Of a stretch of DNA of 64,000 bases, positions 1 through 64,000 are shown one piece after another; the stretch's first letter is position 1; every line of letters begins with the position of its first letter. The stretch is from Verrucomicrobiota bacterium (GTDB taxonomy: Bacteria; Verrucomicrobiota; Verrucomicrobiia; Limisphaerales; PALSA-1396): contig JACQFP010000077.1 of the NCBI GenBank assembly GCA_016200005.1, positions 1 through 64,000 of the forward strand, written 5' to 3'. The notes below the pieces were generated by a model. The model worked only from the letters and a program-made list of their open reading frames with translations, was not told where the DNA came from and did not search any database. The translations under genes were made by a program, and so were the position numbers.

Positions 1-1240
1 TAAGTCCTTGAGCACCAGCCTCTTCGTATCCAGACGTTCCATTAATCTGCCCGGCTAAGAACAAGTTGCGGCAGGTTTTTGTTTCCAATGATGCGTCTAG
101 TTGAGTCGGGAATGCAAAATCGTATTCAACGGCGTATGCTGGACGAATGATTTCTGCGGACTCACAACCAATTATTGTTCTGACCAGTTCGACTTGGACC
201 TCAAATGGGAGAGAAGTAGAAAATCCATTAACGTAAATCTCATCCGTGGCAATACCTTCTGGCTCCAAGAAAACCTGGTGGTGCTCTTTGGTAGGAAATT
301 TTACAATTTTATCCTCAATGGATGGACAATAACGTGGACCGACGCCCGCTATCGCACCGGAATACATGGGCGACTTGTGAAGGTTGGCACGTATAAGATC
401 AGCCGTCGAGTTCGTGGTATGGGTGATATAACAACACAGTTGACCTTTCAATTTATCCAAGACCGAGTTTGGAGGATAGCAACCATTGACGGAACTGATT
501 TCACCCTTCGAAGCGCCGCATTGTTCCACGTGGAACAAGTCGTTCCTCCAGTACGAGAAGAATGGTACAGGCTCATCGCCTCGTTGAATTTCTGTTTTGT
601 CAAAATCGATTGTGCGCCGCAAGAGCCTCGGCGGAGTGCCGGTTTTTAGCCGACCAAGTTCGAGACCAATCTCCATTAGAGAGCCCGATAAGCCCATTTC
701 AGATGACTCACCGGCCCTTCCGCCTTGTTGTTTGGCATCCCCGATATGCATCAATCCACGCAAGAATGTACCCGTTGTAACAATCACAGTCTTCCCGTGG
801 TATTGAACTCCCAGTCTGGTCTCCACCCCGTAGACTGCTCGATGCTTGCAAAGTAAACGTGAAGTTTGACCTTGCATCACGTCAAGATTTCGCTCCTTTT
901 CACAAATCCATTTGAGCCTGAGCTGATACGCTTTCTTATCGCACTGAGCTCTGGGTGCCCAAACAGAAGGACCTTTTTTAGTGTTTAGCATTCGAAATTG
1001 CAGACCGGTCATATCCGCTGCTTTTCCCATCTCTCCACCTAACGCATCAATTTCTCTAGCCAAGTGGCCTTTAGCTAGTCCACCGATTGCTGGGTTACAG
1101 GACATCTGACCAATGGTGTCCAAGTTGGAAGTTAGGAGCAAGGCTTTGCACCCCATTCTAGCAACTGAAAGTGCCGCCTCAATCCCTGCATGACCGGCTC
1201 CGACAACGATTACATCGTATGTTTTCGGATAAATAAACAT
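1..1240 (-). CDS. mnmG: tRNA uridine-5-carboxymethylaminomethyl modification enzyme MnmG (GidA), 3' part missing
   Basis: Runs off the left edge; about 413 N-terminal codons are visible. The protein opens MFIYPKTYDVIVVGAGHAG, the FAD-binding Rossmann GxGxxG motif. It continues with the family signatures MSCNPAIGGLAKGH, GPSVWAPRAQ-like, GRLKTGTPPRL and CYITHT. MnmG works with MnmE to build cmnm5U at the wobble position of certain tRNAs and is cytoplasmic. The start is the ATG at 1238-1240, the only one ahead of the FAD motif. It lies 8 nt after the pgi stop on the same strand, so the two are probably co-transcribed. mnmG often lies close to oriC, and a parS-like site sits inside the gene. Base composition is AT-richer than the rest of the window. 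Confidence 0.95.
   Translation of the reverse strand, partial: MFIYPKTYDVIVVGAGHAGIEAALSVARMGCKALLLTSNLDTIGQMSCNPAIGGLAKGHLAREIDALGGEMGKAADMTGLQFRMLNTKKGPSVWAPRAQCDKKAYQLRLKWICEKERNLDVMQGQTSRLLCKHRAVYGVETRLGVQYHGKTVIVTTGTFLRGLMHIGDAKQQGGRAGESSEMGLSGSLMEIGLELGRLKTGTPPRLLRRTIDFDKTEIQRGDEPVPFFSYWRNDLFHVEQCGASKGEISSVNGCYPPNSVLDKLKGQLCCYITHTTNSTADLIRANLHKSPMYSGAIAGVGPRYCPSIEDKIVKFPTKEHHQVFLEPEGIATDEIYVNGFSTSLPFEVQVELVRTIIGCESAEIIRPAYAVEYDFAFPTQLDASLETKTCRNLFLAGQINGTSGYEEAGAQGL
522..537. other. parS-like centromere site (ParB-binding palindrome)
   Basis: The sequence TGTTCCACGTGGAACA is a perfect 16-bp palindrome. It matches the ParB-binding parS consensus known from chromosomal Par systems; the same core is used in pseudomonads. 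It lies within mnmG, where it encodes FHVEQ on the minus strand. parS sites cluster near oriC, commonly in or beside the gidA/gidB/parA/parB genes. Confidence 0.8.
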
Positions 1241-1248
1241 CGCTTAAA

Positions 1249-2871
1249 CTAGACGAGTTGATATGTGGCTTGGAACGGATTGCGACCAGCATTCTTTTTC
1301 AATCCTCGATCTGGATTAGCGGAGAGATGCTCACAGATTTTGAGGACAGTTTCATACTCGCAAAAGGAACCTATTTCTTCGGTCACCTGCACGGCCGTGA
1401 ATGCACTCCCGCAACGTGCCAAGAAGAACGCCAATACCTTAGACTGAAGCTCTATAAAACTGGCGGCTGCTGTTTTGCCTGCCTCGACCCCCGGTTGATT
1501 GTATGCGTTTACATTGATGAGGCTGGCATACAAACTCACAGTTCGCTCAAAAAGCGCGATCAGAACTCCAACTGTGAACGAGGAGACTCTTCTAAGCGAA
1601 AGCGTGATTGATTCCCGGCCTTTTTCAGACAATGCGTTGCGGGTTCCATGCAAAAAGCTAACCAAATAATCACCAGATGTTATATTATTGTCAAGCATGA
1701 TGGATGGTGAGGACCGATCCTTTAGTACCTCAATGAAAGTGACGAAAGAATTGTCAATACCATCTCTAAGTTGTTGAACATAAGCATGTTGGTCTGTTGA
1801 CCCTTTGTTTCCGAAAACCACAATCCCTTGATTAACCCTCTTGCCATCTAAATCAAGTTCCTTACCGAGTGACTCCATGATGAGTTGTTGGAGATATCGT
1901 GAAAGGAGCTGCAAGCGATCTTTGTAGGGCAAAACAACCATTATCTTGTCTCCTTTACCGTTACCGATATAAAACCACATCAATGCAAGCATAGCAGCCG
2001 GATTTTGATCAAAGTTTGGTTGGCGAGTAAGCTCATCGCAACACCGCGCACCTGAGACGAACTTATCTATATCTATGCCTTGTAAGGCAGCTGGGAGAAG
2101 ACCAACTGCGGAGAATTGGCTTGTTCGTCCACCTACCCAATCCCACATCGGAAACCGTTTGAGCCAATTCTTTGTGATCGCAAGGTTATCAAGCTCACTT
2201 CCCAAACGGGTAATCGCCACTGCGTGTTCCTCAAAAGAATGTCCGGCTCGCTGATAAACGTTTTGCGTTTCCAACATGCTGTTACGAGTTTCTTTTGTGG
2301 TCCCAGATTTCGAGATAACAATACACATCGTCTGTCCCAACAGCGGGGTAATTCCCGAAAAGAGCTTATCCATTCCGTCCGGGTCGGTGTTGTCCAGAAA
2401 ATGGATTGTCAGCTTGTCTTTGCTGGGCTGTCCGAGTGCGTCGGAAACAAATTGTGGTCCCAAAGCTGAACCCCCTATGCCGATCAGTAAGAGGTTTTTG
2501 AACGGACCCTTTGCGCCTTGAATAGTACCGGCGTGCACTTGCGCGGCAAACGCCTTGATCGCTTCCAGCGTGGTTTCTATTTCCCGGGCAATCAACGGCG
2601 TTGGAGCGAGTGCCGTGTTACGCAGCCAATAATGACCTACCATGCGGTTTTCATCGGGGTTCGCGATGGCACCTTTTTCCAAGTCTGCCATGGCTCGGAA
2701 AGCTTTTTGCATCCGCGGCTCCATTGAGACAAAATAATCGTCGGCAAAATTCATTCGGCTGATGTCCATCGCCAGCTCGATTGTCGGGAACTCCACGTAG
2801 TATTGCTGAAACCGCTTCCACTGTTCTTCTCTTGACCTGGTCATAAACGTGAGAGCTAGTTTAGCAGTCAT
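1249..2871 (-). CDS. pgi: glucose-6-phosphate isomerase
   Basis: 540 residues, the usual length of bacterial Pgi. It interconverts glucose-6-phosphate and fructose-6-phosphate in glycolysis and gluconeogenesis, in the cytoplasm. Visible signatures are the sugar-phosphate-binding SIS region [16 protein letters not shown] near residue 131, [29 protein letters not shown], and the C-terminal motif [16 protein letters not shown]. The annotated start gives MTAKLALTF; an alternative is MTRSREEQ nine codons downstream. Pgi is transcribed towards mnmG with only 8 nt between them. The gene is divergent from xylA across 187 bp (2872-3058), which must hold both promoters, although I see no convincing -35/-10 pair there. 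Confidence 0.95.
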
Positions 2872-3058
2872 GGCGGGACCAAAACAATGAAATTACCAAT
2901 TTGAACAAAGTTCGCTGCTAAGGATGATTGACAGCGGTCTGGAACACGGTTCGAGCAATTCGCGGGGTTTCACGACGGCTTTCCGCTTGCGCATCGCCAG
3001 TGTTTAACTTAGCAATCGCTGCAGTTTTTCCGAGTAAGAAAACGAACAACTTTAGTTT

Positions 3059-4372
3059 ATGCCACCTGCATTCGCTAACATCTTTTCAATCCCGTTTGAA
3101 GGTCCCAAGTCAAGAAACCCGCTTGCCTTCAAGCATTACCATGCGACAGAACTCGTCGAGGGTAAGACGATGAAGGAGCACCTGCGGTTTTCAGTGGTCT
3201 ATTGGCACAGCTTTCGTAATCGCCTGGCCGACCCATTCGGAATGGGCACGGCGATTCGACCTTGGGACGACGGCACAGAGTCGGTGCAGAACGCCAAGGA
3301 TCGCGTCCGCGCCGCTTTCGAATTCATTGAAAAACTTGGCGCCCCGTTCTATGCGTTTCACGACCGGGATGTCGCTCCGGAGGCAGCAACCCTCAGCCAA
3401 ACCAATAAGAATCTGGATGCTGTCGTGAACGTCTTGAAGGAAGAGCAGGAGCGTTCCGGGATTAAACTGCTTTGGGGTACGGCCTGTCTTTTCACGCATC
3501 CTCGTTACGTGCATGGTGCGGCCACGAGTTGCAATGCGGACGTCTTTGCGTACGCGGCGGCGCAGGTAAAAAAGGCGCTCGAAGTTACGTATGAACTCGG
3601 CGGCGCAGGTTACGTTTTTTGGGGCGGCCGTGAGGGATACTCCACTTTATGGAACACGAACATGAAGCGGGAGCTGGATCATCTCGCCAGATTCCTCCAC
3701 ATGGCCGTGGATTACAAGAAGAGAATCGGATTCAAAGGACAATTCTACATCGAGCCGAAGCCAAAAGAACCGACCAAACATCAATATGATTCTGACGCGG
3801 CGGCCTGTCTTAATTTCCTGCGGGAGTATGACCTCATCGACCATCTAAAGTTGAACCTCGAAACCAACCACGCGACCCTGGCTGGTCACACCATGCAGCA
3901 CGAACTGGAAGTTGCCGCTGCCGCAAACGCGCTCGGCTCGATTGACGCGAATACTGGAGACCCGCTGCTCGGTTGGGACACGGATCAGTTTCCCACCGAC
4001 ATTTATTTGACCACCCAATGCATGCTGACGATTCTAAAAACAGGTGGTTTGAAAACTGGCGGCGTGAATTTCGACGCGAAGGTGCGACGCGAAAGCTTTG
4101 AACCCATTGATTTATTTCACGCCCACATCGGCGGCATGGATGCGTTTGCCAGGGGATTGAAGATCGCTGCGGCGATTCGCAAAGACGGACGGCTGGCTGA
4201 GTTCGTCCAGCAGCGTTATTGCTCGTGGGACTCCGGCATTGGCGCGAAAATTGAATCGGGCAAAAGCAACTTCACCGAACTCGAGGCCTACATCCTCAAG
4301 CAAGGTGAAGCGGCGCCCAACCACAGCGGTCGTCAGGAGTTTTTGGAAAACCTGATCAACGAATTCATCTGA
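3059..4372 (+). CDS. xylA: xylose isomerase
   Basis: 437 residues, the typical length of a class II xylose isomerase. It converts xylose to xylulose and also glucose to fructose, using divalent metal. The N-terminus ([18 protein letters not shown], then [15 protein letters not shown]) and the catalytic and metal motifs are all present: [12 protein letters not shown] with the active-site His, [46 protein letters not shown] and [21 protein letters not shown]. The start at 3059 fits the family N-terminus. No xylulokinase lies nearby; the divergent neighbour is pgi, another aldose-ketose isomerase. The gene converges with the sensor kinase gene, whose stop is 32 nt away. Confidence 0.95.
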
Positions 4373-4404
4373 TCGGGGCGTTGCGGCCGGGTGCAAACCG
4401 CCTT

Positions 4405-6132
4405 TCACAACGGCAGGGTGATGCTGATGGTAGTGCCCTGGCCTTGGCGCGACATAATCTTGATTTTGCCACGAAGCGTCTCAACCACACGTCGCACGAT
4501 GGCCAGGCCGAGACCGGTTCCAGTCCTCTTGGTGGATTTTAGCACGGATGAAAATGCCCGGCGGCGCTGCTCCTCCGTCATCCCTTCGCCGGTGTCCTTG
4601 AACTCCACAACCACATGCGTGAGGTTCGGGTTGCTTCGCGGCACACGCAACGCCCGAGATGAAATCATCAGTCGCCCCCCCTTGGGCATCGCTTCCACCG
4701 CATTGAGCATGAGATTGAGAAAAGCCTGTTCCAATTGCACGGCGTCGGCCATCAGCAACGGCAAGTTCGGTTCAAAGTTGCAGACCAGTGGAATGTTTTG
4801 GTGCGTCAGTTTGTGTCGGGTCAGCAGACTCAAATCATCGATCAGTTGGTTGAGATTCACGGGGGTCAATTTCGGCTCGGCACTGCGCGCGAAGTCGAGT
4901 ATTTGCTCCACGGTTTTGTTCAAGAGATCCATTTTTTCGCCAATCAACCGCGCATCCTTCGCCCGGGGATCCTGGTCGGGAAACTTCAAATCGAGCGAGT
5001 GATACAGCATCTTCATCACCGTGAGTGGATTACGAATCTCGTGGGCTACTTCCGCCGCAAGCAGGCCCAGCGCCGAGAGCTTTTCACTTTGGCGCAACTG
5101 TTCCTCGGCATCCACCATGCGTTCGTACAGGCGGGCCTTCTCAATGGCGATGGCGGACAATTCAGCCAGCGCAGACAGAATGCGAACCTCTTCGTTGGAG
5201 AACACGTGTGACTGCCCGGTATAAACGCTTAACGTGCCGATAGCCTCTCCCGCAAAAATCAGCGGCACACTCAAGAGCGACACCAGCCCTTCGCTTCGGG
5301 CCACCTCGACGCTTTGATAGCGGCTGGAAATCTGCACATTCTCGATTTGCAACGGTTTCTTGCGGCGCACGACGATTCCCAACAAGCTTTCTGCCACGTT
5401 CAGCCGCGGTTTCTGAATGTAGGCCTCGCCGGCACCCCAGTTCGCGCGCAAATCCAACCACTCCTGGCTTTCGTCTAGCATCAGCAGTGAACACATCTTT
5501 GCTTCCATCAACACGCACGCGTCACGTGTGATCACCTTCAATGCCTCATCGAGATTCAGGGTGGAATTGATCGCCTGCCCCACGCTGGCCAGCGTTTCAA
5601 ACAGCCGTGCCTTGAGCCGCAATTGCGCGTAAAGCCAGGTGTGCAGAATGACCCTGGCCGCCGGCCTCGCGAGAGCCTCCAACAAATCCTGGTCCTCGAC
5701 ACTGAAGGCGTTTTTCCGGTCCGAATCCACGTTGAGCACGCCGCGCACTTCGCCGTTGACCTCCAACGGCACCGCCAACTCAGACCGTACGCCGCGCCGC
5801 AGCATGATGTAACGCGCGTCGCGCGTGACGTCGCCAACCCGGGCCGGTCGGCCCGTGCGCGCCACCCAACCGGTGATGCCTTCGCCGACGCGGAGTTTGA
5901 GTTCGCCAGCATTGGCCGGCAGACCATGAGCAGCGTGAATCTCCAGGAACCCGGATGTGGGATTGACCAGCGCGACGGACCCGCTGCTGGCGCGCATCAC
6001 GCGCACGGCCTCTCCCAGAATAAGTTGCAGTGCTTCCTGCGGCTCAAGCGTGGAATGAATGACGTCGCCGACCTGATACAGCAGATGAAGCCGGTCATAA
6101 CGCGCTTTCAATTCCGTCAACTCGTCACTCAT
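4405..6132 (-). CDS. GAF-domain sensor histidine kinase
   Basis: 575 residues with no signal peptide or membrane segment, so probably a soluble sensor. Two GAF-type domains occupy about residues 20-165 and 185-335 and would bind a small ligand or cofactor. A HisKA domain follows with the H-box AAEVAHEIRNPLTVMK around residue 360. The ATPase domain has the N-box LNLMLNAVEAMPKGG, the G1 box KDTGEGM and the G2 box GTGLGLAIVRR. It lacks a receiver domain, and no response regulator gene lies next to it. It follows the LptF/LptG-type gene on the same strand after about 88 nt and may be co-transcribed. The signal it senses cannot be read from the sequence. Confidence 0.9.
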   Translation of the reverse strand: MSDELTELKARYDRLHLLYQVGDVIHSTLEPQEALQLILGEAVRVMRASSGSVALVNPTSGFLEIHAAHGLPANAGELKLRVGEGITGWVARTGRPARVGDVTRDARYIMLRRGVRSELAVPLEVNGEVRGVLNVDSDRKNAFSVEDQDLLEALARPAARVILHTWLYAQLRLKARLFETLASVGQAINSTLNLDEALKVITRDACVLMEAKMCSLLMLDESQEWLDLRANWGAGEAYIQKPRLNVAESLLGIVVRRKKPLQIENVQISSRYQSVEVARSEGLVSLLSVPLIFAGEAIGTLSVYTGQSHVFSNEEVRILSALAELSAIAIEKARLYERMVDAEEQLRQSEKLSALGLLAAEVAHEIRNPLTVMKMLYHSLDLKFPDQDPRAKDARLIGEKMDLLNKTVEQILDFARSAEPKLTPVNLNQLIDDLSLLTRHKLTHQNIPLVCNFEPNLPLLMADAVQLEQAFLNLMLNAVEAMPKGGRLMISSRALRVPRSNPNLTHVVVEFKDTGEGMTEEQRRRAFSSVLKSTKRTGTGLGLAIVRRVVETLRGKIKIMSRQGQGTTISITLPL

Positions 6133-6220
6133 CTGGAAAGCTTAACTTTCATGGCTTTGAATTTGATGTCTGGAGTCTGAAGATTTAAGGGCGCTCCGTT
6201 CAATACTTCAATCTCGGAAC

Positions 6221-7336
6221 TCATCGGACTCGCGCGGTCAGCCACAAGCCACAAATGCCAAACGATACATTGGGGAACCACGCCGCCAACCAGGGAGGCA
6301 CGTAGCCCCCCGAACCGAGCGCCAGGCCGAGACGTAACAAGACAAAATAGATGAAGCAAATGGAAATGCTGCTGGCCACGCCGACAAATACGTTTCGTCG
6401 GGCGGAACTGGCGGCAAATGGAATGGCGATGAGCACCACCACCAGGCAGGTCCACGGTGCCGCCAGCCGGCCATGCAGTTGCGTGTAGAGCCAGTTCCGG
6501 TCGGAGCGCGCCAAGTGTGGATGCAAGCGCTTGTAGTTGAAGATATCAACCAGCGGCAGATCAGCATTCCGGGCAACCAGGTTGCGGTTGTCGAAACTGA
6601 TTTCGCTTTTGATCTGCTCCGGCGTTTCCGTGAATTCGGGCACCGCCAGCAACGCTGTCTGGTTGCGGTTGGTCAGCATGGTGGTGCCCGGTGCAAAGGT
6701 CAGCTCCAGCGCATTGGAAAAAGTCCAAACCTTGTCGATGCGCACCCCGCGTTGCGCGTACAATTCCCGCCGCGCACCGTCCGGGAGCTTCCACTCCACG
6801 ATCACATTCTCCATCTCGTGGGTTCGCAGATGGTAGGTCCCAATATGCCAGGTGCGATCATCGCGGAAATTTCGCAGCCCCAGGTTGCGCACGATGTTTC
6901 GCTTCTCTGGGCTCGCCTGCTTTTGCACGCGGCGGTTAAGAATCCGTTCGGCGGCCTCCACGCTGTTGGGCACCCACAATTCATTGAGGGCAAAATAAAC
7001 CAGCGCGAACACGCAACCGACGGCGAGATACGGCAGACACAGCCGCCACAGGCTGATTCCGGCCGCCCGCATCGCGATTAATTCGTGGTGGCGCGCATGA
7101 TTCGTGAGCGCGTAGAGCAACGCCAGCAACAACGCCATTGGGAGTACCAGCACCAAAAATTCCGGGGCGGTCACCAAGTAGTACTGCAGGATGTCGCGCA
7201 GCAACAGTTTCTTTTCCTGGAAGTCATCCAGCATGTTGAACAGGTCGGACGAAACCCAGAAAATCAAAAAGCCGCTCAGGCAATAGCCCAGCGGGATCAG
7301 CAATTCACGCAACAGATACCGATCGAGCAAACGCAT
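6221..7336 (-). CDS. LptF/LptG (YjgP/YjgQ) family lipopolysaccharide export permease
   Basis: About 371 residues from the ATG at 7334-7336 (MRLLDRYLLRELLIPL). This start matches the conserved family N-terminus, so it is preferred over the upstream in-frame ATG at 7363. LptF and LptG are the inner-membrane permease subunits that pair with the LptB ATPase to extract lipopolysaccharide into the Lpt bridge. Three hydrophobic segments occupy the first ~120 residues. Then comes a periplasmic beta-jellyroll-like region, and three more hydrophobic segments near the C-terminus (CLVVVLIAIPFAASSARR). The motif ELIAMRAAGISLWR is the family's cytoplasmic coupling helix. Which of the two subunits it is cannot be decided from the sequence alone. 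Confidence 0.85.
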   Translation of the reverse strand: MRLLDRYLLRELLIPLGYCLSGFLIFWVSSDLFNMLDDFQEKKLLLRDILQYYLVTAPEFLVLVLPMALLLALLYALTNHARHHELIAMRAAGISLWRLCLPYLAVGCVFALVYFALNELWVPNSVEAAERILNRRVQKQASPEKRNIVRNLGLRNFRDDRTWHIGTYHLRTHEMENVIVEWKLPDGARRELYAQRGVRIDKVWTFSNALELTFAPGTTMLTNRNQTALLAVPEFTETPEQIKSEISFDNRNLVARNADLPLVDIFNYKRLHPHLARSDRNWLYTQLHGRLAAPWTCLVVVLIAIPFAASSARRNVFVGVASSISICFIYFVLLRLGLALGSGGYVPPWLAAWFPNVSFGICGLWLTARVR

Positions 7337-7449
7337 TCCGCCGCAGCCTAACCGCCGCGCCAACTCAAAGCAAGCGGCTGAGCCGGGCGAGGCCGACGCC
7401 CGCCTGAGAATGCCCGTTCGGTGCCGATGCGGGAAACCTGCTTGCTTTC

Positions 7450-7731
7450 ATGGGCATTCCGCCTCATCGTCGTCACATGGGACTTCCAACAAAACCGGTC
7501 GAAATCAGCGTCGCTCAAATCGAGGAACTCAATCGCAAACTGTCGAATCTTCGTCACGACGTCAACAATCACGTTTCGTTGATTATGGCGGCGAACGAAC
7601 TGATCCAATATAAACCGGAGATGATCGCGCGGATGACCATCACTTTGACCGAGCAGCCGCCCAAAATCACGGAAGCCATCAACAAGTTCTCCACCGCCTT
7701 CGAGCAGACGCTCGGGATCACACGTCCGTAG
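7450..7731 (+). CDS. small conserved-looking protein with an H-box-like motif
   Basis: 93 residues; I do not recognise a named family. The segment LNRKLSNLRHDVNNHVSLIMAANELI resembles the dimerisation helix of histidine kinases (the HDxNN variant of the H-box) or of Spo0B-like phosphotransferases. No ATPase domain follows, and the whole protein would form two helices. A start at 7477 (MGLPTKPVEIS) is equally possible, because the first nine residues look unconserved. It is divergent from the LptF/LptG gene. A phosphotransfer or kinase-dimerising role is a guess from one motif. Confidence 0.55.
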   Translation: MGIPPHRRHMGLPTKPVEISVAQIEELNRKLSNLRHDVNNHVSLIMAANELIQYKPEMIARMTITLTEQPPKITEAINKFSTAFEQTLGITRP

Positions 7732-7954
7732 CATTAACTTTCGTCCTCGGCGCAATCTCGGATCATTTGCCAGGCCGCTCGCTGTAACGGGGACACGGTT
7801 CAGGCCGGCTAGAGTCTCGCTGTAACCTTCCGTCGGATTGCTTCGTCTCGCTCATTAACGATGAACAATGGGACGATGCCGGTTGCAATGCCGATGAAAT
7901 CCGTGAAACAAAAATCACTTTCCTGAAACCAATTCAAAGAAAAGGACACCATCT

Positions 7955-8560
7955 ATGAACACCAACACTCAACTTCGTTGTTTGAAAACATCCGCCGCAC
8001 TTTTGTTCGCGGCCGTCTTGTCCAGCACACTGATCGTTTCCGCCCAGCCGCCTCCGGACGGGCCCGCCGGCCCCGACCGGCCTCGACGCCCTGAAGGTCC
8101 ACGTCGCGGAATTCCGGATCCCTCTTTGAGCGAAGAACAGCGCACCGCCATCCGGGAAGCCATGGAAGCCTCGCGCAAAGACGCCGCACCGCTGGAAGAA
8201 AAAATGCGCGCCGCCCGCAAGGATTTGCAAGAAGCGATCCACGCGGAAAAAATTGATGAACAAGTCATCCGCGCCAAGGCCGCCGACGTCGGCAAACTTG
8301 AGGGCGACCTTGCCGTCATCCGCGCCAAAGCCTTTGCCAAAATCCGTCCCTCTCTCTCACGCGAACAAATCGCCCGCATGAAAAACATGCCGAGTGGATT
8401 TGATCGCCCCCGTCCGCCGTTCGCTGACGGCCGGCCCGGCGGACCCCGCCCGCGCGGCGAAGGATTTGACAGGCCGCCCGGACGCCCACTGCCACCCGGT
8501 GAAGATCGCGGCCCAGACGGATCGCTACCGCCACCCCCCAAACCCCGGCCATCGGAATAA
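7955..8560 (+). CDS. secreted Spy/CpxP-like helical protein with Pro/Gly-rich tail
   Basis: 201 residues. A signal peptide is evident (residues 1-30, hydrophobic core SAALLFAAVLSSTLIVSAQ). A Pro-Arg-rich spacer and a helical section (LSEEQRTAIREAMEASRKD ... LSREQIARMKNMP) follow. Its two LxxEQ motifs resemble the LTxxQ motifs of Spy/CpxP periplasmic chaperones and metal sensors. The last 60 residues are low-complexity Pro-Arg-Gly. A ribosome-binding AAAGG lies 10 nt ahead of the ATG. The gene ends at a strong terminator, so it is its own transcript ahead of the sigma-factor operon. It is probably a periplasmic partner of that operon, because the anchored protein at 9578-10126 has the same design. 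Confidence 0.7.
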   Translation: MNTNTQLRCLKTSAALLFAAVLSSTLIVSAQPPPDGPAGPDRPRRPEGPRRGIPDPSLSEEQRTAIREAMEASRKDAAPLEEKMRAARKDLQEAIHAEKIDEQVIRAKAADVGKLEGDLAVIRAKAFAKIRPSLSREQIARMKNMPSGFDRPRPPFADGRPGGPRPRGEGFDRPPGRPLPPGEDRGPDGSLPPPPKPRPSE

Positions 8561-8589
8561 TTTCTTTCGATGGTCAAGTTGAAGGCAGC

Positions 8590-8621
8590 AAACCATCCCG
8601 ACGACACGTTCGGGATGGTTT
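8590..8621 (+). terminator. rho-independent-type terminator
   Basis: A perfect 12-bp stem pairs AAACCATCCCGA (8590-8601) with TCGGGATGGTTT (8610-8621) around an 8-nt loop. A T-containing run follows. It lies 30 nt after the Spy-like gene stop and ahead of the sigma-factor start. Confidence 0.85.
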
Positions 8622-8662
8622 TGCCTTTAGTCCGGGGAGCGCGCTTGCCATACTGCGCGCCC

Positions 8663-9238
8663 ATGGAACAGACCGATGCGGACCACATCGCCGCAGTGTT
8701 GAAAGGCGACACCGCCCGCTTCGAAGTCTTGATCGAAAAATATTCGCCGCGCGTCTTTGCCTCGGCTCGTCGTTATGCACGTCGGGAAGACGAAGTGGAA
8801 GACATTGTGCAGGAAGTCTGGCTTAAGGCGTTTCAAAAGCTCGGCAGTTTTCGCGGTGAGGCGCCGTTTGAACACTGGCTGATGCGCCTGGCGGTGCGCA
8901 CCTGTTATGATTTTCTGCGCGGCCATCAACGCAATCGTGAGACCGCCTTCTCGCAACTCAGTGAACCGGAAACTGACTGGCTCGACCGGTTCGTGGCTCA
9001 GCCGGAGTCCGCCGGTGAAAACGCCGATGCCGCACGCCAACTGGTCGAGCGTGTGCTGACCCAACTTTCACCCGCCGCCCGGCTCGTGATCACGCTCCTG
9101 GAAATCGAAGAGCGCTCCGTCAAGGAAATCGCCGAACTGACCGGTTGGTCGGTGACGCTCGTCAAAGTCCGCGCGTTTCGCGCTCGCGCCGAAATGCGAA
9201 AGTGTCTGTCCAAAATCGCCAAAGATAAGTATCTGTAA
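8663..9238 (+). CDS. ECF-type RNA polymerase sigma factor
   Basis: 191 residues from the ATG at 8663 (MEQTDADHIAAVLKGD). The upstream in-frame start at 8570 would place the preceding terminator inside the gene and is rejected. Region 2 covers about residues 14-85 (FEVLIEKYSPRVFASARRY, DEVEDIVQEVWLKAFQKL, the core- and -10-binding helices). Region 4 covers about residues 134-182, with a helix-turn-helix at VKEIAELTGWSVTLVKVRAFRAR that would contact the -35 element. No extra C-terminal domain is present. It is followed by a small single-span membrane protein and an anchored Spy/CnrX-like protein, so it is probably held inactive at the membrane. Confidence 0.93.
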   Translation: MEQTDADHIAAVLKGDTARFEVLIEKYSPRVFASARRYARREDEVEDIVQEVWLKAFQKLGSFRGEAPFEHWLMRLAVRTCYDFLRGHQRNRETAFSQLSEPETDWLDRFVAQPESAGENADAARQLVERVLTQLSPAARLVITLLEIEERSVKEIAELTGWSVTLVKVRAFRARAEMRKCLSKIAKDKYL

Positions 9239-9241
9239 CCG

Positions 9242-9257
9242 GGCCACACCTGTGGCC
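9242..9257. other. short dyad between sigma and membrane-protein genes
   Basis: The sequence GGCCACACCTGTGGCC is a perfect palindrome starting 3 nt after the sigma-factor stop. It could be a small transcript hairpin that lowers downstream expression, or an operator. There is no T-run, so it is not a normal terminator. Confidence 0.35.
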
Positions 9258-9278
9258 GTCTGAATTAGTGCTGGATTT

Positions 9279-9581
9279 ATGAACGTTGTTGAACTCGAAC
9301 GAAAATTGATCGCTGCCGCGCGCGCCACTCCGCCGAACGACCGCGTGCCGTATGCCTTTGAAAAAAGAATCATGGCGCACCTTGACGCACGCCCCGTTCT
9401 TGATGGGTGGACGCTTTGGGGCAAAGCGCTCTGGCGCGCGACGGCGCCGTGTGTTGCTATCATGCTGGCACTTGGTGTCTGGACGATTTTCTCCACCAAG
9501 ACCACTGCGTCCACCGACCTGACACAGGATTTTGAAAACACAATGCTCGCCGCCGTCGATCAGAACGGGGAATCCTGGTGA
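9279..9581 (+). CDS. small single-pass membrane protein, probable anti-sigma factor
   Basis: 100 residues: a cytoplasmic N-terminal half of about 50 residues, one hydrophobic span (APCVAIMLALGVWTIF), then a short periplasmic tail. No zinc-finger HxxxCxxC motif is present, so it is not a classical ZAS anti-sigma factor. The size and topology recall CnrY-type anti-sigma factors. Its stop overlaps the GTG start of the next gene (GTGA at 9578-9581), which implies translational coupling. The anti-sigma role is inferred from position right after an ECF sigma gene; no family motif is recognised. Confidence 0.65.
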   Translation: MNVVELERKLIAAARATPPNDRVPYAFEKRIMAHLDARPVLDGWTLWGKALWRATAPCVAIMLALGVWTIFSTKTTASTDLTQDFENTMLAAVDQNGESW

Positions 9582-10126
9582 ATACTTGGAAAGTCATCCT
9601 GGCCACAATGGTCATCTTCGGCACTGGCGTCATCACCGGCGGATTGGTGGTTCGACAATCTGGGAACATCAGGCCGCCCCACTTCTCTCAATTCGCTGGC
9701 GAACCGCGCCCATTGCCCCCCTTACCGGATGCTGAAATCCCTCCAGGCCATCTCCAACGGTTTGAATTCATTAATCGTGTGCAACGGGAATTGAATCTCA
9801 GGCCTGACCAGCGCGCGCGGATCGAAAGAATCATCAGCGAAGGTCAGGTTCGAACCAAGGAAATGTGGGAGCCGGTGGCCAAACAGATGCGCCAGGAAAT
9901 GCAACAGGTGCGGGAACGAATCCGCGCCGAGTTGACCCCCGAACAAAGATTGCGCTTTGAAGAACTGCTGAAACAACGTCCACCGCGTAAACCCGGCGAA
10001 CCGCCGATGCCAGATCGTCGTCCTCGCGACTTCCGCCACCCACCACCGCAAGGCAATCCGCCGCCGGATGGAAGACCGCAACAACCGCCTCTTGGCGGAC
10101 AACCTCCACCGCCTGAAAATCCTTAA
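9578..10126 (+). CDS. membrane-anchored Spy/CnrX-like periplasmic sensor protein
   Basis: 182 residues starting at a GTG that overlaps the preceding stop. An N-terminal anchor (VILATMVIFGTGVITGGLVV) is followed by a helical domain around residues 58-130. That domain contains LNLRPDQRARIERIISEG and LTPEQRLRFEELLKQR, the paired L(T/R)PxQR motifs typical of the Spy/CpxP/CnrX hairpin fold. A Pro-Gly-rich tail (PPPQGNPPPDG...) follows, like that of the secreted protein at 7955-8560. In CnrYXH the anchored CnrX detects metal and releases CnrH from CnrY. A similar role is inferred here, but no histidine-rich metal site is obvious, so envelope stress is an equally good signal. Confidence 0.7.
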   Translation: MNTWKVILATMVIFGTGVITGGLVVRQSGNIRPPHFSQFAGEPRPLPPLPDAEIPPGHLQRFEFINRVQRELNLRPDQRARIERIISEGQVRTKEMWEPVAKQMRQEMQQVRERIRAELTPEQRLRFEELLKQRPPRKPGEPPMPDRRPRDFRHPPPQGNPPPDGRPQQPPLGGQPPPPENP

Positions 10127-10463
<337 letters not shown>

Positions 10464-10817
10464 ATGGGACTCTTCGACAAAATCTTTGGTCCGAAGTCAG
10501 ACGGGAAACCAACACCGCCGCCCGCTGGTGGAGACTCCGCGCTCATTCCGCCGCCGATTCACCAATCACCTCCGTCTGCTATGCCCAATGAGCGGTCGTG
10601 CAAGTCCGCAGAAGAACCGACTTACTCCGGAAGCAGCGAGGCCGACAATCAGGATGAAGTTGAGCAAGGCCAGCCGTCTCAGGAAACGGTGAGCGAGAAG
10701 GATTTGGTTCTGGATTGGCGCTTGAATCCGTTCCTACCAAGCGCGGTTCTTGCAACGCTATTTCGAAATCCAAACACCTTCGCGATTCCCGCCTACGACT
10801 TGGCAATGCTAAACTAG
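10464..10817 (+). CDS. N-terminal segment of (or small protein before) the AAA+ ATPase
   Basis: 117 codons from MGLFDKIFGPKSDG, ending at the amber codon TAG at 10815-10817. The protein is acidic and proline/serine-rich, with no recognisable domain until the last 30 residues (LDWRLNPFLPSAVLATLF). The reading frame continues without another stop from 10818 straight into the AAA+ gene that starts at 10902. The two are either one gene broken by a nonsense mutation, one gene read through, or two adjacent genes. The earlier in-frame ATG at 10389 adds an unlikely cysteine-rich leader, so 10464 is preferred. A weak ribosome-binding sequence leaves the start uncertain. Confidence 0.5.
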   Translation: MGLFDKIFGPKSDGKPTPPPAGGDSALIPPPIHQSPPSAMPNERSCKSAEEPTYSGSSEADNQDEVEQGQPSQETVSEKDLVLDWRLNPFLPSAVLATLFRNPNTFAIPAYDLAMLN

Positions 10818-10901
10818 TATAATCGCCAGCCAAATAAGCTCATCGTTGGGGAATTCAGAAGTGCGGGCTGGATTTCCGACGAGGAGCAAAGGCGAATCGA
10901 A

Positions 10902-12455
10902 ATGCTCCTTAGTGATTTCAATTTGCTTCAACGGCGGGTGTTCCAAAACTCCGATTCGCGAGCGTGTATGTATGGGTACGATGTCGATGCAGAAAAGGCC
11001 ATTCTTCGGAACCTAATTGGGATGAATCTTTTCGCAAAAGTTGTTGAGATTCTTACACCTTCCCGAATGACGTTTTTGAAAGCTGAATCGGGGGAGATTG
11101 ATCTGATTCAATTGATGAAGATTGGCTTGATGAACCTCTCGGCCGGAGTCTGGTGTAAATTCGTCCCACCAACACGGCATCGCTTTGCTTGGGGAACGAG
11201 AAAACTTTGGAGTTCTGCGATCCAAGAAACTGGCGATAGGATCGTAGCCGAAATCGATGACGGAGTAGAGATCTCATCGCGCCATGGCCTTGCCTATGTG
11301 ATTGAGTTGCTTGACAGCTCAACTGACATCTCGCAGCAGCTTGTCGATGACCATGGATTTTACCGACAATATGTCGGCGAAGGTTTGGATCAACAGTTTA
11401 ATCGGATTGCATTATGTGCGACCGCATTTGGTTTACACCCAATCTGCATGGTGTTTTTCCAGAAGCCATTCGAGGAATGCATCTGGGCGTATTCCCAGAT
11501 TGATAAGGACATCTCAAACGCCGACAAGCGTTACGCCGAGAACCTCATCGGGTGCATAAACCACATCACCGATGAATACGTCAAAGCTCTGGCTGCGGCC
11601 ACCACCCAGCAGGGCGTCAAAGAGGATGACTTTGATTCGATTTTGAAGGAGTTGGAGCAATTGGCCGGTTTGGCATCAGTGAAAGAGAAAGTGAAGGAGG
11701 CCGCCAATTTTGCCCGCATCCAGCAGATCCGCGTTCAGAAGGGCGCTCCAAAAGTGAATCGTAGTCTGCACGCAGTTTTCTCTGGCAACCCCGGAACAGG
11801 TAAGACCACTATCGCGCGCACGATGGGCCGACTTTACAAGTCGCTCGGCGTGCTGACGAAGGGCCACGTTGTCGAATGCGACCGGTCGAGGCTGGTGGCC
11901 GAGTATGTCGGACAGACTGCCATCAAGACCAATCAAGTAATCGATTCGGCGTTGGATGGAATCCTGTTTATCGACGAGGCATACTCGCTCTCTGGAAAGG
12001 GCCAACAAGATTACGGGAAAGAGGCGATCGACACCCTGCTTAAACGAATGGAGGATGAGCGAGATCGTTTGATCGTCATCGTTGCGGGCTACACCGGCGA
12101 GATGGAGGGATTCATCGCATCTAATCCTGGGTTGAAGTCGCGCTTCACAAACTACATCTACTTCCCCGATTACTCTCCAGAAGAGCTTCAGGCGATTTTT
12201 GCCGGGATGGCAAAGCAGAACGGGCTAAAATGTTCCGAACGCTTGTCGAAAAAGCTGCTCCTGCATTATCAGATGGAACTCGAAGTTCGCGCCGTGCATT
12301 TCGGAAACGCCCGCGATGTGCGCAACAGCTTCGAGGCAACGCTCTCGAATCAATCAAACCGTCTGGCCACACATGGAAAATTCGATGACGAGTCGCTCTC
12401 GCTCTTGGAAGCCGATGATTTGGCGTCGCCGTTCAACGACAGGATTACGGTGTGA
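10902..12455 (+). CDS. CbbX/SpoVK-like AAA+ ATPase
   Basis: 517 residues from ATG 10902, which has AAAGG about 10 nt upstream. The first ~240 residues are unrecognised. The AAA+ core follows: [17 protein letters not shown] (entry helix), Walker [13 protein letters not shown] near residue 296, Walker [12 protein letters not shown] near 352, and LKSRF near 413 as the likely arginine finger. A helical lid completes it. The core is typical of the CbbX/CfxQ/SpoVK clade (also EccA of type VII secretion), hexameric remodellers of protein partners. There is no RuBisCO nearby, so a rubisco-activase role is not supported. The frame is open upstream to the amber at 10815. Base composition is AT-richer than the flanking genes, which suggests an acquired cassette. 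Confidence 0.85.
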
Positions 12456-12475
12456 GGGGATGAACCCTTCCAGAT

Positions 12476-13159
12476 ATGGCATACACGACTCCCCACCATG
12501 TCAGGGAATATTTGAAAGCTGCCTGCTTGGGTGTTTGCCACGAATACGCCTTCCGGCGTCTTGGGAGACCTCGCGCTTGGAAGCGACAACTCATCGAGAA
12601 AACCACAGAGGTAGATTTGCAGGCACGGGTTGGTGCGTTCTTTGGCGCACCGGCCTTTCTGAGCGCGCAGGGACGTAGCGTCAGAGACCTGATCGTGGAT
12701 GCACCTACAATCCGCGCAGAGGTAAAGTTCTTCCGGCCACCGGCACAAGCATGGGCTGGTCTGAAAGGTGATTGGGATTGGCTTCTGTCTGTCACAAACA
12801 ACGGCAAGGAATTTCGTAAGCGCGCGTGGATTGTTTTCTGGCCGGGCAAGTCGGTCGCTTCACTGACGAACTGCCTCACAGTCAGCAAGAGCCTTGGGAA
12901 CAATTTTGCTCCCGCCGACTACGCGCCATTTTCACCATACGTTGAGCCGGTCATGCCAAAGAATGGAGTCAATCAACGACTGGCATTCAAGAGTGAAAAG
13001 AACATCGCCCGATTGAGTTTGTTGCGTTTGCCCAATGGCAAGCGGGTGTTGGTTGAGATTGTCGGTTCGGTTAATCATCCGGTTTGGTGTGCGATTTATT
13101 CGCGTTTAACACCGGACGAGGCAGACACGTTGAGTTTTGATAAAGAGATCGACATTTAG
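12476..13159 (+). CDS. uncharacterised protein, possible PD-(D/E)XK nuclease fold
   Basis: 227 residues with no signal peptide. I do not recognise a family. The stretch RDLIVDAPTIRAEVKFFRP followed by a beta-strand-like RAWIVFWPG has the spacing of a PD-(D/E)XK core (Asp ... Glu-x-Lys). This is a weak, one-motif indication, and VNHPVWCAIYSRL near the C-terminus adds nothing diagnostic. It starts 20 nt after the AAA+ stop on the same strand and precedes the PExGMG pair, so it is probably co-transcribed. A nuclease or other effector controlled by the ATPase is an inference only. Confidence 0.55.
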   Translation: MAYTTPHHVREYLKAACLGVCHEYAFRRLGRPRAWKRQLIEKTTEVDLQARVGAFFGAPAFLSAQGRSVRDLIVDAPTIRAEVKFFRPPAQAWAGLKGDWDWLLSVTNNGKEFRKRAWIVFWPGKSVASLTNCLTVSKSLGNNFAPADYAPFSPYVEPVMPKNGVNQRLAFKSEKNIARLSLLRLPNGKRVLVEIVGSVNHPVWCAIYSRLTPDEADTLSFDKEIDI

Positions 13160-13186
13160 GAGCTTCTTGGCGACGCTCGAATCAAG

Positions 13187-13915
13187 ATGTTCAGTCTATC
13201 AAAATCCCATTCCGATGTTGTGCTGAACGCCCCGGAGCACGGCATGGGCTACCAGTTCGTCGAGGTCATAACCAGCGCGTCGGTCACCCGGGTTGGACGC
13301 GACTTTGTCGTTGACGGCATGTCGTTGGGCAAAAACGAGCAATGGAGAAAGGGCATCGTCCTCAACGCCGAACTGCTGATCCTCGACGATGAATTGCAGA
13401 AGGGACTGCCGGGCGGATCCTACAAGCAAATGCTGACTTCCGCCGTGAAATCGGAAGGGGTGGTCAAGAAAATCCGAGTGACCGGATTCGCGCAAGAGCA
13501 GCAAGCCGTGGCTCAACTCCGCGAGGATGCCGTGCCCTACGGTAAGAAAACGAAACGTGCTGCCGATGCGCCGCACGAAATGACTGCCGCGAATGAAATC
13601 TTCAAACGGTTCACCGCTTTTGAGAACGACCGAAGGATAACGGCTGATGGCGGTCTATTGCCAGGAACTTACGCGACAACGGAGGCTGACGCGAAAAACG
13701 TGAAAACCGGTCTGGAGGCCGTGGCACGCTACGCTTTGCCAAACCCCAAACCTGCGGTATATGTTTTTACTGTGAAACCGTTGAAGAACACGCCGATTCA
13801 GCGCGGCATTGTCGAACCGGAATTTGCTCAACCCGGCAAGGGCGTTGAAGTTTTGTTTCGCGACGGAACTGCGCCCAAGACGGTCACAGACCGTTGCACA
13901 ATTCCAGAAAGGTGA
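13187..13915 (+). CDS. uncharacterised PExGMG-motif protein, long form
   Basis: 242 residues, no signal peptide. The N-terminal third carries LNAPEHGMGYQFVEVI, then VLNAELLILDDE. The same pattern recurs in the 66-residue protein that follows. The C-terminal half (DGGLLPGTYATTEADA, ARYALPNPKPAVYVFTV, GKGVEVLFRDGT) looks like a separate compact beta-rich domain. It reminds me of small C-terminal effector domains of polymorphic toxins, which I cannot confirm. It starts 27 nt after the preceding gene, and its stop is 3 nt before the next ATG. The function is unknown. Confidence 0.6.
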   Translation: MFSLSKSHSDVVLNAPEHGMGYQFVEVITSASVTRVGRDFVVDGMSLGKNEQWRKGIVLNAELLILDDELQKGLPGGSYKQMLTSAVKSEGVVKKIRVTGFAQEQQAVAQLREDAVPYGKKTKRAADAPHEMTAANEIFKRFTAFENDRRITADGGLLPGTYATTEADAKNVKTGLEAVARYALPNPKPAVYVFTVKPLKNTPIQRGIVEPEFAQPGKGVEVLFRDGTAPKTVTDRCTIPER

Positions 13916-13918
13916 TTT

Positions 13919-14119
13919 ATGACAGTCAAGCTCGCCAAAAAGTGGGTGGATTACTTGATTCGCCAGCCGGAATCTGGAATGGGCTTTCAAAAGGTGGACG
14001 TTCGTTTGAAAGGGAATCGCGTATTGCATGACGTGCCCGTTTTCAACGCGGAGGAAATTGATTTACCGGAAGACTGCGCGGGTTCGGCCATCGAGGAATT
14101 ACAGTTGCACAAGGATTGA
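13919..14119 (+). CDS. uncharacterised PExGMG-motif protein, short form
   Basis: 66 residues. The motif RQPESGMGFQKVDVRL followed by VFNAEEIDLP aligns with the N-terminal domain of the preceding 242-residue protein, so this looks like the stand-alone version of that domain. A good ribosome-binding site (AAAGGTG) lies 6 nt ahead of the ATG, and the gene follows the longer one by 3 nt. Its role is unknown. A domain shared between a long and a short neighbour is a common layout for an effector and its partner or adaptor, but that is inference. Confidence 0.6.
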   Translation: MTVKLAKKWVDYLIRQPESGMGFQKVDVRLKGNRVLHDVPVFNAEEIDLPEDCAGSAIEELQLHKD

Positions 14120-14172
14120 TTTGAACGAGCCGAGCAAATCCAGATTGTCGCGCATCATCAGGAAAGTGTTCT

Positions 14173-16719
14173 CTAAATCTTCCGCCGACGCAGCCGGAGC
14201 GCGTTGCCGATCACAATCAAGTCGGATAACCCCATCGCCGCAGCACACAACACGGGACTGAGGAAACCAAGAACCGCCAGCGGAATCGCAGCGGCATTGT
14301 AGAAGAAGGCCCAGAATAGATTCTGTTTGATCGTCCGCAGGGTCGCTTGCGCCAGACCCAACGCTTCGGGGATAGCCTGAATCTCTGACTTGAGCAGGAT
14401 GATGTCAGCCGCTTCACGCGCCACATCACTGGCCTGACTGACCGCGATGCCCAGATCAGCCTGTTCGAGCGCGGGTGCGTCGTTGATGCCGTCCCCGACG
14501 AAGGCGACTCGCTCCCCACGCTGCTGAAGTTGCTTTACGATTTCCGCTTTCTGTTCCGGACGTATCTCCGAAAAAACATTCTCTGCCGGAATGCCGACTT
14601 GCTGGGCAATGGCAGCGGCGGTGAGTTTGTTGTCGCCGGTGATCAAGTAAGTCGTCTTGCCTTGATGCGCAAGTTGGGCAACGACTTCAGCAGCGTGCGG
14701 TTTGATCGCGTCGCGCAACGCCAGCAAGCCAATGAGCCGGGCATCAGTAGCGAGACCGAGAATCGTCGCTCCCTGCGCCGACCATTCATTGACAAACCGT
14801 GTTGCCGCCGACAATTCCACCTTGCAGCCGCGCAACCAATTCAACGAGCCGAGCCGCAGAATTGCTTTGGATTCTTTACTCGGCGTTGTGGCCTGCACTC
14901 CGGCCCCGCGCACTTCCTGCCAATCAATCAACGCGATTTCAGCGCCGGCCAATTTTGCCACTGCCTTGCTCAACGGATGATTGGACGACCGCGCCAACGC
15001 AGCGGCAAGTTGTTGGATGCTCACGATTTGCTCGGATTCATTGCGACAATCCTCGACTTTGGCGACTTCAAGTTTGCCTTGCGTCAGCGTGCCGGTCTTG
15101 TCGAACAACACGGCGGTGAGGCGGCCGGTCTTTTCCAACGCCACGCCGTCACGAATCAAAATCCCGCGTCGCGCGGCGACGTTTGTTCCAGCCATGATCG
15201 CCACCGGCGTCGCCAGACCCATCGCGCACGGGCAGGCCACGATCAAAACTGCGGCGACTTGGATGAACGCTGCGGCCAGCGCAGTTTCGGGAAGATGAAC
15301 CTTCCAAAGAAACGGGGCGAGTGTCTGGCTCACATTTCTCGCGCTGTCATAAGCCAGTCCCCACCACAAACCCGTGCCGAGCGCGATCAGCACAACGATG
15401 GGGACAAACACGCTGCTGACCTGGTCGCCAAGTTTTTGAATATTCGCCCGGCTGGTCTGGGCGTGTTGAACAACCGCGATGATCTGCGCCAAAGCAGTGG
15501 CTTCACCGGTCGCGTCCACACGCATGACCAGCCTCCCGTTCTGATTGACCGTGCCGGCGTAAAGTTTCGCGCCGGGCGCTTTGTCGATGGGCAGTGACTC
15601 ACCCGTGAGCATCGATTCATCCACCGCCGAGTTGCCCTCGACCACCACGGCATCAGTTGGCACCCGGTCGCCCGGACGCAAAACCACAAGATCGTTCAAC
15701 CGAAGTTTGCTCACTGGTACTTCGATTTCGGCCGCTTGCGGGAATTGATTGACGCGCCCTTCACCCCGTCCCTCTCCCCATCCGATGGGGAGAGGGTGGT
15801 TTCCAGCCGGGTGAGAAGCCTCCGAAATAATTTCGCGCATTGGATCACTGAACCCACCTCCAGCCGCTCCCAGGCGGGGAGCAACGCGCGGTGGCTCGTT
15901 CCCCTCCTGGGAGGGGTCAGGGGTGGGTGAATTGGCTGCGGCTTCATGGAGAAGGTGGCTTTCAGCCGGGTGAGGGGAGTTCGTTGAAATTTGATCGAGC
16001 CGCCGAGCCGTCGCGGGCGCAAGATTCAGCAATGCGCGCAGCGAACTCGCTGCCTTTACGCTGACGATGGATTCCATCCAATGGCCGACGCTGATCAGCG
16101 TGATGATCGCGGCGGACTCCATGAAATAGAGATGCCCCGGCCAGCCGGCGAACAATCCCCACGCGCTGTACACAAACGCCGTCGTCGAACCGAGCGCGAC
16201 CAGCGTGTCCATGTTCGAACTGCCGACCTTGAGCTGGTTCCAGGCGCCGCGATAAAACCGTGCCCCACACAAAAACTGCACCGGCGTTGCCAGTGCAAAC
16301 GCCAGCCACTGAAACCAGTGCTCCATGCCGAGTTGAAAGACCCATTCGCCAATCATCAACGCCGCCGTGCAACTCGAACCGACAACGACGTTGAATCGCC
16401 AGCCCGCCAGCGGCGACCAGGTCGGCTGATCTGTTTGACACGAATCTTCTTCAATCACCTTGGCGCCGTAACCCGCCGCCTTCACCGCCTGAACGACCGC
16501 CGGTTCGGTAGGTTGAGCGTCCGGTCGCCAGCGAACGGTGGCGCGACCCGCTTCCAGTTGCACAGAGGCGCTGGCCACACTGGCGACACTTTGAATGGCT
16601 TCAGTCACGTGACGAGCGCAGTTGTTGCAGGTCATGCCGCTGATCGCCAACTCAGTCAGCGAAGGAGTGGAAGAACGTTCTGATTTTTCGTTTTGTTCAC
16701 TGAGCATCGTATGACTCAT
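14173..16719 (-). CDS. copA: copper-type P1B ATPase (CopA-like)
   Basis: 848 residues. An N-terminal HMA domain (about residues 19-92, GMTCNNCARHV) binds Cu(I). Transmembrane helices follow, then the actuator motif MLTGESLPIDK, the ion-binding CPCAMGLATP near residue 496, the phosphorylation site DKTGTLTQG near 540, SSNHPLS (the HP motif) and GDGINDAPAL near 740. The CPC and HMA motifs point to copper export from the cytoplasm. Between about residues 243 and 331, just ahead of the actuator domain, there is an extra low-complexity segment containing NHPLPIGWGEGRGEGR and SPTPDPSQEGNEP. It is encoded by two palindromic repeat elements lying in frame. No copper regulator gene is adjacent. Confidence 0.93.
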   Translation of the reverse strand: MSHTMLSEQNEKSERSSTPSLTELAISGMTCNNCARHVTEAIQSVASVASASVQLEAGRATVRWRPDAQPTEPAVVQAVKAAGYGAKVIEEDSCQTDQPTWSPLAGWRFNVVVGSSCTAALMIGEWVFQLGMEHWFQWLAFALATPVQFLCGARFYRGAWNQLKVGSSNMDTLVALGSTTAFVYSAWGLFAGWPGHLYFMESAAIITLISVGHWMESIVSVKAASSLRALLNLAPATARRLDQISTNSPHPAESHLLHEAAANSPTPDPSQEGNEPPRVAPRLGAAGGGFSDPMREIISEASHPAGNHPLPIGWGEGRGEGRVNQFPQAAEIEVPVSKLRLNDLVVLRPGDRVPTDAVVVEGNSAVDESMLTGESLPIDKAPGAKLYAGTVNQNGRLVMRVDATGEATALAQIIAVVQHAQTSRANIQKLGDQVSSVFVPIVVLIALGTGLWWGLAYDSARNVSQTLAPFLWKVHLPETALAAAFIQVAAVLIVACPCAMGLATPVAIMAGTNVAARRGILIRDGVALEKTGRLTAVLFDKTGTLTQGKLEVAKVEDCRNESEQIVSIQQLAAALARSSNHPLSKAVAKLAGAEIALIDWQEVRGAGVQATTPSKESKAILRLGSLNWLRGCKVELSAATRFVNEWSAQGATILGLATDARLIGLLALRDAIKPHAAEVVAQLAHQGKTTYLITGDNKLTAAAIAQQVGIPAENVFSEIRPEQKAEIVKQLQQRGERVAFVGDGINDAPALEQADLGIAVSQASDVAREAADIILLKSEIQAIPEALGLAQATLRTIKQNLFWAFFYNAAAIPLAVLGFLSPVLCAAAMGLSDLIVIGNALRLRRRKI
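15730..15990. repeat. two palindromic elements inserted in frame in copA
   Basis: The first has the core 15770-15796, in which CCCTCTCCCCATC pairs with GATGGGGAGAGGG. The second is built around CCCCTCCTGGGAGGGG (15901-15916). The phrase CAGCCGGGTGAG occurs at both their right ends (about 15804 and 15964), as if one inserted into the other. The same 27-bp core recurs at 26902-26928 and 35611-35636. Confidence 0.85.
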
Positions 16720-16795
16720 GGTGAGCTATGTTACGCCCGGTATGAAATACAGTCCAACTCACTCCACCCAGAAGTGCCTGCCAAGCCGACGACGC

Positions 16796-17809
16796 TCAAC
16801 CGCCATCCATCACGGCGGCAAAGCGCAACCCGCGCGTGCTGACGCGCAGTTCGCTGAAACCAAATTGCTCCATCACCGCTTCGTAAATCGCCACGCCGGG
16901 CAGAATCACGTCCGCGCGCTTCTTCGGCAGCCCGACAATCTGTTTGCGCTCGGCGAGCGGCAAACTCCACAGCCGTTCAGAATGCCAGCGGACGCGCTCG
17001 AGGCTCAGGCGCGTCGCTTCGATTCGCTCGCGATCGTAGGTTTCCAGCTTCGCTTCCATGCGCGCGAGGATGCTCGTCGTGCCGCCCGTGCCGACGAGCA
17101 GCACGGGGCGATGTTCGCGGATTAATCCAATTTCCTGGCGCAATGACGGTTCCAGTTTCGGGCGGACTTCGGTTTCAAGAAAATGTTTCAGCCAATTGCG
17201 GCACCCGACGAGTTCCCTGACCGTTGGCGGATCGCTGTGGGGCATTTTTTCCAGGAGCCGCACAGTGCCGAGCGGAAAGCTGTGGCGAAAATCCTTGTGC
17301 TCGCCGTGGCCGAGAATGAATTCCGTGCTGCCCCCGCCAACATCCAGAATCAACAACGGCTGTCGCGCAAGTTCTGCATCGGTGGTCACGCCCTTGAACA
17401 CCCAATCGGCCTCCTGTTCGCCGGAAATGATTTTCACCTCGAGTCCGGAAGCGTGTTCGATTGCAGAAACTAGATCGGCGGCATTGACCGCATCGCGCGC
17501 CGCGCTGGTGGCGAAAATGCGGATGGACGCGGCGTTCCATTCGCGCGCCTTTGCCGCGAAATCGGTGACGGCTGCCGCGGTTTGTGCGATCGCGTTGGGT
17601 TGCAGAATGTGCGTCTCGTAAAAGCCGCTGCCCAGCCGCGTTTGCTTGCTGTCTTCCCAGAGCGGCTGGACGTGATGACCCGCCACATCAGCCACCAACA
17701 GTTTGATGGAGTTAGTACCGACATCAATGACCGCGCGGCGGACGGAGCGGGACGACAGTGATGGTTTGTCAGCCGCGAGCTTTGCGGAAATGGTTTTGCC
17801 CGCTTCCAT
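16796..17809 (-). CDS. Ppx/GppA family phosphatase
   Basis: 337 residues from the ATG at 17807-17809. The open frame extends upstream into the ROK gene, but this start lies 7 nt after the ROK stop and is preferred. The protein has the ASKHA-fold signatures RRAVIDVGTNSIKLLVADV, SGEQEADWVFKGV, LILDVGGGSTEFILG and GTGGTTSILARM. Family members hydrolyse exopolyphosphate or convert pppGpp to ppGpp. The protein is short, with no C-terminal HD-type domain, as in the smaller exopolyphosphatases. It sits third in a minus-strand series (two TMK-like kinases, ROK kinase, this gene) with tight spacing, so an operon is likely. Confidence 0.88.
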   Translation of the reverse strand: MEAGKTISAKLAADKPSLSSRSVRRAVIDVGTNSIKLLVADVAGHHVQPLWEDSKQTRLGSGFYETHILQPNAIAQTAAAVTDFAAKAREWNAASIRIFATSAARDAVNAADLVSAIEHASGLEVKIISGEQEADWVFKGVTTDAELARQPLLILDVGGGSTEFILGHGEHKDFRHSFPLGTVRLLEKMPHSDPPTVRELVGCRNWLKHFLETEVRPKLEPSLRQEIGLIREHRPVLLVGTGGTTSILARMEAKLETYDRERIEATRLSLERVRWHSERLWSLPLAERKQIVGLPKKRADVILPGVAIYEAVMEQFGFSELRVSTRGLRFAAVMDGG

Positions 17810-17816
17810 GCTCAAC

Positions 17817-18800
17817 TCATTTGGTTTCCCGCCGCGCCAGCACCGCGCCGCCCACAATGCCCGCGTCATCTCCGAGCTTGGAAGGAATGATTTCGATGCC
17901 TTTCGCCGTGCCGGAGAGCGCATAAGCTTTGGCGGTTTTCACGATGATGGCCATCATCTCGTCCTCCAATGCGTCGATGATGCCGCCGCCCAGGACAATG
18001 ATTTGCGGATTCAAAAGATTGATGACATTCGCCACGGCGATGCCCGTGTATTCAGCCGCCTTTTCGACAAGTTCTTCGACGAACTTATCGCCGCGTTTGA
18101 TGGCCTTGCGCAAATCGCCGCTTCGCAGATCATCGAGATTCGGGCCGAGCATGTCGGTCAAGACCGTCTTCTGGCCGCCGGCCACCGCCTCCTGAAGCCG
18201 GCGGAAAAGGGCGGTGCGACTGGCGAGCGCTTCGAAGCAGCCTTTGTTGCCGCAACTGCACTTCGGACCGCCTACATCCAGCACCATGTGGCCGATCTCG
18301 CCCGCGGTCTGGTTGAAACCGGCGAACGGTTTGCCATCCAAGATCAAACCGGCACCGATGCCAGTGCCGATAAAAATTCCGACCAGATGACGCGGTTTGG
18401 CCCCCAGCTCTTTTTCGAAAACGCCCAGCGTGCAGATGCTGCAATCATTTTCCAGGAAGACGGGCACGTCCAGTTGCTTCTCCAATTCCTTTTTCAGCGG
18501 CACGTCTTCCCATTTCAGATTCGGAGCGAACACGACGCGGCCGCCTTCCCGGTCCACCGCCCCGGGCGCGCCGATGCCAATGCCGCGAACCTGTTTGAGG
18601 TGCAAGTCGCATTCGTCCACCGCGTCCTGCACACAATGCGTGATGCGTTCGATGACGGCCGCGGTGCCGCGCTCCGCCTTGGTGCTCATCTTGGAACGGC
18701 CGATGCACTTGAGCGACGCCGTGAAGACACCCGCCAGAATCTTGGTGCCGCCAAAATCGACGCCCACCAGATATTCGGCTTTGTTGTTTGAGTCGGCCAT
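17817..18800 (-). CDS. ROK family sugar kinase, probably glucokinase
   Basis: 327 residues. The ATP-binding motif VGVDFGGTKILAGV lies near residue 12. GIGIGAPGAVD follows, then the sugar-binding ENDCSICTLG and EIGHMVLD. The zinc motif CSCGNKGCFEALAS, near 190, is diagnostic of ROK proteins. No helix-turn-helix domain precedes it, so it is a kinase and not a ROK repressor. Glucose phosphorylation is the commonest activity of this subgroup and would feed pgi, but other hexoses are possible. It is co-oriented with ppx (7 nt apart) and the TMK-like genes. Confidence 0.9.
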   Translation of the reverse strand: MADSNNKAEYLVGVDFGGTKILAGVFTASLKCIGRSKMSTKAERGTAAVIERITHCVQDAVDECDLHLKQVRGIGIGAPGAVDREGGRVVFAPNLKWEDVPLKKELEKQLDVPVFLENDCSICTLGVFEKELGAKPRHLVGIFIGTGIGAGLILDGKPFAGFNQTAGEIGHMVLDVGGPKCSCGNKGCFEALASRTALFRRLQEAVAGGQKTVLTDMLGPNLDDLRSGDLRKAIKRGDKFVEELVEKAAEYTGIAVANVINLLNPQIIVLGGGIIDALEDEMMAIIVKTAKAYALSGTAKGIEIIPSKLGDDAGIVGGAVLARRETK

Positions 18801-18854
18801 AAGGTTTTGCGGTCAGTGACCAACCGTCGTCCCGCCGGGTGCGCGGCCTCCCGC

Positions 18855-19610
18855 CTATTTCCGGTTCAAGACGGCCTGGATTTTTTTCCGCAACTCAACA
18901 TTCACGGCTTCCACGGAGCGGTTGCCGTCCACGATGGTAAATCCGTAAGTCGCCTGGAGTCGTTTGAACTGGGTTTCCATCAACGCCTGGTATTGCAGGA
19001 AGCTGTCGAACAAATCGCGCGACAGGCCCAGGTCCATGCCGCTTTCCCAGTAATCGAGCGCGTGGTTCTTGGCGAAATTGCGTTGCACCAGTTGTTCCGG
19101 CGAAACGCTGAGATAAAAAACCGCGTCCGGCACCAGGGCGATGCCGTAAATATTTTTCAACCACGCTTCGTCCATGCCGCGCGCCATGTCGCGTGCCATC
19201 AGCGTGTAGATGTAGCGATCGGCCAGCACCATGAAACCCGCTTTCAACGCCGGCAAAATGATGTTTTCAAGTTGGTCGGCGAAATCCGTCGCGTAAAAAA
19301 GGCTGAGCGTGGTGTGGCTCAGAATATTTCCCTCCTGCGCGCGATCCAGTTCCTCACTGACCAAGGTGGAACGTTTCAACCCCACTTGAACCGTGGCGTG
19401 ACCGCGGCCTTCGAGCCACTCGACCAGGCGGGCGATCTGAGTCGAGCGACCCGATCCGTCCGCACCCTCGACGACGATCAACTTGCCCGCCAATCGTTCC
19501 GGCGCCACGTTCGGGATGCCGTGCCCATAAAAATCGCGGCGTGAGCGCCGCGGCACCGCGATGGAGCGATTCAGGTTCGGCTGGCGACGGCTGCGAGATT
19601 TTTGCTTCAT
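18855..19610 (-). CDS. thymidylate kinase-like protein, second of a tandem pair
   Basis: 251 residues with a 35-residue basic N-terminal extension. The P-loop reads VEGADGSGRSTQ, so the usual lysine of GxxGxGKS/T is arginine. The DRY-type motif ADRYIYTLMARD and the rest of the thymidylate kinase fold are present. It overlaps the upstream paralogue by 4 nt (ATGA). The loss of the P-loop lysine suggests altered or lost catalysis, with a possible regulatory or heterodimer role. Canonical dTMP kinase converts dTMP to dTDP. Whether this pair supplies that activity, or another tmk exists elsewhere, cannot be told from the window. Confidence 0.8.
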   Translation of the reverse strand: MKQKSRSRRQPNLNRSIAVPRRSRRDFYGHGIPNVAPERLAGKLIVVEGADGSGRSTQIARLVEWLEGRGHATVQVGLKRSTLVSEELDRAQEGNILSHTTLSLFYATDFADQLENIILPALKAGFMVLADRYIYTLMARDMARGMDEAWLKNIYGIALVPDAVFYLSVSPEQLVQRNFAKNHALDYWESGMDLGLSRDLFDSFLQYQALMETQFKRLQATYGFTIVDGNRSVEAVNVELRKKIQAVLNRK

Positions 19611-20314
19611 GGCTGTGACTGGTTTAAGGCATCTTCCGGCGCCACGAACTGCGAAAGGTCAATCTTGCCCGCCACCAACTCGCGCAACTCGGATTGTTGC
19701 GCTTCGACCGGCCGATTGGCGTCGATCACCAGAAAACCAAACTCCGCGCTCATGGCGAGATATTGTTCCAGGATACGCCCCTGAAAAATGCGGAAACTTT
19801 CGTATGGATCGCTCGATAGCCGCAAATCCATTCCCGCCTCAAAATATTTCAATTCCGGCCGGCCTTCCAAAATACGTTGCAGCGCGACCTCCAACTGCGC
19901 CCGGAAGAAAAACGTCATGTCCGGTAGCGCGGCAAAATTGTAAATGCCCCGCACCCATTCCGGCGGACAACCCCGCACCGTGTCCCGGGCGAAAGCCGTG
20001 AATATGTAGCGATCACACAACACGATGTAACCCGCGCGCAAGAGCGGCACGAGTTGCCGTTCATAGCGGTCGGCAAAATCTGTTGCGTGAATCAAGCTGA
20101 ACGTCGTCGGCGTGAGCAACTCCCGCTTCTTGCCTTTGGTGGTGGCGCTTTTGACGAGCGCCGATGAATTCCATTCGCTGAAAAAAACCTTCAACCCCTG
20201 CAACTCCAGCCAGCGCTTGAGCAGATAAATTTGCGTGGACTTGCCCGAACCGTCCAGCCCTTCCACGGCGATCAGGCGGCCGGGAAAATTCAACTGAGCA
20301 AAAGTTTTTAGCAT
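19607..20314 (-). CDS. thymidylate kinase-like protein, first of a tandem pair
   Basis: 235 residues. The P-loop VEGLDGSGKSTQ is intact, DRYIFTAFARD is the TMK nucleoside-binding motif, and ATDFADRYERQLVPLLRAGYIVL aligns closely with ATDFADQLENIILPALKAGFMVL of the next gene. The two therefore arose by duplication. It opens the minus-strand operon that continues through the second TMK-like gene, the ROK kinase and ppx. The start ATG at 20314 gives MLKTFAQLNFPGRLIAVEG. The protein is longer than typical Tmk (about 210 residues), and substrate specificity is uncertain. Confidence 0.82.
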   Translation of the reverse strand: MLKTFAQLNFPGRLIAVEGLDGSGKSTQIYLLKRWLELQGLKVFFSEWNSSALVKSATTKGKKRELLTPTTFSLIHATDFADRYERQLVPLLRAGYIVLCDRYIFTAFARDTVRGCPPEWVRGIYNFAALPDMTFFFRAQLEVALQRILEGRPELKYFEAGMDLRLSSDPYESFRIFQGRILEQYLAMSAEFGFLVIDANRPVEAQQSELRELVAGKIDLSQFVAPEDALNQSQP

Positions 20315-20518
20315 CGTTCAGGGAAAGTATGCCTCGGTGTAGCGGAGAGAACAACAATTCAAATTGGCAGTAAGATCAGCGCGCGCTACTTGCATTGAGC
20401 TAGACTCTTCGTCAGCGCCACCGCCCCGAGGCTTGCAAAGCTGACGCAAATCGGCTTAGAGTCCGGTAAATCCATTAAGCGCATAACTTCAGTCAAACGT
20501 TCTTAACTTGTTCACACC

Positions 20519-22471
20519 ATGAAACAAATCCTCCCAAACCTGCTCGGCTCACTCATCATGTTCTGGATTCTCCACACTCCGTATTCAACGGCGGTCGCCC
20601 AAACCACGGCGTTCACCTATCAAGGCCGGCTGAACGACAACGGCGCGCCAGCCAATGGCCAGTACGATTTGCGGCTCGCTCTCTTTGACGCGGCCAACGA
20701 CGGCGCGCAAAAAGGCAATGCCATCACGAATATCGCGACGGGCGTCAGCAACGGCCTGTTTACCGTGACGGTCGATTTTGGCAATCAATTCTCCGGCGCG
20801 GATCGCTGGCTGGATATTGCTGTGCGCACGAATGTCGGCAGCGCGTTCACCGCGGTGGCGCCGCGTCAACTCATCACTTCCGCGCCGTATGCCATCAAGG
20901 CGGCTGGCGTGGATGCGGCAGGCATCACCGGCACGATTTCACCGGCCCTCATCGGTTCGGGTTCGTTCAGCGGCTCATTTTCTGGCAACGCCGCCGGGCT
21001 GACCAACCTTGAGGCTTCGCAATTGAGCGGCACCGTGCCGGCCTCCGCGCTGGCGAACGCTTGGAAACTTACCGGGAACTCCGGAACCATTTCGAATACA
21101 CATTTTCTGGGCACGACTGACAGCCAGCCTTTGGAATTGAAGGTGAATGCCCAACGCGTCCTGCGCTTCGAGCGCGACACGAACACTGTCGTTTTCGGTT
21201 CTCTCATTCCAAACATCATTGGCGGTTACGAAAGCAACATCGTCACCAAGGGTGTTGGCGGCGCAACGATTGCCGGCGGCGGCGGCCCTCAATGGTACGG
21301 AGCGACCCTGCCACACCAGGTCGGCGGCGCTTTCAGCACGATCGGTGGCGGCGTGGGCAATGTGGTGCTGGGAGTGGTGAGTACCATTGCGGGCGGGGAA
21401 CGGGGGTTCATTGGGTCCAACGCCTTCAACGCCTTCATCGGCGGTGGCGCCTATAATTCAACTGAAGCCTACGACGCAGCAATCCCCGGCGGCAGAGGTA
21501 ACAACATCGGCGACAGCTCCTCATCCAGCGTCATTGGCGGCGGCAGCGGCAATAGCATCGGAACGAATTCCTCATCTAGTGTGATCGGCGGCGGGAATTT
21601 CAACAGCATTTCTTATAACGCGGCAAACGCAGTCATACCCGGCGGAAACAACAACGCGGTAGGGGCTGGGGCGTTGTCATCGTTTGCCGCCGGGGCTCAG
21701 GCGAAGGTCAATCACGCCGGTACCTTTGTTTGGGCCGATCGGTCCGGAAGCGATTTCGTTTCCACCGCTGCCAATCAATTTCTGGTTCGCGCCACCGGCG
21801 GTGTTGGCATCGGTACCGCGTCGCCCGGCGCACAACTGGAAGTGCGTACGACGGCCGCCAATGCGAATGCCATCCGATTCGGTTACGCCAGCGCCGGCGC
21901 CAGCGGCAATCTTATCGCCGGTCTCGCTCGCGTTTCCATTGCCACGGATGACTTGGTCGAGCGCTTCGTCATTCGGCAAGGCTCGGGGAACGTCGGCATC
22001 GGGCTGACCGGACCGACTTACCAGTTGCAACTCAACACCGATTCCGCCGCCAAACCCAACGGCGGCTCGTGGGCCAATTCTTCCGACGCGCGACTCAAAC
22101 GCAACATCGCGCCACTGACCAACGCGCTGGAGCGGTTGAACCGGCTGCGCGGAGTGACCTTCGAGTGGGTGAACCCGGAGGACCACGCCAATCAGCACGG
22201 ACCGCAGGGCGGATTCATCGCACAGGAAGTCGAAAAGGTGTTCCCGAAATGGATCACGGAAGTGGACGGCGCGGAACACGACCGGACGCTGACGGACAAC
22301 CGCAAGATCAAAAGCCTGACATTGCCTTTTGAGTTCGATGCGCTGGTGGTGGAAGCGATCAAAGAACAGCAGGCGCAGATTCAAACGCGCGACAGGGAGA
22401 TCAACGAATTGAAGCAGCGCCTCGCCGCGCTGGAGCAAAGATTTTCCCGGCTCAAGCTCAACGTCGAATGA
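20519..22471 (+). CDS. secreted fibre-like protein with YadA-type head repeats and S74 chaperone domain
   Basis: 650 residues. A signal peptide occupies about residues 1-28 (ending TAVAQ). TFTYQGRLND-type N-terminal beta domains follow. Repeats of the form IGGGxxNxI (SVIGGGSGNSIG, SVIGGGNFNSIS, about residues 250-390) resemble trimeric autotransporter heads. The C-terminal part carries SSDARLKRNIAPL, the Ser-Asp of the peptidase S74 intramolecular chaperone domain. That domain trimerises and then cleaves itself from phage tail fibres and some bacterial surface proteins. A coiled coil (IQTRDREINELKQRLAALEQRF) ends the protein. A surface filament or adhesin role is inferred. Confidence 0.85.
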   Translation: MKQILPNLLGSLIMFWILHTPYSTAVAQTTAFTYQGRLNDNGAPANGQYDLRLALFDAANDGAQKGNAITNIATGVSNGLFTVTVDFGNQFSGADRWLDIAVRTNVGSAFTAVAPRQLITSAPYAIKAAGVDAAGITGTISPALIGSGSFSGSFSGNAAGLTNLEASQLSGTVPASALANAWKLTGNSGTISNTHFLGTTDSQPLELKVNAQRVLRFERDTNTVVFGSLIPNIIGGYESNIVTKGVGGATIAGGGGPQWYGATLPHQVGGAFSTIGGGVGNVVLGVVSTIAGGERGFIGSNAFNAFIGGGAYNSTEAYDAAIPGGRGNNIGDSSSSSVIGGGSGNSIGTNSSSSVIGGGNFNSISYNAANAVIPGGNNNAVGAGALSSFAAGAQAKVNHAGTFVWADRSGSDFVSTAANQFLVRATGGVGIGTASPGAQLEVRTTAANANAIRFGYASAGASGNLIAGLARVSIATDDLVERFVIRQGSGNVGIGLTGPTYQLQLNTDSAAKPNGGSWANSSDARLKRNIAPLTNALERLNRLRGVTFEWVNPEDHANQHGPQGGFIAQEVEKVFPKWITEVDGAEHDRTLTDNRKIKSLTLPFEFDALVVEAIKEQQAQIQTRDREINELKQRLAALEQRFSRLKLNVE

Positions 22472-22479
22472 CTTTATCT

Positions 22480-22710
22480 GCGATGCAGAAGTGCAAATTG
22501 CCGTTGAAGCTGAAGTAGCCCACGCAACCGCCAACGGCCCGCGCGTCGTGCCTTCTCGCCCCGTGGGATAGGCCACGGCTCGCACAATGGCGTCCGCCGA
22601 CGAATTATCCCACGGGGCAAGTTCGGCGATGATCTGCATGGCGCGAATCTTCGGTGCGCCGCTCACCGTGTCGGCTGGAACTGTGCGGGAGTTGCGCGCA
22701 TTTCGGTTGA
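22480..22710 (-). pseudogene. decayed trpE fragment
   Basis: On the minus strand this encodes TVSGAPKIRAMQIIAEL followed, after an insertion, by EGTTRGP. These match TVSGAPKIRAMQLIADLEGTTRGPYGG of the intact trpE 3 kb to the right. A 1-bp loss after RGP shifts the frame, and the match ends at both edges without the rest of the gene. A 63-bp palindromic element lies between the two matching parts and keeps the frame across itself. This is a relic of a partial trpE duplication or of a second anthranilate/aminodeoxychorismate synthase gene. Confidence 0.85.
22558..22618. repeat. palindromic element inside the trpE remnant
   Basis: The arms GCCCCGTGGGATA (22558-22570) and TATCCCACGGGGC (22606-22618) are perfect inverted repeats around about 35 bp. 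The element interrupts the trpE-like fragment between the codons for AEL and EGTTRG. Confidence 0.88.
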
Positions 22711-22895
22711 CCGTTGCTTTGGCGTCAGGTAGCAATCATTCGTCTCCACCATTTCTGGTTCGTTGGCCGTGAATCTCAAATCTTGGCGACATGGTTCTCG
22801 GAATCGTAATTCCACGGCCCGTTGAGCTATGAAAGATATTGTTCATTTTCTGTAAAAGTGTGCCAAGGATGCTCTTAAACAACACAAGCTGGACA

Positions 22896-25646
22896 ATGAG
22901 CATGTCGCAATTTCGCGCAGCAAAGACCCTTTTCGCCTCGAATCTTCTTCTAATGTTGGCGGTTTGCGCGCACGGTGACGGTGGTCCCGGTTATGCGCTC
23001 AGTTTCAACCCCACCAGTTCCGTTTCTGTTCCACACGACTCGGCGCTGAACGCATACCCAATCACGATTACGGCATGGATTGAGACAGTCCAGACTTTCG
23101 CGCAGGCCGGAATTGTTACCAAGGCCACGTCCCCAGGAGCTGAGGGCTGGCAGGTGGATCTTGATTTCGGAACCCTCACGGCTTTGTATCAGACGCCAAA
23201 CGGTTCGGTCGGAAGCGTTGGTTCACCCCTTGCCGCAACCGGCATAGCCGACGGAGTGTGGCACCATGTGGCTTTCACCGTGGATGCAACCGGTGGCCGC
23301 CTTTACGTGGATGGGGTGCAGCGAGATTCGCGCGCGTGGACCGGCGCGCCTGGCCCAATGTCCGCCACGACTGCCGTAACTCTGGGAAACTTCCCCAGCG
23401 GCGGCAATCTCTACGGATACGAGGGTTTTCTCGACGAAGTAACGATCTGGAACACCGCGCTCACTCAATCGCAGGTTCAATCGAACATGAGTCGCAAGCT
23501 GACTGGCAACGAGCCTGGCTTGCTGGCGTATTACCGATGCGATGAGAATGCAGGTTCCGTCCTCGGCGACAGCGCGCCCTTGGCCGGCACTAATTCGGGC
23601 ACCCTCAGTGGCAATGTGTACTTTGTGCCGTCCGACATACGGCCATTTGCTCCTTTTGTAGAAACGCTGCCTCCAAGTGGCGTTAACGGACCCACGCCGA
23701 CCTTCAACGGCATCGTGAATCCGGAAGGAACAAACACTGTGGTTTGGTTCCAATGGGGCACGACCACCAATTACGGCACCACCACCGCGCCGCAACCGGT
23801 CGGGAACGGCATCCTCAACACGAACTTCAGCCAGCCACTGACTGGCCTGTCGCCCGGCGTTTATCATTTCCGCGCGGTCGCCTCGAATTCCCTGCAGGTG
23901 GTGTCCGGCACGAACCAGACCTTCGAGAGGTTCGCGTTCTACGACGCGGGGTTCGATCTTCCGGGCACATTATCCGGCTCCGTGGAGTGGGGCGATTACG
24001 ATAACGATGGCCGTTTGGACATTCTGCTCGCGAGCGTGGGAACCAATGGAACTGCGGAAATCTGGCGAAACACCGGCACTACGTTTTCGAATATCAACGC
24101 AGGATTGGCCAGCGCTAATACCAACGGATATACTAACCTCACCTCTGCTCGCTGGGTGGATTTTGACAATGATGGCCGGCTGGACGTTTTTCTCACCGGG
24201 TTCGCGACAGCCGCTCTGTGGCGGAACACGGGAACGGGCTTTTCAAAAGCTGTAACGTTTCCCGTTATTCCGGTTGGGACAATCAGAGGCGCGTTGGGAG
24301 ATTACGATAATGACGGTCGAACCGATGTAAGAGTAGCCGCCAACGACACAAACACGCTTTGGCGGAATTCGATCGGCGGCTTCTATGTTCCCAGCCAGAC
24401 GGTTGTACCTGGTCAGGCCGTGGAGCCTATGCTATGGGGTGATTTCAACAATGACGGGCGCTTCGATTTTCTCTTTGGCGCGCAACTCTGGCGAAACATC
24501 GCCGAAGGCAACGACGCTATTTTTACCAATGTGCCTGTTCCGTGGCCTACGTTCAATGCCGGTGCCAATGCCGCTGCCTGGGGAGATTTTAACAACGACG
24601 GCTTACTCGACTTGTTGTTGATGTCGGTGGCAAATAACGGCACCAACTCGATCCAGATCTGGCAAAACACCGGCTCAGGATTTACCAAGTTTCTGGAACT
24701 GCCGGAGTTCTCCGCGTCGTCGTTGGCCTGGGGTGACTATGACGGCGATGGAAACCTGGATTTCGTCGTCACTGGAGAGCGATCCGACTATTACCAGCAC
24801 TACGTAACGGAATTGTGGCGGAACACCGGCAGCGGTTTTTCAAAAATCGACACGGGCCTGCCCGGCATTCGCGCCAGCGCCGTCGCTTGGGGAGATTACG
24901 ACAACGATGGCCGGCTTGACTTGATTCTTTCGGGCGCTACGAACAGCCTGTATGGCACCATCACACGAGTATTTCGGAACAACACCATTGCCTCGAACAC
25001 TCCGCCTGCCGCGCCGACCGGCCTGACGTTCACGGTATTGGGCGGCGAGGTCGGCTTCGCATGGAACCCTGCGACCGACGCGCAAACGCCGTCCGCCGGG
25101 CTGACTTACAACCTTCGCGTGGGCACCGCTCCCGGTGCGGGCGATGTGATGACAGCCAACGCGGCGAGCAACGGCAAACGTCGTCTCTCCGGGATGGGCA
25201 ACGTGCAGCACAACCTTTTCTTCCCGTTGCGAAACTTGCCGGTGAACCAACCGCTCTACGCCAGCGTGCAAGCCGTGGACACGTCGTTCGCCGGCTCGCC
25301 ATTTTCGGAAAAGAGTTTTGCCTTTAGCCTCGAGGTGACGCCGCCCACCGGCCCGGTTTCCGGTGACACAGATGGAGACGGCATCGTAAGCCAGGCCGAA
25401 CTGGATGCGGTGCTGGCGAATTATTGGCCTTACGCGCCCTGGCTCCAGATGACGAACGTCGCCGGACTCGGCGGAACAAACGTGACATTTTCACTGAGCA
25501 ATTCCACAGCGGGCGCATTCAGTGTTGAATATTCGACCAACGTTGTGGATTGGTATTTCCTCGGCCCGGCCATCCCGCGTTATCTTTTCACTGACACCAA
25601 TGCGCCGGCCAATCCGCAACGCTATTATCGTCTGCGTTGGCCGTAA
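22896..25646 (+). CDS. secreted LamG and FG-GAP/VCBS repeat protein
   Basis: About 916 residues. A signal peptide covers roughly the first 30 residues (LFASNLLLMLAVCAHG). The open frame begins at 22839, but ATGs at 22896 and 22902 fit a signal peptide better. A LamG/concanavalin-like domain follows with FTVDATGGRLYVDGVQ. A fibronectin-like linker leads to at least seven FG-GAP/VCBS repeats of the form WGDYDNDGRLDILL (Ca-binding DxDxDG loops). A dockerin-like DTDGDGIVSQAELD comes near the end. The last ~55 residues form a beta domain ending QRYYRLRWP, an ending shared with the giant protein at 56100-59864. It is probably extracellular, binding glycans or surfaces. Confidence 0.85.
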   Translation: MSMSQFRAAKTLFASNLLLMLAVCAHGDGGPGYALSFNPTSSVSVPHDSALNAYPITITAWIETVQTFAQAGIVTKATSPGAEGWQVDLDFGTLTALYQTPNGSVGSVGSPLAATGIADGVWHHVAFTVDATGGRLYVDGVQRDSRAWTGAPGPMSATTAVTLGNFPSGGNLYGYEGFLDEVTIWNTALTQSQVQSNMSRKLTGNEPGLLAYYRCDENAGSVLGDSAPLAGTNSGTLSGNVYFVPSDIRPFAPFVETLPPSGVNGPTPTFNGIVNPEGTNTVVWFQWGTTTNYGTTTAPQPVGNGILNTNFSQPLTGLSPGVYHFRAVASNSLQVVSGTNQTFERFAFYDAGFDLPGTLSGSVEWGDYDNDGRLDILLASVGTNGTAEIWRNTGTTFSNINAGLASANTNGYTNLTSARWVDFDNDGRLDVFLTGFATAALWRNTGTGFSKAVTFPVIPVGTIRGALGDYDNDGRTDVRVAANDTNTLWRNSIGGFYVPSQTVVPGQAVEPMLWGDFNNDGRFDFLFGAQLWRNIAEGNDAIFTNVPVPWPTFNAGANAAAWGDFNNDGLLDLLLMSVANNGTNSIQIWQNTGSGFTKFLELPEFSASSLAWGDYDGDGNLDFVVTGERSDYYQHYVTELWRNTGSGFSKIDTGLPGIRASAVAWGDYDNDGRLDLILSGATNSLYGTITRVFRNNTIASNTPPAAPTGLTFTVLGGEVGFAWNPATDAQTPSAGLTYNLRVGTAPGAGDVMTANAASNGKRRLSGMGNVQHNLFFPLRNLPVNQPLYASVQAVDTSFAGSPFSEKSFAFSLEVTPPTGPVSGDTDGDGIVSQAELDAVLANYWPYAPWLQMTNVAGLGGTNVTFSLSNSTAGAFSVEYSTNVVDWYFLGPAIPRYLFTDTNAPANPQRYYRLRWP

Positions 25647-25657
25647 CCGAAGCCTCA

Positions 25658-27226
25658 CTAGGTTTTCGCAAACGTCTCCGCCAGCGCCACGGCTTTGAGC
25701 ATGGCTTTGCTCTTGTTCACCGTTTCCTGAAATTCCGCTTCCGGTTCGGAGTCGTTCACCCAGCCGCCGCCGGCTTGCACGTAGGCTTTGCCGTCCTTGA
25801 GCAGCGCGGTGCGGATGGTGATGCACGTGTCCAGATTGCCGTTGAAGCTGAAGTAGCCCACGCAACCGCCATACGGCCCGCGCGTCGTGCCTTCGAGATC
25901 GGCGATGAGCTGCATGGCGCGGATCTTCGGCGCACCGCTCACCGTGCCCGCCGGGAACGTGGCGCGCATCAGGTCATAGGGCGTTTTGCCGGCGGAAAGT
26001 TTTCCTTCCACGCTCGACACGATGTGCATCACATGGCTGTAACGCTCAATGATCATCAGGTCGCGCACCTGCACGCTGCCGAAATCGCACACACGCCCGA
26101 TGTCGTTGCGCGCGAGGTCCACGAGCATGACGTGTTCGGCGCGTTCCTTCGGGTCGGCGAGCAGTTCCTTTTCCAGCGCAGCGTCCTCGGTCGGCGTCTT
26201 GCCGCGACGGCGCGTGCCGGCGATGGGCCGAATCTCCACCTTGTTGTCCTCGCAGCGGACATGAATTTCCGGCGACGCGCCGACGAGTGAAAAGCCGTCC
26301 AGTTCGAGCAGGAACATGTAAGGCGACGGATTCACCGAACGCGCCGCGCGGTAAACGTCCACGGGCGATGCCTTGGTTTCGACGCTGAAACGCTGTGAGC
26401 CGACGACTTGAATGATGTCGCCCGCCGTGATGAACTTCTTCGAGGCCTGAACGTTCGCGAGAAATTTGTCCTTCGGTGTGTTGGACTTGAATGGGACGGA
26501 GGGCACTTCCGCCGGCAGCGTTACGGGATGATGTTCGATTGGCTGTTCGAGCAACGAAACGAGTCGTTCGATTTCGCCAACGGCGTTTTCATAAGCGTCA
26601 GCTGCGCTGGTCGAGTCGTCGAGCACGGCGTTGACGAGGATCGTGATGGTCTGCGCCACGCGGTCGAAGATGAGCAACTGATCCGCGACGAGGAAAACCA
26701 TCGTGGGCGTCTGCAGTTCATCGTTCGGCGGGCGCGGCACGATTGGCTCAACGTCGTGAATGAATTCGTAACCGATGAAGCCGACTGCGCCGCCGGTGAA
26801 GCGTGGCAAACCGGGCACGTCCACAGGGCGAAATTTCTTCAGCGTGCGCTCGACAACTTCGAGGCCATCGCGAACGGTTTGCCCCTCACCCGGCTTCGCC
26901 ACCCTCTCCCCATCCGATGGGGAGAGGGACGGGGTGAGGGGTTGCGGTTCAACAGAAAACTTCTCCACCACCTTGCCATTCTCTCTCACCTCCACGCGTG
27001 CGCCAGTCTGTTTGATCACCGCACGCGGATTACAGCCCACAAACGAATAGCGGCCCAAGTGTTCGCCGCCTTCAACCGATTCAAAGAGAAACGATTCGCC
27101 CTGCCCCCGGATTTTTTTGTAGGCCGACAGCGGCGTTTCGATGTCAGCGAGAATGCGGCGCGTGACGGGGATGAGATTTCCCTGCGTCGCAAGTTTCAAA
27201 AATTCGTCCAGCGTCGGTGAATGCAT
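25658..27226 (-). CDS. trpE: anthranilate synthase component I
   Basis: 522 residues from the ATG at 27224-27226 (MHSPTLDEFLKLAT). A longer frame to 27343 adds an unrelated leader and overlaps the neighbouring gene. It converts chorismate plus ammonia or glutamine to anthranilate, the first step of tryptophan synthesis. Hallmarks are the N-terminal regulatory motif LIPVTRRILADIETPLSAY, SPEIHVRCEDN, RPIAGTRRRGKT, SVEGKLSAGKTPYDLMRATFPAGTVSGAPK and GNLDTCITIRT. Residues about 95-115 (LTPSLSPSDGERVAKPGEG) are encoded by a palindromic repeat element and interrupt the region between the N-terminal strands. No trpG follows it here. It converges with the LamG gene, 11 bp away. Confidence 0.94.
   Translation of the reverse strand: MHSPTLDEFLKLATQGNLIPVTRRILADIETPLSAYKKIRGQGESFLFESVEGGEHLGRYSFVGCNPRAVIKQTGARVEVRENGKVVEKFSVEPQPLTPSLSPSDGERVAKPGEGQTVRDGLEVVERTLKKFRPVDVPGLPRFTGGAVGFIGYEFIHDVEPIVPRPPNDELQTPTMVFLVADQLLIFDRVAQTITILVNAVLDDSTSAADAYENAVGEIERLVSLLEQPIEHHPVTLPAEVPSVPFKSNTPKDKFLANVQASKKFITAGDIIQVVGSQRFSVETKASPVDVYRAARSVNPSPYMFLLELDGFSLVGASPEIHVRCEDNKVEIRPIAGTRRRGKTPTEDAALEKELLADPKERAEHVMLVDLARNDIGRVCDFGSVQVRDLMIIERYSHVMHIVSSVEGKLSAGKTPYDLMRATFPAGTVSGAPKIRAMQLIADLEGTTRGPYGGCVGYFSFNGNLDTCITIRTALLKDGKAYVQAGGGWVNDSEPEAEFQETVNKSKAMLKAVALAETFAKT
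26882..26941. repeat. palindromic element inserted in frame in trpE
   Basis: The outer arms CCCCTCACCC and GGGGTGAGGG enclose the inner 27-bp core at 26902-26928, in which CCCTCTCCCCATC pairs with GATGGGGAGAGGG. The core is identical to the copA copy and near-identical to the copy at 35611. It is read through on the minus strand as SLSPSDGER. Confidence 0.92.
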
Positions 27227-27245
27227 GAACCAGTTGCGCGGCAAA

Positions 27246-27770
27246 TTAACTCGAAGCGCGCCGCAAGCGCCAGACCGAAAGCAGCGTGTAAATGGCCACG
27301 GCCAGCGCGTAGGCGATGATCCCCAGACCAACAGCGAGCGCAACCAACTGTCCGTCCGTGAAAAAAATCAGGACCGCTCCCACGCCGGAAATGAGCGCGG
27401 TTTGCGCCAATAAGCAGAGCAGATAAAGCGAGATGCGGGTTTCCTGCAACCGTTCGACATGCCAGTTGCGATATACTTCTTCACCCAAAGACCGCATCAG
27501 CCAGGCGGATTGAAAATTCCGCGCCGCCACGAGCACGCTGGTTGTGCTGATCACGATGGCAGGCAGGGGCCAGCCGGCAAATGTCACGCAAAGAACCAGG
27601 TTGACCACCGCGCCCCATTTCCAGCCGAGTTTTTTCGCCAGCGGATTGCCTTCCAAAACCAGGTTCGGCGTGGCGATCCAGGTGCTCAGAAAATCCATTC
27701 CGCGGGCAAAGACCAGCAGCACGAGCAAAAAGAAATACTCGCGGCTGGCGAAGGGAACTGGGTCATCCAT
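27246..27770 (-). CDS. small integral membrane protein, unknown function
   Basis: 174 residues with about four hydrophobic spans (YFFLLVLLVFARG, VVNLVLCVTFAGWPLPAIV, LYLLCLLAQTALISGV, LVALAVGLGIIAYALAVAIYTLL). The N-terminal stretch GMDFLSTWIATPNLVLEGNPLAKKLG has the Asp ... E-x-NP pattern seen in some small uncharacterised membrane families (DUF5658-like), but I cannot assign it firmly. It stops 19 nt before the trpE start on the same strand, so the two may be co-transcribed. Confidence 0.7.
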   Translation of the reverse strand: MDDPVPFASREYFFLLVLLVFARGMDFLSTWIATPNLVLEGNPLAKKLGWKWGAVVNLVLCVTFAGWPLPAIVISTTSVLVAARNFQSAWLMRSLGEEVYRNWHVERLQETRISLYLLCLLAQTALISGVGAVLIFFTDGQLVALAVGLGIIAYALAVAIYTLLSVWRLRRASS

Positions 27771-27773
27771 AAA

Positions 27774-27906
27774 TTAAGCTCCAAGTTCCAAGCTCCAAGC
27801 TCCAGAGAACATCCAACATCCAAACTTCATTTGAGACGGAGCAACGGCGGTTTTGGGCTTTGGTGCTTGGTGTTTCTCTGGAGCTTGGATGTTGGTGCTT
27901 GGGGCT
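27774..27906. repeat. long imperfect inverted repeat of the CCAAGCTCCAAG type
   Basis: The left arm contains AGTTCCAAGCTCCAAGCTCC and then GAACATCCAACATCC. The right arm contains TGGTGCTTGGTG, CTCTGGAGCTTGG and ATGTTGGTGCTTGG. The arms pair imperfectly around a unique centre of about 40 bp. It fills the whole gap between the membrane-protein gene and hisI and is probably non-coding, forming a large hairpin in RNA from either strand. Confidence 0.8.
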
Positions 27907-27916
27907 TCTTCAGGTT

Positions 27917-28306
27917 TCACTTCTTTTTGTACATTTGCTCCGGCGTTTCCAATTGTTTCTCCGTCACGCGAAACGTTTCGCCCTTGCCTTCGACCGAGCG
28001 GAAGAAACAGGATTTGTAGCCTTCGTGACAGGCCGCACCAATTTGCTCGACTTGAATCAGCAACACGTCGCCGTCGCAATCGAACGCAATGTCTTTTACC
28101 TGTTGGGTGTGGCCGCTGGTCTCGCCTTTCATCCAGAATTTCTGGCGCGAGCGGCTCCAGAAAACCGTTTTGCCGGTCGCGATGGTTTTTTCCAGCGAGG
28201 CGCGGTTCATCCACGCCATCATCAACACGCGCTCGGTTTTTTGTTCCTGGACGATCGCGGGGATCAATCCGTTCGAGTCAAATTTCAATTTGTCGTAAAA
28301 GCTCAT
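27917..28306 (-). CDS. hisI: phosphoribosyl-AMP cyclohydrolase
   Basis: 129 residues, a stand-alone HisI without a fused HisE domain. It opens the adenine ring of phosphoribosyl-AMP in the third step of histidine synthesis, in the cytoplasm. Visible motifs are [35 protein letters not shown], the metal-binding DCDGD, and [13 protein letters not shown] with the zinc-binding cysteines. The start [20 protein letters not shown] fits the family. The his genes in the window are scattered: hisF lies 2.2 kb upstream on the same strand, beyond the transporter and DUF2262-like genes. Confidence 0.95.
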
Positions 28307-28385
28307 GCGGCACGCATTTTAGATTTGCGATGGGCGATTTGCGATTGAAAAGAAGTTGAAATCGGGAAATTCGCGTCAAAGACCG

Positions 28386-29618
28386 TCAGTTCACTAACAA
28401 CACAATCACCATGCCCGCGACGGTCGTCAGAATCGTGACCGGAATGCCGAACTTGGCGTAATCCCAGAAGCCCACTTCCGCATGCCCCCGCGCCGACTCG
28501 ACGACGATGATGTTGGCCACCGAGCCGAGGATGGTGAGGTTGCCGGCAAACGTCGTGGCGAGCGCCATGACCTTCCACATCAACTCTGGCTGTGCGAAAT
28601 TGCCAATCCATTTCCCGGCCACGAGCACAAACGGTACGTTGGAGAAAACGTTCGAGCCGAGCGCGGAGAACCACGCAAAATTCCACGCCTGACTGGGCGC
28701 CGACGTTCCGAAAACGCCCCGCACCTTGTCGTAGGCCTGATCGGGCAGGCCCGTTCCATTCAATCCCTCAACGACGACGAACAGCGCCGCGAAGAAGACC
28801 AACAGATGCCAGTCCACCAGCTTGAGCACCTCGTGCGTGTCGCGCCGCGCAAGCACCATGATTAGCGCGCCGCCCGCCAGCGCGGTCCAGGGCAGATTCA
28901 AACCCGCCATGAACCCAACGAACACCAGCGCCAGCACCACGAGTGTGGTGATCAACAACCGCCGATCCAGCTTGCGCGGTTGTCTTTCGGGCCGATGGAT
29001 GGCTGTATTGGCCAGAACTTTGCGGAAGCCAAACGAGAGCACCGCGTATTGAATCGCCAGTCCCGCCACCGCCACCGGCAACAGCGAAGCGGAGAATCGT
29101 AGGAAGGGAATTCCTGAAAGATGGCCGATGATCATGTTTTGCGGATTACCCACCAACGTGGCGACGCTGCCGACGTTGGCGCTCATCGCCAGCGCGAGCA
29201 GATAGGGTGGGAGCGGCAACTTGCCCTTGACCATTACGGCCACGACCAGCGGCGTCAGCATCAGGCACACCGTGTCATTCACAAGCAACGCCGACAGAAT
29301 CCCCGACGTGCAGATCAGGTAAAGCAGAAGCGATTGCGGTGTCTTGGCCTTGCGTAGGATCCAGTCCGCCGCCCAATCGAAGAAGCCCGCGAGGAACAGA
29401 TACGCGGCGATGATCATCATCCCCAGCAGCAGCACCAGCGTGTCGTAATCCACCGAGTGATACACCCGCTCCGGCGTCATCACGCCGCACGCGACCATCA
29501 AAACCGCGCCGAGCAAGGCGGCGGCGGGCCGGTTCAACGGCAGCACCTTCAACCGCCGCCCGCTGATCAGCAGGTAGGTGAAGCAGAAAATCGCAATGGC
29601 TATGATTTCTTTTTCCAT
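28386..29618 (-). CDS. ArsB/NhaD/SLC13-type ion transporter
   Basis: 410 residues with about ten hydrophobic spans and no soluble domain. The segment [22 protein letters not shown] is the re-entrant NPxNxxIG signature of the ion-transporter superfamily, and a second half-site lies at [16 protein letters not shown]. Members export arsenite or exchange Na+/H+, or take up di- and tricarboxylates or sulfate. The substrate cannot be read from the sequence, and no ars genes are adjacent. It is bounded by hisI downstream and a DUF2262-like gene upstream on the same strand. Confidence 0.85.
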
Positions 29619-29657
29619 GGAGTTCTCAGGTTCTTGTTCTGAGCCTGATTCCGCGCT

Positions 29658-30464
29658 TCACCCTTCGATCCCGGCATCATTTGGGCCTTCAGAAAGTGTT
29701 CCGCTCACTCGTATCGAGTGTCCCCAAAATAAATCTCCGTCGTCATACCAGAATTCGAAACTGCCGTTCGGATTAACCGTAATTGAGTTAAGCGACATTT
29801 TGCTCTTGAACTGCTCCCGACTTAGTTCCTCTTCGTCTTCGCCCAGCCAAGTGTCGTTCTTCAGGTCAAGCAGTTTGGTCACCGCATATTCGGCGATTCG
29901 CTCGCTCCAATCGCGTTGTGAGTTCCAGAGCGCTTGTGCAAGTGCGAGTGACTGTTTGATTTCCTTGGACTCGTCCGTGGATAGGCTCAGCCTGATATTC
30001 TTTGAAGCCCAAGAAATCTCAGCTTCGTACCAGTTGACGCGACGATCCAAAGTGAAAACGCCAAACCGCTCGTCTCTATAAGTTACGGGCTTCTGCAATT
30101 CTAAAGCGCACCGTCGAAGATCCGCATCGGAGTCCTTTCCAATAATTTCGACCAGCAATCCCTGCGGTTTGCCAAAGGCGTTTTGTTCGGCTACACGGGC
30201 ACGCACGCGAACGCAATCGTATGGCGCGAATTCCTTCATAACCGAGTTGAGTTCTTTTTCAGTGACCTCCTTGCGGATTGTAAGCTTCCCGTTTTGGATG
30301 TTGTCGTCGGCATATTTCCATGCTTCAAAGGTCAACAACAGAATCCAAAGTCCCTTGCGGTCTGAACTACCGCCGGCCACTCCGCCGGCTTGAACCACGC
30401 CCAGAACCTCAGTGATGGGACTTTGGTTCAACTGCACCATCAATTGTTCTTCGAGGCTGGCCAT
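29658..30464 (-). CDS. DUF2262-like protein
   Basis: 268 residues, soluble, AT-richer than its neighbours. The C-terminal half reads FGVFTLDRRVNWYEAEISWA ... SFEFWYDDGDLFWGHSIRV, a pattern I associate with the DUF2262 domain. The N-terminal half contains a KLTIRKEVTEKEL ... VRVRARVAE segment of unknown role. Its ATG overlaps the hisF stop (TAATG at 30463), so it is translationally coupled to hisF, yet nothing links it to histidine synthesis. Function unknown. Confidence 0.72.
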   Translation of the reverse strand: MASLEEQLMVQLNQSPITEVLGVVQAGGVAGGSSDRKGLWILLLTFEAWKYADDNIQNGKLTIRKEVTEKELNSVMKEFAPYDCVRVRARVAEQNAFGKPQGLLVEIIGKDSDADLRRCALELQKPVTYRDERFGVFTLDRRVNWYEAEISWASKNIRLSLSTDESKEIKQSLALAQALWNSQRDWSERIAEYAVTKLLDLKNDTWLGEDEEELSREQFKSKMSLNSITVNPNGSFEFWYDDGDLFWGHSIRVSGTLSEGPNDAGIEG

Positions 30465-31237
30465 TACAGTCTCACGGGAATGTTTTGCTTCGCCAAAAAT
30501 TGTTTCACATCGCCGACGGTGTAGGTGCCGAAGTGGAAAATACTCGCGGCGAGGACGGCGTCGGCTTTGCCTTCGAGCAGCACCTCGGCCATGTGTTCCA
30601 AACTCCCCGCGCCACCGCTGGCCACCACCGGCACGCCCACGGATTCGCTGATGCGTCGCGTGATGACGAGGTCGAAACCGGCTTTCGTGCCGTCGGCGTC
30701 AATCGAATTCAAGACGATTTCGCCCGCGCCGAGCGACACGGCGCGTTTGGCCCATTCCACGGCATCGAGGCCGGTGGCTTTGCGGCCGCCGTGCGAGAAG
30801 ACTTCCCATTTGTCCGGCGCGACGCGCTTGGCGTCAATCGAGACGACGATGCATTGGCTGCCGAACTTTTCCGCGCCATGCCGGATCAGGTCGGGATTGG
30901 CCAGAGCGCTGGAGTTGATGCTGGTCTTGTCCGCGCCCGCGCGCAGCATGGTGTACATGTCGTCCACGGACTTGATGCCGCCGCCGACGGTGAGTGGCAT
31001 GAAGCATTGATCCGCCGCGCGTTCGATCACGTCCACCATCGTGCCGCGACCGTGCGCGGTGGCGGTGATGTCGAAAAACACCATTTCGTCCGCGCCCTGT
31101 TCGTTGTAGCGCAGAGCGAGTTCGACGGGGTCGCCGACGTTGCGCAAGCCCCCTTTCTCGGCGACACCGAACTGGACGCCGCGAGTGACTTTGCCGTCGT
31201 GAACGTCGAGGCACGGAATGACACGTTTGGCGAGCAT
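30464..31237 (-). CDS. hisF: imidazole glycerol phosphate synthase subunit HisF
   Basis: 257 residues from [20 protein letters not shown]; a start four codons earlier is possible. HisF is the cyclase subunit of the HisHF complex. It joins ammonia from HisH to PRFAR to give imidazole glycerol phosphate and AICAR. Signatures are the catalytic Asp in [39 protein letters not shown] and [13 protein letters not shown]. No hisH or hisA lies in the window. It is followed directly by the DUF2262-like gene. Confidence 0.96.
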
Positions 31238-31397
31238 GACGTCATTCAAACTTGGAATTGCGAAAGAATCAACAGTTTGCTGGATGCTGCTGAATCACGT
31301 CGAAACACCGGCGAGCAAAACAATTTACCAGCGGTCTAATTCGTGATAAGTTGCAACGCGAATAAAGAGTAACACTTACCGTCGAAGGATGATGACT

Positions 31398-31970
31398 ATG
31401 AAAAAGCTCTTGTTGACTGTTTTTGTGGTTGGATTTGCCCTCTCAACCCAGGCCGGACATTTCCATGGTGGCGGCTGGCACAGGGGCTATTGCTATCGCG
31501 GGGGCTATGGGTTTTACCCGGGATTCTCGCTCTCGGTTGGCTACCCTGCTTACGCTTATTACCCTGACTCCTATTATTCCTACGCCGACTATGGTTACTA
31601 CGGCTATTACGACGTGGGCCGTCCCAATTATGCGGTGGGCGGGACTTTGCTGGGCGCGTTGACCGGCGGGCTCATCGGCAACAGCTTCCATCATCAAGGC
31701 TGGGAAGGCGCGGCGATCGGTGCGGGCGCGGGATTGCTGCTCGGCGGAATCGCGGAGGACGCGGCGCGCCGACAAGAGCGCAGAGTTGCAGCGACGATGT
31801 ATCAAGCGAGTCCAGCGCCACAACCCCAGATGCAAGCGCAGCCTCAACCGCAGTCAAGCCCTCCGCAAAGCCAGATCACGTCAAAGCCCTGCGCGACTTC
31901 CACCTATTACTGGACTACGCGACCGCAGATTGCCGACGCTCCGCGCGTGCCGGACGCGCCGGGCTTCTGA
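31398..31970 (+). CDS. secreted glycine-zipper, Gly/Tyr-rich protein
   Basis: 190 residues from ATG 31398, chosen because GAAGG lies 9 nt upstream; ATG 31389 would overlap that site. A signal peptide (KKLLLTVFVVGFALSTQAG) is followed by a Gly/Tyr-rich stretch (about residues 20-75). A glycine zipper GALTGGLIGNSFHHQGWEGAAIGAGAGLLLGGIA comes next, of the two-helix kind seen in outer-membrane 17-kDa-antigen-like proteins. The C-terminus is a Gln/Pro-rich tail (PQPQMQAQPQPQ). It is likely exported and membrane-associated; its precise role is unknown. Confidence 0.75.
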   Translation: MKKLLLTVFVVGFALSTQAGHFHGGGWHRGYCYRGGYGFYPGFSLSVGYPAYAYYPDSYYSYADYGYYGYYDVGRPNYAVGGTLLGALTGGLIGNSFHHQGWEGAAIGAGAGLLLGGIAEDAARRQERRVAATMYQASPAPQPQMQAQPQPQSSPPQSQITSKPCATSTYYWTTRPQIADAPRVPDAPGF

Positions 31971-31972
31971 TT

Positions 31973-32170
31973 GAAATCCGAAATCCGCATGTCGAAATCC
32001 GAAACAAATCCGAATTCCGAAACCCGAACGGAACGCAGGCTTCAGCCTGCTTCAACGTTTGTTTGCAGCCAGGTGTCCGAGCAGCCTGAAGGCGGCGTGC
32101 CTTTCCTTTCGATTATGACATTCGGGCTTCGGGCTAGTTTCGGCTTTCGGGTTTCGGCCTTCGGATTTAA
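31973..32170. repeat. GAAATCCGAAATCC-type inverted repeat with a nested GGAACGC-type palindrome
   Basis: The left arm is a run of GAAATCCG units (31975-32028), and the right arm is TTCGGGCTTCGGG ... TTTCGGCCTTCGG (32121-32168). Between them, 32030-32057 is a second palindromic motif, GGAACGCAGGCTTC / GCCTGCTTCAACG, whose relative lies inverted at 34248-34273. The repeat separates the glycine-zipper gene from lpoB and holds no gene I would call. Confidence 0.85.
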
Positions 32171-32190
32171 CCACTGACAATTTACCAAAC

Positions 32191-32817
32191 ATGAAACCAT
32201 CCATCACCAAACTGTTTATTCCCCTCACCAGTGCTGTCCTCCTTGTCGGCTGCGCCTCCAGCGGCGTCAAGAATCCTTCCGGCGTGCCCGTCACGCGCAT
32301 GAACGCGGACGAGCAGGGCTTCGTCGCCGGCACGGGCGTCGAATCGCAGGACCTCGTGGCCGTCAGCGACAAGATGGCGCGCAACATCCTCGGCATCCAG
32401 CAAATCGCCAGTGCCACCGTGCCGCCCATCATCGTGCTCGATCCGGTGGAAAACAAAACGCGCTTCCCGATCAACAAAGACATCTTCCTCACGCGCATCC
32501 GCTCCGAGTTGAACAAGAAATCCGGCGGCAAGGTGACGTTCCTGGCGCGCGAGCGCATGGCCGCATTGGAAAAGGAGCGCAACCTCAAACGCGAAGGCGC
32601 GGTCACGGCTACTAGCGACCCGAAGCTGCAGGAGTTCAAGGGCGCGGACTATTTCCTGACCGGCTCGCTGGAGGGATTGTCCACGCGCACGAAAGCCGGC
32701 ACGAGCGATTACATCCTGTATGCGTTTCAACTGATTGACGCGCGCACCAGCGCCATCGTCTGGGAAGACAACGCCGAAATCAAAAAACAAGGGCTGGAGG
32801 ACGCGGCGTATCGGTAA
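32191..32817 (+). CDS. lpoB: LpoB-like penicillin-binding-protein activator lipoprotein
   Basis: 208 residues. The lipoprotein signal ends LLVGC at Cys20, so the protein should be lipid-anchored, in proteobacteria in the outer membrane, where LpoB stimulates PBP1b peptidoglycan synthesis. The C-terminal part is diagnostic: GADYFLTGSLEGLSTRTKAG, YILYAFQLIDARTSAIVWEDNAEIKKQG. It is normally grouped with COG3014 and YcfL-like lipoprotein genes, both found 1.5 kb downstream. Between them lie a HEPN-MNT pair and a second copy of the last 59 bp of this gene. No PBP gene is in the window. Confidence 0.88.
   Translation: MKPSITKLFIPLTSAVLLVGCASSGVKNPSGVPVTRMNADEQGFVAGTGVESQDLVAVSDKMARNILGIQQIASATVPPIIVLDPVENKTRFPINKDIFLTRIRSELNKKSGGKVTFLARERMAALEKERNLKREGAVTATSDPKLQEFKGADYFLTGSLEGLSTRTKAGTSDYILYAFQLIDARTSAIVWEDNAEIKKQGLEDAAYR
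32758..32816 (+). repeat. direct repeat, copy 1 (3' end of lpoB)
   Basis: 59 bp encoding VWEDNAEIKKQGLEDAAYR. It is repeated at 33607-33665 with four differences, all at synonymous third positions. The two copies bracket the HEPN-MNT pair. Confidence 0.95.
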
Positions 32818-32862
32818 CTCACAAAGCTTCCTTTTGACCCGGCACTGAATTAGAATGAAGTG

Positions 32863-33183
32863 ATGAAAACGCTCGACAAGAATGTGCTTGAGACTGTCAC
32901 GCAAAGACTGGTGGCGGAATTCCAGCCCGAACAAGTCTGGCTTTACGGCTCGCACGCTTGGGGCAATCCGCACGAAAGCAGCGACGTTGACCTTTTCGTC
33001 GTCGTGCCGCACAGCGAGGAGACGCCCATCCGCCGTTCGCAGCGCGCGCATCGTTGTTTGCGCGGCTTGCGGATGCCCAAAGACGTTTTGGTCGAAACCC
33101 GCCGGGAAGTGGATCGCGTCAAGGGACTCAAAACGTCGCTTGAAAACGCGATCTTGAGCCGAGGGCGGAGGCTCTATGGCTGA
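32863..33183 (+). CDS. MNT-type minimal nucleotidyltransferase
   Basis: 106 residues from ATG 32863 (a GTG directly before it is an alternative). It contains LYGSHAWGNPHESSDVDLFVV, an exact GS-x10-DxD nucleotidyltransferase motif with the metal-binding aspartates. MNT proteins of HEPN-MNT pairs act as antitoxins, some of them by AMPylating the HEPN ribonuclease partner. Here the reading frame overlaps the HEPN gene by 8 nt, the standard layout. The pair is inserted into a lipoprotein operon it has no functional link to. Confidence 0.9.
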   Translation: MKTLDKNVLETVTQRLVAEFQPEQVWLYGSHAWGNPHESSDVDLFVVVPHSEETPIRRSQRAHRCLRGLRMPKDVLVETRREVDRVKGLKTSLENAILSRGRRLYG

Positions 33184-33583
33184 CGCGCCCGCCCCTGATG
33201 CAAAGGCGTGGATGATCAAAGCTTGGCGCGACTTGGAGACCGCCCGCCGTGCGGCGACTGGTGAACCGCCCTTCTATGATGTGGCGGTTTATCATTGCCA
33301 GCAGGCGGCGGAGAAAGCCGTCAAAACCTTTCTCGTTCAGCATGGAAAACCGTACGAGAAAACCCACGACATCGAAGTGCTGATTGACCTTGCAGGCGAG
33401 GTTGAAGCGAGTTTCAGCAAACTGGCCGACGACGCCGATGCGCTGACTCCCTACGCGACGAGGTTCCGTTATCCCAACGCGACCTTCGCCGTCGAACCGC
33501 AGCCGGCCGAATACGCCGAAGCCGAGCAACACGCCCAGGCTGTTTACGATTTCGTTCTGAACCTGTTACCAAAGGGAGCATGA
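33176..33583 (+). CDS. HEPN-domain protein, probable toxin partner
   Basis: 135 residues, all helical. The motif YDVAVYHCQQAAEKAVKTFLVQHGKPYEKTHDIEVLI is the classic HEPN signature of the family that pairs with MNT nucleotidyltransferases. The R-x4-6-H ribonuclease motif found in active HepT-type toxins is not visible, so nuclease activity is doubtful, and it may be a degenerate or non-nuclease HEPN. It overlaps the MNT gene by 8 nt. It is followed after 2 nt by a 26-codon copy of the lpoB tail. Confidence 0.88.
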   Translation: MADAPAPDAKAWMIKAWRDLETARRAATGEPPFYDVAVYHCQQAAEKAVKTFLVQHGKPYEKTHDIEVLIDLAGEVEASFSKLADDADALTPYATRFRYPNATFAVEPQPAEYAEAEQHAQAVYDFVLNLLPKGA

Positions 33584-33585
33584 CC

Positions 33586-33666
33586 ATGAAGAAAAACAAA
33601 ATCAAAGTCTGGGAAGACAACGCGGAAATCAAAAAGCAAGGGCTGGAAGACGCAGCGTATCGGTAG
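33586..33666 (+). pseudogene. duplicated 3' end of lpoB with its own start codon
   Basis: ATG 33586 gives MKKNKIK fused to VWEDNAEIKKQGLEDAAYR, then TAG. The last 59 bp (33607-33665) match the lpoB end at 32758-32816 except for four synonymous changes. It therefore comes from a related functional lpoB gene, or from an old duplicate that was long under selection. GGGAG upstream of the ATG could support translation of a 26-residue peptide, but a remnant is more likely. Confidence 0.8.
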
Positions 33667-33710
33667 GAGAATAAGCTGCTGCAAATCAACTTAAATCGCT
33701 GGCAACGCTC

Positions 33711-34091
33711 GTGAAATTCAAGCGATCGAATGTAATCATTGCCGCGGTTGTTATCTTGCTCGGTGCATTGTGGATTCGAGGCTTTTGGTTTACCGAGGTA
33801 TTTCACTCGAGCAAACGCAAGGAGCCGAATCGGGCCGCTTTGATTCAAATCCGTGCAGCCGTAAATGTCGGTGCGTCACATGCAGACGTTTTGGCAGCTT
33901 ACTGGAGCAATCGCGCAGACGAACTCAAATTGTTCGCTGACAGGCCCACAGACTGGATCATTCAGATGCCTTTGGAATTTGGAGCAAGCGACTGGAAACT
34001 CTACATCGATTTCAAAGACGGGCGCGTGAACGCAGTCAAGGTCCGCACTTCTGACGGAGCAGCCAAAGATGGGCCGCCAGATAAGGAATAA
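33711..34091 (+). CDS. small membrane-anchored protein, unknown
   Basis: 126 residues with a GTG start. An N-terminal anchor (VIIAAVVILLGALWI) is followed by a soluble domain of about 95 residues containing DWIIQMPLEFGASDWKLYIDFKDGRVNAVKVRT. That beta-strand pattern is like the SmpA/OmlA-style small envelope proteins, but I cannot assign it. Base composition is AT-richer than lpoB, which suggests it arrived with the HEPN-MNT block. A weak ribosome-binding site lowers certainty about the start. Confidence 0.55.
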   Translation: MKFKRSNVIIAAVVILLGALWIRGFWFTEVFHSSKRKEPNRAALIQIRAAVNVGASHADVLAAYWSNRADELKLFADRPTDWIIQMPLEFGASDWKLYIDFKDGRVNAVKVRTSDGAAKDGPPDKE

Positions 34092-34159
34092 GTGCCGCCG
34101 CCCGTCACTCCTTGCATCTGGTCAAGAACGCAGCCCGAATTGTTAATAATGTTTTCACG

Positions 34160-34376
34160 AATGAAGGGATTAACGCCAAGACACCAGGACGCCAAGACGC
34201 AGGAGCGCGGCGTTCACGCCGCTTCATCGTCCATTCGCTTTCGGACATTGAAGCGGGCTGAAGCCCGCGTTCCGGAAACATTCAACATTCAACATTCAAC
34301 ATTCAACATCAGATTCCTGCATCGTTCACGCACCAGACCTTGGATGTTGAGCGTTGAATGTTGGATGTTGAATGTT
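34160..34376. repeat. cluster of four short palindromic repeat types
   Basis: In order: CGCCAAGAC-type units near 34167-34200; GCGGCGTTCACGCCGC at 34207-34222; TTGAAGCGGGCTG / AAGCCCGCGTTCC at 34248-34273 (the inverse of the copy at 32030); then ATTCAACATTCAACATTC (from about 34281) paired with GTTGAATGTTGGATGTTG (about 34353-34370). The right arm of the last repeat contains the start codons of the lipoprotein gene. Confidence 0.88.
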
Positions 34377-35540
34377 CTCCTTTTGACCTCTCTGCTTTTC
34401 ACCGGCTGCGCCACCACACCGCAGCACAACATCGCTTTGACCGGTGACATCATGGTGGATGGGCCGAAGATGATCGCCGAAGGCCCGCCGCGCGACAAAG
34501 TCCTCTGGCAATACCGCACGGCCGCCGCCGCCATGCGTCGTGGCGATTTCGCGACCGCCAAGCCACTGCTGGATGACGCGTTGCTGACGCTCGGCGGGAT
34601 TTACGGCAAGGACGCCGAGGCACGGAAGGCGCGCGGTTATTTCTCGCGTGAGGCGCGCAAGACATTCATCGGCGAGCCGTACGAGCGCAGCATGGCGTAT
34701 TTTTATCGCGGCGTGATTTACTGGATGGACGGCGAACTGGACAACGCCCGCGCCTGTTTCCGCAGTGCCGAGTTCGAGGACAGCGACGCCGAGAGCAACG
34801 AATACAAAGGTGATTGGGTGTTGCCCGATTACCTCGACGGCCACGCCACGACCAAGCTCGCGGGCGACGGCTCGGACGCGTTCAAGCGCGCACAGGCCAG
34901 TGCCAAGAACATCAATCTGCCGCCATACAACCCAAAGGCAAATGTGCTGTTCATCCTGGAGTTTGGGCCGGGGCCGTTGAAGTATGCGAGCGGGCAATAC
35001 GGCGAGGAACTGCGCTTCAGGACGCGCTCGTCGTCGATTGTCTCCGCGCGAATCAAAACCGGGAACATCAATCAACTCGTCGCGCCGACGGACGACGTGA
35101 ACTTTCAGGCGACGACGCGCGGCGGTCGAGTCATGGATCATGTCCTCGCGAACAAGGCGGTTTTCAAATCTGCCACGGACACCGCAGGCACGGCAGCCAT
35201 CATCAGCGGCGCAGTCCTCGCCGGCTCGCAAGCCGGTCGGCACAACGCGGGACAGGAAGTCGGTCTGGGCCTGGTGCTCGCCGGCATTGCGAGCAAGATT
35301 ATTTCCAGCAGCACCACGCCAGAGGCGGACACGCGCACTTGGGACAATCTTCCACAGTTCATCAGCTTTGCGGCCGTGCCATTGCCAGTGGGCCAGCACG
35401 CGGTAACCGTTGAGTTTCTTGACGCCAGTGGCAAGCCGGATGAAAAACTTTCCAAATTGATCAATGTCAACGTCGCGACGACCGACCGTGACAAAGTCGT
35501 GTTCGTGAGCGACACTTCAACCACACCACAGACACAATGA
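34344..35540 (+). CDS. COG3014-like lipoprotein
   Basis: 398 residues from ATG 34344, or 391 from ATG 34365. Both start codons lie in the right arm of an inverted repeat, and the repeat-encoded MLSVECWMLNV runs directly into the lipoprotein signal LLLTSLLFTGCATT (lipobox LFTGC). The mature part has a TPR-like helical section (AAAAMRRGDFATAKPLLDDAL, YFYRGVIYWMDGELDNARACFRSA). A C-terminal domain with a glycine-rich hydrophobic segment (AAIISGAVLAGSQAG) follows. Grouping with lpoB and a YcfL-like gene matches the known COG3014-COG5633-LpoB gene set. The open frame extends up to 34092, but that leader is only repeat sequence. Confidence 0.75.
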   Translation: MLSVECWMLNVLLLTSLLFTGCATTPQHNIALTGDIMVDGPKMIAEGPPRDKVLWQYRTAAAAMRRGDFATAKPLLDDALLTLGGIYGKDAEARKARGYFSREARKTFIGEPYERSMAYFYRGVIYWMDGELDNARACFRSAEFEDSDAESNEYKGDWVLPDYLDGHATTKLAGDGSDAFKRAQASAKNINLPPYNPKANVLFILEFGPGPLKYASGQYGEELRFRTRSSSIVSARIKTGNINQLVAPTDDVNFQATTRGGRVMDHVLANKAVFKSATDTAGTAAIISGAVLAGSQAGRHNAGQEVGLGLVLAGIASKIISSSTTPEADTRTWDNLPQFISFAAVPLPVGQHAVTVEFLDASGKPDEKLSKLINVNVATTDRDKVVFVSDTSTTPQTQ

Positions 35541-36109
35541 AAACGAATCATAGTAAACCAATGCAGCAAACCGTTATGAACGATAAGACTCAAACGACCC
35601 CTCACCCCGCCCCTCTCCCCATCGGATGGGGAGAGAGTGGCCGGAGGTCGGGTGAGGGGAATGTTTCGGCAGCCTTCTCCATACTTGTCCCTTGCTGCCT
35701 TGCGCTGTTGGCAGCCGTCACTGCAACCTTGATCACCGGCTGCGAATCCACGCAGGACAAAGGACCGTATGTGCCGCAGCAGTCGAAAGCCCCGGCCTAC
35801 GAAAGCACCGAGCCGGTTGTGCTGATGGATCCGGGCGTGCGGTATTCGCTCACGACGACGGGCCAACCGTTCGCGCAAACGCTGCCTGACGGCCGCCTGG
35901 AAGTGACCGTGCAACTCCGCAACCGCGAGAATCGACGCATCGAAGTGCAAGCCGGTTGCGTGTTCAAGGACGTGAATGGCATCGCCACCGGCGACGAAAC
36001 GCCGTGGCAGACTGTCATCCTGACGGAGAATGCCACCGAGCAGGTGAAGTTCGTTTCGTCAAACGATCAGGCGAAGAAATACACGGTCCGCGTGCGCCAG
36101 GCGCGGTAA
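35537..36109 (+). CDS. YcfL-like (DUF1425/COG5633) lipoprotein
   Basis: 190 residues, overlapping the previous gene by 4 nt (ATGA). The signal and lipobox (LALLAAVTATLITGCES, Cys about residue 69) are preceded by an unusual ~45-residue cytoplasmic leader. Its centre, TPHPAPLPIGWGESGRRSGEG, is encoded by a palindromic repeat. I see no in-frame ATG between the repeat and the signal peptide, so the leader seems to be really translated. The mature domain (LEVTVQLRNRENRRIEVQAGCVFKD ... TPWQTVILTENATEQVKF) is an immunoglobulin-like fold typical of YcfL proteins. YcfL is encoded beside LpoB in enterobacteria. Confidence 0.82.
   Translation: MKTNHSKPMQQTVMNDKTQTTPHPAPLPIGWGESGRRSGEGNVSAAFSILVPCCLALLAAVTATLITGCESTQDKGPYVPQQSKAPAYESTEPVVLMDPGVRYSLTTTGQPFAQTLPDGRLEVTVQLRNRENRRIEVQAGCVFKDVNGIATGDETPWQTVILTENATEQVKFVSSNDQAKKYTVRVRQAR
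35598..35659. repeat. palindromic element in the YcfL-like gene leader
   Basis: The arms CCCCTCACCCC (35598-35608) and GGGTGAGGGG (35650-35659) enclose CCTCTCCCCATC / GATGGGGAGAG. It is the same family as the copies in copA and trpE, here read in the opposite orientation from trpE. Confidence 0.9.
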
Positions 36110-36281
36110 GCGTGACAGAGAAGCGTGACCAGTGATCAGGCCTCCGAGGTTTGGAGTTCGCTTTAGGCGGCAATTTGCAAATGCGCCCGGTGCGGTTGCC
36201 TGCTTCAAGAAAAATCTCGCCTCCACAGTTTTCCTGCCGCAACATCACGTCGAGTTTTTCAGCGGGCGAATCCCGCGATGC

Positions 36282-36521
36282 ATGAAAGCCAAAATTGTCA
36301 TCACGCCCAAGAAAGCGGTGGTCGATCCGCAGGGCAAAACCGTCCGCAACGCCCTCGAACACATGGGCTACACCGGCATCAACGCAGTCCACGTCGGCAA
36401 ATATCTTGAAATCGAACTCAACGGTGCGGACAGGGAAACCGTGCGCAAACAACTCGACGAAGCATGCCACAAGTTTCTCAGCAATCCGGTGATTGAGGAT
36501 TACCGGTTGGAAATTGAATGA
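36282..36521 (+). CDS. purS: phosphoribosylformylglycinamidine synthase subunit PurS
   Basis: 79 residues from ATG 36282; the open frame upstream adds 50 unrelated residues. It opens MKAKIVITPKKAVVDPQGKT, with GKYLEIELNG, the compact PurS fold. PurS bridges PurL and PurQ in the three-subunit FGAM synthase of Gram-positive-type purine synthesis and helps ammonia transfer. It is followed by purQ after 66 nt. Confidence 0.93.
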   Translation: MKAKIVITPKKAVVDPQGKTVRNALEHMGYTGINAVHVGKYLEIELNGADRETVRKQLDEACHKFLSNPVIEDYRLEIE

Positions 36522-36587
36522 AGACGTGAAGCGTGACACGTGAGTTAGGATTCCCGGTCACTTTTTACGCATCAAACATCACGAGTA

Positions 36588-37301
36588 ATGAATTTTGCCG
36601 TCCTGCAATTCCCCGCCAGCAACTGCGACCAGGACGCCGTCCACGCGTTGCGCGATGTGCTCGGCCACTCGGCGCGCTACGTCTGGCACAAGGAAACCTC
36701 GCTCGGCGATGCCGATACCGTGATCGTGCCCGGCGGTTTCAGCTACGGTGATTACTTGCGCTGCGGCGCGATTGCGCGGTTCAGTCCGGTGATGCAGGCG
36801 GTGCAGAAGTTTGCGGCTGACGGCGGGTTGGTGCTTGGCATCTGCAACGGCTTTCAAGTGTTGTGCGAAGCCGGGTTGTTGTCCGGCGCATTGATTCGCA
36901 ATCGTTCGCTCCAGTTCCGCTGCGAACATGTTTTTTTGAAAACGCTCACGACCGATTCTCCGTTTACGTGCCAGATTCAGCCGGCCAAGCTGCTTAGGAT
37001 TCCCATCGCGCATGGCGAAGGTTGTTACTTTGCCGACGACGAAACGCTGAACAAACTCAAGGCGAACAACCAAATTCTGTGGCAATACTGCAACGCGCAG
37101 GGCGAAGTGACCGAGCAATCGAACCCGAACGGCTCGCTGTGGAACATCGCCGGAATATGCAATGAGCGTCGAAACGTCGCCGGTTTGATGCCGCATCCGG
37201 AACGCGCGTGCGAGACGCTTCTTGGCAGCGACGATGGGCGTTTGATTTTCGAGAGCATGATTCACGCGCTGCACAGCAAACAGGTGGCGAAGGCCGCGTG
37301 A
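36588..37301 (+). CDS. purQ: phosphoribosylformylglycinamidine synthase subunit PurQ
   Basis: 237 residues, a class I glutamine amidotransferase. The nucleophile Cys is in [12 protein letters not shown] (near residue 86), and the His-Glu pair is in [11 protein letters not shown]. The N-terminus [14 protein letters not shown] and [20 protein letters not shown] are PurQ-specific. It supplies ammonia to PurL for conversion of FGAR to FGAM. purS lies directly upstream. purL is 4.5 kb downstream, beyond genes of unrelated function, so the usual purSQL cluster is split here. Confidence 0.95.
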
Positions 37302-37333
37302 GATCGCACGAAGTTCGGTTGCGTCGCGAATCT

Positions 37334-38893
37334 TCAGTCCTTCTCTGGTGGTAAAGTCTTTACGTAAGCCCGCCAGAGGTTGAGTTCGACGTACAGCTCG
37401 AAGAAAACCTGCGGTCGCAGTTGAAAGTAACCGGCCATCAGATGCGTCTTGTCCGGCCGCTCGTCGAACTTCGCCTCGTATCCGGACGAAACCAGCATGA
37501 TCGGCGCGATGGGGTCTTTGGGCATTTCATCCCACCAGCCGACTTTGTTAAACCGGCGCAAATACCAGGGCAACGGCCAATAGCTTTCCTGTGAGGAGAT
37601 GACTTTGATGACGGTATCGTGCCCTTGCGGCGACACTCGGGCGATGGCTTCAATTTTGTTTATCAGTTCCACGACGTTCGGCGAGGTCTGGGCATACACG
37701 TACGGATTGAATTGGCTGGCACAGTCAGGAAAACCGGCCCGCCACGCCTGCCAGCCGAGTTGTCCTGATGCGGCGAGGAGCACAGCGGCCGTCGTCCATT
37801 TCAACCCCGGCAATTTGCACGCGCGCAGCAACGCGATCGCGCCCACGCCCGCCAGCAATATCATGCCATAAAGAAAATTCAGCAGGCACCACGGCGTCTT
37901 GTAGGAAATCAGTGTGTAGCTCAGGGTCAGACCGGCGGTGTAAAAGGCGAGGACACGAACCAATGCCCCATTGGTCTGGCCGAGCCAGCGGCGGGTGAGC
38001 GCGCAGACGAATCCAATCACGGCTAATCCCACGATCAATGCCTCCGTCCAAATCGGGCCGTTCGGGTAATGAAAGAATATCAGCCGGCGCAAATAAAAAT
38101 CCCACGGATAAATGTGGGGCGATTCTCCACCGGCGCGATTAAGCCAGGGCAAATAAGTCCGCAGCGAATCCAGCGGGCCGCTGGCGTTGGTGAAGAATGA
38201 AGTGAACAACACCACTGAAACCAACAGCGCGACCACGAACGCAGCAGCAATGTGTTTGAAGTTCAAATGCCCTTTGATCTCGCTGCGGTGACCGTCCACC
38301 CAACGGCTCCAGAGCAAATTGCCGAGCACTGCCAGCACCAGGCAACCCGCGGACAAGACAAAGGTTTCTTTCGTCGCAAACATCAGTGCCAATCCGGCGC
38401 CCGCCAGCAGACACCAGCCAAGTGACTTCGTTTGCCAATATCGCCAGCCCGCGCCGAGCGTCAGCGCCGTGAAAAAAACCAGCAGCATCTCGTGGATGTA
38501 GTAGCGACTGTAAAAAACCATCGCCGGTGAAATGGCCGTGAGCGCGACAGCGCAAAGGGTTTCCGGTTTGCCCAAACCATCGGTGAGCAACAGAACCAAC
38601 AGAATCAAACCGATCCCGAAGGCCACCGTCACGAGGCGGAAAGTTGATTCCGTAAAGTCATCGAAATTTCGCGCGGGCGACAGCCACGCCGCCGGTAGCG
38701 TTGCATAAGGCAACGTCGGGCCGTGGAATTCGTGTGGATCATATTTGTAGTCGTTGGTGACCCAGAGCGAGCGGAACTTCATCGCATTGAGGCCCTCATC
38801 GTTGTGCATGGGGCGACGATCCAACTGGGGTAGTCGAAACGCCAGCGCGAGGCAGATGAGCAGAAACAACCCCGGTGCAAACCACCGGTTCAT
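37334..38893 (-). CDS. ArnT/PMT-like membrane glycosyltransferase (TIGR03663-like)
   Basis: 519 residues with about eleven hydrophobic spans. The first periplasmic loop contains RRPMHNDEGLNAMKF, with the Asp-Glu pair typical of GT39/GT83-type lipid-linked sugar transferases and of the TIGR03663 group. HEFHGPTLPYATLPAAW follows. A soluble C-terminal domain of about 130 residues contains YWPLPWYLRRFNKVGWWDEMP. Enzymes of this type transfer sugars from polyprenyl carriers to lipid or protein outside the membrane. The acceptor is unknown. It starts inside the stop of the discoidin-like gene (4-nt overlap), so the two are coupled. Confidence 0.82.
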   Translation of the reverse strand: MNRWFAPGLFLLICLALAFRLPQLDRRPMHNDEGLNAMKFRSLWVTNDYKYDPHEFHGPTLPYATLPAAWLSPARNFDDFTESTFRLVTVAFGIGLILLVLLLTDGLGKPETLCAVALTAISPAMVFYSRYYIHEMLLVFFTALTLGAGWRYWQTKSLGWCLLAGAGLALMFATKETFVLSAGCLVLAVLGNLLWSRWVDGHRSEIKGHLNFKHIAAAFVVALLVSVVLFTSFFTNASGPLDSLRTYLPWLNRAGGESPHIYPWDFYLRRLIFFHYPNGPIWTEALIVGLAVIGFVCALTRRWLGQTNGALVRVLAFYTAGLTLSYTLISYKTPWCLLNFLYGMILLAGVGAIALLRACKLPGLKWTTAAVLLAASGQLGWQAWRAGFPDCASQFNPYVYAQTSPNVVELINKIEAIARVSPQGHDTVIKVISSQESYWPLPWYLRRFNKVGWWDEMPKDPIAPIMLVSSGYEAKFDERPDKTHLMAGYFQLRPQVFFELYVELNLWRAYVKTLPPEKD

Positions 38894-39597
38894 TTCGCAG
38901 GCAGGGCGTACACTTCGATTTCGGTATAGGCGTTCAAGGCGTTGTCCGTGCTGCCCTTGGAGTACGTGCGGACATAGCGGGCCTTGACTCCCTTCGCGTC
39001 GATCAATTTGCCTTCGTAGCCTTCAAAATATTCGCGGTCCGTGCCCACGCCTCGTTCGGAACTGTTGTCCTGATCGTTGTTGAAGATGGTTTGAACGCCG
39101 GTTTTGAATTCAGGGTCATCGGAAACCTGCACAATGACGTCGCGATAAACCACCGGCGACTTGTGCTCGTGCCAGATCAGGATGGCAAAAAGATTGTACT
39201 CCTCCTGCAAGTCAACTTGCACCCACTGCGTGCGCTTGCGCAACAGGACGACGTTCTCGTCGAACGCGTCCTTCTTCCCGTCGGTGATCTGTTTCAGTTC
39301 GCCGGTGATCGGATTGGGGTCGCTGCTCGTCACCGGTTTTCCCAGGGCGACATTCTTGACCCCTTTGGGCGCGAGAAAGGGCGGCCGCGGTTTGCCGGTC
39401 GGTTTCTCGGCAGTGGTGTCGGGCGGCATGTTTTTGGGTGTGCCCAGGTAACCGGCCGGGGGCAATTCCAGCGGGAGTGGCGCTAGATCACCCGGAGCAT
39501 CTGCGGCCAAACTGACTGTGGCGCGGACGAATATCTGGAGTGTGAAAGCCGCACTAACCGCGAAAACCGACGGCCATCGAAAGAAGTTTTTATTCAT
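38890..39597 (-). CDS. secreted discoidin (F5/8 type C)-like protein
   Basis: 235 residues. A signal peptide (VFAVSAAFTLQIFVRATVSLA) and a Pro-rich linker precede one domain of about 150 residues. It runs NVALGKPVTSSDPNPITGELKQITDGKKDAFDE ... WVQVDLQEEYNLFAILIWHEH ... ARYVRTYSKG. The VDL and RYVR patterns are those of F5/8C carbohydrate- or surface-binding domains. It lies directly ahead of, and overlapping, the membrane glycosyltransferase, so the pair may act on an exported glycan or lipid. It is divergent from the Gfo/Idh/MocA gene. Confidence 0.8.
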   Translation of the reverse strand: MNKNFFRWPSVFAVSAAFTLQIFVRATVSLAADAPGDLAPLPLELPPAGYLGTPKNMPPDTTAEKPTGKPRPPFLAPKGVKNVALGKPVTSSDPNPITGELKQITDGKKDAFDENVVLLRKRTQWVQVDLQEEYNLFAILIWHEHKSPVVYRDVIVQVSDDPEFKTGVQTIFNNDQDNSSERGVGTDREYFEGYEGKLIDAKGVKARYVRTYSKGSTDNALNAYTEIEVYALPAK

Positions 39598-39798
39598 GTT
39601 TTGTGACGTTTAATCCAATCAGAGCGGACTAGTTACCAAATCCCACGGCTCAGGGCAAGCGGTTCGATTGGCCACCCGCAATCCCAACCCGCCCCGGGGT
39701 TTAACTGAGTCCGACGCGTAACCGGCTTGGTTTATTTGATCTAAATGAGGGATGAAATAGGACTTGAGTTGGGTCGCTGTCCGGGGTATTTCAAGCCC

Positions 39799-41205
39799 AT
39801 GAAAAAACAAGTCATCTCTTCTCCACAAAATCGTCGTACTTTCATCAAGTATTCCTCGTTGGCCATCGGAGCAGCCGCCCTCAGCGGTCCTTATCTGCTG
39901 CGAGGACAGAATTTAAACAGCAAGTTGAACATCGCCGCGATCGGCGCCGGCGGCAAAGGGTCGAGTGATACCGACCACTGCTCCGGCGAGAACATCGTCG
40001 CCCTTTGCGACGTTGACCAAAACACACTTGATAAGCGCAAGGAGAAATATCCCAACGCGAAGTTGTTTCGAGACTATCGCAAGCTCTTGGCGGAAGCGAA
40101 AGGCATCGATGCAGTGACCGTGAGCACACCCGATCATCATCACGCAGCCGCGGCCATCATGGCGATGAAACTCGGCAAGCATGTCTATTGTCAGAAGCCT
40201 TTGACTTACTCCGTTTATGAAGCGCGGATGATGGTGGAACATGCAAAAGCACACAAGGTTGTCACCCAGATGGGCAATCAGGGCAGTTCGGAAAGCGGGC
40301 TGCGCCGCGCGGTGGAAGTCATTCAGGCGGGCGCCATTGGGCCAGTGCGGGAGATCCACGTCTGGTCGAACCGTCCGGTCTGGCCGCAGGGCATTGACCG
40401 CCCGGAAGGTTCAGATCCGGTGCCGGAAAGCTTGGATTGGGATGTGTGGCTCGGCCCCGCGCCGGTCCGTCCTTATAAGAAGGACACCTATCATACGTTC
40501 AAATGGCGCGGGTGGCAGGACTTCGGCACCGGCGCATTGGGTGACATGGCTTGTCACACCGCCAACATGCCGTTCCGCGCGGTGAAGCTGGGATATCCCA
40601 CCGAGGTCGAGGCCGAATCTTCTGGCATCAACAAGGAGACTTACCCCTTGAGTTCGAAGATCCGATTCCAATTTCCCGAGCGCGAGGGTTTGCCGCCCGT
40701 CGCGTTCTGGTGGTATGACGGCGATCCGAACAATCCCAAGAGTTTCCGTCCGCATGGTGATCAGACCAAGGAAGTGGTGGACATGCTGGGCAAGCTGCCC
40801 GGCAGCGGCTGTCTGCTCATCGGCGACAAAGGCAAAATCTTTTCACCCGACGATTACGGTTCGCAATTCTTCATCAAGCTCAAGGATGACAAGGAATACA
40901 TTTCCGGAACGAAGCACGAAGCCGTCGCGAACGTGGCGCAGACCATTCCTCGCAACACCCTCAGCCCGGACACCGACCGCCGTCATCATCTGGAATGGCT
41001 TGCGGCCATCAAGGCGGGCAAGCCGGAAATGTGCTTCTCGCGGTTCGCCATCGCGGGCTACCTCACCGAGATCATCCTACTTGGATGCGTCGCGTTGCGC
41101 GCCGGCCAGAAGCTCGAATGGGACGGCCCGAAGATGAAAGCCAGGAACACGAAGGCAGCGGATCATTTCGTCCGCCGCGAGTTCCGCAAAGGCTGGAAAC
41201 TCTGA
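39799..41205 (+). CDS. Tat-exported Gfo/Idh/MocA family oxidoreductase
   Basis: 468 residues from ATG 39799; the frame opens earlier, at 39745. A twin-arginine signal (NRRTFIKYSSLAIGAAALSG) is followed by the NAD-binding Rossmann domain LNIAAIGAGGKGSSD. The catalytic-type EKP motif appears as CQKPLTY, with VSTPDHHHAAAAIMAMKLGKHVYCQKP. The C-terminal alpha/beta domain contains FGTGALGDMACHTANMPFRA. Such proteins are abundant in Verrucomicrobiota and Planctomycetes and act on sugars or inositols in the periplasm. The exact substrate is unknown. A strong hairpin terminator lies 33 nt after the stop. Confidence 0.9.
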   Translation: MKKQVISSPQNRRTFIKYSSLAIGAAALSGPYLLRGQNLNSKLNIAAIGAGGKGSSDTDHCSGENIVALCDVDQNTLDKRKEKYPNAKLFRDYRKLLAEAKGIDAVTVSTPDHHHAAAAIMAMKLGKHVYCQKPLTYSVYEARMMVEHAKAHKVVTQMGNQGSSESGLRRAVEVIQAGAIGPVREIHVWSNRPVWPQGIDRPEGSDPVPESLDWDVWLGPAPVRPYKKDTYHTFKWRGWQDFGTGALGDMACHTANMPFRAVKLGYPTEVEAESSGINKETYPLSSKIRFQFPEREGLPPVAFWWYDGDPNNPKSFRPHGDQTKEVVDMLGKLPGSGCLLIGDKGKIFSPDDYGSQFFIKLKDDKEYISGTKHEAVANVAQTIPRNTLSPDTDRRHHLEWLAAIKAGKPEMCFSRFAIAGYLTEIILLGCVALRAGQKLEWDGPKMKARNTKAADHFVRREFRKGWKL

Positions 41206-41238
41206 TCGGCGCGATTCGATAAACAGATTGCCAACCAG

Positions 41239-41263
41239 GGGCGGCCGTGGGAAACGGCCGCCC
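41239..41263 (+). terminator. hairpin terminator after the Gfo/Idh/MocA gene
   Basis: A perfect 10-bp stem pairs GGGCGGCCGT with ACGGCCGCCC around a 5-nt loop, followed by TTGCTGTTTGT. The rest of the gap up to 41499 holds no gene that I can see. Confidence 0.8.
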
Positions 41264-41499
41264 TTGCTGTTTGTCAGGCATGGGGCGTAGCGCTAGGGGC
41301 AAAAACAACTCGCCTACGACGACACCGTTGGTAGTTTTGTGCCGTGCGTCACAGCTATGACGCAGAATTAATTGCAATCTGACTTTTGAAAATGCCCAAC
41401 CCAAACCAAGCGACCGTCAAAAACAGGGAGGCATTATCTGTAGTCGCCGGTACCCCGCGCTCAAAAACAAAAACCGTCGCGCAAGCGGCGTAATTTCAG

Positions 41500-41826
41500 A
41501 TGAAGAACGCGAACGTTTTCGTTGATGTTGACCTGACGCTCGTCGATGCGGACGGAAAGCTGCTGCCGAGCGCACCTGAAGCTTTGACCAAACTTCGAGA
41601 CAAAGGTTGCCACTTGTTTCTGTGGTCAACCAACGGCGCGAATTACGCCCGCAAAGTCGCGAGTCTGTATGGCTTGACAGAAATGTTTGAAGGATTCGCC
41701 GCGAAGCCGGACATCATCATTGATGATATGCCGGGAACGGTTGTGAATCCATTTGTCTTCGACGTGAACACGGAGGAATCATGGCCTGCGCTGGCCGACA
41801 AAATTATTCGCAAACACATTGATTGA
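41500..41826 (+). CDS. small HAD-superfamily hydrolase-like protein
   Basis: 108 residues. Motif [15 protein letters not shown] has the DxDxT nucleophile region, motif II is LFLWSTNG, and motif [10 protein letters not shown] carries the acidic pair. It is a minimal HAD core without a cap domain, shorter than most phosphatases. The substrate is unknown. The stop is 8 nt before the purL start, so the two are co-transcribed, but no link with purine synthesis is evident. Confidence 0.8.
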
Positions 41827-41834
41827 ATTTTGCC

Positions 41835-44243
41835 ATGACCGAACCCGCCATCACATCTGAGTTGGTTGCCAAACACAACCTCACGCCGGAAGAATACGCC
41901 CGCGTCAAAGAAGTCCTCGGGCGCGAGCCGAGCTACACCGAGCTGGGCATCTTCTCGGTGATGTGGAGCGAGCATTGCAGCTACAAAAATACCCGGCCGC
42001 TGCTCAAAACGTTTCCGACCAAGTCGCCGAAAATCCTCGTCGGCGCGGGTGAGGAAAACGCTGGCATCATTGACATCGGCGACGGCATCGCCATTGCGTT
42101 CAAGATCGAGTCGCACAATCATCCGAGCGCAGTCGAACCGTTTCAAGGCGCGGCGACCGGCGTGGGAGGAATCATCCGGGATATTTTTACGATGGGTGCA
42201 AGGCCGGTTTGTGCGGTGAACTCGCTGAGGTTTGGGCCAATCGTGGCCGACGTAGCAGCGGACGTCAGTCCGCTCCATTCAAGTTCGGGGAAAAGTCAGA
42301 GCCGACTGACGTCGGCTGCTACGAATGGAGAGGCGGATGCAGCCCTGAAAAACAACCGCCGTTTGTTTGCGGGAGTCGTCAGCGGCATCGCGCACTACGG
42401 CAACTGCTTCGGCATCCCGACCATCGCGGGTGAGGTTTATTTCGACAAAAGCTACGAGGGCAATCCGCTTGTGAACGCCTTTTGCCTCGGCGTGCTGCGC
42501 CACGAACAAATTGCGCGCGGCGCGGCCAAGGGCATCGGCAATCCGGTGTTCTACGTCGGACCGGCCACCGGACGCGACGGTCTGGCAGGCGCGGCGTTCG
42601 CTTCGCAGGATTTGACCGAAGAATCCGCCGAGCAACAACGCGGAGCAGTGCAGGTTGGTGATCCGTTCATGGAAAAACTTGTTTGCGAAGCCTGCCTCGA
42701 ACTGCTGGCCACCGGCGCCGTCGCAGGCATTCAAGACATGGGTGCAGCAGGCCTCACATGCTCGACTTGTGAAACCGCCGCGCGCGCGGGCACCGGCATC
42801 GAAATCGAATTGGACAAGGTGCCGCAACGCGCGCCGAACATGTCCAGCTACGAAATCATGTTGAGCGAATCGCAGGAGCGGATGCTCATCATCGTGCACA
42901 AAGGTCGCGAAGAAGAAGTGAAACGCATTTTCGACAAATGGGATTTGCCGTGGGCGGAAGTTGGTATCGTCACCGACACTGGCCGGATGGTTGTGAAACA
43001 TCACGGTAAGGTCGTCGCGGACATTCCAGCCAAGAAGATCGCCGACGAATCGCCGGTCTATCAGCGCGATTCCCAAGAGCCGGAGTACTTGAAGGAAGTA
43101 CGCGCGTTTCGCCTCGATGGCGTTCCCGACACGACCGACCCGGTTGCCGATCTCAAGAAACTACTCGCCTGGCCGAGCATCGCGTCCAAGAACTGGGTGT
43201 ATCGCCAATACGATCAGATGGTTCGCGACGGTACGGTCGTTTGCCCTGGCAGCGACGCGGCGGTGCTGCGCATCAAGGCGGATTCATTGCCAGAAGCTGC
43301 AAACTCGCCTCACGCCTCACGCCTCACGGAGAAACTCATCGCCCTGACGGTGGATTGCAACGGCGTTTACGTTTATCTCGATCCCTACGAAGGCGCGAAG
43401 GCGGCAATGGCAGAAGCGTGCCGCAATCTCGCCTGCTCCGGCGCTGTTCCGCTCGGCACGACCGACAATCTCAACATGCCCAGTCCGCTCAAACCGGAAC
43501 TGTTCTGGCAGATCAAGGAATCCGTGCGCGGGTTGGCCGAAGCATGCAAGGCATTCAACGCACCCGTCACCGGCGGCAATTGTTCGCTCTACAACCAAAG
43601 CCCCGCCGGCCCGATCGACCCCACGCCGACGGTCGCCGTTGTGGGCCTCATCGAAAAGCCGGAGCACGTCACGACACAGTGGTTCAAGGATGGAGGTGAC
43701 GCGATCATTTTGCTCGGCGAAGCGGTGGACATGCAAGACCCGCTACTCGGCCTCGGCGGCTCAGCCTGTCTGCAAGTAATTCACGGGAAAAAAACCGGCA
43801 GTCCGCCGCGCTGCGATCTCGATCAAGCCCGCACGCTGCACACCACACTGCTGGGTTTGATTCAATCCGGCTTGGTGAAAAGCGCGCATGATTGCAGCGA
43901 GGGTGGTCTAGCCGTGTGCCTTGCTGAAAGCTGCATCAGCCAACTCATCGCCCGCGAAACGCCGAGGTTGATTGGTGCGACAATTGACTTGCGTGCGATG
44001 AAAGACACCCGCCTTGATGCGCTGCTCTTCGGCGAAACGCAAAGCCGCGCGGTCATCAGTTGCAAAGTCCTCGACGCCTTGAAAGTCGTCGAACGCGCCA
44101 AACTCATGGGCGTTCCCGCGGTTCAGATCGGAAAAGTCGGCGGAGACAAATTGACGGTGAAGGCGGCGGGCAGTGAATTCTCCGCCCCGATCACTGAGTT
44201 GCACGACTCTTGGTGGAACAGCATCGCCCGCGCGATGCTGTAA
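41835..44243 (+). CDS. purL: phosphoribosylformylglycinamidine synthase subunit PurL
   Basis: 802 residues from ATG 41835 ([11 protein letters not shown]), the small PurL of the PurSQL complex. It converts FGAR to FGAM with ATP and ammonia from PurQ. Signatures are [78 protein letters not shown] and [16 protein letters not shown]. Residues about 139-163 ([20 protein letters not shown]...) interrupt the conserved run between LRFGP and [19 protein letters not shown]. They are encoded by a palindromic repeat element. It is expressed with the HAD gene upstream. Confidence 0.95.
42251..42323. repeat. palindromic element inserted in frame in purL
   Basis: The left part CGTAGCAGCGGACGTCAGTC (42251-42270) pairs with GACTGACGTCGGCTGCTACG (42304-42323). 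The centre is about 33 bp. It keeps the purL frame open. Confidence 0.92.
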
Positions 44244-44408
44244 GCCCCACCCAAATTAGAGAGACGCGAGTTCAATCCATAATCGGCGTAGCGGTACAGT
44301 TTGATGTACTGCGTCGGGCATGGGGTTTCCCCCCATTGTGTGAACGCGGCGTTTTTCATACGGTCACTCAAATGCACGCCGCTGACCAATACATTCGGAA
44401 ACAATTAA

Positions 44409-45977
44409 CCCGAATATTTCCTTGCAAAAAAGTGCAACCGTGATCTCCGGCCCACGTTTATGGGTGTATGATTAATACAAGAGACCACGATTGCACGGGG
44501 ACAGTTTGTAACCCTGAACTTTTCCAATTTCCAGCCGTAAAAAAGCGCCAGGTCACGGCGGGTTTTTCCGGCGGGGACGTGACCAGTGATGGCGGCATCC
44601 TGTTGTTGCGCCAAGCCGACCGCCAACTGGGACTGACCCAGGCGCTGGCCCGGGTGTTGCCCGATCCGCGCAACCCGGAGCGCATCGTGCATCCGCTGCT
44701 GACCTTCATCCGTCAGCGCGTCTATGGTCTGTGCCTGGGGTATGAGGATTTGAACGATCACGATCATCTGCGGCAGGATCTGGCCTGGCAGACGGCGGCG
44801 GAACGGGACGAGGCCCTGGCCAGCAGTCCGACCCTCTGCCGCTGGGAGAATCGGGCCGACCGCCAGGCGGCTTGGTGGGTGCAGGAAATCATGGTGAACC
44901 AATTCATCGCCGCCTTTGCGCAGGCACCCACGGAACTGATTTTGGACTTCGACAGCACGGATGACCGGGTGCATGGCAAACAGGAAGGCCGCTTCTTCCA
45001 CGGCTACTACGGCAACTATTGTTTCCTGGCGCTGTATGTGTTTTGCGGAGAGCAGTTGCTGGTGTCGTATTTGCGGCCCAGCAACCAGGACAATGCCCGG
45101 CACGCGTGGGCGATTCTGAAGTTACTGGTCCGGCGATTGCGACGGGCTTGGCCGCAAGTAAAGATCGTGGTGCGGGCCGACAGCGGCTTTTGCCGGTGGC
45201 GGATGCTCCATTGGTGCGACGCTCACGGGGTGGGTTATGTGATTGGCTTGGCCAAGAACGACCGACTCCTGGTTCTGGCCCGGCCGTTAATGGACCAGGC
45301 GCAAGCCCAACACGAACAAACTCAGGAGAAGCAACGGCTCTTTGCCGAGGTGCGATATGCCGCCCAGAGTTGGGAGCGGGAGCGACGGGTGATCGTCAAG
45401 GCGGAGCACACGGACAAAGGGAGCAATCCGCGTTTTGTGGTGACCAATTTGGAGGCGGACGCCCAGCCGCTTTACGACGACGTTTATTGTGCGCGGGGCG
45501 AGATGGAGAACCGGATCAAGGAACAACAGTTGGGTTTGTTCAGCGACCGGACCAGTTGCCACGATTGGTGGGCCAACCAGTTTCGGCTGCTGCTCTCCAG
45601 TTGCGCGTATGTGCTGCTGGAGACGATGCGGCGACTGGGCTTGGCTGGCACCGACTTGGCGCGGGCGCAGGTGGGCACCATCCGGCTGAAGTTGTTGAAA
45701 ATTGGCGCCGTGGTGTTGCGCAACACGCGGCGTGTGCGGCTGCTGTTGGCGAGCAGCTACCCGTATCAAAACATCTTTGCGCAAGTGGCCAAAGCGTTCA
45801 ACACGGGATAGACCCCAACGGTGCTGTCCCCGGCACGATTAAACAATGGGGGTAAGGGGGCGTGTGTACCGGAATCGAACAAATCAAGTTGAGAGGGCAA
45901 GTGGCGTTGAAAAATCACCCGAAAGACGTCTTCGACAGCCGGAAAATCAATTTCGAAGGTATGGTGAAATATTCGGG
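44409..45977 (+). mobile_element. IS1380-family insertion sequence
   Basis: About 1.57 kb. Terminal inverted repeats are CCCGAATATTTC (44409-44420) and GAAATATTCGGG (45966-45977), flanked on both sides by TTAA (44405-44408 and 45978-45981), which I read as the 4-bp target duplication. It contains one transposase gene. It inserted between purL and the giant secreted-protein genes and does not break a gene that I can see. The assignment of ends rests on the perfect repeats and not on comparison with a reference copy. Confidence 0.78.
44468..45811 (+). CDS. IS1380-family transposase
   Basis: 447 residues, an intact DDE transposase. The N-terminal region VTAGFSGGDVTSDGGILLLRQADRQLGL is family-typical. 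The catalytic acids are in LILDFDSTDD, VVRADSGFCRWRM and GEMENRIKEQQLGLFSDRTS. The last is the extended glutamate region of IS1380 elements. No frameshift or early stop is seen, so the copy may be active. The start follows the left inverted repeat by about 50 nt. Confidence 0.93.
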   Translation: MINTRDHDCTGTVCNPELFQFPAVKKRQVTAGFSGGDVTSDGGILLLRQADRQLGLTQALARVLPDPRNPERIVHPLLTFIRQRVYGLCLGYEDLNDHDHLRQDLAWQTAAERDEALASSPTLCRWENRADRQAAWWVQEIMVNQFIAAFAQAPTELILDFDSTDDRVHGKQEGRFFHGYYGNYCFLALYVFCGEQLLVSYLRPSNQDNARHAWAILKLLVRRLRRAWPQVKIVVRADSGFCRWRMLHWCDAHGVGYVIGLAKNDRLLVLARPLMDQAQAQHEQTQEKQRLFAEVRYAAQSWERERRVIVKAEHTDKGSNPRFVVTNLEADAQPLYDDVYCARGEMENRIKEQQLGLFSDRTSCHDWWANQFRLLLSSCAYVLLETMRRLGLAGTDLARAQVGTIRLKLLKIGAVVLRNTRRVRLLLASSYPYQNIFAQVAKAFNTG

Positions 45978-46064
45978 TTAACTCAAACTGTACCATTACC
46001 ATAATCCCCTTGCATTTACCGGAAGTCGGCGGATGATGCACGCGTTCTAACACTTAAGGCATTC

Positions 46065-49000
46065 ATGCGTCCTTGGCGTGCAGCTTGCCGTTCCGCCAGG
46101 GCCGCAGGGTCGTGGTGGACGGCGCAAAGGTGGGTCACCACTCGACTCGCGTCATTCGTTCCTCTTGCGGCTCTGCTACTGACGCCGCTGGTGCTGCGGG
46201 CACAATCCGGGGCGGGCAACTGCCTCCGCTTCGACGGCACGAACGGCTACGTCAGCATCCCGCACACGAATGCGTTCAACGCGTATCCCTTCGCGGCCAC
46301 GGCGTGGATTCGCACCACGTCCATCAACCCCACGGCCCAGGGCATTGTTTCCAAGTATCCCGACGCTCAATTCGACGGCTGGTCCGTGCATCTCGTGAAT
46401 GGTCGCGTCAATGTCTGGTACATCCGATCCTTCGGGAACTGGGTGCTCGCCAGCGGTGATAACCCGATTGACGCCGGCTTTGTCGCCGACGGGAGCTGGC
46501 ACCATATCGCCTTTGCGGTGGATGCGACTGGGGGCCGCGTCTTTGTGGACGGGACACTGCGAGCGACTGCGATTTGGACCGGGCCGGCCGGGCCAGTGAC
46601 GACCACCTTGCCGCTCCAGATTGGGCGTTATTACACTTATGCGAATCGCTTCCAAGGCGACATTGATGAGGTGTCAGTCTGGAACCAGGCGCTTGGCGCG
46701 AACACCGTGAATTACCTCAAGCACCGCCGGCTCACCGGAAACGAAGACGGGCTGGCGGGGCTTTGGCATTTGGATGAAGGAATGGGAACTATCACCAGCA
46801 ATGCGGTCGTTGGCGCCGTTGGCGGAACTTTAAGCAACAGCCCAGCCTGGACTGGTTCCGCTGCGCCCATTGCGCTCGCGATGGTGGCGACGAATTGTTT
46901 GCGATTCGACGGCACGAACGGCTACGTGCAGGTGCCGCACAACACGAACCTGAATGCGTATCCGTTGACGGCGATGGGCTGGTTTCGCACCACGAACACC
47001 GTTTCGTTTGTGCAGGGTATCGTCAGTAAATACGCCGAGAGCAGCCTCAACGGCTGGAGTCTCTTTGTCCAAAACGGAAAGCTGCGCGGATTTTTTTATC
47101 GCCCGGGCTTTGGCGCGGCGATTGACGCCACGTCGGTCGCCACCGTCGCCGATGGCGGTTGGCATCACGCGGCGCTGACGGTGGACGCGGCAGGCGGAAA
47201 GTTGTGGCTCGATGGTAGCGTTGTTGGCACCGGCTCGTGGGTATCGCCCGGTCCGCCCACGAATACCCAGCCGGTTTTGCTCGGGTGCTACTCTCCGGCG
47301 AATTACTCGCAACGCTTCCACGGCGCGCTTGATGAGATCACGGTCTGGAATCGTGCGCTCACGACGAACGAGATTCAAACGCTCAAGAACCGTCCGCTCG
47401 TTGGCAATGAAACCAATTTGGTCGCTTACTGGCGATTGGACGAAGGCACGGGCACCGTGGTCGGCGACGCCACCGGCCACGGCTACAACGGATCGTTCTC
47501 CAACTCGCCCTCGTGGACCGGCTCAACGGCGTATTTGGGCGATGGCAGCGTGTATCTGCTCGCGGCGACTGACATTCCGTTCATTGAACGTTATTACGCC
47601 GTCAACGGCGCCGACTTGGTAAACTCGTTCGGCGTGACAGCCAAAGCCACGTTCTGGCGGTTCTACGACTTCGGCACCGCGCCGTCGAACTTGCTCGTCG
47701 CATACAAACTGGATACCGGGCTGCAAATCGCACCCGCCGGCACGCCGCTGGCGATCAAGCCCAACACCTACTCCAACGCTTTCAACTTTGCGTCTTACAA
47801 CGCGTCAGCGCCGATTGTCTCCGGAGTCGCAGCGGGAATGGCAACGATCAATCAGTTCCGAAACGTCGAACCAGACACCGGCGTGCAATTGGATTCGGTC
47901 AACAATTTCCATCTGATGACCGGCACGCTTTCGCATGACGCGACGGGCGGCGGCTTCACGACGGACGGCACGGAAGCCTCCGACCCCGCGCGGTTGTTGC
48001 ACTTCAACGGGCATGTTTTCTTCGGCGGGATTGACACCATCCTCACCAATGTCATCAACACACCGGCGGCCGGCACGGTCACCGCGCCGACGCATCTGGC
48101 ATCGCAACTGCAAATCGGCGCGGGCGGCGCGTATCTCGCGATCGCGCCCGGGTTCAAGTTCGGCGGCGGCGCGGCGTTCAACGTGAATCTCGGCGCGAAT
48201 GGTTTCGCCACGAACCTGAACGGCTCGTTCAGCCTGGCCAACCCCACACAGTTCTTCGAGACGAACGGAATTCGTTATCGCCTGCCCGGCGCAACCCTCA
48301 GCGCGGCGGGCATGGTGGCCACGAATCTCGAAGCGTGGTTTCCCGCGGGCTTCGGCCTGGCGACCAGCACGAACACTCGCGCCATGATGCCGTTTGCGTC
48401 GAAAACCAACGTGGCGCTGGGGCCGGATCTGTTGCCCACGAGTTCGCCGGTCATTTTCACCGCCGCGTCCTACAATACGAATCTCCTTTGGTTCGCGGAG
48501 GAAACGAAACCGTTCTTGATTGGCGGCTCGCAAATTCTGTGGCGTATTCCGGAGGGCGAGTTCTACATGCCGGATGCGCAGGTGCTCCAGTTCGTCCGGC
48601 AGCAGGAGGACGCCGACCTCGACGCGGAGCGTCCGAATCTCGTGGACCAACTTGGCGGCTATCGCATCTCGAACGACAGCTACTATCGCAATATCGCCGC
48701 CGTCTCGGGCGCGCCGGTCTATGTGCGGCCCGACACCAACGGCGGCGCGCTGCTCACGATCCAGGCGGCCTTGGCGCCGGGCAACTACCGCCCGCATTTT
48801 CCCTATGTGCCTGGCTTCAGCCACATCCCAGCGGCCCCGGGCGAGCTGGTGATCACGAACGACCTGATTGACACCGCCGCGAGTTATTTGCTGCTGCAAG
48901 ACGTGGTGGCCCTGCGGTACGCGCGCGATTGTCCGCCGGATGGCGGTTGCAGTAATGCGGCGGTGGTGGGCGATCAGGTGTTGTTCTTTACCGCGCCGCC

Positions 49001-52000
49001 CGGACATTTTGGTCTGGGCGAACTTCGCTTCACACCCGAGGGCGGGTTGCTGGCTTACGGCACGATTGCGCCGCAGAATCTCACCTGGGGATTTGCGGGC
49101 GCAGGCAAATACGCCCAACGCACGAGCGACATGTCGGACGGCGCTTGTTATTTCTCCGGCACTTTTCTGAAGGCCGACGATCTGGCGGGCGAACAGGATG
49201 CGCGTCGCCCCACGCGCCTGTTGCACACCGGCTACGGGAGCGCGAACACCAACGATTTCACCTACGTCGAACGTCCGGGCGCGGCCAACTACGCCGAGGG
49301 TCTGGCGAATTACGCGGGCTTGAATTTCCGCGCGCCGGCGTCGGGCCGCAGCGTCATCGCCGACGTGGACACCGGTTCGTATCCGCTCACGTCGCGTTCC
49401 AAATACTATGTGCGCTTTGGCGGCGTCAGCGGGATTCATGAATCGGCGACCTTTCCGACGAACCTCACGCTTTACGGTTACGCGTTCACGTTCCAAAGCT
49501 ATCGCCTCTCGTTCCTCGACAGCGACAATGAAGAATCGCGCACGGACGGCGTGGTCACGTTGCCCGTGCCGTCGGGTTTTCCAGTGGAGTTCGAGCGGAT
49601 GAAATTCTTGTGTCGCGGCAACCTCGACTCCGCGCGGCTGCCGGCAAACATTGACACCAAGCATCTGGTTTACTGGAACACGGATCTGAAGCTCTTGAGC
49701 CTGCAATTCAAGCCCGAATCCGGCGACCCATGCAGCCTCACCAAGCGCTATCTGGTGCTGGGGGTGGAAACCAAATTGCCCTTCATCCCGCAAGCCCTTC
49801 ACACCGCGCTGGCCATCAAGAACAATGGCAACCTTGCCACGGCGGCGACCGATGTGGAAGGCGTGGATTCGCGTTTCCCTGTGCCCGCGAATCTCCAGCT
49901 TCAAGGACCGGGCGGAAGTTTTTATCCGCTCACGACGGCGGGCGATGGTTACTTCAACAATTGGGAAAGATCCGACAAGCCGACCACGGGCTTCTACAAT
50001 ATCGCGGCGCGGGTGCGCGTGCCGTTTTTCCGCGACGTGAAAATCCATCTCCACGTCACGCCCACCGGCACGAACTCGGCGCAGCTTGCGCTGATGGGCG
50101 GTTGGGCGGCGGAAGAAGGCAAGGGCACGCACCGCGGCTGGAATGTCGGGGCACAAAATTATTTCAACACGGCGAAGTTTGACCGGACGCACGACGGCTG
50201 GCCGGCCGGCGTGTCGCTGACCGACTATCGCAAGAACGCCGCGGATTACCGCCCGCGCGCGCAGCAGAACTGGATTGACGTGGCGGACTTCGACTATCCG
50301 CTGGCGTGGAACGAGACGCTGCGCCAGTTCAAGGGTTTTGCCGACGCGACGGTGATCCTGCCGGTGATTGACGTGAACAGCCGGCTCAAGGAACTCACGC
50401 CCGGCAAGGTGGACTTCGATTTCGCGCAGGACCTCAATCTGCAACTGCCGCGCCTCAAGGTGCTGGATTTTGCCAACGACGCCTTGAATGAAATCAACGC
50501 GCCCCTCGACTCGCTCGCCGGCGCGCTTCGCTCGCAACTCGGCGCGGGGCTGGATGTGAGCGGCCTGACCAGCGGCTTCCGCAGTCTGCAAAATGTCCTG
50601 CGCGAAAATCCCGAGGGCTTCTTCCGCCCGGTGCTCGAACCGGCGCTCGATGCGGCGGTGGTGAACAACCTTTACAACGCCCTCGCCGCCGAACTCGCCG
50701 CCAACGGCAAAGCCGCGCTGCTGGCCAAGACTGCCGCCATCGTCGGCGCGAACAGCAACTTGCTGCAATCCGCGATCATGAATCTCAACGGGACCGCGGG
50801 CCAGGCGACGAAGGTGTTCGGCCAGTTGGACCACACGTTCGCCGACGCGGAAGCGACGTTGAACCTGTTCCTCGACATGATCAAAAAAGACGGCGGCGGT
50901 AACCGCAACGTCATGCGCGCCGTCATCAAACAATTCGGGGCGGATATCGGAGACATCCCCGACTCGCTGCTCGCCAGCCTGCTGCAAGATCTCGAGCCGA
51001 CACTGGCGAGCATCGAAAGCGACTTGCGCCAACTGCTCGTCCAGTTCGCCGAACTGCGCGCGCAGATCACCGGCGCGTCGGGCGATTTCGCCGCCGCGCT
51101 CAACGCCGCCAATCACTCGGGCGGGGTGGGAACTTATGTGCAGCAGGCTGGCGGCGGCATGGTGAAGCTGCTCGATTCCGTCGTCGGACCGGCGAACGAT
51201 TACTTCACCGCGGATCCCTTGCGGGCAAGGCGCGAAATCCGCGAGCGGCTGATCGCCACCTTCCTCGGCTCGCCCGTGCCGGGTAGTTATCAGACGGCGT
51301 TCCGGCAATTCATGTCGGACAAGAATTTCCAGTTGGATCAGCTCATGGACGTGTTGTTCGACCAGGTAAATCGTTCGATCCGCGACGGGTTGAGTTCGTA
51401 CCTCGCCGGCGCGCAGGATGGCATTCCCCAACCCACGAAGGGCGGAGGCGGCGGTTCGTTGCTCTCGGCCAAGATTCGCGGTTCGCCAACTTTTGAAGGC
51501 GATTCACTCCGCCGGATTCATCTCGATGCGGAAATCAAAATGAAATTGCCGGACGACATGACCTTCTCGGCCTACATGGACATCAAGGAACTCGATTCGC
51601 AATCCACGGCGCTGAGTTGCATCCCGGCAGGCGGTCCGGCGGCGGAGGTGACGCTCGGCGCGAAGGATATTCCGCTGGATTGGCTGGGCGTGTCGAGCGG
51701 CGGGCCGCTCAAGCTCAACATCGAGGCGCGCTGGACGTTGCAAGAAGGCGCGGTGCTCGGGATCGGCGGGTCCTTCGAGGTGCTGGGGAAAATCGGATTC
51801 AAGGGTGGCAGCATCAATGATTTTGGCGCGTCGCTGGCCATCGGCAAGTTTGAAAATTATATCGCGGCCAAGGCGGGCGCCACTGTCACGATCATTGCGA
51901 TCCCGGTGGATTTTAACGTCGGGATTTTTGCCGGCCGCGCCTGCTCGCTCGACCCGCTCAAGTTTATTGATCCGGAAGTGGAGGAAGTCCTGATCACCAA

Positions 52001-52382
52001 GGCCGACGAATTCGCCGGCATTTATCTCCAGTTCGGCGCGAGCGTTTCGCTCTCCGACATTCTTTTCGGTTCCTCAAGCTGCCTGCTGGATCTCACCGGC
52101 AGCGTCAACTACGCGCTCTTTTATCAAGGCGGCCCGCGCTTCGGCAGCATCGGTGGCCGGCAGAAGTTGAGCTTGAGCGCCGACTTGATTTGCATCATCA
52201 GCGCCGAGGCGTCGTGGGCTATGGGCTACCGGCTGGATACGGAAGGAAAATTGTCCATGGCCGGCAAAGCGCGGCTCTGCGGGAAAATCGGCGCGTGTCC
52301 CTTTTGCCTGAAAGCGTGCGCGACGCTCTCCGTGAGCGGCACCGTGACCGATGAGGGAGTGGATTACTCGATTGATTACTGA
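46065..52382 (+). CDS. giant secreted protein with two LamG domains (first of trio)
   Basis: 2105 residues. AAGG lies 6 nt ahead of the ATG. An arginine-rich leader and a hydrophobic core (FVPLAALLLTPLVLRAQ) make a signal peptide of about 47 residues. Two LamG domains follow at about 52-270 and 276-500, each with WHH(I/A)A ... VDA(T/A)GGxxxxDG. The long middle section has no domain that I recognise. Residues about 1470-1790 are rich in amphipathic helices (LLASLLQDLEPTLASIESDLRQLL). The C-terminal 300 residues are beta-strand-rich and end with a cysteine cluster CGKIGACPFCLKAC near 2070-2085. It is likely extracellular, and its function is unknown. It starts a three-gene run with 14- and 16-nt gaps. 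Confidence 0.8.
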   Translation: MRPWRAACRSARAAGSWWTAQRWVTTRLASFVPLAALLLTPLVLRAQSGAGNCLRFDGTNGYVSIPHTNAFNAYPFAATAWIRTTSINPTAQGIVSKYPDAQFDGWSVHLVNGRVNVWYIRSFGNWVLASGDNPIDAGFVADGSWHHIAFAVDATGGRVFVDGTLRATAIWTGPAGPVTTTLPLQIGRYYTYANRFQGDIDEVSVWNQALGANTVNYLKHRRLTGNEDGLAGLWHLDEGMGTITSNAVVGAVGGTLSNSPAWTGSAAPIALAMVATNCLRFDGTNGYVQVPHNTNLNAYPLTAMGWFRTTNTVSFVQGIVSKYAESSLNGWSLFVQNGKLRGFFYRPGFGAAIDATSVATVADGGWHHAALTVDAAGGKLWLDGSVVGTGSWVSPGPPTNTQPVLLGCYSPANYSQRFHGALDEITVWNRALTTNEIQTLKNRPLVGNETNLVAYWRLDEGTGTVVGDATGHGYNGSFSNSPSWTGSTAYLGDGSVYLLAATDIPFIERYYAVNGADLVNSFGVTAKATFWRFYDFGTAPSNLLVAYKLDTGLQIAPAGTPLAIKPNTYSNAFNFASYNASAPIVSGVAAGMATINQFRNVEPDTGVQLDSVNNFHLMTGTLSHDATGGGFTTDGTEASDPARLLHFNGHVFFGGIDTILTNVINTPAAGTVTAPTHLASQLQIGAGGAYLAIAPGFKFGGGAAFNVNLGANGFATNLNGSFSLANPTQFFETNGIRYRLPGATLSAAGMVATNLEAWFPAGFGLATSTNTRAMMPFASKTNVALGPDLLPTSSPVIFTAASYNTNLLWFAEETKPFLIGGSQILWRIPEGEFYMPDAQVLQFVRQQEDADLDAERPNLVDQLGGYRISNDSYYRNIAAVSGAPVYVRPDTNGGALLTIQAALAPGNYRPHFPYVPGFSHIPAAPGELVITNDLIDTAASYLLLQDVVALRYARDCPPDGGCSNAAVVGDQVLFFTAPPGHFGLGELRFTPEGGLLAYGTIAPQNLTWGFAGAGKYAQRTSDMSDGACYFSGTFLKADDLAGEQDARRPTRLLHTGYGSANTNDFTYVERPGAANYAEGLANYAGLNFRAPASGRSVIADVDTGSYPLTSRSKYYVRFGGVSGIHESATFPTNLTLYGYAFTFQSYRLSFLDSDNEESRTDGVVTLPVPSGFPVEFERMKFLCRGNLDSARLPANIDTKHLVYWNTDLKLLSLQFKPESGDPCSLTKRYLVLGVETKLPFIPQALHTALAIKNNGNLATAATDVEGVDSRFPVPANLQLQGPGGSFYPLTTAGDGYFNNWERSDKPTTGFYNIAARVRVPFFRDVKIHLHVTPTGTNSAQLALMGGWAAEEGKGTHRGWNVGAQNYFNTAKFDRTHDGWPAGVSLTDYRKNAADYRPRAQQNWIDVADFDYPLAWNETLRQFKGFADATVILPVIDVNSRLKELTPGKVDFDFAQDLNLQLPRLKVLDFANDALNEINAPLDSLAGALRSQLGAGLDVSGLTSGFRSLQNVLRENPEGFFRPVLEPALDAAVVNNLYNALAAELAANGKAALLAKTAAIVGANSNLLQSAIMNLNGTAGQATKVFGQLDHTFADAEATLNLFLDMIKKDGGGNRNVMRAVIKQFGADIGDIPDSLLASLLQDLEPTLASIESDLRQLLVQFAELRAQITGASGDFAAALNAANHSGGVGTYVQQAGGGMVKLLDSVVGPANDYFTADPLRARREIRERLIATFLGSPVPGSYQTAFRQFMSDKNFQLDQLMDVLFDQVNRSIRDGLSSYLAGAQDGIPQPTKGGGGGSLLSAKIRGSPTFEGDSLRRIHLDAEIKMKLPDDMTFSAYMDIKELDSQSTALSCIPAGGPAAEVTLGAKDIPLDWLGVSSGGPLKLNIEARWTLQEGAVLGIGGSFEVLGKIGFKGGSINDFGASLAIGKFENYIAAKAGATVTIIAIPVDFNVGIFAGRACSLDPLKFIDPEVEEVLITKADEFAGIYLQFGASVSLSDILFGSSSCLLDLTGSVNYALFYQGGPRFGSIGGRQKLSLSADLICIISAEASWAMGYRLDTEGKLSMAGKARLCGKIGACPFCLKACATLSVSGTVTDEGVDYSIDY

Positions 52383-52536
52383 CCGAAAGAAATCCGATGA
52401 CCGAAATCCGAAATCCGAAAGAAGTTCGAAACCCGATGGCCGAAGTCCGAAGAAGTCGGACGCGTGCAAGCGCCTGTTTCGGATTTCGGCCTTCGGATTT
52501 CTTTCGGATTTCGATCATCGGATTTCGGATTTCCCT
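52383..52536. repeat. GAAATCCG-type inverted repeat at the giant 1/giant 2 junction
   Basis: The left arm holds repeated AAATCCGA units (52389-52462). The right arm is TTTCGGATTTCGGCCTTCGG ... CATCGGATTTCGGATTTC (52478-52533). It overlaps the start and the signal peptide of the second giant gene. Confidence 0.9.
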
Positions 52537-55500
52537 GTTTTTTTTGATCCCATTGCTCACGACCTCAATGGTCGCTCAAACTCCCCTCTCCAATCTCGTT
52601 TACGCCGTCGGCACCACCGCCCGCGATAATTTGAACCAGGATTGGTCTTACGTGCTGCTCGATTCCTCCGCGCCGCAGATCCTCGCGGGAAAACGCTTCG
52701 CGGTTTATGGCAAACCTGGTTATCCCGCCGACGCGGGCACCTTTACCTTGCGCGGCGATCTGGTTCAGTCCCCGGACGTCGCCGCCATCAACGCGAAGCT
52801 GAATCAATCGGTCGCGCTCGGCCAGAACCTCGCCTCGCTCAACGACGCGCTCGCCTCGGCGGTCGGAACCAATGTCTTCGGGTTGCTGCGCAAAGTTCCC
52901 GGTATTACGAGTCAATCGCTGCCGCAAAAAGTCCTCACTGCTTTTCAACTGGCTGCGACAGATCAATCCATTGCCGAAATGCTGGCGTTGCTCGAACATG
53001 GCAATCCCGGACTCACCCTTTGCGCCGGGCACGCGTTTTCCGAAATGATCGGCGCCATCACGACTTATGAGATTCGCGAACTCGATCCCGTGTCGGGCGC
53101 GGCGGGCAATGTGGTGGGCCGGGTCACGCTCGTGCCGAATGCGCCGGTGGTTTTGCCGGCGCCGGGAAAACCGTTTCAAGTCGTCAGCAATCATATCAGC
53201 GAACATCTGCTCATCCGCTTGCGCTGGGGCACGCCGGCGGAATTGCGACGGCTCTCGGTCTTGAATGTCGGATTCAACTTGTGGCGCATTGGGAAGACAA
53301 ATGCCGAAGCGGGAAATTTCCACAACCTGCCGCCCACGCTGGCAGTGCTTCACTCGAATCCGGATTTTGTTCAAGCCAATCGCGCCGCGGTGTTCGCCAC
53401 GATGGACTACCACACCGGCAGCGGCGCCGGTGGGGCGGATGATCCGGCGGATCGCCTCACGTTTTTCTTCGCTGACAACGCCCGCGGGTCCGGATCGCCG
53501 CCGTTCATTGACGGGCAGGAATTTTATTATTTCGTGACCGCCCGCGATTTGCTCGGTCGCGATGGCTTGGTGTCGCCCGGTGGATTGGCGCGCGCCTGCC
53601 GCCGTTTGCCGCCCAAGCAACCGACCGATGTGAAAGTCGTCAACATCGTCCTGCCCGGCTCGACCAACCAGCCGCGGCTGCAAGTCACCTGGACGCAGAA
53701 CACGAACGCCGCCGATCACGTGACGCACTACTGGATTTATCGCTGGACGAATCCGACGATGGCCCTCACCAACGACGCCGCGCCGCTGACCTTCCGCGTC
53801 GGGGTGGTGACCAACCTGCCAGGCACAAACGTGAATTCGTTCACGGACACCGGCGCGGGCGCGTTTACCGACCCGAATATCACCAACGCCTGGTTCACCG
53901 TCCGCGCGGTGAGCGAGGCGGCGTGTGATCCGTTGCTCTCGCCGCACAGTGCGCCCGCCTGGGGTGTGTTGCGACAGCGCGAGGGACCAGCGGCCACCAC
54001 GGGCGAACTACTGGGCAGTTGCGGCACGCCGGTGGTGATGTTCCAGAATTTTGTGACGAATGTCATCCCCGAAGATTCCCAGACGTGGAATTTCCAGCTC
54101 ACCTGCACGCGGCGCGATCGCGGCATCGCGTGGGTGCAGTTCCTCATCACCAACACCATCTCCGGCGTCAGCACGCAGGTGGACACCGTCGGCCCGACTT
54201 ACTTCCCGCCGGACGAGGACACCGCCCAACTGGATTATCCCGTGACCGCCGGCGACACTTACGCGCACACCTTCCGAATCGGCTGCACCGTCGGCACTTT
54301 CCTGGAGCAGGTGTCCGCCGTCGCCAACTGCACGCTCACCGCGCCCGTGCCGCCCACGCAACAACGCGAGGCGGTGTTCTTCGCGGGCCAACTGCTCACG
54401 ACCGCGCTCAGCAGCACCGACCCGTTGCTCACCGTACTCAACAACGGCAACAACACCTTTTACTCCGCCACCAGCGCCACGGTGGATCCGAGCGGGATGG
54501 TCGCGTTGCATTTCAACACCGGCCCCGTGCCGCTGCTCGTGCAGGCGCTGACGAACAACACCTGGCTCGACATCGCCGTGATCCGGCCCGACTCGAATCT
54601 GGTTTATTGGGTTTCGTATCCCGCGTGTCTCATCGGCCCGCTGCCGTATTTCCGGGGTTACACCGTGAACCTGCCCGCGACGGACGCCAATTGCGACCAG
54701 CACGTCGCCCGCGCGGCGGACAATGGCCCGGTCGCGCCGGTGCGCGTGCGCTTCAAACTCACGGAACGCACCCGCGAATATCGCGTCTATCGCCGGGCGG
54801 GCGAGGGGCCATTGACGCTCTTCGCGCAAGGCCCGGCGGCTTACGATCCGGCGAATCCGAACAAGCTCATTGAATCGAAAGACGAGGCCATGCCCACGAG
54901 TCCGACGCGGCTTTGCTACTTTGTGCAGACGCTCGACGAACATGGCAACGGCAGCCCGCTCGCATTCATCGGTTGCAAGCCCGTCGGCAGTTTGCCCAAG
55001 CCCGTGCTCGCGGAACCGCAACCCATCGGCACTGTCAACACTCCCCAAATGATGTTGAGCTGGTTCTGCCCCACGTCGGGTGTGGCGCGTTTTCAATTGA
55101 AAGTCCATCGTGTGGATCCGCCCAAGCCTGGGGGAGGCATCAACTTGAACGACCCGGTGCTCACGGTTTATGTGCCCTACAACAAGCAGGCGAGTTATCT
55201 CGGCCTCAACAAAAAGCATAAAGCCGCGCGGCAACTCTACGACGAAGCCCATCTCACCCCGCTGGTCGGTCCGGGCTTTGGCCCCGGCCCCAAGTTCACG
55301 CTCAACGTGAATGTGCTGCCGAACGCGACTTACGATGTTTCCGTCGCCGCCGTGGATAGCCAGGGTAAGGTCTGGGACAGTTCGGAAAACTGGCAGTTCA
55401 CCTGGACGCCGCCGGTGGTGCCCGTGACCGTGCCGTGGCCAGCGCGGCCTCCGCCGCCGGTGAATGGCTTCGATTCGACTTCGCCGGCCGACACGTCGCT

Positions 55501-56083
55501 GCCCTACGCGCCGCGCGTCCAGGCGAAGGTGTTTTACGATTCCGATTTCATCGCGCCCAACCCGCGTTACCCCGTCGGCGTGCGCATCGGGGAGTTAAGC
55601 CTCACTGGGGGGCCGAACAATAACGCGTGGACGGAATTCAACAACGACTACTTGAGCTATTACACGGGCACGGCGGAGAACGTGAGTCAGCAGAGCGCCG
55701 ATCCGAACGCCGGCGTGTTCCGGTCGCGCAGCTCGGCGCGGGCCGGCCAGGCGTTGCTGCCGTTCGTGCTGTATCGCGAGCAACTGACCAACGCGCTCTT
55801 CCCGCGTGTGTCCGGCGACATCACGCAAGTCTCGCCGCTGATCGAACGCGTGCCGTGGAAGGTCGGCCCCAACAACGGTCAGGTGACGATTCCGGACCGG
55901 TTGTTCGCGGGGCAGGAAGAATACTACGCCCCAAAGTACTATTTCTTTTTCTACGTGCGCGACCTGCAACCGGTGCAGCGCGGCGCGAAATACCGCTACT
56001 ACGTCGTGCGCTTCAACGCCCAACGCGAAGTGGAGGAAACCATCCCGGCCGGCGACGTGGAGCCGCCGTTGAACAATAACTAG
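52397..56083 (+). CDS. giant secreted protein with fibronectin-like domains (second of trio)
   Basis: 1228 residues. The N-terminus is made by an inverted repeat: MTEIRNPKEVRNPMAEV from the left arm, and FRISIIGFRISLFFLIPLL, the hydrophobic core of the signal peptide, largely from the right arm. The signal ends near TTSMVAQ. Later sections look like fibronectin type III-like folds (about 401-511, PRLQVTWTQNTNAADHVTHYWIYRW; about 780-855, REYRVYRRAGEGPLTLFAQG; and LSWFCPTSGVARFQLKV). No catalytic motif is seen. The gap to the first giant gene is 14 nt and to the third 16 nt, so the three are probably one transcript. Confidence 0.78.
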   Translation: MTEIRNPKEVRNPMAEVRRSRTRASACFGFRPSDFFRISIIGFRISLFFLIPLLTTSMVAQTPLSNLVYAVGTTARDNLNQDWSYVLLDSSAPQILAGKRFAVYGKPGYPADAGTFTLRGDLVQSPDVAAINAKLNQSVALGQNLASLNDALASAVGTNVFGLLRKVPGITSQSLPQKVLTAFQLAATDQSIAEMLALLEHGNPGLTLCAGHAFSEMIGAITTYEIRELDPVSGAAGNVVGRVTLVPNAPVVLPAPGKPFQVVSNHISEHLLIRLRWGTPAELRRLSVLNVGFNLWRIGKTNAEAGNFHNLPPTLAVLHSNPDFVQANRAAVFATMDYHTGSGAGGADDPADRLTFFFADNARGSGSPPFIDGQEFYYFVTARDLLGRDGLVSPGGLARACRRLPPKQPTDVKVVNIVLPGSTNQPRLQVTWTQNTNAADHVTHYWIYRWTNPTMALTNDAAPLTFRVGVVTNLPGTNVNSFTDTGAGAFTDPNITNAWFTVRAVSEAACDPLLSPHSAPAWGVLRQREGPAATTGELLGSCGTPVVMFQNFVTNVIPEDSQTWNFQLTCTRRDRGIAWVQFLITNTISGVSTQVDTVGPTYFPPDEDTAQLDYPVTAGDTYAHTFRIGCTVGTFLEQVSAVANCTLTAPVPPTQQREAVFFAGQLLTTALSSTDPLLTVLNNGNNTFYSATSATVDPSGMVALHFNTGPVPLLVQALTNNTWLDIAVIRPDSNLVYWVSYPACLIGPLPYFRGYTVNLPATDANCDQHVARAADNGPVAPVRVRFKLTERTREYRVYRRAGEGPLTLFAQGPAAYDPANPNKLIESKDEAMPTSPTRLCYFVQTLDEHGNGSPLAFIGCKPVGSLPKPVLAEPQPIGTVNTPQMMLSWFCPTSGVARFQLKVHRVDPPKPGGGINLNDPVLTVYVPYNKQASYLGLNKKHKAARQLYDEAHLTPLVGPGFGPGPKFTLNVNVLPNATYDVSVAAVDSQGKVWDSSENWQFTWTPPVVPVTVPWPARPPPPVNGFDSTSPADTSLPYAPRVQAKVFYDSDFIAPNPRYPVGVRIGELSLTGGPNNNAWTEFNNDYLSYYTGTAENVSQQSADPNAGVFRSRSSARAGQALLPFVLYREQLTNALFPRVSGDITQVSPLIERVPWKVGPNNGQVTIPDRLFAGQEEYYAPKYYFFFYVRDLQPVQRGAKYRYYVVRFNAQREVEETIPAGDVEPPLNNN

Positions 56084-56099
56084 AGCCGATGAGCAACGT

Positions 56100-59000
56100 G
56101 TGAAATCCGAAATCCGAAATCCGAAATCCGACCCGCTGCGACGGCGCGACAGCGCGGCGAGAAGAAGCCCGAAGGCCGAAATCCGAACCGGCCGCCCGCC
56201 GGTGGCTGGATCATTCGGCCTTCGGATTTCGGATTTCGGATTTGCGTTGACGTGTGTCGCGCTCTTGTTTTTCTGCGCGCCGGCCCTTGCCGCCATCGTT
56301 TACGAAACGCCCGCCGAGTTCCTCACCTCCGGCGATTTCAATGGCGACGGCCTCCCCGATGTGCTCGTGCTGGACAAAGCGATCGGCAACGCGCGAGTCG
56401 GTTATCAAGACAACGCCGGCGTGCTCACTTGGTCCGCGCCGCTCGTGTCGGGCGTCGAGAACGCCAGCGGTTGTGGCATCGGCCGCTTACTGCAATCGGG
56501 CCGCGACGCGTTCGCCGTCACGGCGCCGGATTTCAATCGCATCGCGCTGATGGACGTGAGTAACAGCGTGCCGGTGATCATTCTGCCGGGCGACCCGGCG
56601 GCGACGAACGGGCTGATTGCCGCGTGGGATTTCTTCAGCCTGCCGGCGACCACGGTCTCGACGGCCACGCCCGCCACGATTGCCGCAACCGTCGGGACGG
56701 GAACGCTGGATATCTCGGCCTTCGGTCTGGGCAGTCCACAGGGCAGCAACCCGGAACGGACTTCGTTCAGCGGGACGACACTGAACGCATTTCCGGGATC
56801 GGTGGATGGAAATCCCGGAACGGCTTTGGCGCTGGCGAACAGTTCGGCCAACGGCAAGTCGTTGATCGTAAGTTTCAGCATGTCCGGTCATCAGGACCTG
56901 GTGGTTTCGTTCGACACGCGCGGCACTTCAACCGGTTTCACTTCCGGCACGTGGGCCTGGAGCACCGATGGAATCAATTACACGACGCTCACCGGCGTGA
57001 ACACCGCTACGACAAACACCACCTTCAGCACGGCGACCGCCGACTTCTCCGCGGCGACCGGTTCGAACAATGCGGCCACGGCCTACCTGCGCTACACCCT
57101 GTCCGGCGCCACCACCGCCGGCGGCAACAACCGCATTGATAATGTTCAACTCAACGCATCGCCGCTGGTGCCGCAGGACCTGGGCCCGCATGCGTTGGCC
57201 GGTCTGACCGCGCCCTACGGAACCAACTCCGCTTTTGATCGCCTCCTTTGCGCCAGTTCGCTGAATTCGACGCCGACCGAACGGCTGCATTTGATCAGCT
57301 TGAACGCGGGCACGGTCGTTTCTTCGGACGAGCACTCCGAAACCGCGCCGCTGGAGCGGATCAACGCCCTGCCCATCGCCAACCTGACGTTCGCCGTGGG
57401 CATGGCGCGCGGCGCGACAAACGACGCTCTGCATCTCTGGCAGTTCACGAACTCCGCGAGCGTCATCGGCCTGTTGAGCAACCTCCTGCCGGGCAGCGAT
57501 TACGCGTTCGGCCGATTCAACGACGAAGCACTGCCGCGTTTCTGGTTTTATGTTCCCGGCGGAACGAACGTGAGCATCCGCTCCCTCGTGACCAGCGGCG
57601 CGGGTTTTGGTTTCAGCGCGCCCGTGACGCTCAACTTCACGCAGGCGGTCGAACACGTTTACGTCACCGGGGCGAGCAACGACAGCAGCGCGATCATTCA
57701 ATTTGGCGATGGCATTCAGGGCGCGCGGCTGCCCGGTGGGTCGCCGAGCCTGGCGTCTAGATACGGGACGGGCGCGAGCGGGCATGTCACCGGCGTCGCC
57801 GCGCTCGACGACGGAAAATTTGTTCTCCTGAGCGCGCCGACCGGCTCAGTCTCGTCCGTGGGCGCGCAAGTGATGACGTTCGACGGCACGAACTACACGC
57901 AGATCAGTTCCAACAGTCTGCCGGCGGTCACGACGCGCAACACGCGCGCGACCGTGTGGCTGTTTCAATCCGAGCCGTTCACCAACACCGCCGCCACGCT
58001 CATCGCGTCGTTCAGCGTGCCGGACTGGAGCAGCGGTGTGTTTGGCGTGCCCGGTTCACTCTCGGTCCGCGCGGAAAATGATTCCGGCGCGGCGTCGGGT
58101 CTCGGCAGTCCGGCCACGAATAATCTCGGCGTGCCGCCGGCCGGGACGGCATACGCCCTGCCCGACCAATATCGTGACGACATTTCCTTCTTCACTTATG
58201 CGCCGCCGCGTCCCGTCGAGCCGGTCGTCATCACCATTGCGCCGCCGCCGGGCGCGTACGGCGGACCGATCCAGATTTCTTTCATCAAACAGAACGCCGC
58301 GCACCAAGTTCTCTATCGCACTGGGACGGCGGACAGTTGGAAATTGTATGCCGCGCCTTTCGCGCTGACGAACGACGCGACGATTCAATATTACGGCAAC
58401 GTCCCTGGCGGCACGCGGGGACGATTGCAATTCGCCAGCTACACGATGGGCCGGGCCGACAGCGTGAGCGAACCGCCGGTGAAGTTGCCGGGCAGCGATA
58501 CCAACACGCCACCGGTCGTGAATCCGAACGTGCCGCTCCCCTCCATCCACGGCACGGCGTTTTATGGACGTCGTGGCAGCAATACCGTCCCGACGATTTG
58601 GGCGATCAATCTGGATGGCAGCGGCGAAACCTTCCTCACCACGGGTCGCGAGCCGCGCGTGTCGCGCGACGGACGCTGGATGGCGTTCTGGCGCGAAAAT
58701 GATCCGCTGACGAATCAGTTCAGCCTGTGGTTGCGCGAAGTGCCCACCGGAGAGGAAAACCGCTGGCACACGAGCAGCGCCCGCTACGTCGGTTGCGACT
58801 GGGAGCTTGGCAACACGAACCTCATCTTCGCCACGGACGGCGTGTTCTGGCGGATCGGTGTGAACGAACCACCGGTGGCGTTTCCGTTGAGCCGCGACCC
58901 CCAGCAGGGCGCACCGAGCGTGAACCCGGTGGACGGGCGCGTGGCGCTGCAAGTCATTTATCCCGTCAGCCCCGGCCTTTACCTCGCGCCGTCCAACCTG

Positions 59001-59864
59001 ACGTCACGGCAAAATCTCGGCCTACTGAGCATTCTGGGGCCGCGCTGGCCCGCGTGGTCGCCGGACGGACAGCGCATTGCGATGGCCGACGCTCCAAGCG
59101 GAAGCACAGCGATTGATGCGGGCCACGATTTATGGATTGTTGAACTCGGCGCGCAAACGAACGTTTACCAGATCACCGCGCTCACGGGCGGCGCCGACGG
59201 TTTTCCGAATGGCGCGGTGTGGAAACCCAATGGCGAGGCGCTCGTGACCGCCGGAACGATCTTCGGCACGAACGGGCTTTGGGTGCTTCCACTAACACCC
59301 AATGGCACGGATTGCGACGGCCCGCCGCTGCTGTTGCCGACCTCGCCGGGCGACCCGATTGATTTTGCCGGCTCGGTCGTCGGCTCGCTGCCCCAGGTCA
59401 GTTACACGAACCTCGGTTTGTTCATCCGGCTTGAACCGAACGTCGTCGTCGTTTATTGGAGCACCAACTACGACGGGTTCACGCTGGAATCCGCCGCGAA
59501 CCTGCCGGCCGGCTTCACGTGGACGCCGGTCAGCGGCCCGTATTTCCGCGCCGGCCCGAATTTCGAATACCGCGAGTCACGAGCTGCGTTACAACCGCGC
59601 AAATTCTTCCGCCTGCGTTATCCCGGGATACTGTATTTGACGCCGCCCGAGCCGGAATTGGAAATTCATCGCGAACCAAACGCGGCGGTATTGAACTGGC
59701 CGCTCAACTACGTGGGCTACACATTGGAGGCGACGCCGAGTCTTTCGCCGCCGGCGGTGTGGACGCCGTTGAACGGGCCGTATCTGAACACCAACGGCGT
59801 GTTCGAGTATCGGCGCACGCTGCCCGGGCCGCCGCAGGAATTCTACCGGCTGCGCTGGCCGTAA
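56100..59864 (+). CDS. giant secreted protein with FG-GAP, CHB_HEX-like and TolB-like regions (third of trio)
   Basis: 1254 codons from GTG 56100; GTG 56202 is an alternative. Both starts lie in the repeat, and the signal peptide core FALTCVALLFFCAPALA follows the repeat-encoded FGLRISDFGF. An FG-GAP unit (SGDFNGDGLPDVLVLD) opens the mature part. A CHB_HEX_C-like domain is at about 700-770 (PPPGAYGGPIQISF). A TolB/PD40-like beta-propeller is at about 815-1070 (REPRVSRDGRWMAFW, PAWSPDGQRIAMAD). Two tandem copies of an ~75-residue beta domain end FFRLRYP and FYRLRWP. It is probably surface-bound or extracellular; function unknown. Confidence 0.8.
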   Translation: MKSEIRNPKSDPLRRRDSAARRSPKAEIRTGRPPVAGSFGLRISDFGFALTCVALLFFCAPALAAIVYETPAEFLTSGDFNGDGLPDVLVLDKAIGNARVGYQDNAGVLTWSAPLVSGVENASGCGIGRLLQSGRDAFAVTAPDFNRIALMDVSNSVPVIILPGDPAATNGLIAAWDFFSLPATTVSTATPATIAATVGTGTLDISAFGLGSPQGSNPERTSFSGTTLNAFPGSVDGNPGTALALANSSANGKSLIVSFSMSGHQDLVVSFDTRGTSTGFTSGTWAWSTDGINYTTLTGVNTATTNTTFSTATADFSAATGSNNAATAYLRYTLSGATTAGGNNRIDNVQLNASPLVPQDLGPHALAGLTAPYGTNSAFDRLLCASSLNSTPTERLHLISLNAGTVVSSDEHSETAPLERINALPIANLTFAVGMARGATNDALHLWQFTNSASVIGLLSNLLPGSDYAFGRFNDEALPRFWFYVPGGTNVSIRSLVTSGAGFGFSAPVTLNFTQAVEHVYVTGASNDSSAIIQFGDGIQGARLPGGSPSLASRYGTGASGHVTGVAALDDGKFVLLSAPTGSVSSVGAQVMTFDGTNYTQISSNSLPAVTTRNTRATVWLFQSEPFTNTAATLIASFSVPDWSSGVFGVPGSLSVRAENDSGAASGLGSPATNNLGVPPAGTAYALPDQYRDDISFFTYAPPRPVEPVVITIAPPPGAYGGPIQISFIKQNAAHQVLYRTGTADSWKLYAAPFALTNDATIQYYGNVPGGTRGRLQFASYTMGRADSVSEPPVKLPGSDTNTPPVVNPNVPLPSIHGTAFYGRRGSNTVPTIWAINLDGSGETFLTTGREPRVSRDGRWMAFWRENDPLTNQFSLWLREVPTGEENRWHTSSARYVGCDWELGNTNLIFATDGVFWRIGVNEPPVAFPLSRDPQQGAPSVNPVDGRVALQVIYPVSPGLYLAPSNLTSRQNLGLLSILGPRWPAWSPDGQRIAMADAPSGSTAIDAGHDLWIVELGAQTNVYQITALTGGADGFPNGAVWKPNGEALVTAGTIFGTNGLWVLPLTPNGTDCDGPPLLLPTSPGDPIDFAGSVVGSLPQVSYTNLGLFIRLEPNVVVVYWSTNYDGFTLESAANLPAGFTWTPVSGPYFRAGPNFEYRESRAALQPRKFFRLRYPGILYLTPPEPELEIHREPNAAVLNWPLNYVGYTLEATPSLSPPAVWTPLNGPYLNTNGVFEYRRTLPGPPQEFYRLRWP
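56103..56244. repeat. GAAATCCG-type inverted repeat at the giant 2/giant 3 junction
   Basis: The left arm GAAATCCGAAATCCGAAATC starts at 56103. A second set, GAAGGCCGAAATCCGAA, lies at 56171-56187. The right arm TTCGGCCTTCGGATTTCGG ends near 56243. It encodes KSEIRNPKS and FGLRISDFGF at the N-terminus of the third giant protein. Confidence 0.9.
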
Positions 59865-60010
59865 GCCGTCCGCCCGCCTTGTTCGATCCGTCCGGCCGAC
59901 CTGCGCGGCGTGGCGTTGCCACGGTCGCCTGCCCGCCGGCTGTTGAGTTGGGACTTGCGCGAACTCGACGACCTCTGTTGGAATGTCTCCGCGCGAGCTT
60001 TGAGCGGGCG

Positions 60011-61471
60011 ATGCAGCTTTACCCAAAACATTATTGCGGTGTCTTCGGCATTTACGGTCATCCGAATGCGGCGGAACTGACCTACTACGGTCTGTATGCA
60101 CTGCAACATCGCGGACAGGAGAGTGCGGGCATTGTCACGTCTGACGGTAAACAGTTTCGCGAGTTTCGTGGAATGGGATTGGTGTCGCAGGTTTTCGATG
60201 GCGACATTCTGCACCGGCTTGTCGGCAACATGGCGGTGGGGCACACGCGTTATTCCACCATGGGTTCTTCCCACTTGCGCAACGCGCAACCGCTGACGGG
60301 CAATTGCCGGCGCGGACAAATCGCCATCGCGCACAACGGAAATCTCACCAACGCCGTCAAGGTGCGCGAGGAACTGGAGGCTAAAGGTTCGATGTTCCAG
60401 ACTACTGTCGATAGCGAAATCATTTTGAATCTCCTGGCGCAACCTACCATCGGCGGGCACGAGAACAATCTGGTTGAAACCGTCCGCCGGATTGAAGGTG
60501 CTTACTCGCTGGTCATCATGACAGAGCAGGAGTTGATCGGGGTGCGCGATCCGCATGGTTTTCGGCCGCTCTCCATCGGCCAGGTGGATGGCGCGTGGGT
60601 GCTGGCCAGCGAGACCTGCGCGTTCGATTTGATCCACGCCAGATTCGTCCGCGATGTCGAGCCCGGCGAGATCGTCATCATCGACAAGAATGGGCTGCGC
60701 AGCATCCAGGCGTTTCCGGAGCACGAACGGCGCGCCTTCTGTATTTTTGAATACGTTTATTTTGCGCGGCCTGACAGCACGATCGCCAATCGCAACGTGT
60801 ATAAAGTCCGCGTGGAAATGGGGCGGCAGCTCGCGCGCGAAAATCCCATCCAGGCCGACGTCGTCATTCCGGTGCCGGACAGCGGGAACTGCGCGGCGCT
60901 CGGTTATTCCGAGGAGAGCAAGATTCCGTTCGAGATGGCGTTCGTGCGCAATCACTACGTGGGGCGAAGTTTTCTCCAGCCTTCGCAATTGATTCGCGAT
61001 TTTGATGTGCGCGTGAAGCTTAACCTCATCACCGAACTCGTGAAAGGGAAGCGCGTGATCGTGGTGGATGATTCCATTGTGCGGGGCACGACATGCAAGA
61101 CGCGGGTGAACAATCTCAAGGAAGCCGGGGCCAAAGAGGTCCACGTGCTGGTGAGTTGTCCGCCGCACATGAACCCGTGCGTTTATGGAATTGATTTTCC
61201 GGATCGCAGCAAGCTCATGGCCGCAAATTATTCGCTGGAGGAAATCCGGCGCTATCTCAACGCGGATTCGCTCGCCTATTTGTCGAAAGAGGGGATGATC
61301 AAGGCGACAGGTTTGCCGAAGGAGGCGTTTTGCATGGCCTGTTACGATGGCAATTATCCCGTGCCGTACGATGCGATGCTGGACAAACACATCATGGAAC
61401 GTCGCGGCGCGCGGGTTGAGGGTTTGGGCGAGGCGCTCACGAAAGAAGAGTTGCAGATCAAATTGCTGTAA
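60011..61471 (+). CDS. purF: amidophosphoribosyltransferase
   Basis: 486 residues from ATG 60011; the frame opens far upstream through the giant gene's end. A short propeptide MQLYPKHY precedes the N-terminal nucleophile Cys9 in CGVFGIYGH, as in the Bacillus-type enzyme that is processed to expose the Cys. It makes phosphoribosylamine from PRPP and glutamine, the first step of purine synthesis. The PRPP loop is VIVVDDSIVRGTT. The iron-sulfur cysteines of the Bacillus type appear to be present (FCIFEYVYF, CPPHMNPCVYGIDFPDR, FCMACYDGNYP), so an oxygen-sensitive 4Fe-4S cluster is likely. It lies 16 kb from purL, beyond an IS and the giant trio. Confidence 0.95.
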   Translation: MQLYPKHYCGVFGIYGHPNAAELTYYGLYALQHRGQESAGIVTSDGKQFREFRGMGLVSQVFDGDILHRLVGNMAVGHTRYSTMGSSHLRNAQPLTGNCRRGQIAIAHNGNLTNAVKVREELEAKGSMFQTTVDSEIILNLLAQPTIGGHENNLVETVRRIEGAYSLVIMTEQELIGVRDPHGFRPLSIGQVDGAWVLASETCAFDLIHARFVRDVEPGEIVIIDKNGLRSIQAFPEHERRAFCIFEYVYFARPDSTIANRNVYKVRVEMGRQLARENPIQADVVIPVPDSGNCAALGYSEESKIPFEMAFVRNHYVGRSFLQPSQLIRDFDVRVKLNLITELVKGKRVIVVDDSIVRGTTCKTRVNNLKEAGAKEVHVLVSCPPHMNPCVYGIDFPDRSKLMAANYSLEEIRRYLNADSLAYLSKEGMIKATGLPKEAFCMACYDGNYPVPYDAMLDKHIMERRGARVEGLGEALTKEELQIKLL

Positions 61472-61572
61472 ACGCCCCGGCGGCCCTTCCACTAATGCTT
61501 GCGACAGCACGGGAATTTCCAGTATCAAGATCGCGTGACCAGCCCCCAATGCACTCCCGATGAACTAGCGCC

Positions 61573-63327
61573 ATGGAAATCAATACCATAGGCCGGCCGC
61601 GAAACGTAGGCTGGGCGCGCGCCGCTGCTCTGCTCTACGGCGATTGGGGCACGAGCAAGGCTTATGTCATCGGCCTGGCGCTGGCGTCGATCGGGTTTGC
61701 CGCATTGCCGCATTTGCTGGCGGTCTGTTTGCTCACGGCCTTGGTGGGGGTCAATTACATCTGGGTCTGCCGATGCTTTTCCACTGGCGGCGGAGTTTAT
61801 ACGGCCGCCGGCATGCATTCGCGCCGCCTGGCGATGATCGGCGGACTGTTGTTGCTGGCGGATTTCATCGTCACGGCCTCGTTGAGCTGTCTGGACGCGT
61901 TTCATTATCTGGGCTTCGACCAGGCCGATGCCAAGAAATGGGCGATCACGGCGATCTTTCTCATCGGAGCGATGAACTTTTTCGGGCCGAAGCACACGGG
62001 CGGCATCGCCGTCTGGTTGGCGATTCCGGTGGTGGTCACGGTGACGATCTTGATTGGCGCGGGCCTGCCGCATCTCAAGGATTTCCACGCGCAGGCGCCG
62101 ACCGGTGGCCTTTGGCACAACTGGGTGGCCTTTGTGGGAACAATCCTCGCGTTGTCGGGTGTCGAGGCTGCCGCGAGCAACACCGGCGTGATGAAGTTGG
62201 ACCCACACACGACGCCTGATCGTCCATCCGTGCGGGTGACGTCGCGCCGGGCTATCACTGCGGTCATGCTCGAAGTGGTGATCGCGACCGCAGCGTTGGC
62301 CGTGCTGGCCATGTGCCTGCCGCTGGCGGCCGACCACTTACACGAGCACCGGGAGGACATGCTCCGCTACATGGGTGAAGTCTTCGTCGCGCCGTGGTTT
62401 GGCACCGTGGTAGGCTGGGTGTTTGCCCTGCTCCTGCTTTCCGCAGTCAACACCGTCATCGGGGGCATGGTGGCTTTGCTCTACGTGATGGCACGGGACG
62501 GCGAACTGCCGGACACCTTCGTGGAACTCAATCGTTTCGGCGTGCCGTGGGTGCCAGTCATCGTTGCCACGGTCCTGCCGGTCATCGTGCTGGATGTGGG
62601 CGATTCGGTGGAGTCGCTCGCCAACCTTTACGCCATTGGTGTGGTGGGAGCCATCGCGCTGAACATTGGTTCGTGCGCATTTGCACGCGCGCTGCCGTTG
62701 GAGCGCCACGAGCGGCTGATCATGAAGGCGACGATGCTTATCCTGGCTGCCATCTGGCTGACCATCGCCTTCAGCAAACTGCACGCGTTGATTTTCGTCC
62801 TAGTTGTGCTGGCGGCGGGACTGGCCTTGCGCGAGGTGACGGCGCGTTACCATAGGGCGCGAGTTCCGGCCACCGTCCAACCGGTTCTGGCGACGGCCAA
62901 CCCGGTGGCGAACAGCGAAGAGCCTTTCCTGGGTCGCACGCTGCTTGTGGCGGCGCGGGGCTGGACGCCAGCGGTGCAATTCGCCCTGGACGAAGCCCGC
63001 GCCCGCAGCGCGCATCTGCTCGTGCTTTATTGCCGCGAACTGGCGTTGCCGATCGACACCGGTGGCACCTGGGAAAACGATCCGGACGCCCGCGCCCTGT
63101 TCACCCGGCTTGAAGCCGAAACCCGGGGCATCAACGTTCACAAGCTTTACAGTGTGAGCGATTCACCGGCGGACACGATCATCGACATCGCGGCCACGTT
63201 CGGGGCGGACACAGTTGTGCTGGGCGGCAGCAAACGCGCCACGCTGGTGCATCTTCTCAAAGGCAACGTCGTAGCTCGCGTCGCAGCGAATCTGCCGGAA
63301 CCGATGCGGCTCATCGTGGTCGGTTAA
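61573..63327 (+). CDS. APC-superfamily permease with C-terminal universal stress domain
   Basis: 584 residues. About twelve hydrophobic spans cover the first ~430 residues, beginning LYGDWGTSKAYVIGLALASIG, the start of an APC-type amino acid or polyamine permease fold. The C-terminal ~130 residues form a UspA domain: LLVAARGWTPAVQFALDEARA, and near the end VVLGGSKRATLVHLLKGNVV, a GxxG-x9-G(S/N)-type ATP-binding motif. Transporter-USP fusions may let ATP or adenylate state gate uptake. The substrate is unknown. It follows purF by about 100 nt on the same strand. Confidence 0.88.
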   Translation: MEINTIGRPRNVGWARAAALLYGDWGTSKAYVIGLALASIGFAALPHLLAVCLLTALVGVNYIWVCRCFSTGGGVYTAAGMHSRRLAMIGGLLLLADFIVTASLSCLDAFHYLGFDQADAKKWAITAIFLIGAMNFFGPKHTGGIAVWLAIPVVVTVTILIGAGLPHLKDFHAQAPTGGLWHNWVAFVGTILALSGVEAAASNTGVMKLDPHTTPDRPSVRVTSRRAITAVMLEVVIATAALAVLAMCLPLAADHLHEHREDMLRYMGEVFVAPWFGTVVGWVFALLLLSAVNTVIGGMVALLYVMARDGELPDTFVELNRFGVPWVPVIVATVLPVIVLDVGDSVESLANLYAIGVVGAIALNIGSCAFARALPLERHERLIMKATMLILAAIWLTIAFSKLHALIFVLVVLAAGLALREVTARYHRARVPATVQPVLATANPVANSEEPFLGRTLLVAARGWTPAVQFALDEARARSAHLLVLYCRELALPIDTGGTWENDPDARALFTRLEAETRGINVHKLYSVSDSPADTIIDIAATFGADTVVLGGSKRATLVHLLKGNVVARVAANLPEPMRLIVVG

Positions 63328-63377
63328 AATCCAATGCAATCCTTGCCTTTGCGCTGCCGTCGCGCTATCCACGCCGC

Positions 63378-64000
63378 ATGAATCCCGCTGAAGCCCTCGT
63401 GGCGCTGAACATGATCGAGCACGTCGGTCCGGTGCGCGTGCGGCAATTGCTCGAACATTTCGGCGAGGCGCCGGCGGTGTTGCGCGCTTCCCAATCCCAA
63501 CTCCTCCAGGTGCGCGGCATCGTCGAGGACACCGCCGAGGCAATCGCGACCTGGGAAAAAACCATCAAACTCGATGAGGAGCTGAAACGGATCAGTGACT
63601 TTGGCTGTCACATTCTCACCCAATCAGACGAAGATTATCCGGACCTGTTGCGGCAGATCTACGATCCGCCCATTGTGCTCTACGTCAAAGGCAAACTGAG
63701 CGCCAAGGACAAGAACGCCGTGGCGATGGTTGGGTCGCGCATGACGACGCACTACGGCGTGGAGACGGCGCGCAAGCTGGCGTATCAACTGGCTTACGTC
63801 GGCGTGACCGTCGTCAGCGGCGGCGCGCGGGGGATTGACACGGCGGCGCATCAAGGCGCCTTGAGCGGCAAAGGACGGACGGTTGCGGTGTTGGGGACGG
63901 GCATCAACATCATTTTCCCACCGGAGAATGTGGAGTTGTTCGAGCGCATCGCCGACAACGGCGCCATCATCACGCAGTTTCCTTTCAATCGCAACGCGGA
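63378..64000 (+). CDS. dprA: DNA-processing protein DprA, 3' part missing
   Basis: About 207 codons are visible before the right edge. An N-terminal helix-hairpin-helix/SAM-like region (MNPAEALVALNMIEHVGPVRVRQLLEHFG ... LLQVRGIVED) is followed by the Rossmann-like DprA fold: AMVGSRMTTHYGVETARKLAYQLA, VVSGGARGIDTAAHQGAL and GTVAVLGTGINIIFPPEN-like text. DprA loads RecA on incoming single-stranded DNA in natural transformation. The start ATG 63378 matches the family N-terminus. It is 50 nt from the permease stop. Confidence 0.95.
   Translation, partial: MNPAEALVALNMIEHVGPVRVRQLLEHFGEAPAVLRASQSQLLQVRGIVEDTAEAIATWEKTIKLDEELKRISDFGCHILTQSDEDYPDLLRQIYDPPIVLYVKGKLSAKDKNAVAMVGSRMTTHYGVETARKLAYQLAYVGVTVVSGGARGIDTAAHQGALSGKGRTVAVLGTGINIIFPPENVELFERIADNGAIITQFPFNRNA

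Follow-up and report, generated by a model that had tools for sequence, protein, structure and literature searches.

Many very large secreted proteins of unassigned use are encoded in Verrucomicrobiota. Among the described systems closest to the locus reported here are outer-membrane β-barrel proteins, whose BAM-read β-signal ends in [aromatic/hydrophobic]-x-[aromatic/hydrophobic] (PMC10945584), and the kinase-activated ECF factors known from the ECF43 group, namely PknS/EcfK and PknT/EcfP (PMC13147305). Here, we analysed three adjacent giant genes in the window, a 64,000-nucleotide stretch of a Verrucomicrobiota contig (JACQFP010000077.1, assembly GCA_016200005.1), and compared their locus with its relatives and with these systems. 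We confirm the trio as a genuine, conserved set of genes that is uncharacterised in the libraries used here.

Gene layout, export signals, and genomic setting

The three genes lie head to tail on the forward strand and comprise P1 (46065..52382; 2105 aa, ATG start), a giant exported protein; P2 (52397..56083; 1228 aa, ATG start), an exported protein modelled as a chain of FN3/Ig-like domains; and P3 (56100..59864; 1254 aa, GTG start), likewise exported. The intergenic gaps are 14 nt and 16 nt, and the coordinates, sizes, and gaps are exactly those given by an earlier sequence-only reading of this DNA. The N-termini of P1 (LASFVPLAALLLTPLVLRAQ), P2 (IIGFRISLFFLIPLLTTSMVAQ), and P3 (FALTCVALLFFCAPALAA) each contain a single hydrophobic stretch and, after it, a plausible signal-peptidase site; these signal peptides were called by eye, and by that measure the earlier description of all three proteins as exported stands, as does its remark that no enzyme motif is visible, given that no enzyme family was found in P1-P3. 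A large antisense ORF (47805-51431, reverse strand) was regarded as a shadow of GC-rich coding sequence.

A dispersed palindromic repeat forming a strong hairpin is present on the forward strand both at the P1/P2 junction (52383..52535; z -7.7) and at the start of P3 (56101..56245; z -5.6), and its core has 68 exact matches across the genome versus 0 for a reversed control. The junction copy makes up most of the P2 N-terminus ahead of the signal-peptide core. Because the repeat encodes the first ∼45-50 residues of P2 and of P3, the exact start codons of these two genes are uncertain.

The trio sits between purL (41823-44243) and purF (60011-61471), and is adjoined by a transposase gene (44468-45811) with 16-nt perfect inverted repeats at 44405-44420 and 45966-45981. 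Three relatives have purL and purF side by side, so that the arrangement in the window probably arose by insertion of the IS and the trio between the two genes.

Linkage, distribution, and co-divergence of the trio

A scan of one genome per species over 84,980 species, seeded with one conserved P1 motif, yielded 79 P1 loci, all of them from Verrucomicrobiota wherever a group is named; these groups are Limisphaerales/Pedosphaera, Opitutales, Kiritimatiellales, Pontiellaceae, Verrucomicrobiaceae, Akkermansiaceae, and one Victivallales. The relatives fetched include two named Pontiellaceae records (B12219 and B1224) without a MAG label. We assessed linkage in the 61 fetched loci that reach at least 4.5 kb past P1. 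All three genes occurred together in every one of them, in the order P1-P2-P3 and on the same strand in 58, and the three rearranged loci (P2-P3-P1 in two, and P2-P3 divergent in one) also retained the complete set. The P2 start lay within 30 nt of the P1 stop, or overlapped it, at 65 of 66 junctions, and the P3 start stood in the same relation to the P2 stop at 62 of 65; possible 4-nt start/stop overlaps were found at 12 of 66 P1/P2 junctions and 30 of 65 P2/P3 junctions. With linkage in 61/61 loci and tight junctions in nearly all, the earlier proposal of one transcription unit is borne out, and the synteny check on relatives that accompanied it uncovered no separate occurrence of the genes among these 61.

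P1 homologues were present in 12 of 58 relatives searched, and so were P2 homologues, whereas P3 relatives were more widespread in the same search because some P3 modules are shared. In genomes with both P1 and P2, P3 relatives adjoin them wherever the contig extends far enough. Short P3 relatives (∼740 aa), found in many genomes with no P1 or P2 neighbour, were set aside as a separate family. A P2-profile search located the family in 57 of 293 genomes of the order and in 24 of 387 genomes sampled across the phylum; some genomes carry multiple copies of the trio, one of them four. Thus, the distribution of the trio is patchy and its surroundings are variable.

When distances from 50 loci were compared between the three proteins in pairs, the matrices correlated at r 0.96, 0.94, and 0.93; shared species history contributes to these values. 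In a permutation test of the P1-P2 correlation, 0 of 999 permutations reached the observed value. Further, pairing of paralogues, used as a test of co-inheritance, gave three informative cases, all in agreement.

An ECF sigma factor and/or a Ser/Thr kinase gene, mostly as a pair, adjoins the trio in 13 of the 79 loci, often co-oriented with it and separated by gaps of a few nucleotides, and the trio-adjacent kinases, where examined, contain propeller (WD40-like) repeats. The genes examined around the trio of the window include no such neighbour. The kinase and ECF genes are the only families that recur directly beside the trio, and no other conserved secretion gene was found nearby. Nor did the neighbours, which were sampled and in part annotated, reveal a conserved CAZyme or Sus neighbourhood, and P1-P3 gave no Pfam match to the Sus-type families (TonB-dependent barrel, SusD).

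P1 contains an exchangeable N-terminal module and a predicted C-terminal outer-membrane barrel

P1 is composed of a signal peptide, two LamG domains (aa ∼50-440), a conserved β-rich body (aa ∼480-1460), a helical segment (aa ∼1466-1785), and a C-terminal 16-strand β domain (aa ∼1799-2105). The two LamG copies, which the sequence-only reading had named, were recovered by Pfam (Laminin_G_3, E 6e-49). Among 50 P1 proteins scanned, the N-terminal module is LamG in 13, an InhA-like MAM domain in 6, and a DUF5122 propeller in 2, with few or no recognised N-terminal modules in the remainder; this module is exchanged between relatives. The region from aa ∼600 to 2105 is conserved throughout, most strongly at aa 1050-1425, and the conserved core of the P1 in the window has no Pfam family match. 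Searches of the body with Pfam, NCBIfam, and PDB profiles returned coiled-coil-type chance matches alone, among them the heptad repeats of coronavirus spike, apoE, and designed bundles, which we rejected.

An AlphaFold2 model of aa 911-2105, built from a 57-sequence alignment (pLDDT 84, pTM 0.61), shows the β-rich body, long helices, and then 16 antiparallel strands that continue to the last residue, most of them 12-14 residues long. Matches to the barrel filled the fold-search list, which barely probed the body (aa ∼600-1460). We predict that the C-terminus of P1 (51459..52379, forward strand) is an outer-membrane β-barrel, on the basis of the model, its porin matches, and a C-terminal signature, and with six invariant cysteines as a further feature of the domain. 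Porins were the best matches of this part among known structures (Z 13-14, rmsd mostly 5-6 Å, 220-250 residues), as exemplified by maltoporin (Z 13.9, rmsd 5.7 over 249 residues) and Vibrio cholerae OmpT (Z 13.9, rmsd 6.2 over 223 residues). The top Foldseek match for P1 was lipovitellin, a non-barrel lipid-transfer protein, and was weak (E 1e-3, prob 0.20).

An aromatic last residue (F/Y/W), combined with a hydrophobic one at -3, was found in 44 of 71 P1 C-termini, as compared with 16 of 404 flanking ORFs, 0 of 65 P2 proteins, and 0 of 45 P3 proteins; when relaxed to an aromatic or hydrophobic residue at both -1 and -3, the signature was found in 51 of 71 P1 proteins versus 63 of 404 neighbouring ORFs. 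This agrees with the terminal part of the BAM β-signal and supports a barrel independently of structure. Furthermore, the host genome encodes an Omp85/BamA-type protein with F as its C-terminal residue. The canonical β-signal Gly of the proteobacterial motif (-6) is in register in just 3 of 71 P1 C-termini. Since the full motif with Gly at -6 is absent from some outer-membrane proteins, its lack weakens the assignment of P1 to this class but does not exclude it. The six invariant cysteines in the C-terminal alignment, being unusual for a porin, also count against a barrel; the modelled strand order would place two of them at one side of the sheet and the remaining four at the opposite side, so that disulphides could form within either group. 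The barrel has no sequence similarity to any solved chain, and strand alternation in the C-terminal domain (1.04 versus 0.91 in the other β region of P1) was not discriminating.

P2 is modelled as an FN3 chain and P3 combines shared modules with a conserved core

Modelling of P2 from a 56-sequence alignment gave a chain of FN3/Ig-like domains (pLDDT 87). The structures nearest to this model are the FN3 chains of receptors and titin, and FN3-type structures lead both structural lists. We therefore predict that P2 is a chain of fibronectin-III domains; the fibronectin-like character assigned earlier is upheld by the model, although the P2 of the window has no Pfam match, to FN3 or otherwise.

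P3 consists of an FG-GAP-like start, a conserved core (aa ∼400-800), a PD40/TolB-like part, and two C-terminal Ig-like modules of a type common to other secreted proteins; its last ∼75 residues form a module with which many other proteins of the order also end. Conservation is confined to aa 50-160 and 400-800, the rest being variable. A lineage-specific insertion (aa ∼161-350; 56580..57150, forward strand), seen as an alignment gap in relatives, is missing from most orthologues and resembles stretches of other proteins elsewhere. Of the domains that the sequence-only reading had proposed, the FG-GAP and TolB-like (PD40) regions do match P3, but weakly and under the Pfam cut-offs, and a CHB_HEX-like region was found in 4 of 37 P3 relatives. 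Those 37 more commonly contain TSP3 repeats (20), FG-GAP (12), or PD40 (8).

A candidate surface assembly and its alternatives

We consider it slightly favoured that the trio is a single operon encoding a cell-surface assembly of P1, P2, and P3 that is anchored in the outer membrane. In such an assembly, P1 would be exported via the Sec route and inserted by BAM into the outer membrane through its C-terminal 16-strand barrel, from which the helical segment and the long β-rich body would project, with the exchangeable recognition module (LamG in the clade of the window) at the tip. P2, as an FN3-like chain, and P3, with a propeller-like core, would be exported with P1 and bind it as stalk or scaffold and as cap. 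Loss of one member would leave the other two useless, which would explain the near-absolute linkage, and in some lineages of the phylum the operon would be turned on by a Ser/Thr kinase together with its ECF sigma factor. We infer (i) surface exposure of the trio, (ii) a physical P1-P2-P3 complex, (iii) regulation by the kinase/ECF pair, and (iv) a role in attachment to a surface, a matrix, or other cells. The multi-protein surface machine envisaged in the sequence-only reading is thus probable, in view of the predicted barrel, the FN3 chain, and the propeller-like P3, and an extracellular matrix is possible; its suggested use in polysaccharide capture gained no specific support, as no carbohydrate-active or Sus-type neighbour recurs and LamG occurs in 13 of 50 P1 proteins only, although capture through LamG is possible.

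Two other readings of P1, each of which we regard as unlikely, and to the same degree, draw on the same models. P1 could be a giant secreted protein that binds or shuttles lipid in the manner of vitellogenin, apolipoprotein B, or MTP, with its amphipathic C-terminal sheet and its helices holding lipid instead of entering the membrane, and P2 and P3 acting as carriers or receptors. The first seven Foldseek matches, all of them lipovitellin, MTP, apoB, or vitellogenin, cover most of the model, apoB is also among the VIA matches (Z 12.6 at rmsd 10.5), and the domain order is β-α-β; however, the Foldseek scores are low (E just 1e-3 to 4e-2, prob 0.10-0.23, TM 0.05-0.10), the rmsd of the porin alignments is lower, and a C-terminal aromatic signature typical of outer-membrane proteins would be unexpected in a soluble carrier. 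The 13-member P1 alignment gave no vitellogenin Pfam match. Alternatively, P1 might be mainly an export channel, self-contained and type V-like, in which a barrel with a helical plug would pass P2 and P3 (or the P1 body itself) across the outer membrane and P2 and P3 would be released. The position of the barrel at the extreme C-terminus, behind a large passenger-like body and with a long helix directly before strand 1, would suit this, as would the obligate linkage of channel and partners and the presence of FapF, an usher, TOM40, and LptD among the structural matches. Yet Pfam found neither POTRA domains or the Omp85 barrel family (TpsB-type) in P1 nor an autotransporter-type domain in the 13-member alignment, the model has 16 strands rather than 12, P2 and P3 have no evident common secretion signal to pair with P1, and no further secretion gene is conserved nearby.

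That P1, P2, and P3 are unrelated secreted proteins adjacent by accident in the genome of the window is far less probable still. Their domain content does differ, and short gaps can arise by accident in a single genome; but the genes are together in 61/61 testable loci from many orders of one phylum, at ∼25-77% identity, and they stay together where the surroundings change and where the order is rearranged. At the level of linkage, the relatives refute chance adjacency.

Overall, ∼14 kb of coding sequence proves to be an inseparable unit, equipped with a predicted anchor in the membrane, a tip that is exchanged, and, at some loci, a dedicated regulator, which makes the function of the trio testable. 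About one fifth of the genomes sampled in one order carry it, and it extends to several further orders and classes. We propose tentatively, and with rather more doubt than for the assembly itself, that it may represent a new class of outer-membrane-anchored surface machine in Verrucomicrobiota, with a giant single-chain barrel, an exchangeable tip, two obligate giant partners, and a kinase-sigma switch in some lineages, and sharing no sequence relationship with type V secretion, Sus systems, or known adhesins.

Comparison with known systems

Like classical autotransporters (type Va), P1 is predicted to combine in one chain a signal peptide, a large N-terminal body with an exchangeable tip, a helix, and a C-terminal outer-membrane barrel. 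It differs from them in having 16 predicted strands instead of 12, no Pfam autotransporter match, a body unmatched to the right-handed β-helix, and two obligate giant partners. With porins (maltoporin, OprD/Occ, and the OmpT porin) it shares, by structural comparison, a 16-18 strand antiparallel barrel fold, as well as an aromatic C-terminus; however, P1 has no sequence similarity to porins, its barrel accounts for ∼15% of its 2105 aa, its cysteines are invariant, and its loops are long on both sides. The large lipid transfer proteins (lipovitellin, MTP, and apoB) resemble P1 in a weak whole-chain Foldseek similarity and in the order β-α-amphipathic β, whereas the scores are low, the helical part is unlike theirs, and the C-terminal signature of P1 is of the outer-membrane type.

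In ECF43-type systems, as beside some of the trios, an ECF gene adjoins a Hanks-type kinase gene (PMC13147305), but one or both of these genes stand next to the trio in no more than 13 of 79 loci, the trio of the window not among them, and the kinases examined carry WD40-like repeats. Finally, P2 shares tandem FN3-like domains with FN3-chain proteins such as PTP-delta, neogenin, contactin, and titin, and with the bacterial FN3 domain of CtXyl5A, and is set apart from them by the lack of a Pfam FN3 match in the P2 of the window, by an extra N-terminal helical insert, and by the company of P1 and P3 in the loci examined.

Both junctions of the operon, P1/P2 and P2/P3, carry a dispersed palindromic repeat (52400-52535 and 56101-56245) that folds as strong hairpins at these sites. 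Its core, CGAAATCCGAAATCCG, occurs again in the window at 31972 and has 68 exact matches across the genome, versus none for the reversed core sequence that served as the control. Translated, the repeat reads EIRNPKSE...FGFRISDFGF, and it makes up the N-terminal extensions of P2 and P3 directly ahead of their signal-peptide cores. The 1208-codon frame that stays open antisense to P1, on the minus strand (47805-51431), is in all likelihood a shadow ORF cast by GC-rich coding sequence.

The C-terminal module of P3, which spans about 75 residues (aa ~1180-1254; window 59640-59864) and terminates in F-[FY]-R-L, is common to many large, otherwise unrelated secreted proteins of the order; sorting or anchoring is a possible role for this domain. 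P3-like proteins of ~740 aa form a separate family, occurring without P1 or P2 (loci L067-L070 and L072-L074 from relatives); several of their genes are followed by a same-strand gene of 345-483 aa. In one close relative (locus L076, and also L051), P1, P2, and P3 are all split into overlapping frames, which suggests that the whole trio has either decayed or been misassembled.

The trio shares the interval between purL and purF, which are neighbors in three relatives, with a single-copy insertion sequence (44405-45981) that encodes a DDE_Tnp_1_4 transposase. Its termini are 16-nt perfect inverted repeats, and a second, imperfect 17-nt pair lies just beyond its ends (44288-44304 and 45983-45999). 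We take this element to be IS1380-like.
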